Shown: positions 1 to 64,000 of the stretch, in pieces | How the letters are laid out: each line of letters opens with the position of its first letter | How positions within the stretch are numbered: position 1 is the first letter of the stretch | Assembly (NCBI GenBank): GCA_016617855.1 | Contig: JAECUM010028837.1 | Location: forward strand, 26,909 to 90,908 | Source of the DNA: Megalonaias nervosa | Lineage: Eukaryota; Mollusca; Bivalvia; Unionida; Unionidae | DNA length: 64,000 bases | Direction of reading: 5' to 3' | Program-made: the position numbers and the translations under genes | The notes under the pieces: model-generated | Databases searched by the model: none | What the model was told of the DNA's origin: nothing | The model's input: only the letters and a program-made list of their open reading frames with translations

Positions 1-369
1 AGAGGCTTCGGTTCAGCGTTATTGACCTTGTATTTTCATTTTCGTAGGAAGCTTTACTTTTTATTAATAAGGTCTCCAGCAAAATGGTCTGTTCAGCCTC
101 TCTGCTGCTCTGTTACATATTTTTAACCCTAAAGTCGTAATCTAAATTTGGGGCTTAGCTTGGATCTGAATTTCTGTAAAACATTTCATAGATATTAAAA
201 CTTCTTTTAAATTTAAATTGACTTTGTTTTGGAATTATCATTGTCTCTGGTAAAGATGTTAATTCCACACATTTGATAAATTTTTACTCAAACCAGCAAT
301 TATTCATCCTGTCACTTAATAAACTTCGTTTCAAATCCGATCCAAGTAGTGTCAGAGTCAAGCAGAAGG

Positions 370-780
370 TATCTAATTCTTACCTGCAACATAATCCTGC
401 ATTTGACGAACCATTTAGCTGAACAATGGTAGACTTTGTCGGCCCTTTGTCGACCCTTTACCTAATACCAAGTCAGGCAACCGATACATATTGAACGTAT
501 TGTCTGCATCCACAAAATTTTCAGAGGCAACCTCTTTGAGAAATATTAAAACTATAATTATTGTAAAAGCTTTGGTAAATTTTTAATGCTTGCTGGTCTT
601 TGCAAATCTGTCCAGTCTGATCAAGGTTCAAATCTTATGTCTGGAATTGCATGGATTAGGCATCGAGCAGTTTAACTCTTCTGTCTATCAGTCTGAGAGT
701 CAAGTGACTTTGGAAAGGTTGTATCGATCGTTGAAGAATATGATTCATTTATATTGTTCAGATCAGGAAAAGGCATGAAT
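370..780 (+). pseudogene. Integrase core remnant of Gmr1-like element 1
   Basis: Translated in shifting frames this reads as the end of an integrase catalytic core. The VDFVGPL-type strand (first catalytic Asp) lies near 430-450. The later part at 590-778 contains FNSSVYQSESQVTLERLYRS, matching the retroviral/gypsy pattern around the third catalytic residue (S-x-Y-H-P-x-S-x-G-x-x-E-R), although the His-Pro pair has become Gln-Ser. Downstream residues LKNMIHLYC continue the family pattern. Several frameshifts mean it is not functional. The same start motif recurs at 50570-50640 in copy 2. Confidence 0.65.
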
Positions 781-1429
781 GAGGGTGCATGCTGTTTGGT
801 AATCAGTTAAACATTCATGGGGTTTTAGTCTTGTTTGATCTGCTTTAGACCATTCAAGTTATAAAAAGAGAAACTTCTTTTAAATGTAGATTTCAAGATT
901 AATATTCTTGATTACGTCTCTGATTTCAAAAGCTAGTGAAGTAGCAGGAACTAATATTCACTCTATTCAGTCAAAAATGAAATTAAGAAATACACAGAAA
1001 GGTTTTTTTTTTCAGTGTGTGATAAAGTCATAGCTTTTTTGCCAATACTTCAAAATCCTCTTCGGATTAAATTATATGATCCTTATACAACTAAAAAAAA
1101 CAAATGACTTAAATTATGTAATTTAATACTTCTTTGAGTCGGAAACAGAAACAAATTTGTCATATAAATACGATAGAGGTGTGTATTGATAGAGACAGCA
1201 CAGTTATTTATTCAATTAATTTAGCTGTACCTATTCAACTCTACTACCGAATGAAATCTGATTGTAGTTAATTTGGCTAAACAATCGTCAAAATTCATGA
1301 ATATTAAACGATCTGAACACAAACTTTCACATCCACAGTAACAGGAAAGTGTTGAACTAAAACAGCTATTATATGAATATGAGTGCTTCTTTCATGACTT
1401 TCCAACGCGAAAAATTAAATATGTCATGA

Positions 1430-2560
1430 AGTTGAGGCGTAGATTCTACACTTGTGAAACAGCATCCTTACATGATCAATCGGCTCAAGCATTAATGTCT
1501 GAAGATAGTAATTCATTATTTACTTGAGATAGATTTTATAGAATCAAGTAAACGTAACTGGAGTTCACCATGTGTAATTGTACCTAAACCAGATACTACA
1601 TTCCGCATGTGTACTGTCTGGTCAACAGTGTCACAAAAATAGGATTCATTTCCATTGCCAAGAATAAATGATTGTATCGACAAAATATGAAATGCAAAAT
1701 ATATTATCATGTTTGACCTTTTTTAAAGGATTGTGACAAATTTCACTCACAGAAAGGGCAAAATGAAATTTTGGGGGGTTTCTTAATCATTATAGGCTTT
1801 ATCAGTATAAAGTGATGCTCTCATGGAATTAAAAATTATCCTGCAGCATTGCAGCATTAATGAACATATTAACATCAGGTCTGTATAAATTGCGATCCAT
1901 ATATCAATGACATAATCATCAATGACATCAGGTCTGTATAACTGTGACCCATATATCAATGACATCATCATTAATGACAATACATATGAAGACCACCTGG
2001 AAACAATTTGGACATTTTTCGATCGACTAGGTGATGCAAAACGGATTTAGATCAAATTGACTTTTGCCGTGTTTGTGTTGCATTTTACGGGCATATTATC
2101 AGACAATTTAAACCTGTCGAAGTTAAGGTCAAGGCTACATCTGATTTTTGTTCAAAGGTTTCCATTATTGCCAAACCTCTGACAAGGTTGCTGAAGTAAT
2201 ACATCTAGGTTTTACTGGTCTGAGAAATGTCAGGATGCTTTCGAAAAATAAAAGACAGTACCTCAAAGTTCACTAGTTCTAAAAGCACAAATGTTTGGCC
2301 AAGTATTAAAAATGTTGATGTAAGTAATGCAATAATTAGCAGAATATGGATTCAAGATAAAAATTATGTGGATCATCTAGTATGCTAGTTTTCTAAAAAG
2401 CTAAGCAAGCACCAGACAAAAATTATTCCACAGTTGAGAAGGAATGTTTGGCTTTGATATTTTCTTTGCAACATTTTGAGGTTTATATCAGCTGAGATTT
2501 TTTTCCGATTATTGTTTTCAGTGATAATTATTCCCTTACTTTCATTAACTAAATGAAAAA
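1430..2560 (+). pseudogene. Reverse transcriptase / RNase H remnant of Gmr1-like element 1
   Basis: Begins with the gypsy RT N-terminal pattern: VKQHPYM near 1450, then a stretch ending in NWSSPCVIVPKPDTTFRMCT at about 1555-1615. The connection domain appears near 2130-2200 (IIAKPLTRLL). RNase H-like sequence follows at 2380-2560, with FSKKLSKHQ, a KECLAL-like segment and a single PIIVFSD motif near 2500-2530. Stops and frameshifts are present throughout. The RNase H motif is single-copy here, which makes it the reference for the nine-fold amplified version at 51882-52286. Confidence 0.65.
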
Positions 2561-2835
2561 TAAATATCAGAGATTGTTTCATATGGAGTTTAATGCTCAA
2601 AGAATATAACATTGCCACTAGACACATGAAAAGACGATATTGCATGACTGCATATAAACTCTCACATGTATAGAAGTACAACCCTGTTATTGTTTGTCTA
2701 TAGTCTGTGTTAGCAAGCCAATTTTCATGCATATGACCCCGTCCAATGTAATTAAATTTATTATAATATCGTATGTTTATTTGATACATATATAAACGAA
2801 AGTTTTAATTTATCCATCTTTTACGAGGGGTGGGT

Positions 2836-3480
2836 GTTATGTATATTTAATTACAGTGTATGCTTAACTTTTACCATGGTTGTAAATTGTAAACAGCACG
2901 TTCACATAGTTAATTGTTGTTCATGACTCTAATTAGTGTATGACTTGTTGACGTAGCCAAAGATCTAGGTTGGTCTTGTTTACAGTTTATCTGAAATCTT
3001 CACATTCTATTACGTTATATGTCCATTGAAATCTTCACATTATATTATTTTATATGTCCAATGAAAATTTGCATAAATAAACCTATAATTAACTACTGTT
3101 TAAGGTCAGTCTGTGAGAATCCCTAATGATCAGAAATTACGGTTGCTTTCAGATATGATTTGATAAGAATTAATTGGATTTACTAAATGGCTATTGACTT
3201 TGGATATACACTACTTTGTAATTATTGTGAACTCATTCAAAGACATTCTCTGTTGAATTATTTTTGACATCAGGACATTCAAGACTATTGGAAATCATTC
3301 GGAATATTCTACGGTTTTAGACTTTCGAAAGGAAATTTAGGATAATGTTTTTATTTAATGTACAATAATGTAAGCGAATCTTGAAATTTCACCTGGTAAT
3401 GTAGAGAAATGTATTACTTGTTGATTACAAATAAATTGATGGCTTCACTTCATTCTGTAACATATTTTAAGACACAGAGA
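2836..3480 (+). repeat. 3' LTR of Gmr1-like element 1 (approximate)
   Basis: AT-rich non-coding sequence following the RNase H remnant. The block near 3215-3290 (TAATTATTGTGAACTCATTC and onward) is similar to blocks near 9375-9400 and 47760-47785, so the three look like LTRs of one family. The left boundary is placed at the TGTTATG after a G-rich, polypurine-like tract (GAGGGGTGGG at about 2825). The right boundary is a guess. Confidence 0.45.
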
Positions 3481-3789
3481 CGTAACAGCATTTGCAGACA
3501 CTCTTCTAGATAATTACACTATTATCATCTGAAGCCTGACTGTTATCATAAACATTTAGGTGTGATCAAACAATTTCTGAGGTACGTGTAATAGTCTATT
3601 TTTCATAAAATATGGTTTGTAAACCATGTACCGATCATTTGATAGGTAACTTTGAATAGATAACGATAATAATGTGTACGAATGGTCATACTATCTTTAT
3701 TACTTGTAATCTACAGTCCTCCATCGGGTCGCCACACTTCGGGACTCATTTAATATCATCATTAAACAGGGCTTCAGCGTGTATGATAA

Positions 3790-5760
3790 TTTATAATAAT
3801 GGGTGATTTAAATAAGGACTTAGTGCTGAATTTAAAATATCTCAGAGTGGTGATGATGCTTAATATGCAAATTATAATAACTAAGCCGATCAGAGTAACA
3901 GACAGTTATGCAGCTTTTAAATCTCGTTGTTATATCGCCAATCATATATATTCTTCGTTCTGGAATTATCTCTGTTGGTGCAAATGTAAATGATAACAAG
4001 GTTTCATATTTAATTGCACGGCTGCATAGAGAAGTATGGCTTGATAATAAAGCGGAATTTGAATAAATTAATAATATAATGACAAGTATCGACTGGAAAA
4101 CAAAGCTAAGGACATTTCTTGATGTCAATGATGCAAATTCAACTGTAACTTTGTCGTATATTCAGTTTCTAAAGACTGCATACCATTACGCAAAGTAATT
4201 GTTCAGCTGAGGGACAAATGCTGTTACGATAACACAATGTACAGAGCAAGTAGGAAGCGTCCCTCATGAGAAAATAATTATTAACGGTAATAATCTGAAT
4301 CACTGGGAACAATAATAGAGTACGCGATAAAGCGAATAACCAGTAGAAAAAAAAAAAAAAAAAAAACAGCAAAGAAGAATATTGATTATATCGGAATGAT
4401 CTCAAAAGAATTTAGAAACTTGTGTCATTTTGTCGAAGAAAAGTTTTTGCCCTCTACTACAACACACTAATGCTAATGGTTCGCTATGTGTAATATTTCA
4501 GAACATTGATAACAACAATGTCAATATACCGGATATACCTTTCAAAGTTAATAACAAGCTAACTAATACATTAATAACAACTCAAGACCTTTTTGATGTA
4601 ATTAAATCTATGCCTAGGTTTAAAACATGTGGCGTATGTAAAAAGGTCATCTTGAACTTAAAGGAATGGTTACATTCACAGGTAAACCACTGTGTTCTAT
4701 TAGCTATGTCCGTTGTTAACATGCGTTCCATCATTGTTATGGTAAACAAACCAATGACTTTGTATGAAAACGAATGTAGCAGCGATCCTTCAAACTACAT
4801 CCCTTTTTCACTACTGAATTGTATTGGAGAATTTTGGAAAGAATCATTTTTAAACATCTCTACAGTCAAATGATCCTGTATTCAAAAGTTACTCCTGGTT
4901 CTTCCGATTCAACACTATCTCGGTTTATCGATATGTACCATGGAATATCCACTGCGCTTGATAACAAGGATAACGTGTGTGGTATTTTTGCGATGTCTCT
5001 AAAGTATTTCATCGGGTTTGGCATAAAGGTCTGATACGTAAAATAAATTGCAATGGAACTGATAGCTCTCTTACTGATTGGTTCTCCGACTACCTGTATT
5101 GTCGAATCAAGTATACAGTATAATGAGGCTGGCATATTATATGATTCTGGACACTGTGTTAGAACTGTTATGATTTATTGTGTATAATAACGATATTGGG
5201 GACGATCTCTTCAATGCAACGAGACTCTTTGCTTATTATAGCACGTTCGGGTATTCATCAAATGATACTTACGAATTGAATATGTACTGAATACAGATTC
5301 AAAACCAATTGACAACTGGTCAGAGTATTGGTTGGTTCACTTGAATCCAACTATAACTGAAGTAATGCTTTCCTCGCGTAATCTAGAACCAGTATGTCCT
5401 GAATTAAATTTTGTTTAGAAATCCTCTCTTTATTTTGAGTTCCATAAATATCTTGAAGTAATTTCAATAATATAGACAACAGGACTAAAGATATTGATAA
5501 CATATGTCGGTCGCCCTAAAAAATCAGGTTAATAATGAAGACTGCCTTCACAATAACCTAAATAGAAATTTCGCCACATAAAAAGCGGTAGAAAAAATGT
5601 TTAAATACATTCACTCCCTATTAGAATATATTTAAGTTGTATGGGAAAGCTGTTAGGCTGAATACTATCTTAAATCTGAAACGAAAGTACAGGGAGAATT
5701 ATGACTGGTCTTGTTAGAAGTATTTAGTGTCGTAAGATGTGTGAAGAAACTAGTTTAATA
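3790..5760 (+). pseudogene. Degenerate CR1/jockey-like non-LTR retrotransposon
   Basis: Pieces of one ORF2-type protein in order on the plus strand. At 3799-3990 there is an endonuclease C-terminal strand (GDLNKDL, then ITKPIRVT). RT begins near 4790 with SNYIPFSLLNCIGEFW (family form NYRPISLL), followed by FKHLYSQMILY, an ALDNKDNVCGIF strand and NWFSDYL-like sequence to about 5105. Near 5200-5235 the reading RLFAYYSTF stands where the catalytic ADD should be, so the active site is lost. Many frames are broken. The 3' end is uncertain; no poly(A) or terminal repeat is clear. Confidence 0.6.
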
Positions 5761-5849
5761 AAATAGGTTACTTTGACAGCATTGTATATTGTGTCTCTCT
5801 TTCTTATCTTGCAGACATTCTACAACCACATACAGGAATAATCTTACAA

Positions 5850-5991
5850 ATAGGACTAATATTAATTGAATTAATGCCCGACTTGACGTTAGTAGAAATA
5901 GGACTAATATTAATTGAATTAATACCCGACTTGACGTTAGTAGAAATAGGACTAATTTTAATCAAATTAATACCGACTTGACATTAGTAGA
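5850..5991. repeat. 48-bp tandem repeat, 3 copies
   Basis: The unit beginning ATAGGACTAATATTAATTGA is repeated at 5850, 5898 and 5946 with few changes; the third copy is slightly shortened. No coding content is seen. Confidence 0.9.
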
Positions 5992-6849
5992 AACTCATTT
6001 TTACATTCTTATAATAATGTTTGGATTCCACTTAAATATTCAATAAAAGAAAGTAACTATTCTATCTTCAGCAGAAAAATAGAGACTAAGGCAACATGTG
6101 CCTGTATATTGTTTTCCTGTTACCAGGAAAGAATCTATGTTACATTTTAAAATCAGAAAAGAACAATACCGAGTTACAGAAAACCATGTTCTTGTCATTG
6201 GGATATATCAATTGTGCGCTTTTGGAAGCGACATTGAAAATGCATGTCATTATATAGTCACTTGCAAGTACTATATTGAACATCGCTGGTGAATGATTCA
6301 AAGTGTAATCATCTCTATATACCAGTGACTACAAATAATTTGTTGTACGGATCATCTAATTTCAAAGCGAACAAAGCTTATTTGACTTGTTCCAAATATA
6401 CAGTTGAGACACAAGCCGCTTTATAAAATCAAGCTATATTAAAAATGGTATCTTTCTACCCAATTAATTATTCCCATTTTGATTAAGAAAGACATGATGT
6501 TCTAAATCTTTAGCTATTGTTTTCATTTTGGTGTATGTACTCTTGTTCTGTTTCTGACACGTGCATTAATATATTCTCCATTTCTCTCTATCCCTTTCTT
6601 AGCTCATCCATATTCCCCGAATCGTGTATGCTTCATCTATTTGTGTGGAATCATATTACTTTAGTGCCGCTATTCATGTAAATTCTTATCGATTGTAAGA
6701 AATGTGTTTATTCTAATTTGCACTTGTAGCTAGACACCATTTGTTAAAATGTATGGCAAAAAATATGTATAAAGTAAACAAAGTATAACTACAACATCCA
6801 AACTAAAGTAAACAAAGTATAACTACAACATCCAAACTATGATGTAGAT
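5992..6849. other. Intergenic stretch without recognisable gene
   Basis: AT-rich sequence with only short open frames, the longest 64 codons at 6098-6292, which I do not recognise. A 33-bp unit (AGTAAACAAAGTATAACTAC...) is duplicated at about 6771-6838. Confidence 0.5.
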
Positions 6850-8150
6850 TACTGACCAACTCAGTTTGTACAGTGTATATACATATCTAAGATGTACATC
6901 ATGACCAACTCAGTTTGTACAGTGTATATACATATCTAAGATGTACATCATGACCAACTCAGTATGTACTTTATAACCAACTTTGTACAGTGTATATACA
7001 TATCTAAGATGTACATCATTACCAACTCAGTTTGTACAGTGTATATACATATCTAAGATGTACATCATTGCCAACTCAGTTTGTACAGTGTATATACATA
7101 TCTAAGATGTATTTCATGACCAACTCAGCTCAGTTTGTACAGTGTATATACATATCTGAGATGAACCTCATTACAAACTTAGGTTGTACAGTGTGGATAC
7201 ATACCTAAGATGTAGCTCGATGACCTACTCAGTTTGTACAATGTAAATACTGTAATAAATCGAGGGTATTGTGTTGACGTCTTCATTTCTATAAATTTAT
7301 GAATCTTTGTGATTAGTTGTTTGATTATGGGAAATCGGTGTTGGGGAAATAATTTTCAGTGCGACTAATCAGCCAATTGCCAGGAGCAAGCGTCACATAG
7401 TGCAGTTGATGAGATTTCATGATTGCATGGTTAAGTTTCGTAATGAGTTCAGTTCAGAGCCGTATAAGCGGGCCTTTAGTCAAGTAGTTCATATTAAAAT
7501 CTAATTGTGTTGATTGATTATGTATCTCCATGTGAAGTATTTGTGATAGATGCTGATAAATTGTACAATGGAATAATTAGAAGGAATTGTTCCATTATCT
7601 GGAGACGCCTTTTATTGTTGCTATAATGGTAAATATGTTGTAGAGTTACGGGCGAAATGAGGCTTAAAATCATGAATTTACTGACCTATGGTTAGAGAAG
7701 GAAAAACAGTTCCATTTTATTTGGTGTTCGAGTTGTATTTATATTTTCACGGCGTGAAATACTGGCGCTACGTTACGGAAAAGTAATAAGGAGAAACCGT
7801 GCAGTTGTGAGATTGGCATGCAATTGTATATTTTGATGTTTGTGGTCATGAACTGATAAGAGGAAAATTAATTATAGTCTGGGCGCGTTGGAATTTTTAG
7901 TAGACAATAGTTTCTGTCAAGATAGCCTTGAAAATAAAGGGAAAACGTATGACGTCTAGTAGAACTGACGCCAGGGTTGGATTCGCTCGGTAAAGAGACC
8001 TCTTTGGCTTATTACAATACATATCTAAGATGTAGCTGACTACCAACTCAGTTTGTACAGTAAAGATACGTATCTAAGGTATAGCTGACGACCAACTCAG
8101 TTTGTACAGTAAAGATACATATAAAAGATGTAGCTCACTGAGCAACTAAG
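6850..8150. repeat. ~49-bp minisatellite interrupted by a solo LTR
   Basis: Units of the form TTTGTACAGTGTATATACAT followed by ATCTAAGATGTACATC and ACCAACTCAG recur about seven times from 6850 to 7250. They resume at 8017-8150 with two to three diverged copies (ACAGTAAAGATAC variants). The interruption is exactly the LTR at 7251-8016, so the array existed before that insertion. Confidence 0.85.
7251..8016 (+). mobile_element. Solo LTR, clean insertion with 4-bp target duplication
   Basis: A 766-bp segment starts TGTAATAA and ends TTATTACA, giving the TG...CA ends of an LTR with an 8-bp inverted terminus. It is flanked by ATAC at 7247-7250 and 8017-8020, a 4-bp duplication that fits gypsy or BEL/Pao integrases. 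An AATAAA about 80 bp before the end (near 7932) fits an LTR polyadenylation signal in plus orientation. A second copy lies inverted at 11218-11930. No internal retroviral domain is attached. Confidence 0.7.
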
Positions 8151-8999
8151 AACGAAATATGAAACAAAAGTTTCATTTTCCCATTTCGCCTACTCTCTCT
8201 TTACTTGAAGTATAACAAATGCTAATAGTCCAACATGGGATATGCGTTAATTCTGCAATAGGCGAGAGGACAGCATCATCCAATCCTTGTGAAAACAAAA
8301 CGCTGTCACTATACTCAATGAACATATAAATGGATGAACGATAGTTTTATCCAATGAAATTAAAGATAGTTCTGTGGAATTAAAAGAATGATAGATATAT
8401 GGAATTAAATAAAGGATAATTCTATGGAATTAAAGGAAGGATAGTTCTATGGAAGTAAAATTTGCCGATCCATTAAGAAACTTCGATTTTGCCCATTGGG
8501 AAGGCTAGGTGTAATATGATAAAAATCTCCAATAACTTATGAGTTGTTTGTCTCACGTACTTGAAAACTGGCAAGCATAATCCGCAATCGACGTGTCAAC
8601 ACTTGTCAGACTTGGGTGCCTGGGTCAAGCTCTATGGGTCTTTCTTTACACCTCATGATATTTAGCACTTGGGTCATGGCCTAGAAACTATTTAGAACCC
8701 CATATATAACCATACAAACTTACTGGACATGAGTAGAGAAATGTATGCATGCAACTGATATGGCACCCGAGACCATCTTACTACATCCAACCACACACAT
8801 TTAGTCTATTGGTTATAGTTTGAAAACAATCGAGATTCCATCCCTAGAACTATATTTAATGGACATGAACTGTTATGTAAATTTAATCTGTATTGTTTGT
8901 AGGCTTTAATTAATGACTTTATGTTATATAATCTGTTTTTTGTACCTGACCCTGTCCAAATCAAGTTAATGGTGTAACTGACCATTGGCATGCATTTTG
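8151..8999. other. Intergenic stretch without recognisable gene
   Basis: No coding similarity seen. A short repeat, GGAATTAAA(G/T)... with GATAGTTCTATG, occurs about four times at 8355-8455. Confidence 0.5.
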
Positions 9000-9745
9000 T
9001 AAACAAACATTATACATAGCTAACATTTCTCTAAGATTTTAGATTAAACATTCAGATCGTTATTAATAGCAATCATGTTAAATTGAATTTTGTTCTAGAG
9101 CATTAAGTTTTTTTACTTGAAAATGCCTAAACTTGTTGATAACTTTGAGTGCTTTATAGAGGAAACTGACCTATATCCTGGCTCTATTATTGTGTCTAAG
9201 CTTTTTATATAATGTTGTTTAGATGAAATATTTATTCATTCTTGCCTTAACAACTGAAACAGAACCATTTTTATTGTTGTGTTCAGTTTTTATTGGGGAG
9301 AAATTATATACTTCTACTATTATCCAGAGGAATTACAAAGTGTTTAATAATATTATTGGACTAAACAACAATTTGGAATTATAGTGAATTCAGAAAAGGA
9401 CATTTTGGATTATATTATTGTACGACATTAAAAAAAAAAAAGAAACTCTCAGCATATCACCACACTACTATTGGAACAATAGCACGTTCGAACATACAGG
9501 CACATCAACAGATTCATTATTTGAATTTATTTGGAACACCATTGGAATTCGATTGGAACTTTTTTACATTTGGACATCAGATTTTTAGGACTATTTATGA
9601 TTTAATTAACAAGACTAGGGTTTTTTTAAAATAAATTTTCACTTTGCCTTCTAGGAAAATAAATTAGTTTTTGATTTTACAACACTTGTTGTTTTCGCTC
9701 TTTTCTGTTGCTTTGTTTAAGACCGTAGAGTCGCAACAGGACAAA
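9000..9745 (+). repeat. Solo LTR of the Gmr1-like family (approximate)
   Basis: Similar in sequence and order to the LTR at 47230-48150: both contain AATTATAGTGAATTC / AATTATTGTGAATTC, a GGCACATCAACA block, a (T)TTGGAA(C/T)ACCA block, a TTTCACTTTG ... TCTAGG(G/A)AA block, and GTAGAGTCGCAAC / ATAGAGCTGTAAT at the end. No internal coding sequence adjoins either side. A decayed solo LTR is the simplest reading; exact ends are not determined. Confidence 0.5.
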
Positions 9746-11217
9746 GCACACACCTAAATAAAATCTGTCTTTTGGGCACGCTTAATGAGCTAGAAATTTG
9801 ACTCAAATTTTACGAATGTCTTCAAATCGCGATATAACAAACAAGAATTCCAGATGAGTGTGAGTTACTAACGTATCCACTTTACCTAAAATACATATGT
9901 GCGTATCATTAAGTACTGCTTGAAACTGCAAAACATAAATAATTATACTCTTTGAAAATGTACCAACAAATGCTTACCGATTGCAAAAGAAAGAATTATA
10001 AGAGCTGGATTTCTAATGTGAGAACTACACTATTGATCTGAGGATTTGGAGAAGTCTGGCATTATCTAAATCAGCCCATATATCTTTCTTTTTGTTGCTT
10101 TTTAAACCCAAACTGCAATACATATTTCATTCTAACTAGAGTCCAGCAGTTGCTTGGAAAACGTCATACATGTCTAAAGATGTAAAAAATTTATTTAATA
10201 CCGCTTCTTATCTTAAATATAATTGATAATGCCAGCCACAGAAAGATTTTGCATAAATTAAGGGATTCATCACACCTTTTAAATATCGAGACTGGTAGAC
10301 ATGTTGGGAAAGAACGAAATGAAAGGATGTGTAGAATCCATTCCTGCTTACATCATCTTCTCCTGCCCCCCACCCCCTTCCGAGAATTTATGTGCACACA
10401 ACTTTTTTGCCATTATTCATTCATCTATGCAACTGTGTATTGCATATGAATTATGTATTGCATGACTACATGCTTTATGCATACGTCAAATCAATCAAAC
10501 GGTTCGGTTTCTAAAATAATAATTTAACATCATACTCTACAGTAATTTGATATTTTGCTTTTTACTGTGCCTGTGCCAAACGGTGTGGAAAAGAAATTTC
10601 ATGTGCTTAATGCCTGCTTTTTCTGTCCCATCAAATAGTTGCTTTTCATGCATCAAAAATACATTTCAAAGGGCAACTCATATTTTGTATCTGTAAGTAG
10701 CTACGAAGATAGATAGATAGATCGGTCGGTCCGTTAACGGTTGGTTGCTCGATTGACTGATGGGAAGATATATATTATAATAGGTTGTTGTATAAGCTCA
10801 AATATAAAACAATAAAATAGATAAATGAAGAATTTGTGGCAATTTGGATAAAATGTTGTTTTGTAATTAGTACTTGGTTCGTCAGGAATCACTGTTTCTT
10901 CATCGGAAAAAAATTTCTACATCAAGCAAATAAGCAGTAATTAGTGTATGGCAAGGAGAACAATATATTCGAACGAGATAATATTGCATGTAAATAGAAA
11001 TGTTCGTTTTAATAACATTTCATTGCAAATGCCTGATCGAAAATATCGAAATATGACATCACAGAAAAAAGTTTAGGAAAGAAAACAAGAAGAAAAAAAA
11101 CAAAAAACAAATATGAAGCATTCAGAGGAAATAGCACTGGGGCAAAGGATACATGCCACATATGCTAGTTATTGTTTAGGCTTTCTTTTTTATGCCATTA
11201 ATGTCATGCATATATAT
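9746..11217. other. Intergenic stretch without recognisable gene
   Basis: AT-rich, with A/T homopolymer runs and a short GATA microsatellite at about 10709-10722. Open frames are at most 66 codons and none resembles a known family. Confidence 0.5.
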
Positions 11218-11930
11218 TGTAACAAACAATGGGGTTACTTGACCGAGCGATTTCTAACCCTGGCGCGATTCCGCTAGAAGTCGTAAGTTTCCCCTAATTC
11301 CAAAGACCTCTATACAACTGCTGTTGTAAACTGGAAAGTCCAACGTGTCCATTCTGTAAACAATTTTCCTCTAATTAATACAAGACCACAGAACTCACAA
11401 CTTCCCAATTGTCTATCAACCGCACAGCCATATGGTTTCTCTGCATTAACTTTACGTAACGTACCGTCAGCATTCCATGTCGTAAAACTATACTACCCAA
11501 CCACCTAATACAAGAAACTATTTTTACTATGCCACCTTAGGCCAATCAAATCATGGTTTTAATCCAAATTTCGCCTGTAACTTTGCATCACATTTACCAC
11601 CTTGGCAACAATAAACGGCGCGTGCCGACGACGGAGCAGTCCCTTCTCCTTTATTCCATTATGTAATTTACAAGAATAAATACTGCACCTTGAGTCCCAC
11701 AATCAATGTACACAACTAGATTTTAATATAAACCTGAGTTCACCAAAAGTAAACCATGGCATCTTGGAAACTCACTAACACTTCACTCTGTGACGTTTGC
11801 TCCTAGTAATTGGCTATTATTTCGGGCTGATGAATATTTCCCCAGGACCGACTTCCCATAATCAAACAAGTAATCACAAACATCTAAGAAATCCTTAAAA
11901 CAAAGCGCTATAAAAAAAATGCTCATAGTC
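11218..11930 (-). mobile_element. Inverted copy of the 7251-8016 LTR family
   Basis: Reverse complement of this stretch aligns along the LTR at 7251-8016. Its outer end starts TGTAAC, then shares ACCGAGCGA, AACCCTGGCG and CTAGA with the reverse complement of 7920-8016. The far part contains the complement of GATTATGGGAA(A/G)TCGGT and GGAGCAA(G/A)CGTCACA(T/G)AGTG. Divergence is considerable. The right boundary and any target duplication were not resolved. Confidence 0.6.
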
Positions 11931-12529
11931 CAATTTTTTTTCCATCATATTTACTTTAAGCTGGTTTTCGTTTAGTATTTAAATATTTTTCTTCTTCAGT
12001 TTTATAGCATAAAATCAACAATAATTTAAAGTCTTTTGTATTGCATATTCTTGCATTGTGCAGTAGTAATAACTACCAAGTTATGCAATATGTTTTTGGT
12101 CTAAACTTGCGAAACCACATGTTTCGTCCCCCCTCCCACCCGGACTTTATCTCACATGGTATCTATTTAATAATACTACCTTATTTCGATTCACATTTAC
12201 TACAGTTTTAAAGTCACTAAACTGAAACGCCTTCATCGGAAAAATTAAGTCTAGGAAAACACGACGAGATGAAGTAAAATTATTCTGAAAATTCTGATCC
12301 TTTCAGATACATAAATTGAATCTGCCTGGCGGAACCCACTAGTTAAACAAGACCTTTTCATATCTGGCGGCCTCACTAATTAACCAAGACATTTTTATAT
12401 CATTATATCCATGACGTTTCCAAAGTATGCAAAGCGTGAAGACATTCTTTTTTCAACGTACCTTGGTTGAAGTGTGACTATGCTCAGTAGAGCATTCTGA
12501 CACGTCTGCCAGCTTCTTGGTACAATGCA
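11931..12529. other. Intergenic stretch without recognisable gene
   Basis: No coding or RNA feature seen; homopolymer T/A tracts and unique-looking sequence only. Confidence 0.4.
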
Positions 12530-12838
12530 TGTGGTTAGAGCGTTTGCCTCGGATGCGGGAGGTCGTGGGTTCGATCCCCGGCCGAGTCATACCAAAGACT
12601 TACAAAAATGGTACTAACAGCTGCCTCGCTTGGCGCTCAGCATTAAGTGGTTAGTGTTAGGACTGGTCGGCCTGGTGTCAGGATAATGTGACTGGGTGGG
12701 ATATCAAGCTACATGTCTGCGGCATGATGCTCCAGTGCTAGACATCACTATAAACTGCTACACTGCAGACATCGTAGCGATATGACTGAAACATTTTTAA
12801 AGCTACGTTAAAAATCCAAATCACACACTCACACACAA
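12530..12838 (+). mobile_element. tRNA-derived SINE, family 1 (5' end damaged)
   Basis: Box A-like GTGGTTAGAGCG followed by box B GGTTCGATCCCC at 12570-12581, the two parts of a tRNA-type internal pol III promoter. The body matches the copies at 19793-20114 and 46077-46426, including GTGACTGGGTGGGA and TGTCTGCGGCATGATG. It ends in an ACACACTCACACAC tail. The first bases of the tRNA head differ from the other copies. This is not a tRNA gene because the acceptor stem does not close. Confidence 0.8.
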
Positions 12839-15800
12839 ACAACAAGGAAATCAATGTGCAAATAAAGACATTGCTTTTCAAAGTCATTGAACGAAATGTT
12901 TCACATTTCGAGGAAACTCTCTAGCTTAAAGACTTTGTACAAGACATAGAGTGATGGCTGTCTACAATTGTTTTAATTAATACAATAAAAAAATCGTGGC
13001 ATCTCGAATAATGACCTGACGTTTTTCATATCCGACGTGATCTATCCTATTCTATCACATTACCACAGAAAATACGGTGTACGCTATGGAGAGATTAGAG
13101 TCGTACAAGACCTAAAATACAATGTACGCTATGGAGAGATTAGAGTCGTATAAGATTTAAAATAGCAGACCACTTGCAATAGTACTGAACTAATTTTCCA
13201 TATGATCTGGGTAAGTTTATGTCTATTTTAAGTTCAAACAATTCTGTTTATAAAAAACGTATAACAAATAATTAGTGCACAAAATATAGGAACCCATGTA
13301 TATATAAACATAATACTAAGCCGTATGAATTAAAAGATTGATAATTTATCGTTGCCATCAATGTCGTAAATGATATTTTGTGAGGAATCGTTAAATCCTA
13401 CCCTTTGTAGCACCCAGGTCAAGAAGGACCTGGGTAAATCTTATTTTAATAGCCATTCATGTAAAGCAAATGTAAAATACGCTTAAGTTTGTTTTTTTTT
13501 ACGTTTACAGAATGAATAGGGTATCACCCAATTTAACCCTTTACAGATATGTTCTTGCTACCAAGATATAATGCAATACTTTATGTTGGAATTAGGCTGA
13601 ATGTTGCACATGCTTTGGAGGCAGTTAAGTCCAGAACAAAACTTACTGTCAGCTATGATATTAAGCTATCTAGTCTATTTTGTTACATCCCACAAAAGTA
13701 CTCGTTCTGTGTTTATAAGATATTATAATAAATTACATCACAAAAGTACTCGTTCTGTGTTTGTAAGATATTATAATAAATTACATCACAGGATTTCGTG
13801 CTCAGCACATTTGTGATGTTTCTTTTACATGCAACAGGTTTTACTTTGTATTTTCTGCTACTTTGTAATGCTGATGTCCAATGTATTGAATAGTTGATAT
13901 TAATCTGTAAGAATTCAAATTTTTTCCTTTGGTTTTATATCTATATTAACAAACTGAGTTGTAACAAGTTCCCATTTTCATATATGATCTTAGCTAGAAG
14001 CCATACTCCTTTGTGGACTAATCTTTCACAAAGTTTGTTTTGATAATTTTAATACACCGTATAGGTTGACTTGCTATGTGAATATCCTTGTATAAACATT
14101 ATCCCACAAATATGTTCAAGGTTTCAATACGTCAATCCTCAAACGTTTCCATCTAGATTTATTTCAATATTTTACATTTGGATTTGGACAGAGCCAATCT
14201 TTTATGAAATGTTTACAGATGTTAGAAATAAGTCAAGGTCTTATTTAAACCATCATTCTAAACATATAGTGCAACTGAAGATATTTTGATTTTTAAAATT
14301 CCTTTTATTCGATAAAAGAAATATAAATCGATATACATTTGAATTTTAGGGACATTAATGAACGATAAGAAACTGTTGGTGCATTTCTGACGTTAGAATA
14401 GTTTCTTAAGCACAAATCCTCAATGTAATTTGAACTTACACTGAACTTCAAACATAAGGGAAAATTGCTTTTCTACCCAGTCCAGAGGTATGTCAACATT
14501 CAATGTCTTCAGTACGTCTTGTCATCATCAATGCAACATTCAATGTCTTCAGTACGTCTCGTCATCATCAATCTGTATTTTCTCTTTTTGGAGATAAAGG
14601 AAGCAAGAAAGACTCATACATTATTTATGTCTAATTAATTGAGAGGAATCTCTGTAACAGAATTGAAACCGAGTGGGCTTTTCTTCTTGGACTAAATGAA
14701 CAACACAAACACAATGTGATGAATGATGTAGGTTTATGAACTGAACTGATAAAAAAAATTAGGATGATTCTTTCACGCTCCAAACACATGACTCATTCAA
14801 TTACTAACACATTCACAAATGAAAAGCATAAATAAAAGTGAAATGCAAATATTCAAAATGAAAGTGAGATTCACATAATCTCTCGTAAGGTAACCGAGAT
14901 TGAGATTCACATAATCTCATGTAATGCAAATGAAATTGAGATTCACATAATCTCCTGAAATGTAAACGAGACTCAAATAATCTCGTGTGATGATAGCATA
15001 ACTCACTGTATTAAAACATCATCAATTGAAACAAATACTTTCAATGTTAAACAATACAACGATTACACCAAACAATGACTCGTGACTCAGTCATACGATA
15101 ACTATTTGTAAAAACTTGCATCCAAAACCATTTGACTTGATTTATGAGTCCATTTGTCAAAACCACACAGTTCTCCGGAATTCCTGGGTCGGCTCACTTC
15201 TTTTGGCCCCCATCCACCCTTCACGGATCCACCATGCGCACAAGTTTATACATCATGCAGTTCCTTTCTTGTATGGACTTGATTCCACCCCATACAGACA
15301 TACAGACAGCCAGATCGTCAGTCTGATGTATCTGCATACACATACGTACAGCTACACATCTACACAGCTCCACCGCTATGCATCCACATACACAGCTCCA
15401 CCGCTATGCATCCACATACACAGCTCCACCGCTATGCATCCACATACACAGCCCTATGGCTGTAGATAAAAATGGAGAACGTACACTCCTCGACAAGATC
15501 CAAAAGACCAATGTGTCAGTTTGAAATAGAATCAACCTTAAATCCATAGGAGAGTGAATAATAGTCAAGGTAAAATACTCATGCTTTTCGTGACTCTCGT
15601 CGCATATAGATTCCGAAGAGATACATGCTTGTACAGTCGCTTACCCGGAGAAACAATTATTCACCCCAGGTAACGTTGAACGCATGTACAACGAATAATG
15701 GTCAAAAATAGATCTAAGGCAAAACCAAGTTATTTCTCGCCTTATTCTGTGACAGTCTCTATGAAGTATAGGTTCCCCATGCGGATCCTCATATGAAAAT

Positions 15801-16159
15801 ACCATACTTGTTTTAAAACTTAAGGAGCACTCCTACATATTCTTGCATTGTTTTATTGTCTTATACATCATTGTGTTTTGCAATGAATACTATTTTAATA
15901 AAATGGCAAACATTTGAAGACGGGAAAGAAACGGTACTCTACACAATGTACAACTCAGTCCTCATTATAAATGAAACTTGTGTTCATTGGTATCACGTGA
16001 CTTCCAAACCTTGATCATTTGAAAGCAGTCTTCGTTCTAACATGATAATCCATGCATTGCAGACTCAGAAAGCACTGAAGCAGACATAATAAAATTTCTT
16101 AGCATTTCGGACTCGTCTGAGACGACAAAGTTCCATACCCAGAAGATACTGAATACATT
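12839..16159. other. Gene-free stretch with several short tandem duplications
   Basis: No protein family recognised. Local repeats: about 48 bp twice at 13075-13160 (TACGCTATGGAGAGATTAGA); 48 bp twice at 13690-13790 (CACAAAAGTACTCGTTCTGT); about 39 bp twice at 14490-14570; four units containing GAGATTCACATAATCTC at 14860-14985; 28-bp units containing CAGCTCCACCGCTATGCATC at 15362-15450. Open frames up to 117 codons at 15116-15469 run through the last repeat and look incidental. Confidence 0.5.
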
Positions 16160-16172
16160 CGTCATCTGATGT

Positions 16173-16420
16173 TGCTGTTGTTGTGGGGCTTAACGCCATT
16201 TTTCAGCACACGATAGGCTATACATGGCGGCCAGTATTAATGGTGGAGGAAGAAACCGGGAAATCCCCGGAAAGAACCACCGACCCACGAGAAGCTACTG
16301 GCAAGCTTTCTCACATATCCACATTTGCCGAATCCTAGACTCGAACCCACGCAGACAGAGGTGAGATGGTAGTGATCCGTAACGAAGAGCGCTTTAGACC
16401 ACTCGGCCACTCGGGGCCCC
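16173..16420 (-). mobile_element. tRNA-derived SINE, family 2
   Basis: Flanked by a perfect 13-bp target duplication, CGTCATCTGATGT, at 16160-16172 and 16421-16433. On the minus strand it begins with a tRNA-like head (CCGAGTGGCCGAGTGGTCTA, box A) and a GGGTTCGAGTC box B region near 16340. The other end has the GTTGTTGTGGGGCTTAACGC block shared with 18027-18268. This is a different SINE family from the one at 12530. Confidence 0.8.
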
Positions 16421-16433
16421 CGTCATCTGATGT

Positions 16434-17546
16434 ATTGTGAAGGAAAACACCAAGACGAATGTCACACCCATTTCTGTTTGAAGAACAATGCTTTGACAGC
16501 AAATAAATGCATGGATTGTTACATCTGTCTACAAATAACTGTAGCCCTTGCAAACTTGTGTGGTATTACTTAGAAGCGTTACTAGAAGGTTTGCAAGGGA
16601 TGCAATTTACTGTAACTCCCTTGCTTTTGGAATTCGCCATAAGAATGATGATATTCAAAATGTATGAACATTTTTTAATCTTTCGTAGGACATGTCAAGA
16701 TGGTAGAAGTTTATAAAGCGTTCTCTTCATACTTACCAGTAGCATGCTTATTAATTTGCTTCCATTTTCAACTGGAGAATTTTTGTCTCTAGCAACAATT
16801 TCAATAAATTCGTAAATATTATATTTGTGCAAAATGTGACCTATCGGAAGTAAACCCTTTCTGTTTCTGTTCTGTGACCAACACGGTCTGTATGAGGATT
16901 AAAAGATTTTCGACGGTAAGACGTGAAAAGCTACAAACCTCATTATAAAAATTAATTCTCAATGAACGTTTGTCTATTTGCTGGGCCGATTGGGAAATTA
17001 ATTCACAATCTGCGTTCAAAAGTCTATCTACTTCAAGCTGATAAGCTACTGATTTCCCATCTCCATATTTAGGCACGGGCGGAAATGAAGCATAGGAAAC
17101 AAGGGGTTACAATATTGTGATGCCGGAAAAGAAAGTGTGCTATGCACAACGTGATGAGTCGAGGTAATGTACGTATCTATTATTTTCTAAAAACGTTACA
17201 ATTAACGAACCAATCTAAACATTCTTCTGTTAACAAATATATAATCAAAAGTTGTTCCGCATGGCTAGAACGTATAACAAAGTCCTTTATTTCAGTGTGA
17301 CTTATTCAATGGTATGAAGACAGTGCTGTCAACAAATGCCGTCAACAAATGCTATCAACAAACAAATGCCGTCAACACGTTACATTTGTTCTATGCACAC
17401 CATGGTGATGGTTATTCTCTATATGTGGCATTAAAACACCCCATGATTATTACTTTACCGTAACACGAGTAACACATTAAAATACCCCATGATTATTACT
17501 TTACGGTAACACGAGTAATACATTAAAACACCTCATGATTATTAAT
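16434..17546. other. Intergenic stretch with a ~50-bp tandem repeat
   Basis: A unit with CCCCATGATTATTACTTTAC and CGTAACACGAGTAA recurs about four times at 17430-17615, and a GTCAACAAATGC repeat lies at 17325-17380. An 85-codon minus frame at 16819-17076 is not recognised. Confidence 0.45.
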
Positions 17547-17858
17547 TTACCGTAACATGAGTAATACATTAACCACCCCACCCCCCATGATTATTACTTT
17601 ACTGTAACACCAGCAATACTCATACAGATAGTCTACTGAATGAATGCGTTCTTTATACAAATTTAAAGTTTCTTCAGGGAATAGATACAGACCAAATATA
17701 AAGACTGTGAGATCTTTCAGTGATCTTAATTCAGTGCCAACAATTTGATCATTACTGCTCTTTAGTTCTTGGACTGAGTAGGCCAAGTTGTTTTTAATTA
17801 TAATTGATACTCCACTTCTTCGATCTTTCATGATTAAGTAGTTTTCAGTATTATCCAT
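17547..17858 (-). pseudogene. Non-LTR retrotransposon endonuclease fragment
   Basis: The 103-codon minus frame reads like the middle of a CR1/jockey-type apurinic endonuclease. RRSGVSIIIKNNLAYSV (family G-G-V-x-I) is followed by IVGTELRSL, then FIFGLYLFP (family F-G-x-Y-x-P) and SKVIIMGG, where the family has the catalytic GD(F/L)N. The reading ends there, as the frame runs into the tandem repeat at 17430-17615. No matching RT was found next to it. Confidence 0.5.
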
Positions 17859-18026
17859 TTTTGTACAAATTACATTATCACTCTATAGTTTATCTATAAA
17901 TTTGCTTGCTTGTTTAGTCAGTTGGTGTTCACTTATACTGACAGTTTGTGTTTACTTATCGCGGCCATATCACAGTCTAGATTACTGACACATAATGCAG
18001 AAGGCATAATTCCTTTGCCGTTCCAA

Positions 18027-18268
18027 GTTAGTTGTTGTTGTTGCTATGGGATTAACGCCATTGTCAGCACATGATAGGATATGCATAGTGGCCGTATATT
18101 TAGTGAAGGAAGAACCAGAGAAAACCCGGCGAACAAACACCTACCCAAAGGAAGCAACTGGCAAGCTTTTTCACATCCTGCACGACATTAGAAACCACGC
18201 GGACAGCGGTGAGATGTCAGCCGTCTGCAATGCGAGCGGCTTGGACCACTGTGCCATACGAGACCCAG
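18027..18268 (-). mobile_element. tRNA-derived SINE, family 2, second copy
   Basis: Aligns with 16173-16420 in the same orientation: GTTGTTGTTGCTATGGGATT, AACGCCATT(G)TCAGCACA, GATAGG, GAGGAAGAA/GAAGGAAGAA, AACTGGCAAGCTTT(T/C)TCACA and a CTTGGACCACT(G)TGCCA head region. It is more diverged than the first copy and a target duplication is not clear. Confidence 0.65.
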
Positions 18269-19737
18269 TTACAAGTATTAATGGTGAGGCTGCTGTAATG
18301 CATCAATAAGAAAAAGAAACATTATACACCAGCCAGCGATATTTCAGTAGTCATCAGTGACATTTGAGCTAACATGTTTTACCCACAGTAATCATGGACA
18401 CAGTTTTGGTCATGATCATCATCGTCATAGTTTTAATCATTATCGTCATGGTAGCAGTCTTGGTCATGATTATCATGGTCACAGTATTGGTCATGATCAT
18501 CATGGCCATCAGCATGATTGTTTTCCATATATATGCTCCTTCTCCCACGTTTAAAGTTCAACCTCAAATTATTTTGACTGAAGTCATTGTTATGTTAATG
18601 ATATCTTCAGTGTATTTTATGTTGGTCATATTTTGTAGGCACATGGTTTATTGTGAGTCAGCACCGACATGCTAAACATTTCGGTCATTCATAGTTTTTG
18701 CTATCTGTCACTTTTGCGTCTTCTGTGGGGATATTATCCCTAGTATTAAATATCGTCCATTTCTACTATGGAAAATATAAATCACCGTCGGATGTAACCA
18801 TCTTTCTTCAAAATATGAAATTATACCTGATCATTAAGTTCGATTATCAATGTTTCCTTGACAGAACCTGTAACTTCTTCTGCGGCGCGATGATCCGATC
18901 ATTCATTGCTTCTTTTATATCGAGGTCTGTGCTTTGTTTCCCTTGTTTCCACCATTCCTTACATCGTTTATAGCAAGTTATAGCCTTTGTTTCTCTTGCC
19001 ACCGTCATTCCTTATTCGTTTGTATCGAGGTCTGGGCTTTTTAGAGCTTTTTGCTACCATCATTCCAGCTTTCTTTATCTTGTCGCCATCATCCCTTACT
19101 TGCTAATATAGATGTCTGGGCTTAGTTTCTTTTATCGCCATCATTCTTTACTTCGTTTATATCGAAGTATGGACTATTATCTATTTCCACCAATCGGTTC
19201 TTCTAGAATCAATTTGATCATTATTGCTCATAACAAAAGAATTGTCGTGTTTGTGGTTTTGACTGCATGTTACTTGATTGGCTTTGTAATTCCTATATGT
19301 ACACAACTGCTGTGTGATTTTGACTGTATGTTAAATGGCAGACTTTGGAATTCTTGTTTGTACGCAAAAGCTGTGTGATTTTGACTGTATGATAAATGGC
19401 AGACTTTGGAAATCCTGTTTGTACACAAAAGCATTTGCTGATCATGTTTGCTTTTGTGTAATCAGTATGGATTGATTTTGACGGACTTAAGGTGTCTCTT
19501 TTCTTTCTTTCGCATATTAATAATCCCCTCAGCTCATACTAGAAGCTAATAATGACAGAAGAATACCAATACCTATTTTCACAACTTTAATATTTGTATG
19601 TGCACATATATGGATTAGCATTAACGCAAATAATCTTCCCAACTTTAATATTTTATACGTTTAGGTATGCATTAGGGTATTATAGAATAAGGTTTTATCA
19701 TAATTCATACTCACATTCTTTGGTACTATAACTTTTA
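18269..19737. other. Intergenic stretch with a His-codon-like minisatellite
   Basis: At about 18390-18530, units resembling GGTCATGATCATCATGGTCA are repeated roughly five times with variation, so one frame reads as a His-rich peptide and another as an Ile/Val-rich one. No splice-bounded exon or conserved flank is visible, so I treat it as a repeat. A duplicated GTGTGATTTTGACTGTATG block lies near 19310-19400. Confidence 0.45.
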
Positions 19738-20545
19738 GTCCAACACTTAAGTGTATGGTATGATGCGAATCCTACTTAGTCCAACACTTAAGGACCGCTC
19801 CGGTGGCCTAGTGGTTAGAGCGTCCGCCTCGGATGCGGGAGGTTGTGGGTTCGATCCCCGGTCGAGTCATACCAAAGACTTACAAAAATGGTACTAACAG
19901 CTGCCTCGCTTGGCGCTCAGCATTAAAAGGTCAGTGTTAGGACCGGTCGGCCTGGTGTCAGGATAATGTGACTGGGTGGGACATCATGCTACATGTCTGC
20001 GGCATGATGCCCCAGTGCTAGACATCACTATAAACTGCCACACTGCAGACATCGTGGCGACATGACTGAAAAATTGTTAAAGCTACGTTAAAAATCATAA
20101 TCACATCACATCACCAACACTTAAGTTTATGGCATGATGGGAATCATACTTAGTCCAACACTTAAGTGTATGGCATGATGAGAATCCTACTTAGTCCAAC
20201 ACTTAAGTGTATGGCATGATAAGAATACTACATAGCCCAACACTTAAGTGTATGGCATGATGAGAATCCTACTTAGTCTGACACTTAGGTGTATGGCATG
20301 ATTAGAATCCTACTTAGGCCAACACTAAAGTGTATGGCATGGTGAGAATCCTACTTAGTCCAACACTTAAGTGTATGGTATGATAAGAATCCTACTTAGT
20401 CTAACACTTAAGTGTATGGCATGATGAGAATCCTATTTAGTCCAACACGTAAGTGTATGGCATGGTGAGATTCCTATTTAGTTCAACACTTAAGTGAATT
20501 TCATGAGAAGAATCTTACTTAGACCGACACGTACGTGCATGGTAT
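19738..20545. repeat. 41-bp minisatellite split by a SINE
   Basis: Unit CCAACACTTAAGTGTATGGC followed by ATGATGAGAATCCTACTTAGT. One or two copies stand left of the SINE and about ten copies at 20115-20545 to its right, diverging toward the right end. Confidence 0.9.
19793..20114 (+). mobile_element. tRNA-derived SINE, family 1, full-length
   Basis: Starts GACCGCTCCGGTGGCCTAGT with box A (TGGCCTAGTGGTTAGAGCG) and box B (GGTTCGATCCCC near 19849-19860). It ends in a CACATCACATCAC tail and is flanked by an 11-12-bp repeat (CAACACTTAAG at 19782-19792 and 20115-20125). Because the target is itself a 41-bp tandem unit starting with the same bases, the flanking repeat could in part reflect the array. 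Confidence 0.85.
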
Positions 20546-20714
20546 GATGAGAATCCTTTCTACTGAGCAAACATGGCAAATCATTACACTTTTCTAGGTT
20601 TATATTTCTTGAGTGTGTGTGTGTGTGTATGAATACTGTAATCTGTATCAGTCTAGAGAGAATTCTTTGTGGGCATTGACATGGCATATATCAAATCACT
20701 GACTACTTTCTTAA

Positions 20715-21765
20715 TCTTTATGTAATGTTTCTTTCTTCATATGTGATATTTACCATCACGTTTCTTTATCATCACATTTCTTAATCTTTATGTGGTATTT
20801 ATCATCACGTTTATCAATATAAATGTGGTATTTATCATCACATTTCGTAATCTTTACGTGGTGTTTCTCAGTCTATATGAGGTATTTGTCTTCACATTTC
20901 TTAATCTTTATGTGGTATATAACATCACATTTTTTAATCTATATGTATTATTTATCATCACGTTTGTTAATCATCACATTTCTTAATCTGTATATTGGAT
21001 TTATCATCACGTTTATCAATCTTTATGTGATATTTATCATCACATGTCTTGATCTTTATGTGGTATTTATCATCACATTTCTTAATCTTTATGTGGTGTT
21101 TCTCATCACGTTTCTCAGTCTATAGGTGGTATTTGTCTTCACATTTCTTAATCTATATGTGATATTTATCATCACGTTTATCAGCCTATAGGTGGTATTT
21201 ATCATCAAATTTCTTAATCTATATGTGATATTTATCATCACGTTTATCAATCTAAATGTGGTATTTATTATCACATTTCGTAATCTTAACGTGGTGTTTC
21301 TCATCACGTTTCTCAGTCTATATGAGGTATTTGTCTTCACATTTTTTAATCTATATGTGGTATATGTCATCACGTTTGTTAATCATCACATTTCTTAATC
21401 TGTATATTGGATTTATCATCACGTTTATCAATCTATGTGTGGTATTTATCATCAAATTTCTTAATCTATATGTGGTATTTACCATCACATTTCTTGATCT
21501 TTATGTGGTATTTATCATCACATTTCTTAATTTATATCTGGTATTTATCATCACATTTCATTATCTTTTTGTGGTATTTATCATCACGTTTCTTAATCAT
21601 CACATTTCCGAATCTTTATGTGGTATTTATCATCACGTTTATCAATCTAAATGTGGTATTTATCATCACATTTCTTAATATATATGTGGTATTTATCATC
21701 ACATTTCTTAATCTATATGTGATATTTATCATCACGTTTATCAATCTAAATGTGGTATCTATTTT
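20715..21765. repeat. 33-bp minisatellite, left block
   Basis: Unit of the form TTTATCATCACATTTCTTAA followed by TCTTTATGTGGTA, about 30 copies with point variation and occasional longer units. Thirty-three is a multiple of three and the unit lacks stops in several frames, so long incidental open frames appear on both strands. The same array resumes at 26862 on the far side of the LINE. Confidence 0.95.
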
Positions 21766-22399
21766 ATTATTGGTGTGGTCCCTCTCAGGGTTAACATCAT
21801 CTGAGGAACCCGCTAGTGCCAAAAGTTAAAAGGTTTTTATGTTTATTTGTTTTTTTCCAAAGTGTATGTGCTATATGTGTTCATTTTGCAAATTTCAGTT
21901 TTGTAAATTTTGTCTACGGATTAAACAAAGTCCTTATTCTAGTGTGTAGATACAAAGACTCCTTCTCCCTTGCTGGATTTGGAGTCTATTTAATTTTTGG
22001 TGATCCTTGCCAAGGATCTATGGTGCCCTGTGTGTGCTATGTGTATTTGCTATTTGTTCTGTACGCTAGTATTTGTGTTTTTGTGAGGGCTGGCTAGATA
22101 GGTCAAATTTCTCCGTAGTTATTATTTACCTTTAGTGGATCCTTCACTCGGGAAATCAGTTGTTATCTAGGATCGATACTGACTTCCGGTTTTGGGCCCT
22201 TTCTCGTTTTAGTGTGTGTTTGAGGAAAGATGGTTAAAGTAGAGAGAGTGTAGAGTAGATATGGATGTGTGTGTTTGGGGGGAGATCCGGAGCGGCCTGT
22301 ACTACCCCACGTTAGTCTCGTAGCTTTGGCGCCGCCCCTTTGTCCCTCCTCTTTTTGTACCTATGGTCGATCTCACAGGTAGATTATCTATTAGGGATG

Positions 22400-25300
22400 T
22401 ACAAACATCCTTATTTTTATTCACGTACTGTTTTCATAATATTGTTAATGAAACATATTATTTTATTATAAATTTTGTTGTCATTTATTTCATTCATGTA
22501 GAGTAGGTGTGAATTTTCGAATTTCCCATGTTTCTTTATAATTTCACTTTTAATTTCTTCCCTCTCTTTATTGTTTTTTGGGCAGTCTAAAATTAGATGC
22601 TTTTTTGAGTCGATATTTCAGTTACATAGCCTACACTTGGGCAGACTGGTCGTTAAATGCCTAATGTAAGCAGCTTCACCAGTCATACATTTATCATATA
22701 AGTAGGAATATATTCTACTTTGTACGGCAGGTGATTTTAGACTTGCCTATTTGCTCCAGATCATTTCCCAATTCAGTCCTGGGTTCCGGAGTTCGATTTC
22801 TTGCTTGTCATGCGTAACTGTATCTGTTAAAACTTTATAAATATCTTTGTCTTAAGCCCATAATATGCTATTGTTTCTATACTTATAAATTAAGTCTTTA
22901 ATTCTTCTATATGATCCTGGTGGTACTAGTAGTTTAGTTAGATTGTTATTTTCATATATTTCTTTATTAAAATTACACAAGTAGCCATATAAGTATATAT
23001 TAATGGCTTCCCAAGGGTACTTGGGTTCACCATTTAAGTTTTTTATTCTGTTTAAAATAGTCGCTTTCTGTTCTATGCTCAGATTAGGGACGTCTAATCC
23101 CCCCTTTGTTCTAGGTCTGCATATAAATCTTTTCTTCAGATGGTGCATTCTATTCCCCCAAATAAAGCTCGTAATTTTCCTTTCTAGGTTGCCAACCATG
23201 GCTTCCGTAAGGTGAGTTGTGTTCATGATATAGTTCAAATTGCTATACATGTCGGTTTTAGCGACCTGTACACGGTCTATTAGGTTAATCTCTATATGCT
23301 TCCAAGTTTCAATCTGTGCATCTAATTTTTTGTTCAGCTCACGATAGTTTTTGTGAGTAGAGTTTGGCTCGAAGAAAATTCCTAGTGCTTTGACTTGAGT
23401 TTTGATCAGATTTCGGGGGAGACCAGGATGATTTCCCCTCCAGTTACCTATTAATAAAATTTCTGTCTTATCATGATTAATTACTGAGCCAGAGGCCTTT
23501 CCAAATTTAGTGAATTCGTCTTGTAAGTGTTTAAAAGAGAATTCGTCTCTGGTAAAGTTTGTGCAGTCGTCTGCATGAAGCATAGTTTTTAATTCCTCCT
23601 TCATATTAGGTATTTTAATCCCTTGAATGTGGTTGTTATTTTGAATATTTATATTCAGGGCTTCAATTGCAATAACATATAAAATCATGGACAGGGGGCA
23701 GCCCTGCCTGACTGAGCGGTGTAAAGTAAATTCTTTTGATAGAGCTCCATTAATTGTTATTTTGGAAGTGATGTTTTTGTACATTGCTTTAACCCAATTT
23801 ATAATATTGTTCCCAAACCCGCATTTTTTTAAAACTGTAAAAATAAAGTCATGTTCAGTTTTATCGAAGGCCTTTTCTTGGTCGAATAGGTACATAACTC
23901 CTCTTTCATTTTTATTTTTTAAAAGTTCTATGATTGCCTCAATCGAGAGCGTATTATTTAAAATTTTCCTCCCTACTCCTCCACAGCTTTGGTTCAAATC
24001 TATTATATTATTTAAACATTTTCTTATTCTATTAGTGATTATCTTACTTAAGATTTTATAGTCGGTGTTCAATAACGTAATAGGTCTCCAGTTTTTGATA
24101 TCTATTCTATCCCCTTTTCCTTTAAAAATAAGCGTAATAATACCTTCTCTTAGGGTTTTAAGCGTCTCTCCATAGAGTAGAATATTATTATACAGTAGTT
24201 TTAATATATCTACTATTTCCCTTTTAAAATTAATGTAGAAATCAGATGTTAACCCATCAGAGCCTGGTGATGTTCCTTTTTTTTAGATTATTTATTGCAT
24301 TTATAATTTCTTCAGCAGTGATAAAAGCATCGCAGTTTTCCCTTTGGTTCGGCAAAATTTGGTTATAATTCGTCTCTTGAACGTATTTGAGAACTATGTC
24401 CCTATTTATATTTTCTGATTTAAAAATGTTTGCATAGTATTGCTGTATATTGCTTAAAATATTCATTTTGTCATTATAAATCATATTTCCTATTCTCATC
24501 TCTTCAATTTTCTTATGTTCCCCCCTTTTAATCTCTAGCCTTCTATATAGTCCCCTCTCTTTTTTATATAAATTTCCAAATTTCCCCACCCTTATTTTAC
24601 ATCCTTGTTTTATCTTTTTCCATTCCTTCCCATTGTCTTATAATTTTATCTTCCTCTTCTAAAAGTCGCCTTTCCTTCTTTTATATTTCTATATATGTTT
24701 TATGAAGCCAATGTTTTTGTATACTCTTTGTTTTGCTATGGTACTTACTTAATGGTTTAATTTCTTTTTTCAGCACTTCCCAATAATTAATTATGTCCCC
24801 TAGTTTTCCTTCTTTAAATCTATTCAAGTGTATTTTTATAGTCTCGACATAATCTGCATCTAGTAGGTGAGTATTGTTTAACTTCCATATCCCTAATCCC
24901 CATTTAACTCTGTTTACTGTCTTTATTTCCAAAAGCACGGGTTTGTGGTCTGCCAAAGCATCCTCAAGTATCTTACAGTTTTGTACTGTTGAAATATGAT
25001 TTTCTGAGATATAAAAGGCGTCTAATCTGCTGCCTTTGGTTTTACCGTAGATATATGTATAGGTTTTGGCATCTTTATTTATCTACCTGTATGTATCTAT
25101 TACATTATTGGTTTTTAAAAAGGTCTTAACCCATTTACTCATTGCTCTATCTGAATCTGACAAATTTTCGCTTTTATCAAGTTCGTTATAAACCCAATTA
25201 AAATCTCCTAGTATTATAACAGGCTCCGCTGCAAAATGTTGTATATATTGGTTTACTGTCGTAATAAAGTTAATTTTCTTGGGACTAATTCCTCCAGCAG

Positions 25301-25634
25301 GCATATATACATTAAATATATTCCAGCTGTTTAAAACAATATGTATTAACCTTCCCTGTAATTCATTTTTTTTGGTTTTATCTTCAAAGTTTATATCTTT
25401 GGCGGATCGCCGGACAATTGTCGTCACCCCTGCTATGTTTTTTGCAGGGTGGTTACTAGTGATAACTATGGCATCCAAATCTTGCTCTAGTTTTTTCACT
25501 ATGTTTTCGGCCAACCCATGTGTCTCTTGTAACAAAATAATATCATACAATTTGGCTATTGCTATTAATTTTTCTACTTTATTTTTTATTCCATTAATAT
25601 TCATAGTCAAGATTTGAAGGTTCAAACCCTCCAT
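22400..25634 (-). pseudogene. LINE ORF2: endonuclease and reverse transcriptase
   Basis: Starts at 25634 (MEGLNLQILTMNINGIKNK; the Asn of the first catalytic strand). The endonuclease follows with LLQETH (catalytic Glu), FNVYMPAG and ILGDFNWV (Asp/Asn), and ADHKPVLLEI with the terminal His at about 24940-24956. RT is in 22852-24072 with FDQEKAFDKTEHDF (motif A), RQGCPLSMILY (motif B) and LHADDCTNF, the catalytic Asp pair, near 23560-23585. After a stop near 22852 the reading continues to CRLCN...HLILDCP at about 22575-22640, the C-terminal Cys/His motif of L1/Tx1 elements. Breaks near 25083, 24680, 24257 and 22852 show it is inactive. The FDQEKAFD and RQGCPLS forms favour the L1/Tx1 clade over CR1/jockey. 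Confidence 0.8.
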
Positions 25635-25700
25635 CTTGGCTATGTATAAGTGTTAATTTTCTTTTGATCTATAAATTTCATTAATACCAGAAATTTTCTA

Positions 25701-26854
25701 TCAGTGGGCAATTCTTTTCGCTCTGTAATCCAGGCTGATTGCTTTTCGTTGTGATTCTTTTCTTTGCGATTCTCTTGTCAGAGATATTGCCCTTTTTTCC
25801 TTTTCGTTCTTTGCCTCCTTGATTAGATCCATGATTTCCGGCTCGGATGGTGTCCTCGGAGTTGAGGCTGATCTCTTTCTTTTTAAAGGGAGAAATGGAG
25901 TTGAGGAATCTTTCTCCACTTCTTCCTGCATTTTCGGCGGCGAATCCATTGTCACTGATTCTTCTATTGTTTTATTAGTTTGGGATGTCATACTATCTGA
26001 GTTGTCCAAAATTTCTTTCCCCGAGTTTTGTTCTTTGGATCCAAAAGAGTTTGTTTTATTTTTCACTTGTTGGCTTTCTTTGATCTTCATTTCCTTTTCT
26101 CTCTGTATTTTCCTCGCTCTTGCTTTGGCTCTTTTTTTTCCGCCGAACTCGTCTGGCTTGCATCCTTCCAGTCTTCTGTATCTTTGGATGAAATATCCAG
26201 ACTTGAGTCCAGACTGTCAATCAGGGTTGTGGATTTACCTTCTACCACCTTTTCTATATTCGTGTCTTGATTGTTTGTCTGAGTTTTCTCGCCAGGTTCT
26301 GCATCCACTATCGTTTCCACTGGTTCCGGCACAGCTTTAGCTGCAGTGTCTTGCATTTTTTGGATTGCCGCTGCATATGTGTTCTTTTTGGGGCCTTGCG
26401 TCACTCCCTGATGCGAGCAATCTCTCTGCAGATGGCCTGTGTTACCGCATTTGTAACACTCTCTCGCATATTGGCAGCCTTTGTACCACGTTTTCACTAG
26501 GAAGCCCATAACATAAAAATTTGCAGGTATCTTCCTGGCATCCAATTCCGACAGGGTAATTATTCTTATCCCAGTAAGAACTTTAGGAAAACCCCAGTAC
26601 GTGGCCATTTGCTGTCCTATGGATTGTACCCCAAATTTTCGCTCTATTTTTTCTAGTAGCTCTTTTGTTGGCACTTCTAGTGGAAGTCCAGATATGTGAA
26701 CGTCAATTGATTTCTCCCCTAATTTCTTTATTAGGGGTGGTGGAGTGTAAATTTTCGCTTCTTTCCCTTTGATTTCAAGGAGTTGTCCAGTTTTGTACAA
26801 GGGTTTCTCTCCATGAGGGAAGATAAAGAATAGCCCTCCCCCTCCATTCTGCAA
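25701..26854 (-). pseudogene. LINE ORF1 protein with CCHC zinc knuckle (5'-truncated, frameshifted)
   Basis: The first part (26087-26854, 255 codons) begins without a credible initiator at the LINE/minisatellite junction. It contains one CCHC knuckle, CYKCGNTGHLQRDC, at about residues 133-146 (26417-26458). This is a nucleic-acid-binding protein of the retrotransposition particle. An acidic/basic tail rich in Glu, Lys and Thr follows. A frameshift near 26090 moves the reading to 25701-26090, a Ser/Glu/Lys-rich tail with a basic PLKRKRS patch that could act as a nuclear localisation signal. It ends about 65 bp before the ORF2 start. ORF1 proteins with CCHC knuckles are usual in the Tx1/L1 group. 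Confidence 0.7.
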
Positions 26855-26861
26855 ACCGTCT

Positions 26862-27352
26862 ATATCTATATGTGGTATTTATCATCACGTTTTTCAATCT
26901 ATATATGGTATTATCATCACATTTTTAAATCTTTATGTGGTATTTATCATCACATTTCTTGATCTTTATGTGGTATTTATCATCACATTTCTTAATCTTT
27001 ATGTGGTATTTATCATCACATTTCTTGATCTTTATGTGGTATTTATCATCACATTTCTTAATTTTTATGTGGTATTTATCATCACATTGCTTAATCTTTA
27101 TGTGGTATTTATCATCACGTTTATCAGCCTATAGGTGGTATTTATCATCACATTTCTTAATCTATATGTCATATTTATCATCACATTTCTTAATCTTTAT
27201 GTGGTATTTATCATAATATTTCTTAATCTGTATGTGGTATTTATCAACACATTTCGTAATCTACATGTGGTATTTATCATGAAGTTTCTCAGTCTTTATG
27301 TGGTATTTTTATCATCACATTTCTTAATATTTATGTGGTATTTATCATCACA
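26862..27352. repeat. 33-bp minisatellite, right block
   Basis: Same unit and register of variants as 20715-21765, about 15 copies; it continues the array interrupted by the LINE. Confidence 0.95.
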
Positions 27353-27479
27353 TGAGGATGTTTTTGATTATCTTAGACAAAAACAGTGTCATAAATTGCT
27401 TGCAAGATGTACATTTTACAGAGAGTAACGTTTATATATAATAGAACAATGGGGTTATCAATGTATTCTAAATTGCCAC

Positions 27480-28380
27480 AGCTCAAACTCTCTAGGAGTT
27501 CGTATTATATTCAATATCAACAATGAGTATGATAAAAAGAATTCTAATGGTGATTTGATTGCATTGGATATTCAAATTGGTGAAATGAACTTTAAGTGGA
27601 GAATATGGGCCAAATTATGATTGTTTAGAATTTTACAACAATATAAATGATATTAAACATGAATATGAAAATGAGTCTGTTGTTATATGTGGGGACTTTA
27701 GGTTCAAGATCCAGAGTTGATTGATATAATTTTAGAAATGTAAATACCCCTAATGGTGGAAATGCAATATTTATTAATTATAAAATAAACGTTTGGTCTT
27801 GTTAATCTATATAAAGCATTCAATTCAGGATTGAAGAGATACACTTTGAGAAGAAAAGCCCTTTAAAACAAGCTAGCCTGGATTTCTTTATTCTTTCTGA
27901 ATCACCTATGCCAAAAGTAGGAAGAGTGACAACTGACCAAATTGATAGGTCTGACCACTCCATGATAATATTATATTTGGGTTGAAATAATTTCATAATA
28001 AGTTTGTGTAATTTAATAACAAATTAAAATATGCTCATTTGTTTTCTCCGTTAACTTTACATTGTCCGAGTTGAGCAGTATTTTTCCAGACTACGCGCTT
28101 CATACTGCACGTCACGTATTTCTAAAAATGGTATGGTACTATAGGAAGTACTTTGTGAATTAACCTTGTTTGTTCATGTAGTAGATGGTTTAGCTTTTGG
28201 TTTATCATACTTTTTATGGCTGAACTAAACAAGCTGTTTCGCCCATTTGAAGGTAGAGATGATAAAGTAAACGATGTGGACGAATTTAAAGAGTCACAAT
28301 TGAAACTTTCAAACAAGCAAACGAATGAACGTGATATAACCAATGTCCACAACAAACGTGAGAGTCGAAATAATTGAAAA
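27480..28380 (+). pseudogene. Second L1/Tx1-like LINE, endonuclease part, badly decayed
   Basis: In shifting frames: a segment ending NESVVICGDF near 27690-27705 (family GDFN), the sequence near 27810-27900 resembling the KRxTWRR...QARLDFFL(I/V)SE block, and QIDRSDHSMIIL at about 27935-27970, the SDH end of the endonuclease. The frame is broken every few dozen codons. It may belong with the RT C-terminal remnant at 30170-31140, with the middle lost or replaced. Confidence 0.55.
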
Positions 28381-30169
28381 TACCATTCTGATCATTTAAA
28401 CAGTTATTTAGGATAAATATTCGTAAATTTTAGCAAATACAATGGTTCAGATTATGGGCAGTGGTCTAAAGCTTATTGATTGATGCCAAGGGCTTATTGA
28501 TTGATACCAAGGGCTTATTGATTGATGCCAAGGGCTATTGCACATCCATCCGAGACATGCCATTTTATAAGTGAGTCAAAACACTAAATTCGATGACAAA
28601 ATGCAACAGAAGGTTTTGGTTGGAAACTATTAGCATCGGAGCCAATAAGCCAAGACGACGAAGAAGTCCGCTGGCTAAATGCTCTGCTACATAGTATCTG
28701 CTGTGCACTTTTCCCCGTTTTACTATTTTGTTACAATTGTTAAGCTAGCGATAAACGTCATACAGGTGATAGCTGGTTTCCCTCCAACAGCGAACATGCA
28801 AGTGACAGGGCATAAACATGTTTAATTTAGCAGGTAATAAGAATGGCAATAAATATACTAACATTTATGCATCTTGAATTTCATTACAATTTACTTTATT
28901 ATTTCTGCAAATCCGAATGACATGAACAGAAACACATGTACAGTTGATTCAACTGCTCACATCACACGTACATCGTACAGGATTGACCAAATAAATCCAG
29001 TCAATCACAAGCAAACAAAGCACTAATTTACTACTACATCAATTTATATGGCTCTTTGGAATCCTTCCAATCCTCTATTGAATCATTAAACTTCTTTGCG
29101 AGATTTTCTAGAATGCAACTTAACATTGTCAAACGAAAGAAAGCAAGAACTACATTGTAAAATCATTTCTTCAAAGATTAAAATTGCAGTAGGTGACTGA
29201 ATTTACATCATTGGGCGTAAGATTTATGATTCAAGCTTTCTCTAAAGGTGGCTTGGCGATGATAGACATTACAAAATATATATTAACCTTGAAAATAACG
29301 TGGAATCGCAGAGTCTTCTACCAAATGTGATACCTATTTATAATTTCTGTAACTTTTATTGATGACCTTAAAACTGGAGTGATTATCTTTACTTGAAATT
29401 TCGCACGTGCATGAGTTCTGTTTTAAGATATTAAGAACGTAAAATTGCATGGGGCCTATGTATAGATGCTTACGTACATGTTTACAGCTAATAATAATAA
29501 AATTGTTATTAAATATGTTGACAAGTTTCGGGTCGTTTCCCACTGGTCGGTCAGCTGGATTCTTAGAAGAATTAAATTATTTCCTTTTGGATGGGTTAGA
29601 TCGTGTCAGTTGTTTTACGTTGTTGGACATTCGCAATTTGTCACGTAGGGTAGTGATAGTATGCGTACTTTACCCTTTCGGCTGTATATTAGTCGCTCCA
29701 ACTGGCCAGTTTTCTTATTATTATATCTTGTGTTCTTGTGATTATTTGAGAGGAAAACATTGTTTGATTATTAGCTGGAAATAGAAAGTACTCATTTGAC
29801 TATAGTTTATTTTGGGACGACGCCATTTTGATATGTCAGGACTGTTGGCAGACCAGCATATTCTTGGCTCAGAATTTTATACGAACTTTTCATTCTTTTA
29901 GACTTCAATAGAACTTTTTCAGGATTATTTTGGATTCAGTTCATATTACTTTAAGTTCCTCTTATATTTTAATTATGTAACATCGATAATTAACTTGTTT
30001 GTTAAGTTTTATAAAACTTGTTGGTTTTGCTTCTAACTGTGATCTTGTTTATGATCAATAGTCAATTGGTTTGAATATTAAATATGCGAGATTAGGTGTC
30101 TGTTCCTATTAGGAGATTGAAATTTTTGACATTATGCAAAAATACCAAACAAAATGTTTTTGGCGTGAT
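28381..30169. other. Stretch without recognisable gene between two LINE pieces
   Basis: A 21-22-bp unit (GGGCTTATTGATTGATGCCAA) is repeated three times at 28470-28540. The part at about 29810-30070 has an LTR-like look (repeated TTTTGGA/TTCA blocks) but no identifiable ends. Open frames up to 111 codons (29449-29784) are not recognised. Confidence 0.4.
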
Positions 30170-31140
30170 GTTTTATTGGATTAGAAAATGTTAATAGAGA
30201 AAAATATATCCCGGAAAGATCTTATGAAAACAGAAATATGGATGAACTCCCCAATAAGGTTCAACAAGGTACTCATTTTCTATAGGAAATGGTTTAAGCA
30301 TAATGTAATCTATACTGGTGATAGGCTTACAGATTTGGGAACTATTATAGAGTTTGATAGCTTTAAAGATAAATTTGGTTTCAACACTAATTTCATTGCC
30401 ATTCAAGTTAGAATTCAATGTGGAAAGTTTTGATATAAAAAGTTACATTTTGAAATAACAATGCCGGTGGAAACATTTATCCCTTTCCAGCTATAAATTG
30501 TGTTTCATAATAAAAACGCATGATAACAATATTACAAATTACATTTTAAAAGGGATGTTAAATCAACTAGTTAAAATAAATGGAATGAAATTTTTAAATT
30601 GAATATGGATATATTGCCTGACAGATATGCTAGAGATTTTACAATAACAACAAACACCAAAATTACAATGGTTTCAATTTTGTTTTACTCCGAATTTTAC
30701 CAATGAGTATATTTTGGTATAAAATAAAATTGTCCGAAACTAAAAAGTGTATTTTTTGTAAAGATTTCCCGGAAACAACACTTGAAACAAAGCTGTGTTT
30801 TTGGTGAATGTAATGTGATAATCAGGCTGTGGAATAATTTGTCCCACAGGATTCGGAATACAGTGAACATAGATATTGTGCCAAGCGCAAAAACTATTAT
30901 ATTGGAGGATACAAGTAGAGCTGGAATATATGAACAACATTTTTATTTTAGTTTTTGTCTATGACATATGTACGTGTAAAAGGAAAGAGAATATGCCAGA
31001 TTAGATGGGTTAAAAAAGTTCCTTAAAGACCACTATAATTTTGAAACACTACTGCAGTCATATCTAAACAAAAGCATTTATGTTGATTTGGCAAGAGTTG
31101 GAGCCATTATTCCACCATCACTACGAGAGATAAAAGTAAT
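30170..31140 (+). pseudogene. L1/Tx1-like LINE ORF2 C-terminal remnant
   Basis: The 81-codon frame at 30188-30433 has EIWMNSPIRFNKV ... FYRKWFKHNV ... LTDLGTIIEFDSFKDKFGF, the pattern downstream of the RT domain in L1/Tx1 ORF2 (I-W-N ... W ... G ... D-L ... F). At about 30700-30785 KLSETKKCIFCKDFPETT matches the C-terminal Cys-x2-Cys motif. Order and strand agree with the endonuclease scrap at 27480-28380. Confidence 0.55.
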
Positions 31141-32586
31141 TTAGATTCATGTTTAATAGAACAATGTCAGTGTTTATAACGTGTTTGTAATATAATCTAT
31201 AAGCAAAAACAATTTAATATTTATTAGGGTCTTATTTGAGCAGAAACAAAAGACTATACTATCACAAAGTCTACGTCACCTAGATGCTGTATATTTGTTA
31301 TCTTCCATCTCCACTGAGAATCAAAAAATGAGATTGCATACTATATGCATGTGTGCTTGCGTTTGTATGTTTTCTTCTCTCTCTATCTCAGTTATATTTG
31401 ATAGCAAGGTGATCTTGTGGGTAGCGCTCCCCAATCAATGGTCAACCTATACTAGGATAATAAAAAAATAAAAAAATCCCCTCAGCCAGTAAACATCTAC
31501 AGCTTCAATGGCATCGTGTCGTGCTGTGTAGCTCTCATTGTTAAAATCAACATTAATAAGAATTATGCCTGATGCATTCGTTTTAAACTCTTCAAGTACC
31601 GTGAAATTATCCTCAACATCAGAAGGAAGTTTATATACAGAAGGTAGCTTGGTAGAGTATTACTTATCATTGTTCCCCATCTCTCATCTGTATCAATCTG
31701 CTACAAGAACCATTGGCAATAACGTTGGTATCTGACTGAAAGATGTAAAGCGACTATGCAAACGCCCGTGGTTCATTAATATGCATGCTCATTAATTATA
31801 TCATACAGCTACAACTGACAGTCGGCAAATGATCACTAAACTATCAAACACAAATGATAAAACCTAAAGTCTACTGCCATCACTGTCAATAAATGGTTGC
31901 ATTCAGTCATCGTCCACCCAATCATGTCCACGTACGCATGGTCCAATCAATAGTTGCCGGTCCAAGTTGTAACTGACAAATGACAGAATTAGACACTCTG
32001 TGGGGAAGTGTTATTATACAAGGCCGCATTTCTCCCAGTATCCGACATAAAAATACAAACTAGAAGGAGGGGTAGTAATTTTGTCTGCATATACTCACTT
32101 CCTTTGTCTTTAAATTTAGCTTTGGACATCAAATGTTGACTAATGCGTGTTTACACAATCACATGTTTGCATGTTGACGTGCTCAGATGTTGAAGTAAAT
32201 ACACTTCGCCAAATCAAGCTTTAAGTGGTATAGTTTTACGAAAAAGCAGGATTCAGTTTGAGTAGTGATTACATTAGGACAGCGACCGAAATGTGTCATG
32301 ATATGAATAGGTGATTCTAGTTATAAAGCACGCGCTTTAACCTTACTGTAGCTATATTTACAATGTACATTTTGAGTTTTCTCGTCAGTAATTAAAACAT
32401 ACACTGAAAACTTTTTTTGTGTTCTAAAATGAAATAAAGACTTTAAAATAAAATTCTATGAAAGTACATAACAGGTTTATAATTGTGTCTTTTTAAAAGA
32501 TTTATGTAATACAAAACAACTTATAGCGCTTTTATAATTCTCTGGTATAAAAATGTATTTGGATAGACATGACTTCAAGTTAATGG
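31141..32586. other. Unique-looking flank left of the Polinton
   Basis: No gene recognised; open frames are at most 65 codons. The last ~40 bp (GGATAGACATGACTTCAAGT) resemble the short GACATGACCTC units that continue right of the Polinton at 45227-45335. Confidence 0.45.
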
Positions 32587-32592
32587 ATAAAC
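32587..32592. other. Target-site duplication, left
   Basis: ATAAAC immediately outside the left inverted repeat; its partner is 45221-45226. Confidence 0.9.
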
Positions 32593-32885
32593 AGTAGTGA
32601 AGGGGGACGATATAGGGTCAATGGGAAACTACATTACAGACACCCACCCACCCCACCCCCGGACAATATGGCATCATTAATGTATGGCATCAAGGGAAAT
32701 AAGCATTAAAAGACCCCCTGGGACGATATGGCGTCAAGATTTATAGCGACAAGGGGAATGAGCATGACAAGACCCCCTGGGATGATATTGGGACAAGATG
32801 GATAGAGTTCATACACATCTATGGCACATTTTTATGAATAAATATCTTTTCGAGGCATATGAGTGGCTCTGAAAAGGGCCTATTG
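32593..32885. repeat. Polinton left terminal inverted repeat
   Basis: About 293 bp, aligned with the complement of 44932-45220 over its whole length. It contains internal ~55-60-bp subrepeats with CCCCCTGGGA(C/T)GATAT, TCAAG and A(A/G)TGAGCAT elements. Its inner end coincides with the histone-like hairpin at 32865-32880, and similarity stops a few bases beyond it. Confidence 0.9.
32865..32880 (-). terminator. Histone-type 3' stem-loop downstream of coiled-coil gene A, inside the left TIR
   Basis: Minus-strand reading GGCCCTTTTCAGAGCC: 6-nt arms around the histone loop TTTC, with one C-A mismatch in the stem. It lies 54 nt after the gene A stop and is followed by ACTCAT. The purine block CGAAAAGATA stands about 11 nt past the stem, where the U7-binding histone downstream element sits. 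No AATAAA is present on the minus strand nearby. Confidence 0.65.
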
Positions 32886-32933
32886 AGTTCTTCTTCTAGT
32901 TTATCCAGTTCTTCCACCAGCTTCTCACTTTCT

Positions 32934-33482
32934 CTATGATTCCTTTCTTCCTCTTCTTCTTTTCATCGTCTGGCATCCAGTCAGGATGTCCCATTGATCT
33001 AAATTTTCTTGCACTTTCATCCAGTTGTTGTTCAGTGTCTCAAACTCTTTTTTTTTCTTTCTGTTTTCATTGTCTTTCCTCTCTTTTGCCCAGGTATCTT
33101 CGATCTTCTTTACTTCTTCTTCCATCACCTTTCTCATCATGTCTTCAGCTATCTTTAATTACTCTAACCCCCACTGGACAAAAGACCACTCGGTGAAATT
33201 GGCTATGTCTTGTAGAACGCACCTCACTTGGATGACATTATCAAGGGCCTGCTTCAATGTCCCCACTCTCACATATTTAGAATGGATGAAGCCTCTTAAT
33301 TTCTCTACTTCCTCTTCTATCATTCCTTGCATTAGATCCCTGGCTACTTTGAGGCTGGTGACTTGACTGGTCACAAAGTCTTTGGTAACTGGATATCTCC
33401 ATTCTTTTTCAAGCCTTTCCACCACATAGGCTGCATCTACCATCCAGTACCAACTGTCTTTCAATTCGTTGAACAAATTCAT
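32934..33482 (-). pseudogene. Coiled-coil gene A of the Polinton left array (one nonsense codon)
   Basis: An unassigned protein of about 182 codons. I place the start at the ATG at 33480-33482, because the shared promoter has its TATA box at 33534-33539 and the frame upstream of this ATG would lie before the transcription start. A single in-frame TAA at 33159-33161 (codon 108) interrupts an otherwise continuous frame that resumes immediately and runs to 32934. Both halves are rich in Glu, Lys and Arg with heptad-like spacing; the second half has EEEVKKIEDTWAKERKDNEN. That block resembles EEIKKEQEEWTEKYRLQKQQ in gene C, so A and C are likely paralogues. Function unknown; a virion or DNA-associated structural protein would be a guess. 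Confidence 0.7.
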
Positions 33483-33490
33483 GTTGTTTT

Positions 33491-33570
33491 GACTAGTCAA
33501 CGCTGGGTAGCCAGACTGACAACCGCTACGCATTATATACGTGAAGCACGGACGGGAAGGAAAACATCCC
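33491..33570 (-). promoter_or_regulatory. Gene A promoter (shared left-array design)
   Basis: Minus-strand order: GGGATGTTTTCC at 33559-33570, TATATA at 33534-33539, GTCAGTCTGGCTACCC at about 33507-33522, then the palindrome TTGACTAGTCAA at 33490-33501 just before the ATG. The same four blocks in the same order and spacing precede genes B and C. Confidence 0.75.
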
Positions 33571-33591
33571 TTACACTCACTTCACATATTA

Positions 33592-33846
33592 TATACAATC
33601 CACACAAACGTACGCGAACGCATGAAACACACACTCTACTGTCCACACAGACGGGAAGAAAAGAAAAAAACACACCATATCTACTATCAAAAACTCCAAT
33701 GTCTTCTATCCACACAAACGTACGCGAGCGCATAAAATACACCTTAAATACTATCCACACAGAAGGGAAGAGAAGAAAAAAAAACACACCATATTTACTA
33801 TCAAAAACCCCAATATCTACTATCCACACAAACGTACGCGAACGCA
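33592..33846. repeat. Intergenic tandem repeat of the left array
   Basis: Units of ATCCACACAAACGTACGCGA ... ACGGGAAGAGAAGAAAA ... ACACACCATATCTACTATC repeat about three times and recur right of the gap at 34179-34322. This spacer accompanies each gene of the array. Confidence 0.85.
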
Positions 33847-33982
<136 letters not shown>

Positions 33983-34071
33983 CAGTAAAGAAGTGAGTGT
34001 TTATAGTCACAATACTTCACATTCACACAAATTGACAAAATGAATAGTCTCTCTTTTCTAGAGATCTGGTT

Positions 34072-34087
34072 AGCCCTAAGAAGGGCT
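34072..34087 (-). terminator. Histone-like stem-loop of the gap-truncated gene B'
   Basis: Minus-strand AGCCCTTCTTAGGGCT: perfect 6-bp stem with loop TCTT, a departure from the usual TTTC. It is followed by AACCAGATC and then CTAGAAAAGAGAGAC, a purine-rich block in the histone downstream element position. Confidence 0.55.
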
Positions 34088-34089
34088 GT

Positions 34090-34158
34090 TTTTTGTTTAG
34101 AATTCCAAATACACCTGGTTAATGATGACATCTCCCGGGGGGGGGGGGCACCACACAC
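34090..34158 (-). pseudogene. Gene B' 3' end, cut by an assembly gap
   Basis: The sequence 33981-34158 repeats 34411-34583 closely. It starts with ATCAGTAAAGAAGTGAGTGT, contains the hairpin and then reaches the last codons of a gene B paralogue, where it runs into a G-run and the 20-N gap. After the gap the sequence is already the spacer repeat, so the gene body and promoter of B' are absent from this assembly. Confidence 0.6.
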
Positions 34159-34178
34159 NNNNNNNNNNNNNNNNNNNN
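34159..34178. other. Assembly gap (20 N)
   Basis: Twenty Ns between a poly-G/CACACAC stretch and the spacer repeat. By comparison with the neighbouring unit (gene B plus promoter, roughly 600 bp), the real missing sequence is probably much longer than 20 bp, or the two repeat copies were misjoined. Confidence 0.9.
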
Positions 34179-34319
34179 TACTATCCACACACACGGGAAG
34201 AGAAGAAAACACACACCATATCTACTATCCAAAACTCTAATATCTACTATCCACACAGACGGGAAGAGAAGAAAAACACACACCATATCTACTATCCACA
34301 CAAACGTACGCGAACGCAT

Positions 34320-34322
<3 letters not shown>

Positions 34323-34400
<78 letters not shown>
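34323..34400. repeat. (AC)n microsatellite, second
   Basis: About 78 bp of AC followed by a short (AT)n, in the same array position as 33847-33980. Confidence 0.95.
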
Positions 34401-34412
<12 letters not shown>

Positions 34413-34499
34413 CAGTAAAGAAGTGAGTGTTTATAGTTACACTACTCTACATTCACACAAATTGGCAACTTGAATAGCCTCTTTTCTTGTGATCTGGTT

Positions 34500-34515
34500 A
34501 GCCCTAAGAAGGGCT
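34500..34515 (-). terminator. Histone-like stem-loop downstream of gene B
   Basis: Minus-strand AGCCCTTCTTAGGGCT, a perfect 6-bp stem, 20 nt after the gene B stop. It is followed by AACCAGATC and then ACAAGAAAAGAGG. The last block is very close to the sea-urchin-type downstream element CAAGAAAGA. The loop is TCTT, not TTTC. Confidence 0.65.
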
Positions 34516-34534
34516 GTTTTTCTTTGAACTCCAT

Positions 34535-35059
34535 TTATACCTGTCTAATGGTGGCATCTCCCAGGTCTGGCACCACACACGCATCGTCGGCTCCAGTCCT
34601 GTTCCCAACTGATGCGTGTGGCTGGTAACGCAGAGGGGTGGGTTGACTGGCTTCACTCTCCCAGTCTTCACTTTGAGGGATAGTGAAGACTTGTTCCCTC
34701 TGTCTTCTACGCCAGACCCGTGGATGATGTCTCCTTATCTCCTCCTCCCAGTTTTCAATTTCGGGGACCACAGGTCTTTGTACTGGTGGCAGAGGCTGTG
34801 GTACTGGTACTGGTTGTCGTGCTGGTACTGGTTGTGGAGGCGTCCTCACCTCAGGCTTGACCTCAAACAGATGTCTCAGTATGAGGTGAGGTAGGATCCC
34901 CCTCTTCTTTTCCTCTTCTTCTTTCTTCTTTTTTTCCTCATCCTCCTCTTCAAGCCTGGCAGCTTCTGCTATGGCCTCTATGGCCAGCTCATCTAAAATA
35001 CGCCTGGCATACTCCAGGTGTATTTCGAGTTCCAACAATTTGGCAATTCTGTTACTCAT
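34535..35059 (-). CDS. Coiled-coil gene B of the Polinton left array, 174 aa
   Basis: An intact unassigned reading frame. The ATG at 35057-35059 follows the shared promoter closely. Residues 1-50 form a helical, heptad-like N-terminus with a very acidic/basic run (LEEEDEEKKKKEEEEKK at about 35-52), a predicted coiled coil. Residues 70-100 are a Pro/Val/Gln-rich repeat (PVPARQPVPVPQPLPP), probably unstructured. The C-terminal part is charged with several Trp. It resembles genes A and C in its N-terminal helix and promoter but differs in the Pro-rich middle. It lies between the spacer/(AC)n and gene C, all on the minus strand and running toward the left end. Function unknown. Confidence 0.65.
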   Translation of the reverse strand: MSNRIAKLLELEIHLEYARRILDELAIEAIAEAARLEEEDEEKKKKEEEEKKRGILPHLILRHLFEVKPEVRTPPQPVPARQPVPVPQPLPPVQRPVVPEIENWEEEIRRHHPRVWRRRQREQVFTIPQSEDWESEASQPTPLRYQPHASVGNRTGADDACVVPDLGDATIRQV

Positions 35060-35067
35060 TGTATTAC

Positions 35068-35151
35068 TGTTGACGAATCAACGATGGGTAGCCAGACTGA
35101 CGATCGCTCCGTTTTATATCCCTGGAGCACGGACGTGAAGGAAAACATCCC
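35068..35151 (-). promoter_or_regulatory. Gene B promoter (shared left-array design)
   Basis: Minus-strand GGGATGTTTTCC at 35140-35151, TATA element in GATATAAAAC at about 35111-35120, TCAGTCTGGCTACCC near 35085-35099, then TTGATTCGTCAA at about 35070-35081, the imperfect form of the gene A palindrome. Confidence 0.75.
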
Positions 35152-35374
35152 CTGACACCAAAACTCACAATGTCCATATCATCACCAAAAAATATGGAAC
35201 GCGCGGACCTAAAAGAAACACTTACGTTAACTTTTGTTTACCTACAAACACAGACATACACTACAAGACAGAGAAACGAAGTGCTTGTAGATACACTTCT
35301 ACTTTTTTTAACATACAAACACACAAATTTGTTTTGGCAATTGAATTAGTATGTCTTTTCTAGAGTGTTGTGGT

Positions 35375-35390
35375 AGCCCTGAAAAGGGCT
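35375..35390 (-). terminator. Histone-type stem-loop downstream of gene C
   Basis: Minus-strand AGCCCTTTTCAGGGCT: perfect 6-bp stem and the canonical TTTC loop, 39 nt after the gene C stop. The 3' flank is ACCACAAC, the usual histone flank type, and CTAGAAAAGACA follows about 14 nt past the stem. Only the closing pair (A-T instead of G-C) departs from the metazoan histone consensus. Confidence 0.75.
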
Positions 35391-35428
35391 ATTTTTGTTG
35401 ACGGGGAGTGTTGGCAATCTTTTATTGT

Positions 35429-35785
35429 CTATGATTGTGTCCCCGTCTGGCGGCAGGCTTCCCTACAGGATGCGGTCTGCGTCTTCGGAAAGAGAAGGAG
35501 AACTCTTTTGTGTCTACACGACAGTCGACAAAAACCTCTATCTGGTTCCTGCCGTTGTTGCTGCTGCTGTTGTTGCTGTTCTCTCTGCTGCTTCTGAAGT
35601 CTGTACTTCTCTGTCCACTCTTCTTGTTCTTTCTTTATTTCTTCTCTGAAGAGTTCTTCTATCAGGTCTTCGGTCACTTTCAACATCCTGACATTCCCTA
35701 TCTCTTCAGGCTTCGGTTTCAGGTTTTGCCTGACACGATGTAAATTCACATAAGCTTCGTTCAGTTTGGCTAGTCTTGAAGGCAT
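35429..35785 (-). CDS. Coiled-coil / polyglutamine gene C of the Polinton left array, 118 aa
   Basis: An intact unassigned frame. The start is set at the ATG at 35783-35785 (MPSRLAKLNEAYV) because the TATA box is at about 35837-35845; the longer frame to 35851 would include promoter. Residues 40-75 form a charged helix, with KVTEDLIEELFREEIKKEQE similar to the second half of gene A. A Gln run follows at about 78-86, encoded by mixed CAA/CAG codons. The C-terminus is Arg/Cys-rich. It is the right-most member of the array, ends in a histone-type hairpin, and its upstream neighbour is the protease block. Confidence 0.65.
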   Translation of the reverse strand: MPSRLAKLNEAYVNLHRVRQNLKPKPEEIGNVRMLKVTEDLIEELFREEIKKEQEEWTEKYRLQKQQREQQQQQQQQRQEPDRGFCRLSCRHKRVLLLFPKTQTASCREACRQTGTQS

Positions 35786-35794
35786 CTTCGTAGG

Positions 35795-35876
35795 TTGACG
35801 AGTCAACAATGGATGGCCAGACTGGAGACTACCCCACTTTATATGGTTCAAACGCAGATGCGATGGAAAACATCCC
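35795..35876 (-). promoter_or_regulatory. Gene C promoter (shared left-array design)
   Basis: Minus-strand GGGATGTTTTCC at 35865-35876, TATA element CATATAAAGT at about 35837-35846, CCAGTCTGGCCATCC near 35812-35826, then TTGACTCGTCAA at about 35794-35805. Spacing matches the gene A and B promoters. Confidence 0.75.
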
Positions 35877-36014
35877 TACTGGGTTTTTGTTGGATCGGAA
35901 CGCTATGATAGCTAATGTCATGGTGAGAGATAGAGAGAGAAGTCAAAGAGCATTTATAATGATAAAGTTTTTTTAAAAACACACGACAGACACATTTTTT
36001 CAAAACACAACATT

Positions 36015-36020
36015 TTTATT
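36015..36020 (-). terminator. AATAAA polyadenylation signal after the protease gene
   Basis: AATAAA on the minus strand 47 nt past the protease stop. No histone-type hairpin lies here, in contrast to the left array 600 bp away. It may serve the protease, zinc-protein and capsid transcripts jointly, since no earlier signal is seen between those genes. Confidence 0.6.
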
Positions 36021-36066
36021 CAAACAAACAACAAACAAATAACAATTAACAATAATATCAAACAAA

Positions 36067-36624
36067 CTATTTTCGACACGGTTGACAACGTTGTGAAGTT
36101 AAGTTAGATTTCCACTGATGGAAGTCATGAGGCCGTTGATGTACACTACGTTTCCTACCTAAAGACAAAAGATAGCCATAACGGTCACAAAACCATCGAT
36201 CTACTTTCTCAGCGTTTCTAGAAGAGTTACGATCAAAATAAGTCAATAAATGTTCTAAAGGATATCCAAGACTGCGTTGATGAAGAAAGTACACACAATA
36301 TTGCCCACACACCATGGAATCTGTGCCTTGTAATTTTACTTTATTGAATCGTGTCGTCTGCGCATTTCTTCTCATAAAGTCGATGATATCGTCTTCCAAA
36401 GGCGGTAATCCATACGAATCAAAATACTCCACACAATCCTCTTTAGAGAAGTAGACGGTTACCCAGTGGGTTCCTGGGGGATGACTATCGTCCGTGTTGA
36501 TGACATAAGCTTGATGGTCTTGAGGTTTGCGATGATGTAGTTCATCTTTAGCGCACACGACAGGATTTCAAGAAGCAGTGTAAAAACTGTTGTTCAAAAG
36601 GTAATAAAGTTCCCAGGTATCCAT
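36067..36624 (-). pseudogene. Adenain-like cysteine protease (Polinton PRO), one nonsense codon
   Basis: Maturation protease of the C5/Ulp1-like fold that cleaves capsid and core precursors in Polintons and adenoviruses. The start is the ATG at 36622-36624; an in-frame TGA at codon 19 (36568-36570) breaks it, after which the frame is open to 36067 (about 185 codons in all, normal size). The catalytic set is visible: His in PPGTHW (codon 53), Asp in EYFDSYG (codon 69), Gln in KLQGTD (codon 99) and Cys in VCGQYC (codon 106, seven residues after the Gln as in adenain). The gene begins 15 bp after the zinc-protein stop. A TGA from CGA by one C-to-T change would explain the break. Confidence 0.85.
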
Positions 36625-36639
36625 TTTTGTTTTGATTTT

Positions 36640-37125
36640 TTACAGGTAATGATAAGTCATCAATTCAATTCTGACTTTTTGCTTGAAAGTCTCTGAAAAG
36701 TAACCATTTCTCTGTTTCGTCTCCGCACTCTGGGCTAAGAGAGCTTCGATGCAATGGATCTCAAGAGTAGTCAATCGAGGGGAGGAATGATCACGCAAGT
36801 CTTTATACCACTGATGCAACACTGCTTCTTCCGAGATGAGACCCAAAGCGTCGTCTAGATACTCGTCCAATTTTTCTTCTTGACTCATCATCATACATTT
36901 ATCGTGTTGAGTTTGACCGGGATGATCGTTTTGACATCCATAACAATCTTTCTTGGTCAATTCCGTAATTTTATCCGCCATGTGTTTAGCAAAACAGGAC
37001 ACTAAATGTTGTTCTTGTTCTGGCCATCTGGACGTGACCACTACGTCCGCTTCGTCTTTGACTTGGGGTTCTGCATCTACGGTATCATCCCATTCCATTT
37101 CCAAAAAGGGATAAGAGTCTTCCAT
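36640..37125 (-). CDS. Small zinc-binding protein of the Polinton, 161 aa
   Basis: An intact frame from the ATG at 37123-37125, with its own TATA box at 37166-37172. The N-terminus is acidic. Near residues 60-76 lies CYGCQNDHPGQTQHDKC, a compact Cys/His cluster likely to bind zinc. The C-terminal half is helical (EKLDEYLDDALGLISEE and LTTLEIHCIEALLAQS). I recall a C-x2-C...DHP-x-Q-x2-H-x2-C pattern in small proteins encoded near Polinton genes, but cannot name the family with certainty. Flanked by the capsid gene upstream and the protease downstream on the same strand, so a role in virion assembly or late expression is plausible but unproven. Confidence 0.65.
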   Translation of the reverse strand: MEDSYPFLEMEWDDTVDAEPQVKDEADVVVTSRWPEQEQHLVSCFAKHMADKITELTKKDCYGCQNDHPGQTQHDKCMMMSQEEKLDEYLDDALGLISEEAVLHQWYKDLRDHSSPRLTTLEIHCIEALLAQSAETKQRNGYFSETFKQKVRIELMTYHYL

Positions 37126-37165
37126 AGTTTATAATAGTCAAGAATGACTTCTCTCAAACTGTTGA

Positions 37166-37172
37166 TTTATAT
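37166..37172 (-). promoter_or_regulatory. TATA box overlapping the capsid-gene stop codon
   Basis: Minus-strand CATATAAATC about 42 bp upstream of the zinc-protein ATG. The capsid gene's own TAA stop (37167-37169) is part of this box. Confidence 0.6.
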
Positions 37173-37665
37173 GGTATTATCGAATTCAGCATACAGGATG
37201 ACTTTCACCGCCTCGGCGAGAGCTTCTGCAAACTGAAGTTCTACACGCAGTTGACCGGATTTTATAGGGTGGAAATGTTCCTCGTCGCTGCCTTGGTCTG
37301 GAGTGAAATCAAAGGCCCACAAATTGTAACCTACCTTGTAATCTTCGTACGTAATGCCGTGACTGGTGTTGGTTCCTAGCTGTCCGGTAGCTTCGTACAG
37401 GGACAAGTACGATCTCGAGTAACTTTTCTGGGCAAAGTTAGGTTCGAAGGTTCTGATACACAAGGTCTTGCCATTGCGACTGACTTCGATCCTGGACACT
37501 CTTTAGTGTTCAAACTGGAAAGGATTTTGATCGTGGGCTCCGTTGAGCAATGAGCATGTTAAAGGGATGGCGAAGATACAAGGCCTCCCAACTAGCACGA
37601 TCTACTTGTTCGTCAATGACTTTGACAGTGGAGGATGAGGGAGCAGAGACAGTAGAAGTAGCCAT
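37167..37665 (-). pseudogene. Major capsid protein (hexon-like), internally deleted remnant
   Basis: The last ~110 codons (37167-37499) match the C-terminal jelly roll of the Polinton/adintovirus major capsid protein: LWAFDFTPD, then HFHPIKSGQLRVELQFAEAL and ILYAEFDNTI just before the stop. Upstream, across an in-frame TAA at about 37504-37506, the same frame continues for a few codons (NPFQFEH). A frameshift then leads to a start region at the ATG 37663-37665 (MATSTVSAPSSS). The family normally has roughly 450-650 residues, so most of the middle is missing; whether the first ~50 codons are the true capsid N-terminus is uncertain. A TATA box lies at 37718-37726. With stop, frameshift and deletion it cannot make a capsid. 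Confidence 0.75.
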
Positions 37666-37717
37666 AGTAGTAGTGTAACAAAATGTCACTTGTGACACGA
37701 AGACAGACAAGACAAGA

Positions 37718-37726
37718 GTTTTTATA
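37718..37726 (-). promoter_or_regulatory. TATA box of the capsid gene
   Basis: Minus-strand AGTATAAAAACT, about 53 bp before the ATG at 37665 and just past the AATAAA at 37743-37748 of the preceding gene. Confidence 0.55.
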
Positions 37727-37742
37727 CTTTTTTCAGGACACG

Positions 37743-37748
37743 TTTATT
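37743..37748 (-). terminator. AATAAA polyadenylation signal before the capsid promoter
   Basis: AATAAA on the minus strand 8 nt past the 37756 stop; no hairpin here. Confidence 0.55.
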
Positions 37749-37755
37749 GCCATCT

Positions 37756-37944
37756 TTAAAAATGAACAACAGGAAAGACAAAAATACATAAAAGCCAAAT
37801 GGCTAAATACATGAATAAAAGACACATCAAAACGATCATAGCGGAATATAAACAAGTCTCTGTATAACATTTTTGGTGATCAAGTTTTGCTGTCCTTGGG
37901 ACAGTGTGTAATGTTCTTAGAGTCTCTACATTGGGTACAGTCAT
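37756..37944 (-). CDS. Small single-pass membrane protein, 62 aa
   Basis: The ATG at 37942-37944 overlaps the stop of the upstream frame (ATGA arrangement). Residues 35-58 are a strong hydrophobic segment (MIVLMCLLFMYLAIWLLCIF), a predicted transmembrane helix; the N-terminus is polar with two Cys. No signal peptide motif. Small membrane proteins occur in several Polinton lineages, but I cannot assign this one. It could alternatively be the frameshifted continuation of the 37941-38159 frame. Confidence 0.45.
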   Translation of the reverse strand: MTVPNVETLRTLHTVPRTAKLDHQKCYTETCLYSAMIVLMCLLFMYLAIWLLCIFVFPVVHF

Positions 37945-38159
37945 ACAGAGGTCCTCCCGGAATGGCCTATCGGGAATGTCGATAACGGTCCTGTCCTGTC
38001 CTGAAGGGAGTGGTTCTTTTCTTCTGGCACTGTCACTAACACAGGTTTAAAAGTTACTTTTTTAGCTGAACGTTTAAATTTAGGATTACAAATCTTGGGC
38101 ATAGTTTGCCACTTCTTTTGTCCAAGCCTCAAAGCCCATACTTTTCCAGTCACGTACAT
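37941..38159 (-). CDS. Small basic protein, 72 aa
   Basis: Starts at the ATG at 38157-38159. Lys/Arg-rich first half (NPKFKRSAKKVTFKP at about 26-40) and a Ser/Thr/Gly-rich end. Overlaps the next gene by 4 nt. A DNA-condensing core protein would fit the composition and place, but no family is recognised. Confidence 0.4.
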   Translation of the reverse strand: MYVTGKVWALRLGQKKWQTMPKICNPKFKRSAKKVTFKPVLVTVPEEKNHSLQDRTGPLSTFPIGHSGRTSV

Positions 38160-38186
38160 CTACCCAGTGAGGGTGCAAGCCACAAG

Positions 38187-38536
38187 CTACACATCTTCGG
38201 TACCTAAAAGTTGACGAATCTTTTTTTCCCGTAGAGGTCGAGAAGTATCAAGATGAAAGCGCAAAGCTTTTAACAGAATGAGTCTCTCGTGTACATTTAA
38301 AGGGACCACTTTTATGCCTTTTTGAGTGGTATGTACTGTTCGTAAACAGTCCACAAGGAATTGGCTGGTAACCGAAATCCCAGAAAGCAAGTCACTAAGA
38401 CACACAACTCACGTCGACCCCAATTCAATGGACACATTTCTTTTAAAATGCGATGGTAATCCTCTACCGTTTGAATATTGTCATTAATTTCCTTCCACGG
38501 AATCTGTAGTATCACGAATGATAAAGGTCGTTTCAT
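38187..38536 (-). pseudogene. Unassigned helical protein, frameshifted
   Basis: The first frame starts at the ATG at 38534-38536 (MKRPLSFVILQIPWKEI) and ends at 38312. The second overlapping frame carries the likely continuation (NVHERLILLKALRFHL ... REKKIRQLLG) to 38187. One frameshift between about 38405 and 38312 would join them into a protein near 115 residues. The C-terminal helix resembles helices in the next gene upstream (38606-39290), which may be a relative. Function unknown. Confidence 0.45.
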
Positions 38537-38605
38537 GGTAGTCAGTTTTTATAGCTCTTTTTGTCGGAGACAATAAGTGTACTTTCTGCATAGAGATGAT
38601 CGTAC

Positions 38606-39290
38606 TCAAGTGGCGAATCTAAATTGTTTAGTCGCTAACTTGCACATCACACACCGTTCAGAAGTTTCCTCTTGAACTAAGTTTAGATTGTGTAAAAGAT
38701 TTTGGTAACCCTCTAACTCTTCTTCTGGAATTCGTTGCAGTAAATCTACCTTGTTGTAAAAGAATCAGTAACAAACCAATCCTTCTCGCCCACGAGTAGT
38801 TGATCAATGTCTGACCACTGGAACACTTTCATCAGAATCAATCCTCTTATAGCATGTAGGTACCAGTGGTTTAAACATCGGTGACGTAACGGATGCAATT
38901 GTTCTTTGTGTTTCACTTGTATTTTGACCAACTCTCGGTAAATGCGTTCTCTCGACACCACAGGCAAACCACGAATGTTCTCGTGTAAAGTATCCATGAC
39001 CATGTCAGTCAAAAACTTCTCCTAGAGCGAAATTGACGGACGAAGTGAGTAATTTCTAACCAATGACATTCCAGGAAACGGTCAAGAATGGTAATAAAAT
39101 CTTCTGATGTAAACGGTCTAAAGCGGAATATTCGGATGAACGCACACTTTATCCAGAGAAATCTGATTTTTTTGTTGACTATTGTCAATTTCCTCTTGTG
39201 AATTTCTCGACTTAAAAGTTCCTCAGTCAACAATTGAGATTTTGCTCTGACAAGTACCTGCCAAACTTCCTTGTAGATCTTCTCTTGCAA
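38606..39290 (-). pseudogene. Unassigned helical protein(s) with a Cys-x2-Cys end, frameshifted
   Basis: Three successive open pieces: 39009-39290 (no ATG in frame; EKIYKEVWQVLVRAK), 38746-39012 (ERIYRELVKIQVKHKEQLHP ... GLILMKVFQWSDIDQLL) and a tail to the TGA at 38606-38608 containing ERCVMCKLAT. The first two pieces share a pattern (IY-x-E(V/L), basic helix, F-x-x-x-D), so this is either one frameshifted gene or two tandem paralogues that overlap. The Cys-x2-Cys could be part of a lost zinc site. A TATTTAAA box near 39328 may be its promoter. No known family recognised. Confidence 0.45.
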
Positions 39291-39433
39291 TTCTTTTGGT
39301 AATCTTTGAATATTATTTTTTAAGTGGGGTTTAAATACTTGTCTAGGTGTTGTCTAACGTTTGATTCCTAGCCAAGCTGGTTTCTTAAACGACATGGTAT
39401 GCCACTACAATGACGAGATCCCACTAAAGGTAG

Positions 39434-40017
39434 TTAGTGACAATCCGGAGACCATCGAGCATGTTCCAGGTAAGATTAATCTTTTTGTTCCCACTCGTGA
39501 AGTGACACACCGCAACTGAAGCACTTGACTTTATCCCCTTCGCCCAAGTAGATAAATCCGGCTCTAGCTAATTCTTCGGGGATAGGTCCTTCCAGATATT
39601 TTGGCCATTTTCCTTGGAAGGTTTGGAATCGACTTTCATTATCGCAGTATTCAGGCAAACGCACAGGGAACGAATATTCGTCTTTCACAGGTCCATTTCG
39701 ATGAGGGTACGGTGAAATCCGCACGCGTTTGCACAGTTTTTGATGACATCCACAGGGTGGTAGCCGCATGGTTTCATGATGGCATCCACCATGAAATCCA
39801 GTAAAGTGAAACGATGTACGATGACGAGTGGCATCGCTTTCGCATCCGTCAGGTTTGACACGCACAGCATCACTTTCTATGGTATACTCATAGCAAAATT
39901 CCCATGACGTGGTACTGAATCACTGAGGTTACAGCGTACGGCATCTCTGCCATCGCAAGGCAAAGCATCCCACTCGAGTTTTCTCTCGCTTGATACTTCC
40001 TGAGTGAAAGGATTCAT
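39434..40017 (-). pseudogene. BIR-domain (IAP-type) protein, multiply broken
   Basis: Inhibitor-of-apoptosis-type repeat, used by several DNA viruses to block host caspases or their activation. The start ATG (40015-40017) overlaps the polymerase stop by 4 nt. The BIR lies at about 39440-39640: ESRFQTFQGKWP opening, ARAGFIYLG (Gly-x2-Tyr), CFSCG (first two zinc Cys), then Trp in LHEWEQ. A TAA at about 39478-39480 then interrupts. In the same frame, at exactly the family spacing (Trp-x9-His-x6-Cys), the last zinc ligands appear in EHARWSPDC. N-terminal to the BIR, three frames must be used in turn, so at least two further frameshifts exist. A C-terminal RING is not seen. Confidence 0.8.
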
Positions 40018-43000
40018 CTTTCTCGCTTGGCAATGGAAGTCACAATGAACTGTATGTCTTGGGCGTTGTCCCTTTTTATATGCTGACCAATATCAGCTTG
40101 TCCGTACAGTAACGTGAAGTGGTTGGGAAGCCGTACTCGCTTCTGGTACACTATTTGATAGACTTTTTCCAAGGGCCGACTGACGATTTGGTGTGTGGGT
40201 AAACGTACAATCTTGTGCGGATCGTAGGTGGTCACTCTAAAATTTCGATCCTCTCCAGACTGCAAGGCTTCTTTCAGCACGCCAAATTTCACCACTTGAC
40301 CGGTGCGATAATTGAGAGTAAATCCTTTCACTTTACACTCGGTTTTGCACTTCTTTTTGTGGGTCTTGGTATTCGTAGCCGTAATTTTTAGGACGGCCAC
40401 TAGCAAAACATAAAATCTTGTCGTTGGGGTGCTCATCCGTCCAGGCTTCTAAACGGTCTCCTTCGATGTCCAAGTGACAGTGACCCAGGCGATCGATGTA
40501 GATATAACTGTCCGTGTCAAAATACAGCACACGATCTCCTAATTGGTGTTAGGCTTCGTACAGTTTTAAGCGAGCATCGGCTGTCATGTAAGCCGCAATG
40601 ATGTCATTCCCAAATTCGTCGGCTCTACAAAGTCCAGTTCTTCATCGTAATTGACTAAAATCAAGTCCTCACGAACGACGTCCACGTGTTTCATGTATTT
40701 GGTTTTGTCGTGAATCATCTGGAAGTAGCGGAAAGGTTCGGACAAATACTCCGTCTTGGGTAAACACGGTCGTTGTGCCATTTTGCCCCACAAGCAATTC
40801 AACATCACACTGGCAAACGATCGCCTTCCTTCGTTTTTCTCGACGTGGTCTAAAGTGATGCCTTCCTGCTCCCAGTATTTCTCTTTGAATTTCTTTTCGT
40901 CTCCGGGAGTGTGGCACCAGGAAGGATAGCCGCTAGCTTCTTGTTTCAGTTTCAAACAGTCATCTACGTAGTCTGCAAAAATGCCTTTCTGAGTCTCGGC
41001 GCCTTTGTGGTATTTTTCTGTCTTGGGAAAGTGGTAAATTTCGTACACTTCTAACAGTTTATACCCCATGTCCAGAGCTTTGAACAATTCCACGCTGACC
41101 CACGTTCCTCTCAAGGCGCGTTCTTCCTGAGTGTGCTGACATGTTTGTTCTTGGTTATACGTTTCGGCACAAGTACGACACAAGGGAAACATCAGTTTTC
41201 TTTGGCAATGGTGAGGTAAAACGGGATGGTACAAGTCCGTGGGAGGCAAGACTTTGTACTTAATCAATCCCTCGTATTGTCGAATGTTGTCCAGGTCGAT
41301 GTGTTCTGTCAGCAATTACGGGTGTCCTGCGGAAAAGTGACAATATTTGCACACGTACGGATACAGCGAATACACGTCCAAGTATCTGATTTCTTCTCCT
41401 TTCTCCTTGTCGGCTTGGTACAGCAAATAGGTGGCATTCGTCCGTCCTCCGTACAAACTGTCCCGTGGGTTCAGAGGGTCCACCAGCTTGTAACTTTCCA
41501 CGATGCGTTTAAACTCGGGATCGGTTTTCAATCGGTGACCGTACTCGTGTTCCCACATTTCCACCACTTGGTATCCTTGCTGTTCCAACTTCAAGCGCCG
41601 CTGACAAGTGGTCTGGTACAAGTCTTCCATGGTCCGTTCTAAAAACTGATTTTTAGTGCCACGTTGAGGGTAACAGATGGGATATCCGTGAAATAAGCAC
41701 CCGTTAAACTCGTACACTTTGTAAGGGTTTTCTAAGTCCCAGCTATCCACCGAATACGTTCAGATGGTCTTTTCGCCTCCTCCGATGCGAGCGTGTTGGA
41801 TCCATTTGTCTTCCTTGTTGCACAAGTACTGTAACCAGCGTAGGGCTTTGACCGAGTATTAACGTTTGACAACGTTCGTCGTTTGAGGGCTTATGACAGC
41901 TAGGGTGTTTTCGGGCATGAATCGTTACGGTACACTAAAGAACATGATTTGGCAATGGTGCAAGCTTCTTTGAAAGGATTGATCCCTCCGTGCTCCATGA
42001 ACAATTCTCGAACTTCTCCACAGCAACGCCGTGAAATGTCCACGTCGGAACGGCAATACTTTAACATTTCTTCCTTAAAGTCGAAGGGGTCCGTGGCGTG
42101 AGTCTGGTACCAGCGTAGAAATCTTCTCATTGTTCGGTACGCATCTTGTCGGTACCGTAATAGTGAGCCGCAGAAAAATGGAGTAGAACGGCGTGTTGAT
42201 TGGCTTCGTATTGAAAAAGTGCGGAAATAGCCTTTGGTCATTTCTGTCATTCCAAATGTTTTAGGCATTCGGCTCAAAGGCATGGCCAAGTAACTCATCG
42301 AATCTTTAAACTGCACTTGTCCCATTTGCATGGAAATGATTTTGGTTCCGTTCAAAGTCACTTTAAAACGTTCGGTAGTTTGTTCCGTATAGTATCTGAG
42401 AAGAAACTTTCCATCGTATCCCGAGAAATCGTGAGCAATCACTGTGGCATGGCTATGACAATCTCCATAATGTTCGATGTCCTCTTGACTCCACGTCTAG
42501 TCGATTGGGTCTGAGATCCATTGGGCAAAATCGGCCAACGTGTTCGGTCCCTGAACGATGTTTTCACGTCCTCCAGGAATCGTGCTGCAGTGATGGCAAT
42601 GAGTAAAGATAGGCTGTTGGATGCACTTCTCGCAGGCTCGAAGAGCCACGCAGAAATTAGGAATGGGAATACCGGTCTCTCGCATGCATTCGAAATCGAA
42701 AAAGATGAAATTCTCTTTCTTCTGGTCATCTTCCTCTTCAGGTTTGGAAAGGTATTTTTGAATGTAGCATTCGTGTTCCAAGTCCACGATTTGGCGACAA
42801 ATGTGATATCGCTTCTTTGCTGAACATAAATGCGCCTTGGTATTATTGCTACGTATCACTTGTCCACTTGTCCACAAGTAGGGCACAATTTCAGGAGCTG
42901 ACAAGCACTTTTCTGCTGTGAACCTTGCGTCTTCAGATGTTGTTGATAACAGGTGACAAGCTGGGCAATACACTTGTTCTTGTCCATCGTCCAGACAGGG

Positions 43001-43983
43001 TTTAGAGGCCAAGCATCCCTCACATTTTGATCCACAATTCATGTGTTGCTCTCAATTGTTGTAGCCATAGTCACATTTCTCACAGTCATAACCGTATCCC
43101 AGGAATCCGGTGATACTGGTGATGGCATCGAAATGTTCATCGTGATGATAGACGTGAATGTATTTTCCATCTTTGAAATTTTTGCCTCGGAGCAACAGAG
43201 GTCCGCACACTTCTTGAGGATGCACCTTCAAGGTGTCGCGCGGAGCCAAGACGTCTTGCAATTTTTGCATTTCAGGAATGCCACAGGGTGTGTCGTTGGA
43301 TAGCCCCGTTTGCTGTAGCAGCAGTTCTGCTTCTCTTCGTTATTTGGTTCGGTCCGATTGTTGAATAGTCTTCCAGGCTCGTTTCCATTCTACCGTGTCA
43401 TTATTGTCGACATACGTTCGTCCCACCACGATGGCACGGGTTAAACACATCTGATCTTGAGTGTTGTTAACTTGAACGATGCTGCTCTTGACGCTGCGAA
43501 GGTCGTCCACCAATAACACTTTTCTGCGTTGTCCGGTCCCTTGGGGAAGAAAAACGTTGGCCATGAACAGTGTCGCTTTCCATCGGTAATGTGAAACTTG
43601 TCGTTGGATTGTTGTACGTGTTGAATCTTGTCGATGACTTTGGAAGGTGTCAATTCTGCTGGGCTGCTAAACTCGATCCAAACTATCGTGATGAATGGAA
43701 AGTCTCAAGCGGTCGTCTTCTTTGGCTTCACATTGCTGTTTCATTGTGGTTAACAAAGAATCCCACACATCGGTGATGAACCCTCTGCTTTCTCCAGCGG
43801 TACGTCGGAGATGAAATCTTTGAAATCTTTAAACTTCACCGTGTACGTATAGGACGTGGTTCTAAATTTTCTAAAGGAGCGTTTGTCCGTCTCTTGAATG
43901 TGGTAGTACTTTTCAGGGTTTAGTGGTGATGGTGGACTTTGGTTTGGTGTAGATTCTCTGGACCTGGATTCTGGTTAACTCAT
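40014..43983 (-). pseudogene. polB: Protein-primed family-B DNA polymerase (Polinton PolB), multiply broken
   Basis: Replicates the element from its ends using a terminal protein primer. The start at ATG 43981-43983 is followed by a TAA as third codon. In order along the minus strand: an N-terminal segment to about 43050, a Cys-rich zinc region (42980-43042), Exo I FFDFECMRE near 42690, Exo II HDFSGYDGKFLL near 42410-42430, Exo III YCRSDVDI near 42040-42060, motif A DVYSLYP near 41360-41380, motif B NCLWGKM near 40780-40805, motif C YFDTDSYIYI near 40500-40530, and the C-terminus to 40014. All catalytic motifs survive. The frame is broken at eight or more places, including in-frame stops near 41760 and at 41316-41318. 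About 1,320 codons, the usual size. Confidence 0.9.
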
Positions 43984-44243
43984 GTCATCTTCAAAATTGC
44001 TGGCATGAATTTGAGCCAAGGTTCAGCTACTGTGCGAGGCGATAAGTCACGTTTCCGTCTCTTACTTTCTTCTCCTTTCTTTACGAAATGATGCGATCGT
44101 TTCCTCTTGAGTGCAAAAAGTCATATGACTACATTTGAAACGCTATGGTCACCTATATATTCACGTTAGGTCAGTGTATATATAAAGGGCTGGTGCCTTT
44201 CCTCCCAGTATTCATTTCACTCTCAAGCCGACGAGAGAGTTGG
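43984..44243. promoter_or_regulatory. Probable bidirectional promoter between polB and the zinc-knuckle gene
   Basis: The only divergent gene pair in the element. A strong TATATATAAA at 44177-44186 points right, 58 bp before the ATG at 44244. A TATATAT at 44154-44160 could serve leftward transcription toward polB, although that is about 170 bp from its ATG. Confidence 0.5.
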
Positions 44244-44522
44244 ATGAGCCCACACAGATCGAACTTCTCCCCCTCCTTTCGAGATAAAAGTGAAGATACT
44301 TGCTATATCTGTCAGGAGAAAGGGCGTTGGGCTACATAATGTCCAGACCGTCAAAAAAGGAAGACAAGTGTCAAAAGAGACAAAAGTCAAGATACCTGTT
44401 ATCATTGTCAAGAGAAGGGACATTGGTCTTTAGAAGGCCCTACGAAACAAAAGGAGCAGGAGATAGAAGAAGAGAACCCGACACGTCCAGAAAGAGAAGA
44501 AATGAAGACGCGAAAAAAGTGA
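44244..44522 (+). pseudogene. CCHC zinc-knuckle protein, right-end outward gene (nonsense codon)
   Basis: The ATG at 44244-44246 lies downstream of a strong TATA box. The frame encodes two CCHC-type knuckles in tandem: CYICQEKGRWAT followed by an in-frame TAA (44337-44339) and then the fourth Cys, and later CYHCQEKGHWSLEG. In the first the His is Arg and the stop sits inside the knuckle; in the second the last Cys is Gly, so neither is intact. A Lys/Glu/Arg-rich tail ends at TGA 44520-44522. It is probably a nucleic-acid-binding protein. It is the only plus-strand gene of the element, and its transcript would run to the hairpin at 44937-44952. Confidence 0.6.
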
Positions 44523-44931
44523 GGAAGAAAAGGAGGAAGAACCTGTGAAAGTGAACAAATTCAAAAAAACAGAGAGAGTGAACAAACACAAAGAAGAAGT
44601 CTATGAACTTTTTAAAGTGTTGTGTTGTGTTGTGACATTGGATTGTAAAATTTGTACCAGAATAGACCAGGCAGAAAAAACGTAAGTGTCTCCTGGTTTT
44701 GATTTTTTAGAATAAGGACCTACACTCATGCACTCACACACGTACATTATGCATGGACAATCATCCGCATTACCGATACGACTGTTTGGAAAAGAAGGAT
44801 CTATGTGGAGAGAAAAGGCTGTCTGAAACGAGTCCTCATCTACGGACCAGAGGTTAGGCGAAGTTTGAGGAAGAGAAGAAGATCAGTAAGATGCCATCTA
44901 TGTTAACGGAATAGTGTTAACAAAAGAGAAC
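44523..44931 (+). other. 3' region of the right-end gene
   Basis: No long frame. It holds Lys/Glu-rich remnants, a short Cys/His cluster in one frame (CMDNHPHYRYDC near 44750-44785) and AAAAGAGAACCCAAA just before the hairpin. It may be a long 3' UTR or the decayed end of the coding region. Confidence 0.35.
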
Positions 44932-45220
44932 CCAAAGGCCCTTTTCAGGGCCACTCATATGCCTCGAAAATATATTTATTCAAACAAATTTGTCATAGAT
45001 GTGCATGAACTCTATCCATCTTGTCCCTATATTGTCCCAGGGGGTCTTGTTATGCTCATTCACCTTGCCGCTATAAATCTTGACCCCATATCGTCCCCGG
45101 GGGTCTTGTAATACTCATTTCCCTTGACGCAATAAAATTTGACGCCATTTCCTCAGGGTGGGGGTGGGGGTGTCTGTAATGTATTTTCCTATTGACGCTA
45201 TATCGTCCCCCTTCACTACT
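44932..45220. repeat. Polinton right terminal inverted repeat
   Basis: Complement of the left repeat; inner end at the hairpin 44937-44952. Differences from the left copy are scattered substitutions and small indels, so the two ends have diverged since insertion or are not homogenised. Confidence 0.9.
44937..44952 (+). terminator. Histone-type stem-loop in the right TIR
   Basis: GGCCCTTTTCAGGGCC: perfect 6-bp GC-rich stem with TTTC loop, preceded directly by CCCAAA and followed by ACTCAT. Stem, loop and 5' flank match the metazoan histone mRNA consensus fully. CCTCGAAAATATATT follows about 14 nt past the stem in the U7-site position. Confidence 0.75.
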
Positions 45221-45226
45221 ATAAAC
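45221..45226. other. Target-site duplication, right
   Basis: ATAAAC immediately outside the right inverted repeat. Joining the flanks at one copy restores a continuous GACATGAC-type short repeat. Confidence 0.9.
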
Positions 45227-46063
45227 ATGACCTCAGAGGATTGGGTAGACGTGACCTCGTGTCATTGAATATACATGACTTGGTGTCATTGAATAGACAT
45301 GCCCACTTGTGATTGAATAGACATGATTACATGTTAGTTTAGCACAATCAGAGATTGCATGGTACTGTGTCTGTCTATAAAATTTAGTGTAATTGTACCT
45401 TCTCTTACTGTAAAATACATGTTTGTTTTTTCTAAAGTGGGTGTCGTTCAAATAACGAAAATGAAGAATAAATGTCCTAGAGACCAATTTGGCTACAATG
45501 AAGCTTTTCATCTGTAATGATTAAATGCTTCATGGGGTATTTTTAATTACCACAAAGAGTACATATCTCTATTAAATAGAACATTAGCTGTCAGCGATAA
45601 GTCGCTGGCAATTAAATACGAGACACTGATCTGTGAGAGGTCAAAACTGAGGTTTTTACTTAAATGGGACGTATTATTGTCTAATGTCATTTAATTATTT
45701 GGTCTTACAGTCTAAATGATTGAATGGGAAAAAAGACTAATATTAGCGCCAAGGCAATAAGTCAAAGATGGTTACATGCCCAAGAATGGTCATCTGTGTA
45801 AGGGTATACGATGAAGGAAATTACAGCAGTAAGCGTATACTTCTTTGACTGAAGTTTTCTTTCTTTTGATAGCTTGTAAGTGTTTCTTGGTAGCATTACC
45901 ATGAAAAGGATACTCAATAGCTCGACTTGTATATGGAGTTACAATGGTGATGTCACACATTGATTCAAGTGTTGGATTTAATGTGTTGTTGGACAATCCA
46001 TTTTCTGTGCTAAGTGACAATGACATATATCATTGCGGATTTCAATCTGTGTTCAGTACACGA
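45227..46063. other. Right flank of the Polinton
   Basis: A short repeat with GTCATTGAATAGACATGAC-type units runs from 45227 to about 45330 and matches the left flank at 32565-32586, so the Polinton entered this small array. The rest holds no recognisable gene. Confidence 0.5.
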
Positions 46064-46075
46064 AGGCGGGTAAAT

Positions 46076-46076
<1 letters not shown>

Positions 46077-46117
<41 letters not shown>

Positions 46118-46426
46118 TTTGTTTTTTTAACGTAGCTTTAACAATTTTTTAGTTATATTCAACGATGTATGCAATGTGGCAGTTTATAGTGATGTTTAAC
46201 ACTGGAGCATCATGCCGTAGACATGTAGCACGATGTCCCACCCAGTCACATTATCCTGACACCAGGTCGACCAGTCCTAACACTAACCTCTTAATGCTCA
46301 GTGCCTAACGAGGCAGTTGTTAGTACCATTTTTGTAAGTCTTTGGTATGACTCGGCCGGGGTTCGAACCGGCGACCCCGGCATCCGAGGCGGACGCTCTA
46401 ACCACTTAGACCACTGGAGCTGTCTC
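46077..46426 (-). mobile_element. tRNA-derived SINE, family 1, with (AC)n tail
   Basis: Flanked by a perfect 13-bp duplication AGGCGGGTAAATG at 46064-46076 and 46427-46439. On the minus strand: box A (GTGGTTAGAGCG), box B region GGTTCGAAC, body as in the copies at 12530 and 19793. The (GT)n tract at 46078-46116 on the plus strand is its 3' (AC)n tail, not an independent microsatellite. Confidence 0.85.
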
Positions 46427-46689
46427 AGGCGGGTAAATGCAGATGGAAACTGTTGGTGACCTAACGTTTTGAAGAAGCTTACATGGAGGATAAACTTTCA
46501 TTCATTTTTGGAGGATTTATATGGGATAAATTCGGTACAAAGGGCGTGTCTGAACATGTGTCATCTGATACATCCGTCTGGTTTTCGCGTACAAAAAGGT
46601 TGACGAAGTTATTGAAATCACGAATAAATATGTAGATATGTTAAGATTCTGGCTTACAAATCAAATGATATAGAAGTTTGAAGTAAGAG

Positions 46690-47080
46690 AACAGTTCGAT
46701 TTTCTGATTGATTGAAACGTTCAAAGAAAAACTGTTTTGATGTAATGCGAAATTTTATTTATAGTCAGCTGAAGCTTGATGTGGATACCATGAATATTCC
46801 TCATGCGCACAGGTTAGGGATATATCACTGGAGTCACCATTAAAGCTAGGCGAGGTAGTAAAGCGCAAGCGGCCCATGATAGTGGTATTCTGCGAGTATT
46901 ATGACATCGAATATATTTTAGAGAATGCTAAAGCCTTGCAGGGTACTAACATTTTAAGTGATGCAAATTATCAGAGAGAAATTGTGGGAACACGGAAGAA
47001 GTTATGGTCACAAGTTAAGATACTGCGCCAAGGAAATCTAGGGAGCAAACTTTCTATCCAATAACCAGCAAAGCTGGTTA
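46690..47080 (+). pseudogene. L1/Tx1-type ORF1 protein fragment
   Basis: In adjoining frames: CNAKFYL/NVMRNFIYSQLKLDVD, then TMNIPHAHRLG, then the frame at 46876-47064 with VVFCEYYDIEYILENAKALQ and REIVGTRKKLWSQVKILR. This follows the RNA-recognition plus C-terminal-domain pattern of L1-type ORF1 proteins (HR-(L/I)-G ... RPR-x-I-(V/I)-V-x-F ... LK-G-T ... EI-x-x-x-RK-x-L). No endonuclease or RT is attached. Confidence 0.5.
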
Positions 47081-47226
47081 TCAATTGGACTGTCATAAGT
47101 GACAAATTCCAATATTGCTTGGATACAATGAAATATACCCGTAATGTCACTCCCCTATGTGCAACCTTTTCAGGAAAGGCATGAAACCAATTTTCCTCCT
47201 GGCTAGTTAAAACACGCATGTGCATA

Positions 47227-48150
47227 CTGTTGCGTACTGTTAATTTCCATTGTTTGTTAGTTGTTTTTATTCTTTATATGCTGTTGATTCTGTAGAATTG
47301 TAGCTGATATTGTCCAATATCAAGTTCATTACCTACCTGACAATAATCGTTGATTTTTTAAAATTATGTTAATAATTAATACATTGCTAATAGTTTCATT
47401 ATTAGTGTGGGTTTAATATTAGGACCATTATCAATGGAAATAAATATATTTATCTTGTTCTGAACCTAGTGTAATGTGTTCACCATGTTCTTTATTATAA
47501 TTTTAGTAACAGAGCATTTCAAATTATAGCTTTGATTGTTCTGTATATGAACTTTTCTACTACGTCATGGCTCTTCTTTTGTGTCTTATTTTTAATATAT
47601 TCTTATGAGTCTAGAAAATTATTATTCGTAATGTAAGATCTCGAAGCAGAACCACTGCTATTTTCAGTGTTTGATTTGGGATGAATTATTTAATTCAAAT
47701 TATTCTTATGTGAAAATACAAAGAAATCTATAATATTCTTGGGAAGGGATATTAACTTCTAATTATTGTGAATTCAAACAAGAAAACCTTAGGTTGTTTT
47801 ACTGTTATTCAACAAAACAATCCTTGTGGCTCATCGTTACAATTCTGGCCATTGGTACATTAGTTCATTGGAGACTACCGGCCACTTCTGGCACATCAAC
47901 ACCTTCAGCGTTGGAAATTATTTGGAATACCACTAAAATTTCTTCAGAACGTTATTCATTACGACTTGTATAATAATTCTAGGATCATTTGCGATTTAAT
48001 TCACAATATCGTAAGTTCTTTTTTCATTTTCACTTTGTATTCTAGGGAATAAAGTATTTCTTGTATTTTACAAAGATTGTTGCTTGTCACTCTTTTCAAT
48101 TTTTTATCTTCAGACCATAGAGCTGTAATAGAAAATTGTAGGCTCGTTTC
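47227..48150 (+). repeat. 5' LTR of Gmr1-like element 2 (approximate)
   Basis: Shares ordered blocks with 9000-9745 and 2836-3480 (see those entries). It ends near GACCATAGAGCTGTAATAGA, with gag coding starting about 100 bp further on. Confidence 0.5.
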
Positions 48151-48244
48151 TGTTTTGGAATTATCTAACTCTCAGGTGTTATTTTGCTTATTTAGAATTC
48201 AATAATAAAACCAAAGAGCGTCACAATATCATCTAATAACAATT

Positions 48245-48618
48245 GGAGAATTTTATTTTAGATCCTACCCAGGAAAGGCAAGAGTCCTATAAAAAGAATG
48301 AATTACTCCAACTTGCCAGACAATATGATCTGTCTGAGGCGAAGGCTTCTTAAACGAAGCAAGAATAGTTTGGTGAAATATTTGGTAGAAAAGAATATTT
48401 TGGATAAAAGTGCGTTGTGTTTGACTAGCAACTCACCATCTGGTTCTAACTTGCAAGTTATGGAATTGAAAGTAAAGTATAAGAATGAAATCGAGTTAAG
48501 AAAGTTTGAGGTTCAGAGAAAGGAGAGAGAGACAAATGCAGTTACAGAAAGAATTAAAATATACAATTAGAAAAGAGGAAGCAAAGAGACAAATACAATT
48601 TGAGATGCAGCAAGAAAA

Positions 48619-48680
<62 letters not shown>

Positions 48681-49330
48681 GGGCTAATGCAAATGAACTG
48701 TGAAAAAGAAGAGATAACAATACAAAGACAAAGATAAAAGTAAGAAGAGAATTTCAATTAGATGAAAAGAATTATAGCAGGAAAGTGGAATGCACTCCCC
48801 CACTTGGCACAGAAATTCAGATTTTGATGTTACCAAAAGCATTACTTTAGTACCCCTTTCTAGAGAATAAGAAGTATATAAAAATTTTCCTCATTTTGGA
48901 AACTTGCTGAAAATTTTAAATGTTACAAAGTGCACTTTAGCAAAGGTCGTGAGATTTTCACTTCTCTGTCAGTAAAGCAACGTGCTGATTATGATCTGGT
49001 TTAGGAATGCATCTTGAAGGAATTTGAGTTGGTACCTGAGGCACATCTACAAATGTTCAGGAACAATAAAAAGAAACTGGGCAAACTCATGTTGAATTGT
49101 CAAGAGGAAAAGAACAATTTTTGATAAGTGACGCTGTGCCAAAAAAGTTGGTCAAGACTATGATAACCTGAGACAACTCCTATTAGTTGAAGAGTTCAAG
49201 AACTGCGTTGATAGTGAAGTTAAGACCTACCTTGGTGAGGAAAAGGTCCGAACTATAGAAAATGCTCCTCATACTGCTGACGATTATTCCTTAACCCACA
49301 AAGTTTCTTTTCTCAGTAAGTAATCCACTC
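48245..49330 (+). pseudogene. Gag remnant with SCAN-like capsid block
   Basis: The N-terminus near 48260 reads DPTQERQESYKKNELLQLAR, a helical start followed by a charged coiled coil. It includes an Arg-Glu run coded by (GA)n at 48622-48676. Around 48900-49130 are LAKVV(R)..., EFELVPEAHLQMFRNNKKKL-type residues. At 49165-49315 there is LRQLLLVEEFKNCVDSEVKT, then YLGEEKV and ADDYSLTHK, the LRQL-(I/L)-L-x-E-E-F pattern of the SCAN-like capsid C-terminal domain. Frameshifts separate the blocks. Confidence 0.65.
48622..48676. repeat. (GA)n microsatellite inside gag
   Basis: About 55 bp of GA expanding an Arg-Glu coding stretch of the gag coiled coil. Confidence 0.9.
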
Positions 49331-50559
49331 AGTGGTCAAAAACTGATAAAAGCTATTTAAGTCTAATACGGACACTTCTAAATCTTAATCTGGCACAACA
49401 GTTACACATCAAGTTTCTGATCAGAAATCGTTACCTTTTTCCTAGCTGCACCAATTGCAAGAAGAAAAGGCGAGTTATTTCTGCTTGCTACAAATTGAAA
49501 AGTAAGCAATAGAGTCAAGACCGACCCATTTCAAATGTTCTTATTGCAGGCAACACATTAATTTGGTCAGACAAACCCCAGTTTGATTTAATTATGGAGA
49601 ATTATGAACAATTCATGCCGAAAGGTTCTGTGTCACTTATTAGCGATTCTGCCAATCCGATCCCTATTACAAGTTAATGGAGATTAAAAATTCTCAGAGG
49701 CATTTATTATCATGTACTTTGCCTTTTTCTGAGAAGACGTTTTCTCGTGTTCTTATTCCGGGAGTAGTGTGTGGCTTTGTAAATATTCTTCTACATTGTA
49801 AAAATTTATGATCAGACTTAGTCTCAGGACCCGTGACAAACGGAATGGTGAATCTTTATCCATCGAGAGTTTTAATTTTTAACTAGGGAATCCCCTGGCT
49901 GGAGATAAGGTTGCTGTTAATCCATTTGTAACTTACAAGCATCGTTTGGATCAGAATGTCGATCGTACTGAGAAAGAAATCCCTGATTTATACCCGTATT
50001 TGCAGTTACTAGAGCTATGCTAAAGAAAGCTCTTGAGAACGATGTTGATCAGGAAAGTTTCCCTTTACCTGAACTAATTGTTGGTCAGGCTTTTGATGAG
50101 GTCACTTTCACTCCTGGTATTGATCAATCAAAAGGTATTGATCACAGTGATCCTGCTAGTGCTACTTATCCTTATTTCTAATCAGGGTGACAAACGACAA
50201 TCACTTGTCGTTGAACAGGAAAAGGATCCTGAGATCTCCGGCTTGTTTCAGAGGGATAAACAAGCACCTGTTTGTTATTTTGTTAAACATGGGGTCCTTA
50301 TGAAATAAATGGAGACCATCTGAGGTACCTGCTGGCGACTAGTGGTTCGTGAGCTATTAATTTGTTGTTCCAAAGTCGCATAGACAGGAAATTTTAATTT
50401 AGCCCATTAAACTCCTTTGGCTGATCATTTAGGGGTCAGTTATACTTATCACAAGATCTTGAATAAATTTTATTAGACGAAAATTAAAACGGATGTTTGT
50501 AAACACTGTAAATCTTGTCACATTTGTCAAATGGTAAAACACGCAATCAGAAGATTCCT

Positions 50560-50700
50560 ATGGCACATCAACAACCTATTCCTGCATTTGACGAACAATT
50601 TAGCAGAATAATGGAAGACTGTGTCGGCCCCTAACCTAAGTCTAAGTCAGACGACAAATACCTGATGATCATAATGTGTGAGTACACACAACTCCCAAAG
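50560..50700 (+). pseudogene. Integrase start remnant of Gmr1-like element 2
   Basis: PIPAFDEQFSRIMEDCVGP-type reading with the first catalytic Asp, closely similar to 380-450 in copy 1, then KSDDKYLMIIM. The zinc-binding part upstream is hinted at by HCKSCHICQ near 50495-50530. The rest of the core is lost. Confidence 0.6.
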
Positions 50701-50826
50701 TTAGTTCCTTTGAAGTGTTACGTGTAGGCTTGTACAATAATAACAAGAGAAAAGAGTGAAGTCAACAAGCTTTTTATATTTTAACAGAATAATCTATTTC
50801 TCTAGAAAACAATGTAAAAATTGGAA

Positions 50827-50892
50827 ATTGGACTTACGGTTTGTGAGTATAATCCAAAATTGAATCCTAAGATTGAAAAATACAAGTCCTAT
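50827..50892. repeat. 66-bp repeat with inverted ends, copy 1
   Basis: ATTGGACTT ... AAGTCCTAT, about 94% identical to 60882-60947. Confidence 0.7.
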
Positions 50893-51289
50893 CTGCACTC
50901 TGCTCAGTGAAAAATGAAATTAAGGTATGACTAAAAAAATATAAAGGAAAGGAGTTTCCAGTTTGGTGATAGAGTTCTTGCCCTTACCGCAAAATCCTCT
51001 TCAGACAGTATTATAGTCCTTATCATCAATTCTCCAGGAAGGCGAAAACGAAAACAACTTTGCCATGTAAATATGTTAAAGGAGTATACTGAAAGAGGTA
51101 GCAAGGTTAATCATGCAATCAGTTTAGTTGTACTTGTCCCACACGATGAGGATTTAAGCGACGGAATGCAATCGGACTGTAGTGAGAAACTTTCACATCT
51201 ACAGCAACAAGATAAGAATGAACTAACAGGTCTTACTTGGATACGAACACTTGTTTCCAGGTTTTCCTACACGAACAAATAAAATCTAC

Positions 51290-51890
51290 CCTGATGTTGA
51301 AACTGTAAATTCCACACCTATGAAACAACATCCTCACTGAATGAGCCGTATCAAACAGGAATGTTTGAAAAAAGAAGTTTAATATTTGCTGGTATGTGAT
51401 TTCATGGAACCGAGTAAAAGTAAGTGAAGTTCACCGTGGATTCTTATACCGAAACCATTTAATAGTTTTCGCAAGTGCACTGACCATAGAAAATTGCATC
51501 GTGTGACCGAAACAGGCTGATTGCCAAATTTTCTATAATTGTTGAAACCCTGACACATGTTTTAAGCCAGAAAGTCAAAGTCTCATTGGTCTGAGAAACG
51601 TCAGAGACTTATGACAGTTGAAAGCCATAGTTGAGAGTGGACCAGTTCTTTCAGTTCCAAATGTTTCTCAATCATTTAAAATGTCTGTTGATGCGAGTAA
51701 TGTTGGGATTGGTACAGAGTTGATTCAAGAAGGCAAAATTGATGTAGATCATCCAGTGTGTTATTTTTGAAATTAATTAAATAAGCAACGGAAAAAAAAC
51801 TATTCTACAATCCAGAAGGAATGTTTGGTTTTGATATTGGCAATGCAAACCTTTGAAGTGTATGTTAGTTTAGCTCCTTGTCCGTTTATT
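51290..51890 (+). pseudogene. Reverse transcriptase / RNase H remnant of Gmr1-like element 2
   Basis: KQHPH-type start near 51320, SSPWILIPKPFNSFRKCTDH at about 51428-51490, then a gap in similarity. At 51680-51770 VDASNVGIGTELIQEGKIDV precedes DHPVCYF. An open frame from 51825 (ILAMQTFEVYVS) leads into the amplified motif at 51882. Palm motifs with the catalytic Asp pair were not found, so part of the RT is deleted. Confidence 0.65.
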
Positions 51891-52286
51891 GTATTTCGTG
51901 ATGACAACCCCATTTCATTCATTGGGCCGTTTATTGTATTTAGTGATGACAACCCCATTTCATTCATTGGGCCGTTTATTGTATTTAGTGATGACAACCC
52001 CATTTCATTCATTGGACCGTTTATTGTATTTAGTGATGACAACCCCATTTCATTCATTGGACCGTTTATTGTATTTAGTGATGACAACCCCATTTCATTC
52101 ATTGGACCGTTTATTGTATTTAGTGATGACAACCCCATTTCATTCATTGGGCCGTTTATTGTATTTAGTGATGACAACCCCATTTCATTCATTGGACCGT
52201 TTATTGTATTTAGTGATGACAACCCCATTTCATTCATTGGACCGTTTATTGTATTTAGTGATGACAACCCCATTTCATTCATTGGA
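51882..52286 (+). repeat. 45-bp minisatellite derived from the RNase H motif, 9 copies
   Basis: Nine exact-length units starting at 51882 and every 45 bp thereafter, nearly identical. Each reads PFIVFSDDNPISFIG (first unit R for S) in the RT/RNase H frame. The family motif at this place is (P)-I-x-V-Y-T-D-H-N-P-L-x-F-(L/I). The array is in frame, so the host frame stays open to 52328. Confidence 0.9.
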
Positions 52287-52320
52287 CCGCAGTCACCAAC
52301 GAGAAACTCATTAACAAACA

Positions 52321-52695
52321 TACCCTAATACCGGTCATACAAGAAAAATGATTTAACTCAACAAGCCATTGTCTATCTGGTGAATTAATATCTCATTCAT
52401 CATGGTTATGTGTCGAAATTATTGACATCAAAAAACCATCAGGGTTTTTCCTCGATATTTAATTTGTCCTCAAACAATATGTAAACATGGAGACACAAAC
52501 AATCAGGATTTTATCTGGATATTTAATTAATTCCCCAACAACACCTAAACGTTTAAAGAGGAGTAGACTGCATAAAAAGTTTTTACGTGTATTTGTAATT
52601 AATAAAAGAATCTGTTTATAAAGAATTTAGACAACGAAACTCTGTAAAATTATATTTACTAATGAGAATAGTAAGCGTTATAATTCCATCAATAT
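52321..52695. other. Stretch without recognisable gene
   Basis: Possibly remains of the 3' end of element 2; no LTR match seen. An AACAATC(A)GG(A/G)TTTT ... ATATTTAAT block is duplicated near 52435-52460 and 52500-52525. Confidence 0.4.
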
Positions 52696-53140
52696 ATGAT
52701 ATATTTGTTAAAAGGAGAATTTTTAAAAATCTGCAAAGTAAGAGGGTATGTCATCCTAAATGCTATAAATAATACTGACCCTAAATATATAGTCCATATA
52801 TTCGAAAAAGAAAAAAATGATGTTAGAGTGCAATGCACAATCAGGCATTTAAGAAGTTTTCGATTTATGCACCAAGCACAAGAAGAACTTGTTAACATCC
52901 CAAGCGACGATACATTCAAGTACACAATTCATCAATTCGGAACTAAGTTCTCGAAGTATTTGCGAAAGGATGTCTATCTGTATGAATACATGGAGTCACT
53001 TCAACATTTCAGGAAACAAAAATACCTCCAATAGAAAGAATATATTCAAACCAGAGTGGATCAGAAATTAGAAATATTTTTCACACTTTTAAATGTTATA
53101 TTTGGTATAGTTCAAACTACACTGTATAGTTGATCAGAAA
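52696..53140 (+). pseudogene. Fragment resembling a viral-type family-B DNA polymerase (exonuclease region)
   Basis: The 112-codon frame 52696-53034 has VQCTIRHLRSFRFMHQA, then DDTFKYTIHQFGTKFSKYLRKDVYLYEYM. This follows the pattern between Exo II and Exo III of DNA_pol_B_2-type enzymes (F-x-D-S-x-(R/K)-F-(M/L) ... L-x-x-K-x-x-x-P-Y-E-(Y/W)-x-D-S). After a frameshift near 53020 the next frame gives ETKIPPIERIYS, matching the following L-P-x-x-x-x-(F/I)-Y-S. It is not homologous in detail to the Polinton polymerase at 40014-43983, so it would come from another lineage. Only this region survives. Confidence 0.5.
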
Positions 53141-54460
53141 TTTTACGTTTAAGGAAACCATGAAATTGATCGCTGATCTTTCCATTACTACATAATACAC
53201 ATTTACTGTCATATCAAAGTCTTCCTGTCCAAAGTCCTCATTTTTACAAGAAAACCATGTCTAATTTATACAAATGACTAGACAGATTTCGAGTTCCAGT
53301 TCAATTGCAAATAAAGCACATACTGTCCCTTTGGATAAGTCATTCATATCGGATTTCCAGGTTTTTCTGTTTCGGTCAAATAAAATGTGTGTTTGCATTG
53401 TGTTACAAAGGATTTGTTATCCGAGGAAAAGAATGTGTCAGTCAAACATAATGAAGTCCCATGTTCTAATGATACTGTTATAAGATACAAATACCTTTAT
53501 TTGCCTGACCATAACGTGTTTAATAGGTATCTATATAAAATACTGTTACATTGTACTTTACCCCGGTTGTTAAGTTTGACCCCAAACTGACCATCCATCA
53601 ATATTTAGAGACAAGGTATATCGACCTAATGTTCTTAAAGCATCACATATTGTATACGTTTTCACTCTAACAATAGGCCGCAAAATTCAAGATGTACTTT
53701 TTCAATAATGTCCACGTTATCATGCCCCCAACTTTAGCAACCGCATATAGGAATTTTTTTTGCAGTCTGATTAATCAATTTAAGCTGAAAACCAGGTCGT
53801 AACTTGCGTTTGCGGAATATAAATATTTTTTGTTGGCTGTAATAGATAAGTTGTTTACAAGGGTAAAAGTGCAATTTTTCAAAAGATTAAAAGCAACTGT
53901 TTGTTTTCATCTATCACATCTACGCTATCGTTATTATATATGAAATGATACGTCCTTTCTCTATATTAGCCTAAACCTCAGATGATTGCATATTTCAACA
54001 TTACCAGTTAGGTACCAGGTTTGCAACAATCATAAAATTAGGCATCTCTTACATGTCTTTCTCACTGGTAGCAATTAATAGAGTGCCATCTTTATAAAAG
54101 AAAATAGGTAGCAATGCCTCTAAATATATGTAAATCGAATCTCATTATATACTGCGATACTGTTACAAATTATACCATTCAGAACGGTTTATAAAAGTCC
54201 TTAAAAAATTAAAACAAACGAATAATCATCTTGCGGTCTCATTCATCTATCCTGAAATTTCGAAACACTCAAGCATTATTAAATATATCCAAAGCCTCCA
54301 GTGCTTCTATATTTTCAAGAATTAGTTCTTTTTTAAACCCGAATAAAATGACACCTGGATACATGTAAAGATCAACTGGCATGCACGCCTTTGAGAAAAT
54401 CAACTTCTTATAATTCAAAACAAACTGTTTTCAGATTTTGTTCTGTCCTACAATTTTTTA
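53141..54460. other. Stretch without recognisable gene
   Basis: AT-rich, open frames at most 69 codons. Part may be decayed continuation of the polymerase fragment, but no motif is legible. Confidence 0.4.
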
Positions 54461-54469
54461 AATTTCCTG

Positions 54470-55240
54470 ACAACCCAAAGCACAGAGTTTATTATTTGTC
54501 TGACTACCCGAAGCACAGAGTTTATGGATTGCTCGACTACCCAAAGCACTGCGTTTATTGTCTGACTAACCCGAAGCACAGAGTTTATTGATTGCCCGAC
54601 TACCCAAAGCACTGCGTTTATTGTCTGACTAACCCGAACACAGAGTTTATTGATTGACCGACTAAGCAAAGCACTGCGTTTATTGTCTGACTAACCCGAA
54701 CACAGAGTTTATTATTTGCCTGACTACCTGAAGCACAGAGTTTATGGATTGCTCGACTACCCAAAGCACTGCGTTTATTGTCTGACTAACCCGAAGCACA
54801 GAGTTTATTGATTGTCCGACTACCCAAAGCACTGCGTTTATTGTCTGACTAACCCGAAGCACAGAGTTTATTGATTGCCCGACTACCCAAAGCACTGCGT
54901 TTATTGTCTGACTAACCCGAATACAGAGTTTATTGATTGTCCGACTACCCAAAGCACTGCGTTTATTGCCTGACTAACCCGAACACAGAGTTTATTGATT
55001 GCCCGACTACCCAAAGCACTGCCTTTGTTGTCTGACTAAACCGAACACAGAGTTTATTGATTGCCCGACTAAGCAAAGCAGGAGTTTATTGACTAACCAA
55101 AGCACAGAGTGTACTGATTGCCTGACTACCCACAGCAGAGAATTTACTGATTGCCTGACTACCCAAAGCAGAGCGTTTATTGATTGCCTGACTACCCAAA
55201 GCACAGAGTTTATTAACTGCATGACTAAACAAAACACAAA
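54470..55240. repeat. ~63-bp higher-order minisatellite (30- and 33-bp halves)
   Basis: Alternating units AAGCACAGAGTTTATTGATT + GCCCGACTACCC and AAGCACTGCGTTTATTGTCT + GACTAACCCG, about 24 half-units. Periods are multiples of three, giving incidental open frames on both strands. Confidence 0.95.
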
Positions 55241-55289
55241 ATTTAATACAAATATACGGCGTCATTTGATAGAATAGGTATATGTACCC

Positions 55290-55560
55290 TGATCGCTGTG
55301 TTTACTTTGTGACTATAGACATTTTGAAATTTTAATAACACTGTGTTCATGTTGTGCCTTCGACATTTGGAAATTTTAATAACACTGTATTTACGTTGTC
55401 CCCGCGGACATTCTGAAATATCAATAACACTGTGTTCATTTTGTGCCTATAGACATTATGAAATAGAAATAATACTGTGTTTATGTTGTCCGCATACATT
55501 TTGAAACATTAATAACACTGTGTTGACGCGGTGCCCTTAGACATTCTGAAATATTAATAA
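55290..55560. repeat. ~50-58-bp tandem repeat, 5 diverged copies
   Basis: Units with GACATT(T/C)TGAAAT, (T)TAATAACACTGTGTT and TGTGCC blocks. Confidence 0.85.
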
Positions 55561-57379
55561 TATCGGCCCCAGTCTTCAATTGACCATTGCAGATACTCTT
55601 ATCTGATGGGAAGGTCCGAAGTGTCCCATTTGAATATTTTTATCTTATAATTATTCATACCATGAGAACATCATTTACTTGAATCAGATTTTTGATGACA
55701 CTGATTTACTGCCTTCACTCAAATACGAACCTGCTTACAAAAACAGCATCTCGGTAGTTTAGTGTCGTATATTATTTTATTGATTCCTTGTATGGATCCA
55801 ACAATTAGCAGCCTTAGTACGTTCCACTACAATCACATCTAATGAAACAACAACGTTCTTTTCTTTACATTGTCCCTCCCTCGGAAGCGATAGAACGGAT
55901 AATGGTCCTAGAGACAGGTTTGTCACAACTTAACGATTATATTTCAACTTACATCCAATTGGTCTATCGACAGAAATGATATAACTTCGCCCTACCATTA
56001 GCATAAAACATAGTATAAAATCTGTGTAGTTTATATTGAGACTTTTTCAGTGAATGATGAATATTCAATAAATATGTATTGAACATGTATTAAAAAATGT
56101 ATTGAAAATGTATTGAAAAATGCCTACGTATATACGATTTGAATTTGTATGTTATATTTAGTGACACCCAGTATAGTGACATGCATTAAGCCTAAATGTT
56201 CGATATGGTTTCTTTGCTGGTTGGTGGAATGTGTATACTGACAAGTGTAAATATATTACAATAATGAAGTACAGTTCAGATGCAATATACATCAATAATA
56301 CTTCTATTCATTGCGTTAACAATAGTGTACATGACTGAAACGTTGTTCGGTGATCCCGCAGAAAAATGTAAGGTCTTTTTCCGCTTAGATGTGTTTCCGT
56401 GTAATTTTTCATTAGTATGAATAATAAAATATGACATAGGATTTATATGTAATAGTTTTACTTACTTCTTGATACTTTGCAGCCTAAAGTTAGTACGCTG
56501 TCTTCCACATATTGCCTACGAAATCAGTGCACATGCGCAGATAAGTTTTCTTATTGGTTTATTCATTCATGTCATTTTTGTAATTGTAAGAGCAGGTTCA
56601 TATAATTTGAGCGCCATTGTACAAACGTTGAATACATTCTATATCTGCCTTTAATATATATTTATACTGAATATTTTCATTCAAAATTCTGAGAACGCAG
56701 TGAGTTGATACTTCAAGTCTTCCTTGAGGACAAAAATGCTACAACTAATTTTACATGTAGTTTGTTCACAAGAGTAAAATGAGATCCCAGTATGATGCAC
56801 GCTTATACCGCTAGTCAATACAGTGTACAATTTATACTGCCACTCAAAATAATGTACTCCATTACTGTCAGTCATTATGATGTACGCTTATACCGCCAGT
56901 GAATGTAATGTATGCTTCAATATTCGGTGTGAAAACAGTAAAATAATCCGAATTACAAATGCAAAATACGTAAGGTAATTATGCGATTTTGTCATACGAG
57001 CTAATAAAGAGAAAAGATGGTTCATGTCATCACCTCATTGCAGATATTTTATTTAAATACTTTTATTTAATTCTAATAAGCTCATTTTCACACTTGACAC
57101 CTTTTCCAAAATTAACACTATCGTATTTCTGTTTGGCAAAATCACAAGACACAAAGTATAAACATGCCAGCAAACGTTATTTTGCTTTGTGGTAGAGATA
57201 TCTCCAGAAGAAGGATAATGAATTCCCTTAATAGACGGAAAGCAAAGATACTCATCCAATCAAAGCAGTTATTTTCGTTTTATTTAGGCTTAGACGATGC
57301 TTTCCATGAATACAAGTAATTTCGATACATACAAATAAGTCTCCAGCAAAAAAATAGGCAAATGTATTCACCATTCGTT
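55561..57379. other. Stretch without recognisable gene, presumably receptor intron or 3' flank
   Basis: No recognisable exon was found. I looked for the TM7 part of the receptor (N-P-x-x-Y) on the minus strand and did not see it. A GATGTACGCTTATACCGC repeat pair lies near 56790 and 56880. Confidence 0.4.
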
Positions 57380-58020
57380 TTAGGAAAGGGTACTACAGTA
57401 GTATGCAATAGCATTGAATTCATAAAGGGCACTAGAGTAGTAAGCAATAGCATTGAATTCATAAAGGGTACTACAGTAGTAAGCAATAGCATTGAATTCA
57501 TAAAGGGTACTACAGTAGTATGCAATAGCATTGAATTCATAAAGGGTACTACAGTAGTAAGCAATAGCATTGAATTCATAAAGGGTACTACAGTAGTATG
57601 CAATAGCATTGAATTCATAAAGGGTACTACAGTAGTAAGCAATAGCATTGAATTCATAAAGGGTACTAAAGTAGTAAGCAATAGCATTGAATTTATAAAG
57701 GGTACTACAGTAGTAACGAATAGCATTGAATTCATAACGGGTACTAGAGCAGAAAGCAAGAGCATTGAATTCACAAAGGGTACTACAGTAATAAGAAATA
57801 GCACTGAATTCATAAAGGGTGCTACAATAGTAATCAATAGCATTGAATTCATAAAAGGGTACTACCGTAGTTAGCTATAACATTGAACTCATAAATGGTA
57901 CTAAAGGAAAAGCAATAGATTGAATCCATAAAGCGTACTAGAGTAGTAAGCAATAGCATTGAATTCACAAAGGGTACTACAGTAGTAAGCAATAGCACTG
58001 AATTCATAAAGGATACTACA
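57380..58020. repeat. 39-bp minisatellite, about 16 copies
   Basis: Unit GCAATAGCATTGAATTCATA followed by AAGGGTACTACAGTAGTAA. Central copies are nearly identical and outer ones diverged. The 13-codon period gives long open frames in both directions that are not genes. It lies about 450 bp downstream of the receptor splice donor, so it is probably inside its intron. Confidence 0.95.
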
Positions 58021-58471
58021 AAAGCATACAAGTCTTCAAATTCATAAAGACCACCAAAGAAGTATACAAGTCATACAATTCATCGATCTATTAGTAATAT
58101 TCCTAAAAGATAAAGTTCGTGAACTTCCGGCAGGATATCCTGCTCTAGACTTCTGTGAATGTTCTGTGCCATTTTTCAATTTTCATAACATCAGCTGACA
58201 TAGGTCAGCACAACATGTGCACTGTATCTGTCAGAAACGTCAGCAGAAATCGGAAAGAAAAGACTAAATAGGTGAAATGTTCTTGGTTAAAAGTTGATTG
58301 ATACTGGCATAGTAGATAATGCTTTCAGACACAATTTGCAGTTTCTATAAGAAAAAGTGGCACGCAGATGCAAAAGCCTATAAGGATAATATAAGTCTTC
58401 TAGATGATGCGTGTACTAATATTTAGACATTGTGTCACGCAATTCAAGGAATAATAAAAGAAAATACATAC

Positions 58472-59483
58472 CAAGCGGGAGACAAAAGAAGAATGGAAAC
58501 CAGCAGAGGATGAACACCCCAACAACAATCCCAAGAGTCTTTGCGGCTTTTTTCTCCTTCTTGAATTTGGCAATTTTTTCAGCCACACTTTGTCGTGTCC
58601 TAGATCTGGACCCAGCGGATTTGTCTTTGGAGTTGTCACTATTGTACTGAGGCACACCTGATGTCTTACTTGTACGGTTGTCTTTGGAGTTGTCACTATT
58701 GTACTGAGGCACACATGATGTCTTACTTGTACGGCCCGTATGTATTCTTAACGCTACCCCGTTTACAAGTTTATCGGTATCGGTATCGCTTCCACGATTC
58801 AAATATCTGGAATGTCGCGAAGCTTCCCTGTATATTCGTATGTAGACAATGATAATGATGAGCATGGGTATGTAAAAAGATCCAGAGACAGAAAATATCA
58901 CATATCCAATCTGCTGAGTTACTGTGCATTTTCTTGGGTCCGGGCCTTTAGACTCACGCCATCCAATCAGTGGAGCTATAGATATGACCATGGACAGAAT
59001 CCAAACTAGAATTATGATACACAGAGCTCTTTTCTCATTGATGATACTGGAATGCTGAAGTGGCCGTGTGACCCCTATATACCTATCTATACTTATCACA
59101 CACAGAGTCATAATAGAAGCGGTACACCACAAAACATCAGCAGCTGCCCACAAATCGCATATTATGTATCCGAACGGCCAGTAATGCAAAGTCTCCAATG
59201 TTGCAGAGAAAGGAAGAACGGTAGTACCAAGAAACAAATCAGCAAAGGCCAAATTAACAATAAAATAATTTGTAGTGCTTCGTAAATGAGAATTTAAAAA
59301 CACTGCTAAAAGTACAAGAGTATTTCCCAATATTGTGATCAAAATAATAATACCTAAAGCAAGACTGGTAGCTATCGTCTCCGCTAAGTTAAATTCTTTT
59401 CCATTCTCCTTTCCTCCAAGGAAGCTTGTCTCCGTCCCATTAAATGAATAATTAGAAATCCACTCATCTGGAACTGTGTCCAT
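58472..59483 (-). CDS. Alpha1-adrenergic/octopamine-type G protein-coupled receptor, first coding exon
   Basis: Class A biogenic amine receptor in the plasma membrane. The ATG at 59481-59483 opens 337 codons: N-glycosylation sites N11 and N15; TM1 with N54; TM2 D82; C109 and C186 for the extracellular disulfide; TM3 amine-binding D116; DRY 133-135; TM4 W161; TM5 with S198 and S202 for catechol or phenol hydroxyls; TM6 FILCWFPFFF at 324-333. The YWPFGY and KAAKTLGIVVGVFILCWFPF forms point to the alpha1-type branch, which in invertebrates includes octopamine and true adrenergic receptors. Coding stops at CTTG|GTATGT (58471/58472), a splice donor at the end of TM6, where vertebrate alpha1 genes also have an intron. 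TM7 and the tail are not in reach. ICL3 holds a 19-residue tandem duplication (251-269, 270-288). Confidence 0.88.
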
Positions 59484-59518
59484 TACGATTTAAGTTTTTG
59501 GACGATCTAAGTCGGCGC

Positions 59519-59530
59519 TTTTTATATATA
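59519..59530 (-). promoter_or_regulatory. TATA box of the receptor gene
   Basis: Minus-strand TATATATAAAAAG, 36 bp before the ATG. This leaves a 5' UTR of only a few nucleotides if used, so an upstream exon or start remains possible. Confidence 0.45.
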
Positions 59531-59539
59531 ATTATGGAG

Positions 59540-60696
59540 TCTCTTGAAAAAGTGTACGAGAGTTATTTAAACGCTGTTTTTCTACTGGCTAGGAAATATC
59601 GATAGATTTACATTGAATTAAAAGCAGCACATCTCTCCTTATCGTCCAACTTCTGCAATAACATTGACTGGAGCGTTTATAGGACTTGATCGCCTACACT
59701 AAATTGCTTGCAGCCTGCCACAGACCGTATGAATCTTCATTGATTGGGAGACGCGAGAAGATTGGTATAGCTCTGTTAATAGAATCGCTCATGTTATATC
59801 TTCCTCATTCCATCCTGTAAATAATGGAGCTAGCTGTGGAAACATGTCGTATTGACAGTACACCTGTATCACATAGTCATACGTCTTATCTGATATTAGA
59901 ATTTTAAATCATATTACTGAAAATTTTATTATCCAGGATGAACTCTTAGAGGAGAGCGCATGGGCTTTTACAATATCCACGACGAATTTTTGTCTTCTTT
60001 TCTCTTTGCCATCTTCTTAATTTTACCTTGGAAGACTCATAAAGGAAGACTCATGAAGGAAGAAATACAAAAGAATTTGATTGGAATACAGAATAGTATG
60101 CTATCACACAGAGAAATTTAGACTTTACATCCAACCTGACAGCTTTTTTCTTGCAAGGAATTTAAATTTAACTCATGTTTGAAATGCAGTAGAATCAAAG
60201 AATTTTCATGATGCATTCAGAACCTTTTAATTTCATGGAACATTCGTGACATTTGATTATGTTCTTTTTCCAAAACTTATCTGTTTGAATATTTTTGCAT
60301 TCTTATCTTTACATAGTCGTTTTTATCAAGCATAATATTTCTTCTCGTCCTTGGTCAGCTGAATGGTGTATCCTTTAAGACTGTTCACACCTTAGCTTCA
60401 TCAATCAAGTAGAGCGAGAATTTTAAATAAATGGGTTTAAGTTACTTTTTGACAAATTCTGCTTTCCTTTTGGTATATATTGCCATTTAGATATATAAAG
60501 TCTGGTATGGTACATACATTTTGATCATTATGCAAGAAATATTCGCGATATCTAAGGCTCGTGAGGGTATTTCAGTAAAAGCAAAATATGTTCATTTTCA
60601 AACATTAAGCATACACACGTCATCTCAAAGTATTAGTTGCTAATATATGAAAGGGAACAGTACGCAAGGCAATCAGGATATCGTGCACATCAATTG

Positions 60697-60793
<97 letters not shown>

Positions 60794-61695
60794 CAAATCA
60801 TATGAGGAATAACAGACCTTTCAAGTGCACTGGATCCAGCATGGTGTGTGTGTGTGTGTGTATATATACATATAGTTGGAAATAGGACTTACGGTTTGTG
60901 AATATAATCCAAAATTTAATCCTAAGATTGAAAAACACAAGTCCTATCACTAAATAGTTCTAATAGAATCCAGGTTCGAATCTCGACGACGTTCTAATAT
61001 GGAAGGCGATGACGTCAGATGTGTTCGTTGTGCAAATGGCAACAATTCCTCACTTGAATCATAGTTTATGTTTCCGAATAATTCCAGAATAAATTTCCAC
61101 TGAATTTCTTTCTCCCAGTATTTTATTTTAAAAAAATACACTCGTTTGGTTTTCTAGAGAATAAATTATTAAATTCCAAAAACAAATGAACTTCAAAAAC
61201 AATCTGGTTTCAACAATTGAAACCTCTCCAGCCCTCGAGGTTTTAAAAATACAACTAACTGAAAAGCTCCCAGAAAGGGTATTAAATCCAACTAAAATAT
61301 CATCCAGTTCTCGCGGGATAGGTCACGTGGTCTCTTAACAATTGAACAACGCAATAGGAAAAATTAAATTTGTCACGTAGCACTATCTAAGAACCACTCT
61401 CTCTCTCTCTCTCTCTCTGTGAAATAAATTTAAAAATAAAACATTGTTTATTCAGACTAGGCTGAAATGACCCTGGCAATAGCCAATCGTTTTCGCGTGT
61501 GTTTATACCACCGCGCACCAGGGTGAACTAAAAATAACGCTAATGTAACATCTTTTACATTTTAGCTAAACAGAATTACTGAAAGAAAATATCGAATCCC
61601 GTGATAATAATCATTACAATAAAATGCAATGAAACAAAAATAAAATAAAAAAGAATTTTAAAACTAACACACAAACAATTTAATTACATATACGT

Positions 61696-61773
<78 letters not shown>

Positions 61774-62711
61774 CACTTGCATCTGGAGAACAAGCTTAAT
61801 TTAAAAACCATCAGTCCAGATACAAAATTAGCTTTATAATTAATGCTTGATCTTGTACATGCTACGTTACTCAAAACTTCTATGGTCGACACGCGACACT
61901 TGTTCCGATATTGTATAGATATAAAAGAGGCTGACCACAGCTACATATACGTCCGCATTGTACGGACCTTTTTGCCATAGCTACATATATATGGAAAAAT
62001 TCTAAAAATGTGCGAATGTTTGTCATGAATCATAATGTACATTACGACAATTATCACCTCTTTTCATTCATTGCATTTACGCCGAAACGATCTGTTCAAA
62101 CTGAGGTTGGCACATGGAAATATGGCAAGCTTGGAGATCAATTACAAAACGACATAAAATCTGATGCGCTCTGTTTTCACATGTGCTTTTGTCATTTGTT
62201 TTGAACATATTTTGCTGTCGTTTTATTAAACAATATGATACTGGATATGCATTAACTAACTCTTTAGGTCCTTTCCAAGAACATTAAATATCTCTTCAAA
62301 GAGACATGTAATAATTCAAAGGAAAACAAAAGACACATGTACGTCCATAATTAAGTAATCAAGAACTAACGAGAGAGAGAGAGAGAGAGAGAGTCAAATT
62401 AACATTGATACAACGTATCAATCAAAACCTTCAGAAACTTCGTCTTTTTCACGTAAACAAGTACTGCTTCCACCATTAAAGTAATATCGAAAACCTTATC
62501 GCCCATAAAGACTAACTCGAGGAACCTTCTCTGCAACATCTGGTTTTATAAATGTACCTTCAAGATGCATTGGCTGATTGCGTCATTCGCTAAAGGTTCT
62601 TGTTATTATGCTTATATCGACAGATCATTGTGTTTTTCTTTGGTTGCATGGCATTCCATCCACTTCAAAAATCCTTTCATGGAGACGTTGGTGCTAAGGC
62701 ACTTCAGCATT

Positions 62712-62776
<65 letters not shown>

Positions 62777-62780
62777 TATA

Positions 62781-62851
<71 letters not shown>

Positions 62852-63289
62852 TTTTCAAAAATATAATCATTTCATTTGATATCATTCATTTCATATGAAC
62901 TTAAGTTCCTTTAGTAAGTCATGCATATAAAATGTAAATAATATGATCCCTCATGCTCATTTGGCATGCTAACAAGATGGCGACCTCTTGTACTTTCACT
63001 ACTCTACTTTCGCTCGTTACACTGCTGTACATAAATATACAGAAAAACATTACCACATTAAAAAACATACGTTTCTCGGTAGAATCACAGAATTAAGAAA
63101 AACTTAATATGTACCAATCCTAAAACTCTTTTATTTTTAATAAAGTGAAAATATATATTCAGATATAATTGTTATTTGCCAGGAGTTAAAAAGTTAGAAG
63201 TCTCTGAATTAACCATACAAATATTCCAGAGGTGTTCTTTTTTTTTTCTTTGTAAATGTACACACATTATTAAAACAGAAAGCCACTTC
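59540..63289. other. Gene-free stretch upstream of the receptor, rich in microsatellites
   Basis: (AT)n at 60703-60746 joined to (GA)n at 60747-60791; (GT)n at 60843-60861; (CT)n at 61399-61419; (AT)n at 61700-61770; (GA)n at 62371-62392; (AT)n at 62711-62848. Open frames over these are artefacts. No exon or RNA gene recognised. Confidence 0.6.
60882..60947. repeat. 66-bp repeat with inverted ends, copy 2
   Basis: ATAGGACTT ... AAGTCCTAT: 9-bp perfect inverted ends. The interior is shared with 50827-50892, inside Gmr1-like element 2. Confidence 0.7.
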
Positions 63290-63640
63290 TCAATATCTGT
63301 GACGAAAGCTGCACATAACATGTACACAGCAATAAAGTATTCTGAACATCAGTGACGAAAGCTTCACGTAACATGTACACAACCATACAGTATTCTGAAC
63401 ATCAGTGACGAAAGCTGCACATAACATGTACACAGCAATAAGGTATTCAGATCATAAGTAACAAAAGCTCCACATAACATGTCATACGGTAATACAGTAT
63501 TCTGAACATCAGTGACGAAAGCTCCACATAACATGTTCACAGCAATACAATATTCTGATCAGTGAAGAAAGCTTGACATAACATGTTATACCATAATACA
63601 GTATTCTGAACATAGTGACGAAAGCTCCACATAGCATGTT
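63290..63640. repeat. ~53-60-bp minisatellite, about 6-7 copies
   Basis: Units with GTGACGAAAGCT(G/C)CACATAA, CATGTACACAGCAATA and GTATTCTGAACATCA. Confidence 0.9.
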
Positions 63641-64000
63641 ACATGGTAGTACGGTATTTAATGTCTTAACAGTGTTACGAACGCAATTGTTCACTGAGTC
63701 GCATTGCTATCACATGCAGATTAGCTGACTCTGTTCTGGAGCAGCAGAGGGGGTGGACCCTACAACTTTTTAGAGACCTTATTTTTGAAATTAAAGGGTT
63801 CCTACAAGGGCTGAAAAAAAAGTTTTTGCCTTAATAATGAAAACTTCTCTAATTGATCAGATTTTTTCACAATCTGGTCACATACGTTTGTCGTCCACCC
63901 TCCCTGCTGCTATGGTTTTTATCCAAAAATTATATCAAGTCCGTTACGATATCTTGACCTTGGATCATGTAAATTTATTGTTACAAAACCAAAGGGAGCA
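63641..64000. other. Right edge, nothing recognised
   Basis: Unique-looking AT-rich sequence without a supported feature. Confidence 0.4.

Follow-up and report, generated by a model that had tools for sequence, protein, structure and literature searches.

Five sites in a decayed Polinton-like element are strongly supported by their sequence as histone-type 3′-end signals, in which a putative SLBP hairpin is followed by a U7-type purine block (Table 1). As stated in a passage of PMC1924863 (2007), replication-dependent histone genes are the sole known genes whose mRNAs carry no poly(A) tail and terminate in this hairpin. Our findings suggest that the element borrowed the histone-message machinery of the cell. 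In the open-access literature that we searched, no report of histone-type 3′ ends in Polintons was found; the word "histone" is missing from the main text of two papers on Polinton-type elements (PMC11071308 and PMC9683012), and in PMC11071296 it occurs twice, with a passage on a histone-like protein.

Table 1 Coordinates of the element, its genes and the predicted 3′-end signals
Feature	Position	Strand	Match or basis
Polinton-like element, decayed, 12,628 bp, AG..CT ends	32593..45220	.	TIR + target-site duplication
Target-site duplication, left, ATAAAC (6-bp)	32587..32592	.	
Target-site duplication, right, ATAAAC (6-bp)	45221..45226	.	
Terminal inverted repeat (TIR), left, ~300 nt; histone-type hairpin at inner end	32593..32895	+	
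Terminal inverted repeat, right, ~300 nt	44924..45220	-	
Predicted histone-type 3′ end, left TIR copy; stem 32865-32880, one mismatch, loop TTTC, GAAAAG 14 nt past stem	32840..32885	-	RF00032 29.1 bits (below cut-off)
Predicted histone-type 3′ end, tandem-duplicate copy; stem 34072-34087, loop TCTT, TAGAAAAGAGAG block	34048..34092	-	RF00032 21.5 bits (below cut-off)
Predicted histone-type 3′ end; stem 34500-34515, loop TCTT, ACAAGAAAAGAGG block	34476..34520	-	RF00032 23.0 bits (below cut-off)
Predicted histone-type 3′ end; stem 35375-35390, loop TTTC, flank ACCACA, CTCTAGAAAAGA block	35351..35395	-	RF00032 25.8 bits (below cut-off)
Predicted histone-type 3′ end, right TIR copy; stem 44937-44952 GGCCCTTTTCAGGGCC	44932..44977	+	RF00032 39.1 bits (above cut-off)
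Cassette gene, left end, in-frame stop at 33159	32934..33533	-	
Cassette gene, small charged ORF, 174 aa; stop 19 nt before 34500 hairpin	34535..35059	-	no Pfam match
Cassette gene, small ORF, coiled-coil-like (by eye); stop 38 nt before 35375 hairpin	35429..35851	-	no Pfam match
Promoter-like block, repeated: GGGATGTTTTCC, ATATAA, CAGTCTGGCTACCCA	33489..33570	-	
Promoter-like block, repeated	35070..35151	-	
Promoter-like block, repeated	35795..35876	-	
Adenain-like (C5) protease, weak match	36067..36558	-	Pfam 18 bits, cut-off 21.3
BIR-domain ORF	39476..39865	-	Pfam E 6.6e-16
DNA_pol_B_2 (PolB) pieces, frameshifted	40584..42496	-	Pfam, 3 separate ORFs
Degenerate gene region with CCHC zinc knuckle piece	44139..44906	+	zf-CCHC E 9.3e-05

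Hairpins and purine blocks at the gene ends

All five 16-nt hairpins that the sequence-only reading had described are present on the strands given in Table 1, and the same is true of the details it had pointed out, namely CCCAAA ahead of the 44937 hairpin, the TTTC loop and ACCACA flank at 35375, ACAAGAAAAGAGG past 34500, two TCTT loops and a single stem mismatch. This mismatch lies in the 32865 copy; the 6-bp stem with its 4-nt loop is perfect in the other four. The purine blocks had been given as GAAAA(G) at a distance of 11-15 nt. GAAAA begins 14, 14, 14, 15 and 14 nt past the stems of 32865, 34072, 34500, 35375 and 44937, but the right TIR copy reads GAAAAT and not GAAAAG. The location past a stop in sense orientation, also part of that reading, is found for all five, with distances on the sense strand of 53 nt (32865), 9 nt (34072), 19 nt (34500), 38 nt (35375) and 30 nt (44937, counted from the final open frame of the right-end gene region, 44703-44903). 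At three sites (32865, 34072 and 44937) the flanking ORFs contain frameshifts or are cut short, which makes the reading frame there uncertain; the 34072 copy adjoins an assembly gap of 20 N, so that its gene body cannot be checked.

The Rfam model RF00032 represents the histone 3′ UTR stem-loop, with a curated gathering cut-off of 34 bits. On both strands of the window, which is the whole 64-kb stretch of DNA analysed, these five sites were the only RF00032 matches at E ≤ 10 among the matches listed (five of 14 Rfam matches). One of them, 44937, lies above the cut-off and the other four score 21.5-29.1 bits. A model built from the five copies detected no sixth copy, the next match having 13.5 bits. 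The Rfam matches to SCARNA7 and mir-297 were below cut-off and were rejected; those to SCARNA7 lie on GT repeats.

The shortness of the motif would favour chance palindromes, yet the counts speak against such an origin, which we regard as extremely improbable: the core pattern with at most one mismatch was observed five times compared with 0.08 expected or, in 1500 shuffles, 0.045, the core together with GAAAA five times compared with 0.00067 expected (one occurrence in 1500 shuffles), and the best copy has an Rfam E-value of 6e-08. The pattern of core plus GAAAA was fitted post hoc to the five sites, unlike the Rfam model. The sequence-only reading had argued that chance could hardly produce this arrangement five times. 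These counts bear it out, but the sites are not five independent cases: 32865 and 44937 are paired copies within the two TIRs and 34072 and 34500 are a tandem duplicate, so that the five hairpins represent about three lineages.

At the outermost position of the stem, three copies have an A-U pair and two a G-C pair, so that both sides have changed and the pairing is kept; this covariation concerns a single pair and is weak, its score being reached by 47 of 500 shuffles. The left TIR hairpin folds weakly at -4.5 kcal/mol, and 66 of 200 shuffles were at least as good. Eight further ORF ends on the minus strand were inspected and not one has the hairpin motif within 160 nt; it thus marks a class of genes.

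Hairpins past stops in a relative of DNA viruses would also fit a virus-type terminator like those of giant viruses or virophages, with no tie to histones. We consider this very improbable, because the stem, loop, A-rich 5′ flank, AC-rich 3′ flank and purine block specifically fit the histone family, and because a scan of IMG/VR for exact TTTC-loop hairpins returned 20 stretches that were judged to be chance matches, as in none of them is the 6-bp stem perfect or followed downstream by a GAAA block (one stretch ends before the block could be visible). A further IMG/VR match to the histone-hairpin pattern lies inside an ORF of 784 aa and was likewise judged to be chance. An intrinsic terminator was rejected, as the sense strand lacks a T run immediately past the stems.

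The carrier element and its end genes

The hallmarks of Polintons/Mavericks include TIRs, AG..CT ends and a 6-bp target-site duplication. The element has these features in common with Polintons, Mavericks and adintoviruses (Polintoviricetes), together with PolB pieces and a weak match to a C5-like protease. It differs from them in the presence of histone-type 3′ ends, and in that the Pfam scan of open pieces revealed neither a packaging ATPase nor, among 30 pieces, a retroviral-type integrase, of which a heavily broken copy could escape. The carrier is best explained as an animal's endogenous DNA virus of the Polinton/Maverick type, which is decayed and either atypical or incomplete. Its two TIRs are identical at 265 of 296 aligned positions. 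The PolB pieces match DNA_pol_B_2 with E-values of 3.1e-10, 3.7e-05 and 4.1e-10, two of them above the curated cut-off and the 3.7e-05 piece below it, and the protease ORF also matches cysteine protease S273R (E 0.0021). As regards the double jelly-roll capsid protein of Polintons, ORF 37167-37502, which may resemble a capsid C-terminus, had no match in PDB. A PDB search with one PolB piece gave nothing useful, and scans with PHROGs and NCBIfam yielded weak matches alone, to unrelated or unknown families. No relative was confirmed when the PolB pieces were compared with IMG/VR, GTDB contigs and phage records, or in single-protein scans with the capsid-like piece and the protease; one contig that matched a degenerate capsid pattern was judged to be a chance match, and its ORFs look unrelated by eye. 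The window also contains an ORF for an animal-type GPCR, which agrees with an animal host.

The left end is a cluster of cassettes, each composed of promoter, short ORF and 3′ signal, and the right end has one outward-pointing gene. The ORF at 35429 is listed from TTG with 140 aa, its first ATG being at about 35785, and its product shares nine identical residues over 24 aa with the second half of the left-end cassette gene (32934..33533). The idea that the promoter-like block is histone-specific was dropped, as evidence for it is absent.

Proposed use of the histone mRNA pathway

We propose that the end genes of both sides carry the replication-dependent histone 3′-end signal of the host. The hairpin would be bound by SLBP and the GAAAAGA(G) block 14-15 nt downstream would pair with U7 snRNA, whereupon CPSF73 would cut a few nucleotides past the stem and produce short mRNAs without poly(A). 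Processing, stability and translation of these mRNAs would then peak in S phase, when the DNA element could also replicate. Sequence, structure, spacing, orientation and placement of the signal are shown; that SLBP and U7 snRNA bind, that transcripts are cut and carry no poly(A), that they are tied to S phase and that the system is spread among Polintons is what we infer. We think it probable that the small end genes yielded SLBP/U7-processed, poly(A)-less mRNAs while the element was active. With a somewhat better than even chance, a lineage of animal Polintons routes its accessory genes through this S-phase-linked pathway, and the TIR signal ends outward transcription at both ends; we propose the latter because one copy lies at the inner margin of each repeat, so that the same signal could stop transcription from either side.

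The element could instead have acquired the 3′ flank of a host histone gene, or recombined with a histone repeat, and then copied the flank along with cassettes and TIRs without using it. The kinship of the copies by duplication (TIR pair, tandem duplicate, common cassette flanks) agrees with this, and the Pfam scan of 30 ORF pieces of the element region detected no histone family, although an old capture would leave none. We nevertheless consider such passive capture unlikely: the stem (apart from the left-TIR mismatch), loop positions 1 and 3, the first flanking A and GAAAA are kept in all five copies while the flanks have largely diverged, and all sites lie directly past stops, on both strands and in two separate gene sets.

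The hairpin might also bind SLBP for mRNA stability, export or translation, the 3′ ends being formed by ordinary polyadenylation or by a dual route, as a passage of PMC7807067 reports for human H2A.X. An AATAAA starts at the third nucleotide past the stop of the 35429 cassette, ahead of the hairpin, and therefore poly(A) use is possible at that cassette. For the sites as a whole, we hold this route to be quite unlikely, since the fixed purine block at 14-15 nt is a requirement of U7-dependent cleavage and four of the five copies have neither AATAAA nor ATTAAA between stop and stem. The sequence-only reading had spoken of histone-type ends in a Polinton whose transcripts are cut by SLBP/U7, and it is partly supported. 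It stands as regards the signal, and the cutting is a proposal; moreover, the element is atypical or incomplete, its hairpin copies are related by duplication and an AATAAA precedes the hairpin of one cassette.

If processing through SLBP and U7 took place as proposed, the element, as a DNA virus or transposon, would clearly exemplify a parasite that couples its expression to the host S phase via mRNA 3′ ends. Use of this pathway would also explain how poly(A)-selected libraries could overlook such transcripts. The hairpin together with the purine signal provides a sequence test that can be applied to every animal Polinton.

Comparison with metazoan histone 3′ ends

The element agrees with the 3′ end of metazoan replication-dependent histone mRNAs (RF00032; SLBP hairpin and HDE/U7 site) in the plan of the 6-bp stem, with a C-rich 5′ arm and a G-rich 3′ arm, in the TTTC or TCTT loop, in the A-rich 5′ flank and the AC.. 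or AAC.. 3′ flank, in the purine block 14-15 nt downstream and in the short 3′ UTR. It differs in the A-U first pair of three stems and the TCTT of two loops, and in that the genes are non-histone genes of a mobile viral element, in which use of the signal is predicted. In PMC7807067, human histone stem-loops were located by means of 12 stem-loop strings, one of which is the same, letter for letter, as the 44937 hairpin; three of the strings have TCTC or TCTA loops, so that TCTT is close to the natural range, and none starts with A as the cassette stems do. The AAAAGAG found in two copies contains the purine core AAAGAG, with which CUCUUU of mouse U7 pairs according to an excerpt of PMC7026596.

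Histone genes of the bivalve Lucina pectinata, as described in PMC6210712, resemble the element in having a palindrome near the stop and purine-rich elements near the palindrome, the latter in H1_A, H2A_X, H3 and H4. In that clam, purine-rich elements accompany the palindrome in some histone genes alone and at shifted positions. Unlike in the element, they lie further off or, in H4, ahead of the palindrome, and the genes are those of a host.

Five hairpins of histone type

Re-reading of the sequence recovered the five hairpins at exactly the coordinates claimed by the sequence-only reading. The loop carries T at positions 1 and 3 in all five, in agreement with SLBP recognition, while positions 2 and 4 are variable. 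The GAAAA block, a U7-type purine block, starts 14, 14, 14, 15 and 14 nt past the stem in the 32865, 34072, 34500, 35375 and 44937 hairpins; its letters are AAAAGAG in 34072 and 34500, AAAAGA in 32865 and 35375, and AAAAT in 44937. In the same order, the stems begin 53, 9, 19, 38 and 30 nt after a stop, distances that depend on the frame chosen for 32865, 34072 and 44937 because the frame is broken or gap-interrupted there (assembly gap, N at 34159-34178); the ORFs are open up to the stops before the 34500 and 35375 hairpins. The isolated folds of four hairpins have energies of -9.8 to -11.4 kcal/mol, against only -4.5 kcal/mol for the left TIR copy (32865).

In an independent test with Rfam (4227 families, whole window, E ≤ 10), 14 matches were listed, five of them to the histone 3' UTR stem-loop RF00032, namely the five hairpins, and none to RF00032 elsewhere in the window. 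The gathering score of 34 bits is exceeded by the right TIR copy (44937), at 39.1 bits, and the other four, at 29.1, 25.8, 23.0 and 21.5 bits, fall short of it. A degenerate pattern for the core, derived from the same five hairpins on which it is counted, was observed five times versus 0.08 (100 shuffles) or 0.045 (1500 shuffles) expected; when a GAAAA starting 12-16 nt past the stem was included, the five compare with 0.00067 expected (one occurrence in 1500 shuffles). A covariance model built from the five hairpins recovered them at 60-63 bits and gave nothing else above 13.5 bits, so no sixth, decayed copy is seen. We consider the signal almost certainly real and of histone type, and its former use via SLBP/U7 is the best reading and a probable one.

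Features and their coordinates in the window (hairpins by stem start, in sense orientation)
Feature	Position	Strand	Detail
Hairpin	32865	-	GGCCCT TTTC AGAGCC
Hairpin	34072	-	AGCCCT TCTT AGGGCT
Hairpin	34500	-	AGCCCT TCTT AGGGCT
Hairpin	35375	-	AGCCCT TTTC AGGGCT
Hairpin	44937	+	GGCCCT TTTC AGGGCC
Promoter-like block, three copies	33489-33570, 35070-35151, 35795-35876	-	conserved GGGATGTTTTCC, ATATAA, CAGTCTGG
AATAAA	35421-35426	-	starts 3rd nt past stop of 35429 cassette, upstream of its hairpin
AATAAA	36015-36020	-	starts 47th nt past protease stop
Two adjoining small ORFs	38746-39353	-	helical-looking, alike by eye only
ORF	39012-39353	-	weak PHROGs match phrog_7650 (function unknown there), E 0.00055
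BIR (inhibitor-of-apoptosis) ORF	39476-39865	-	inside the element; apparently truncated (match spans profile positions 1-53 of 70)
Non-LTR retrotransposon-like pieces	22852-26854	-	reverse transcriptase, endonuclease, CCHC ORFs
Rhodopsin-family GPCR ORF	58416-59483	-	open, 355 aa; its presence near the element agrees with an animal host
tRNA-like match	19797-19869	+	32 bits vs 29 cut-off; perhaps a tRNA-derived SINE
33-nt tandem repeat	20728-21797, 26814-27443		two places, 5-6 kb apart
45-nt tandem repeat	51792-52379		
39-nt tandem repeat	57268-58070		

The carrier element and the independence of the copies

The carrier is 12,628 bp long, starts with AG and finishes with CT, and an ATAAAC copy borders each end. 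Its TIRs (32593-32895 and 44924-45220) are identical at 265 of 296 aligned positions, and each holds one hairpin at its inner edge, 32865 in the left TIR and 44937 in the right. The 34072 and 34500 copies have flanks in common on both sides, adjoin a duplicated repeat tract and are a single duplication. Due to the TIR pair and this one duplication, about three lineages remain (TIR, 34500-type and 35375), and some flank similarity is found even among these. The "five times" of the sequence-only reading thus corresponds to about three lineages. In the five-hairpin alignment, the outer stem pair varies between A-U and G-C, with both partners changed, four stem pairs are invariant and one cell is unpaired; this covariation is mild support only, because 47 of 500 shuffles reach its score.

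On the minus strand, three pieces match DNA_pol_B_2 and one ORF has a BIR domain. A further minus-strand ORF, the putative protease, gives a weak, below-cut-off match of C5/adenain type and also matches the cysteine protease S273R of African swine fever virus (E 0.0021). A CCHC zinc-knuckle piece lies on the plus strand close to the right end. Membership in the Polintons is likely, although not complete, because a scan of 30 open pieces gave neither integrase nor packaging ATPase (a heavily disrupted gene might escape it) and the presumed resemblance of ORF 37167-37502 to a capsid C-terminus is by eye, with no PDB hit. Searches of IMG/VR, GTDB contigs and phage records did not yield a confirmed relative among Polintons.

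Small terminal genes and their 3' ends

The hairpins go with small genes at the ends of the element. Three cassettes at the left end, each with a short ORF and a 3' signal, have a common promoter-like block (GGGATGTTTTCC, ATATAA, CAGTCTGGCTACCCA), after which a short GTTGA..TCAAC-like palindrome precedes the start codons. The encoded proteins are small and either charged or coiled-coil-like; a match over 24 aa, 9 of them identical, links two of the three (E 6e-05, single comparison), and another comparison was unconvincing (best E 0.016).

None of the eight other minus-strand ORF ends examined has a hairpin within 160 nt, and AATAAA was found within this distance at one, the protease end, where it may serve the main gene block for polyadenylation. 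This pattern suggests that 3' ends fall into two classes: the main gene block would end at a poly(A) site, and the small genes at the termini would have ends of histone type. Such a split is not demonstrated, because seven of the eight ends have neither signal within 160 nt, and a clean split is weakened by the AATAAA that precedes the 35375 hairpin in the 35429 cassette (ORF 35429-35851), for which dual 3' ends are possible.

Comparison with known histone signals

Among the matches listed in open-access literature (titles and abstract starts), no Polinton with a histone stem-loop is reported, and the claim of novelty is limited to the extent of these searches. The mouse H2a core AAAGAG is reported to pair with CUCUUU of U7, and cleavage in mammalian extracts occurs at a fixed distance from the U7-paired element (PMC7026596). 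In C. elegans, the histone hairpin loop is CTTT and the mRNA ends 3-6 nt past the hairpin (PMC1924863). Clam histone mRNAs carry the palindrome, and purine-rich elements near it are described only for H1_A, H2A_X, H3 and H4, at shifted positions (PMC6210712). Twelve strings served to locate human histone stem-loops in the study PMC7807067; one of them is identical to the right TIR copy and three have TCTC or TCTA loops, whereas the initial A of the cassette stems occurs in none of the 12.
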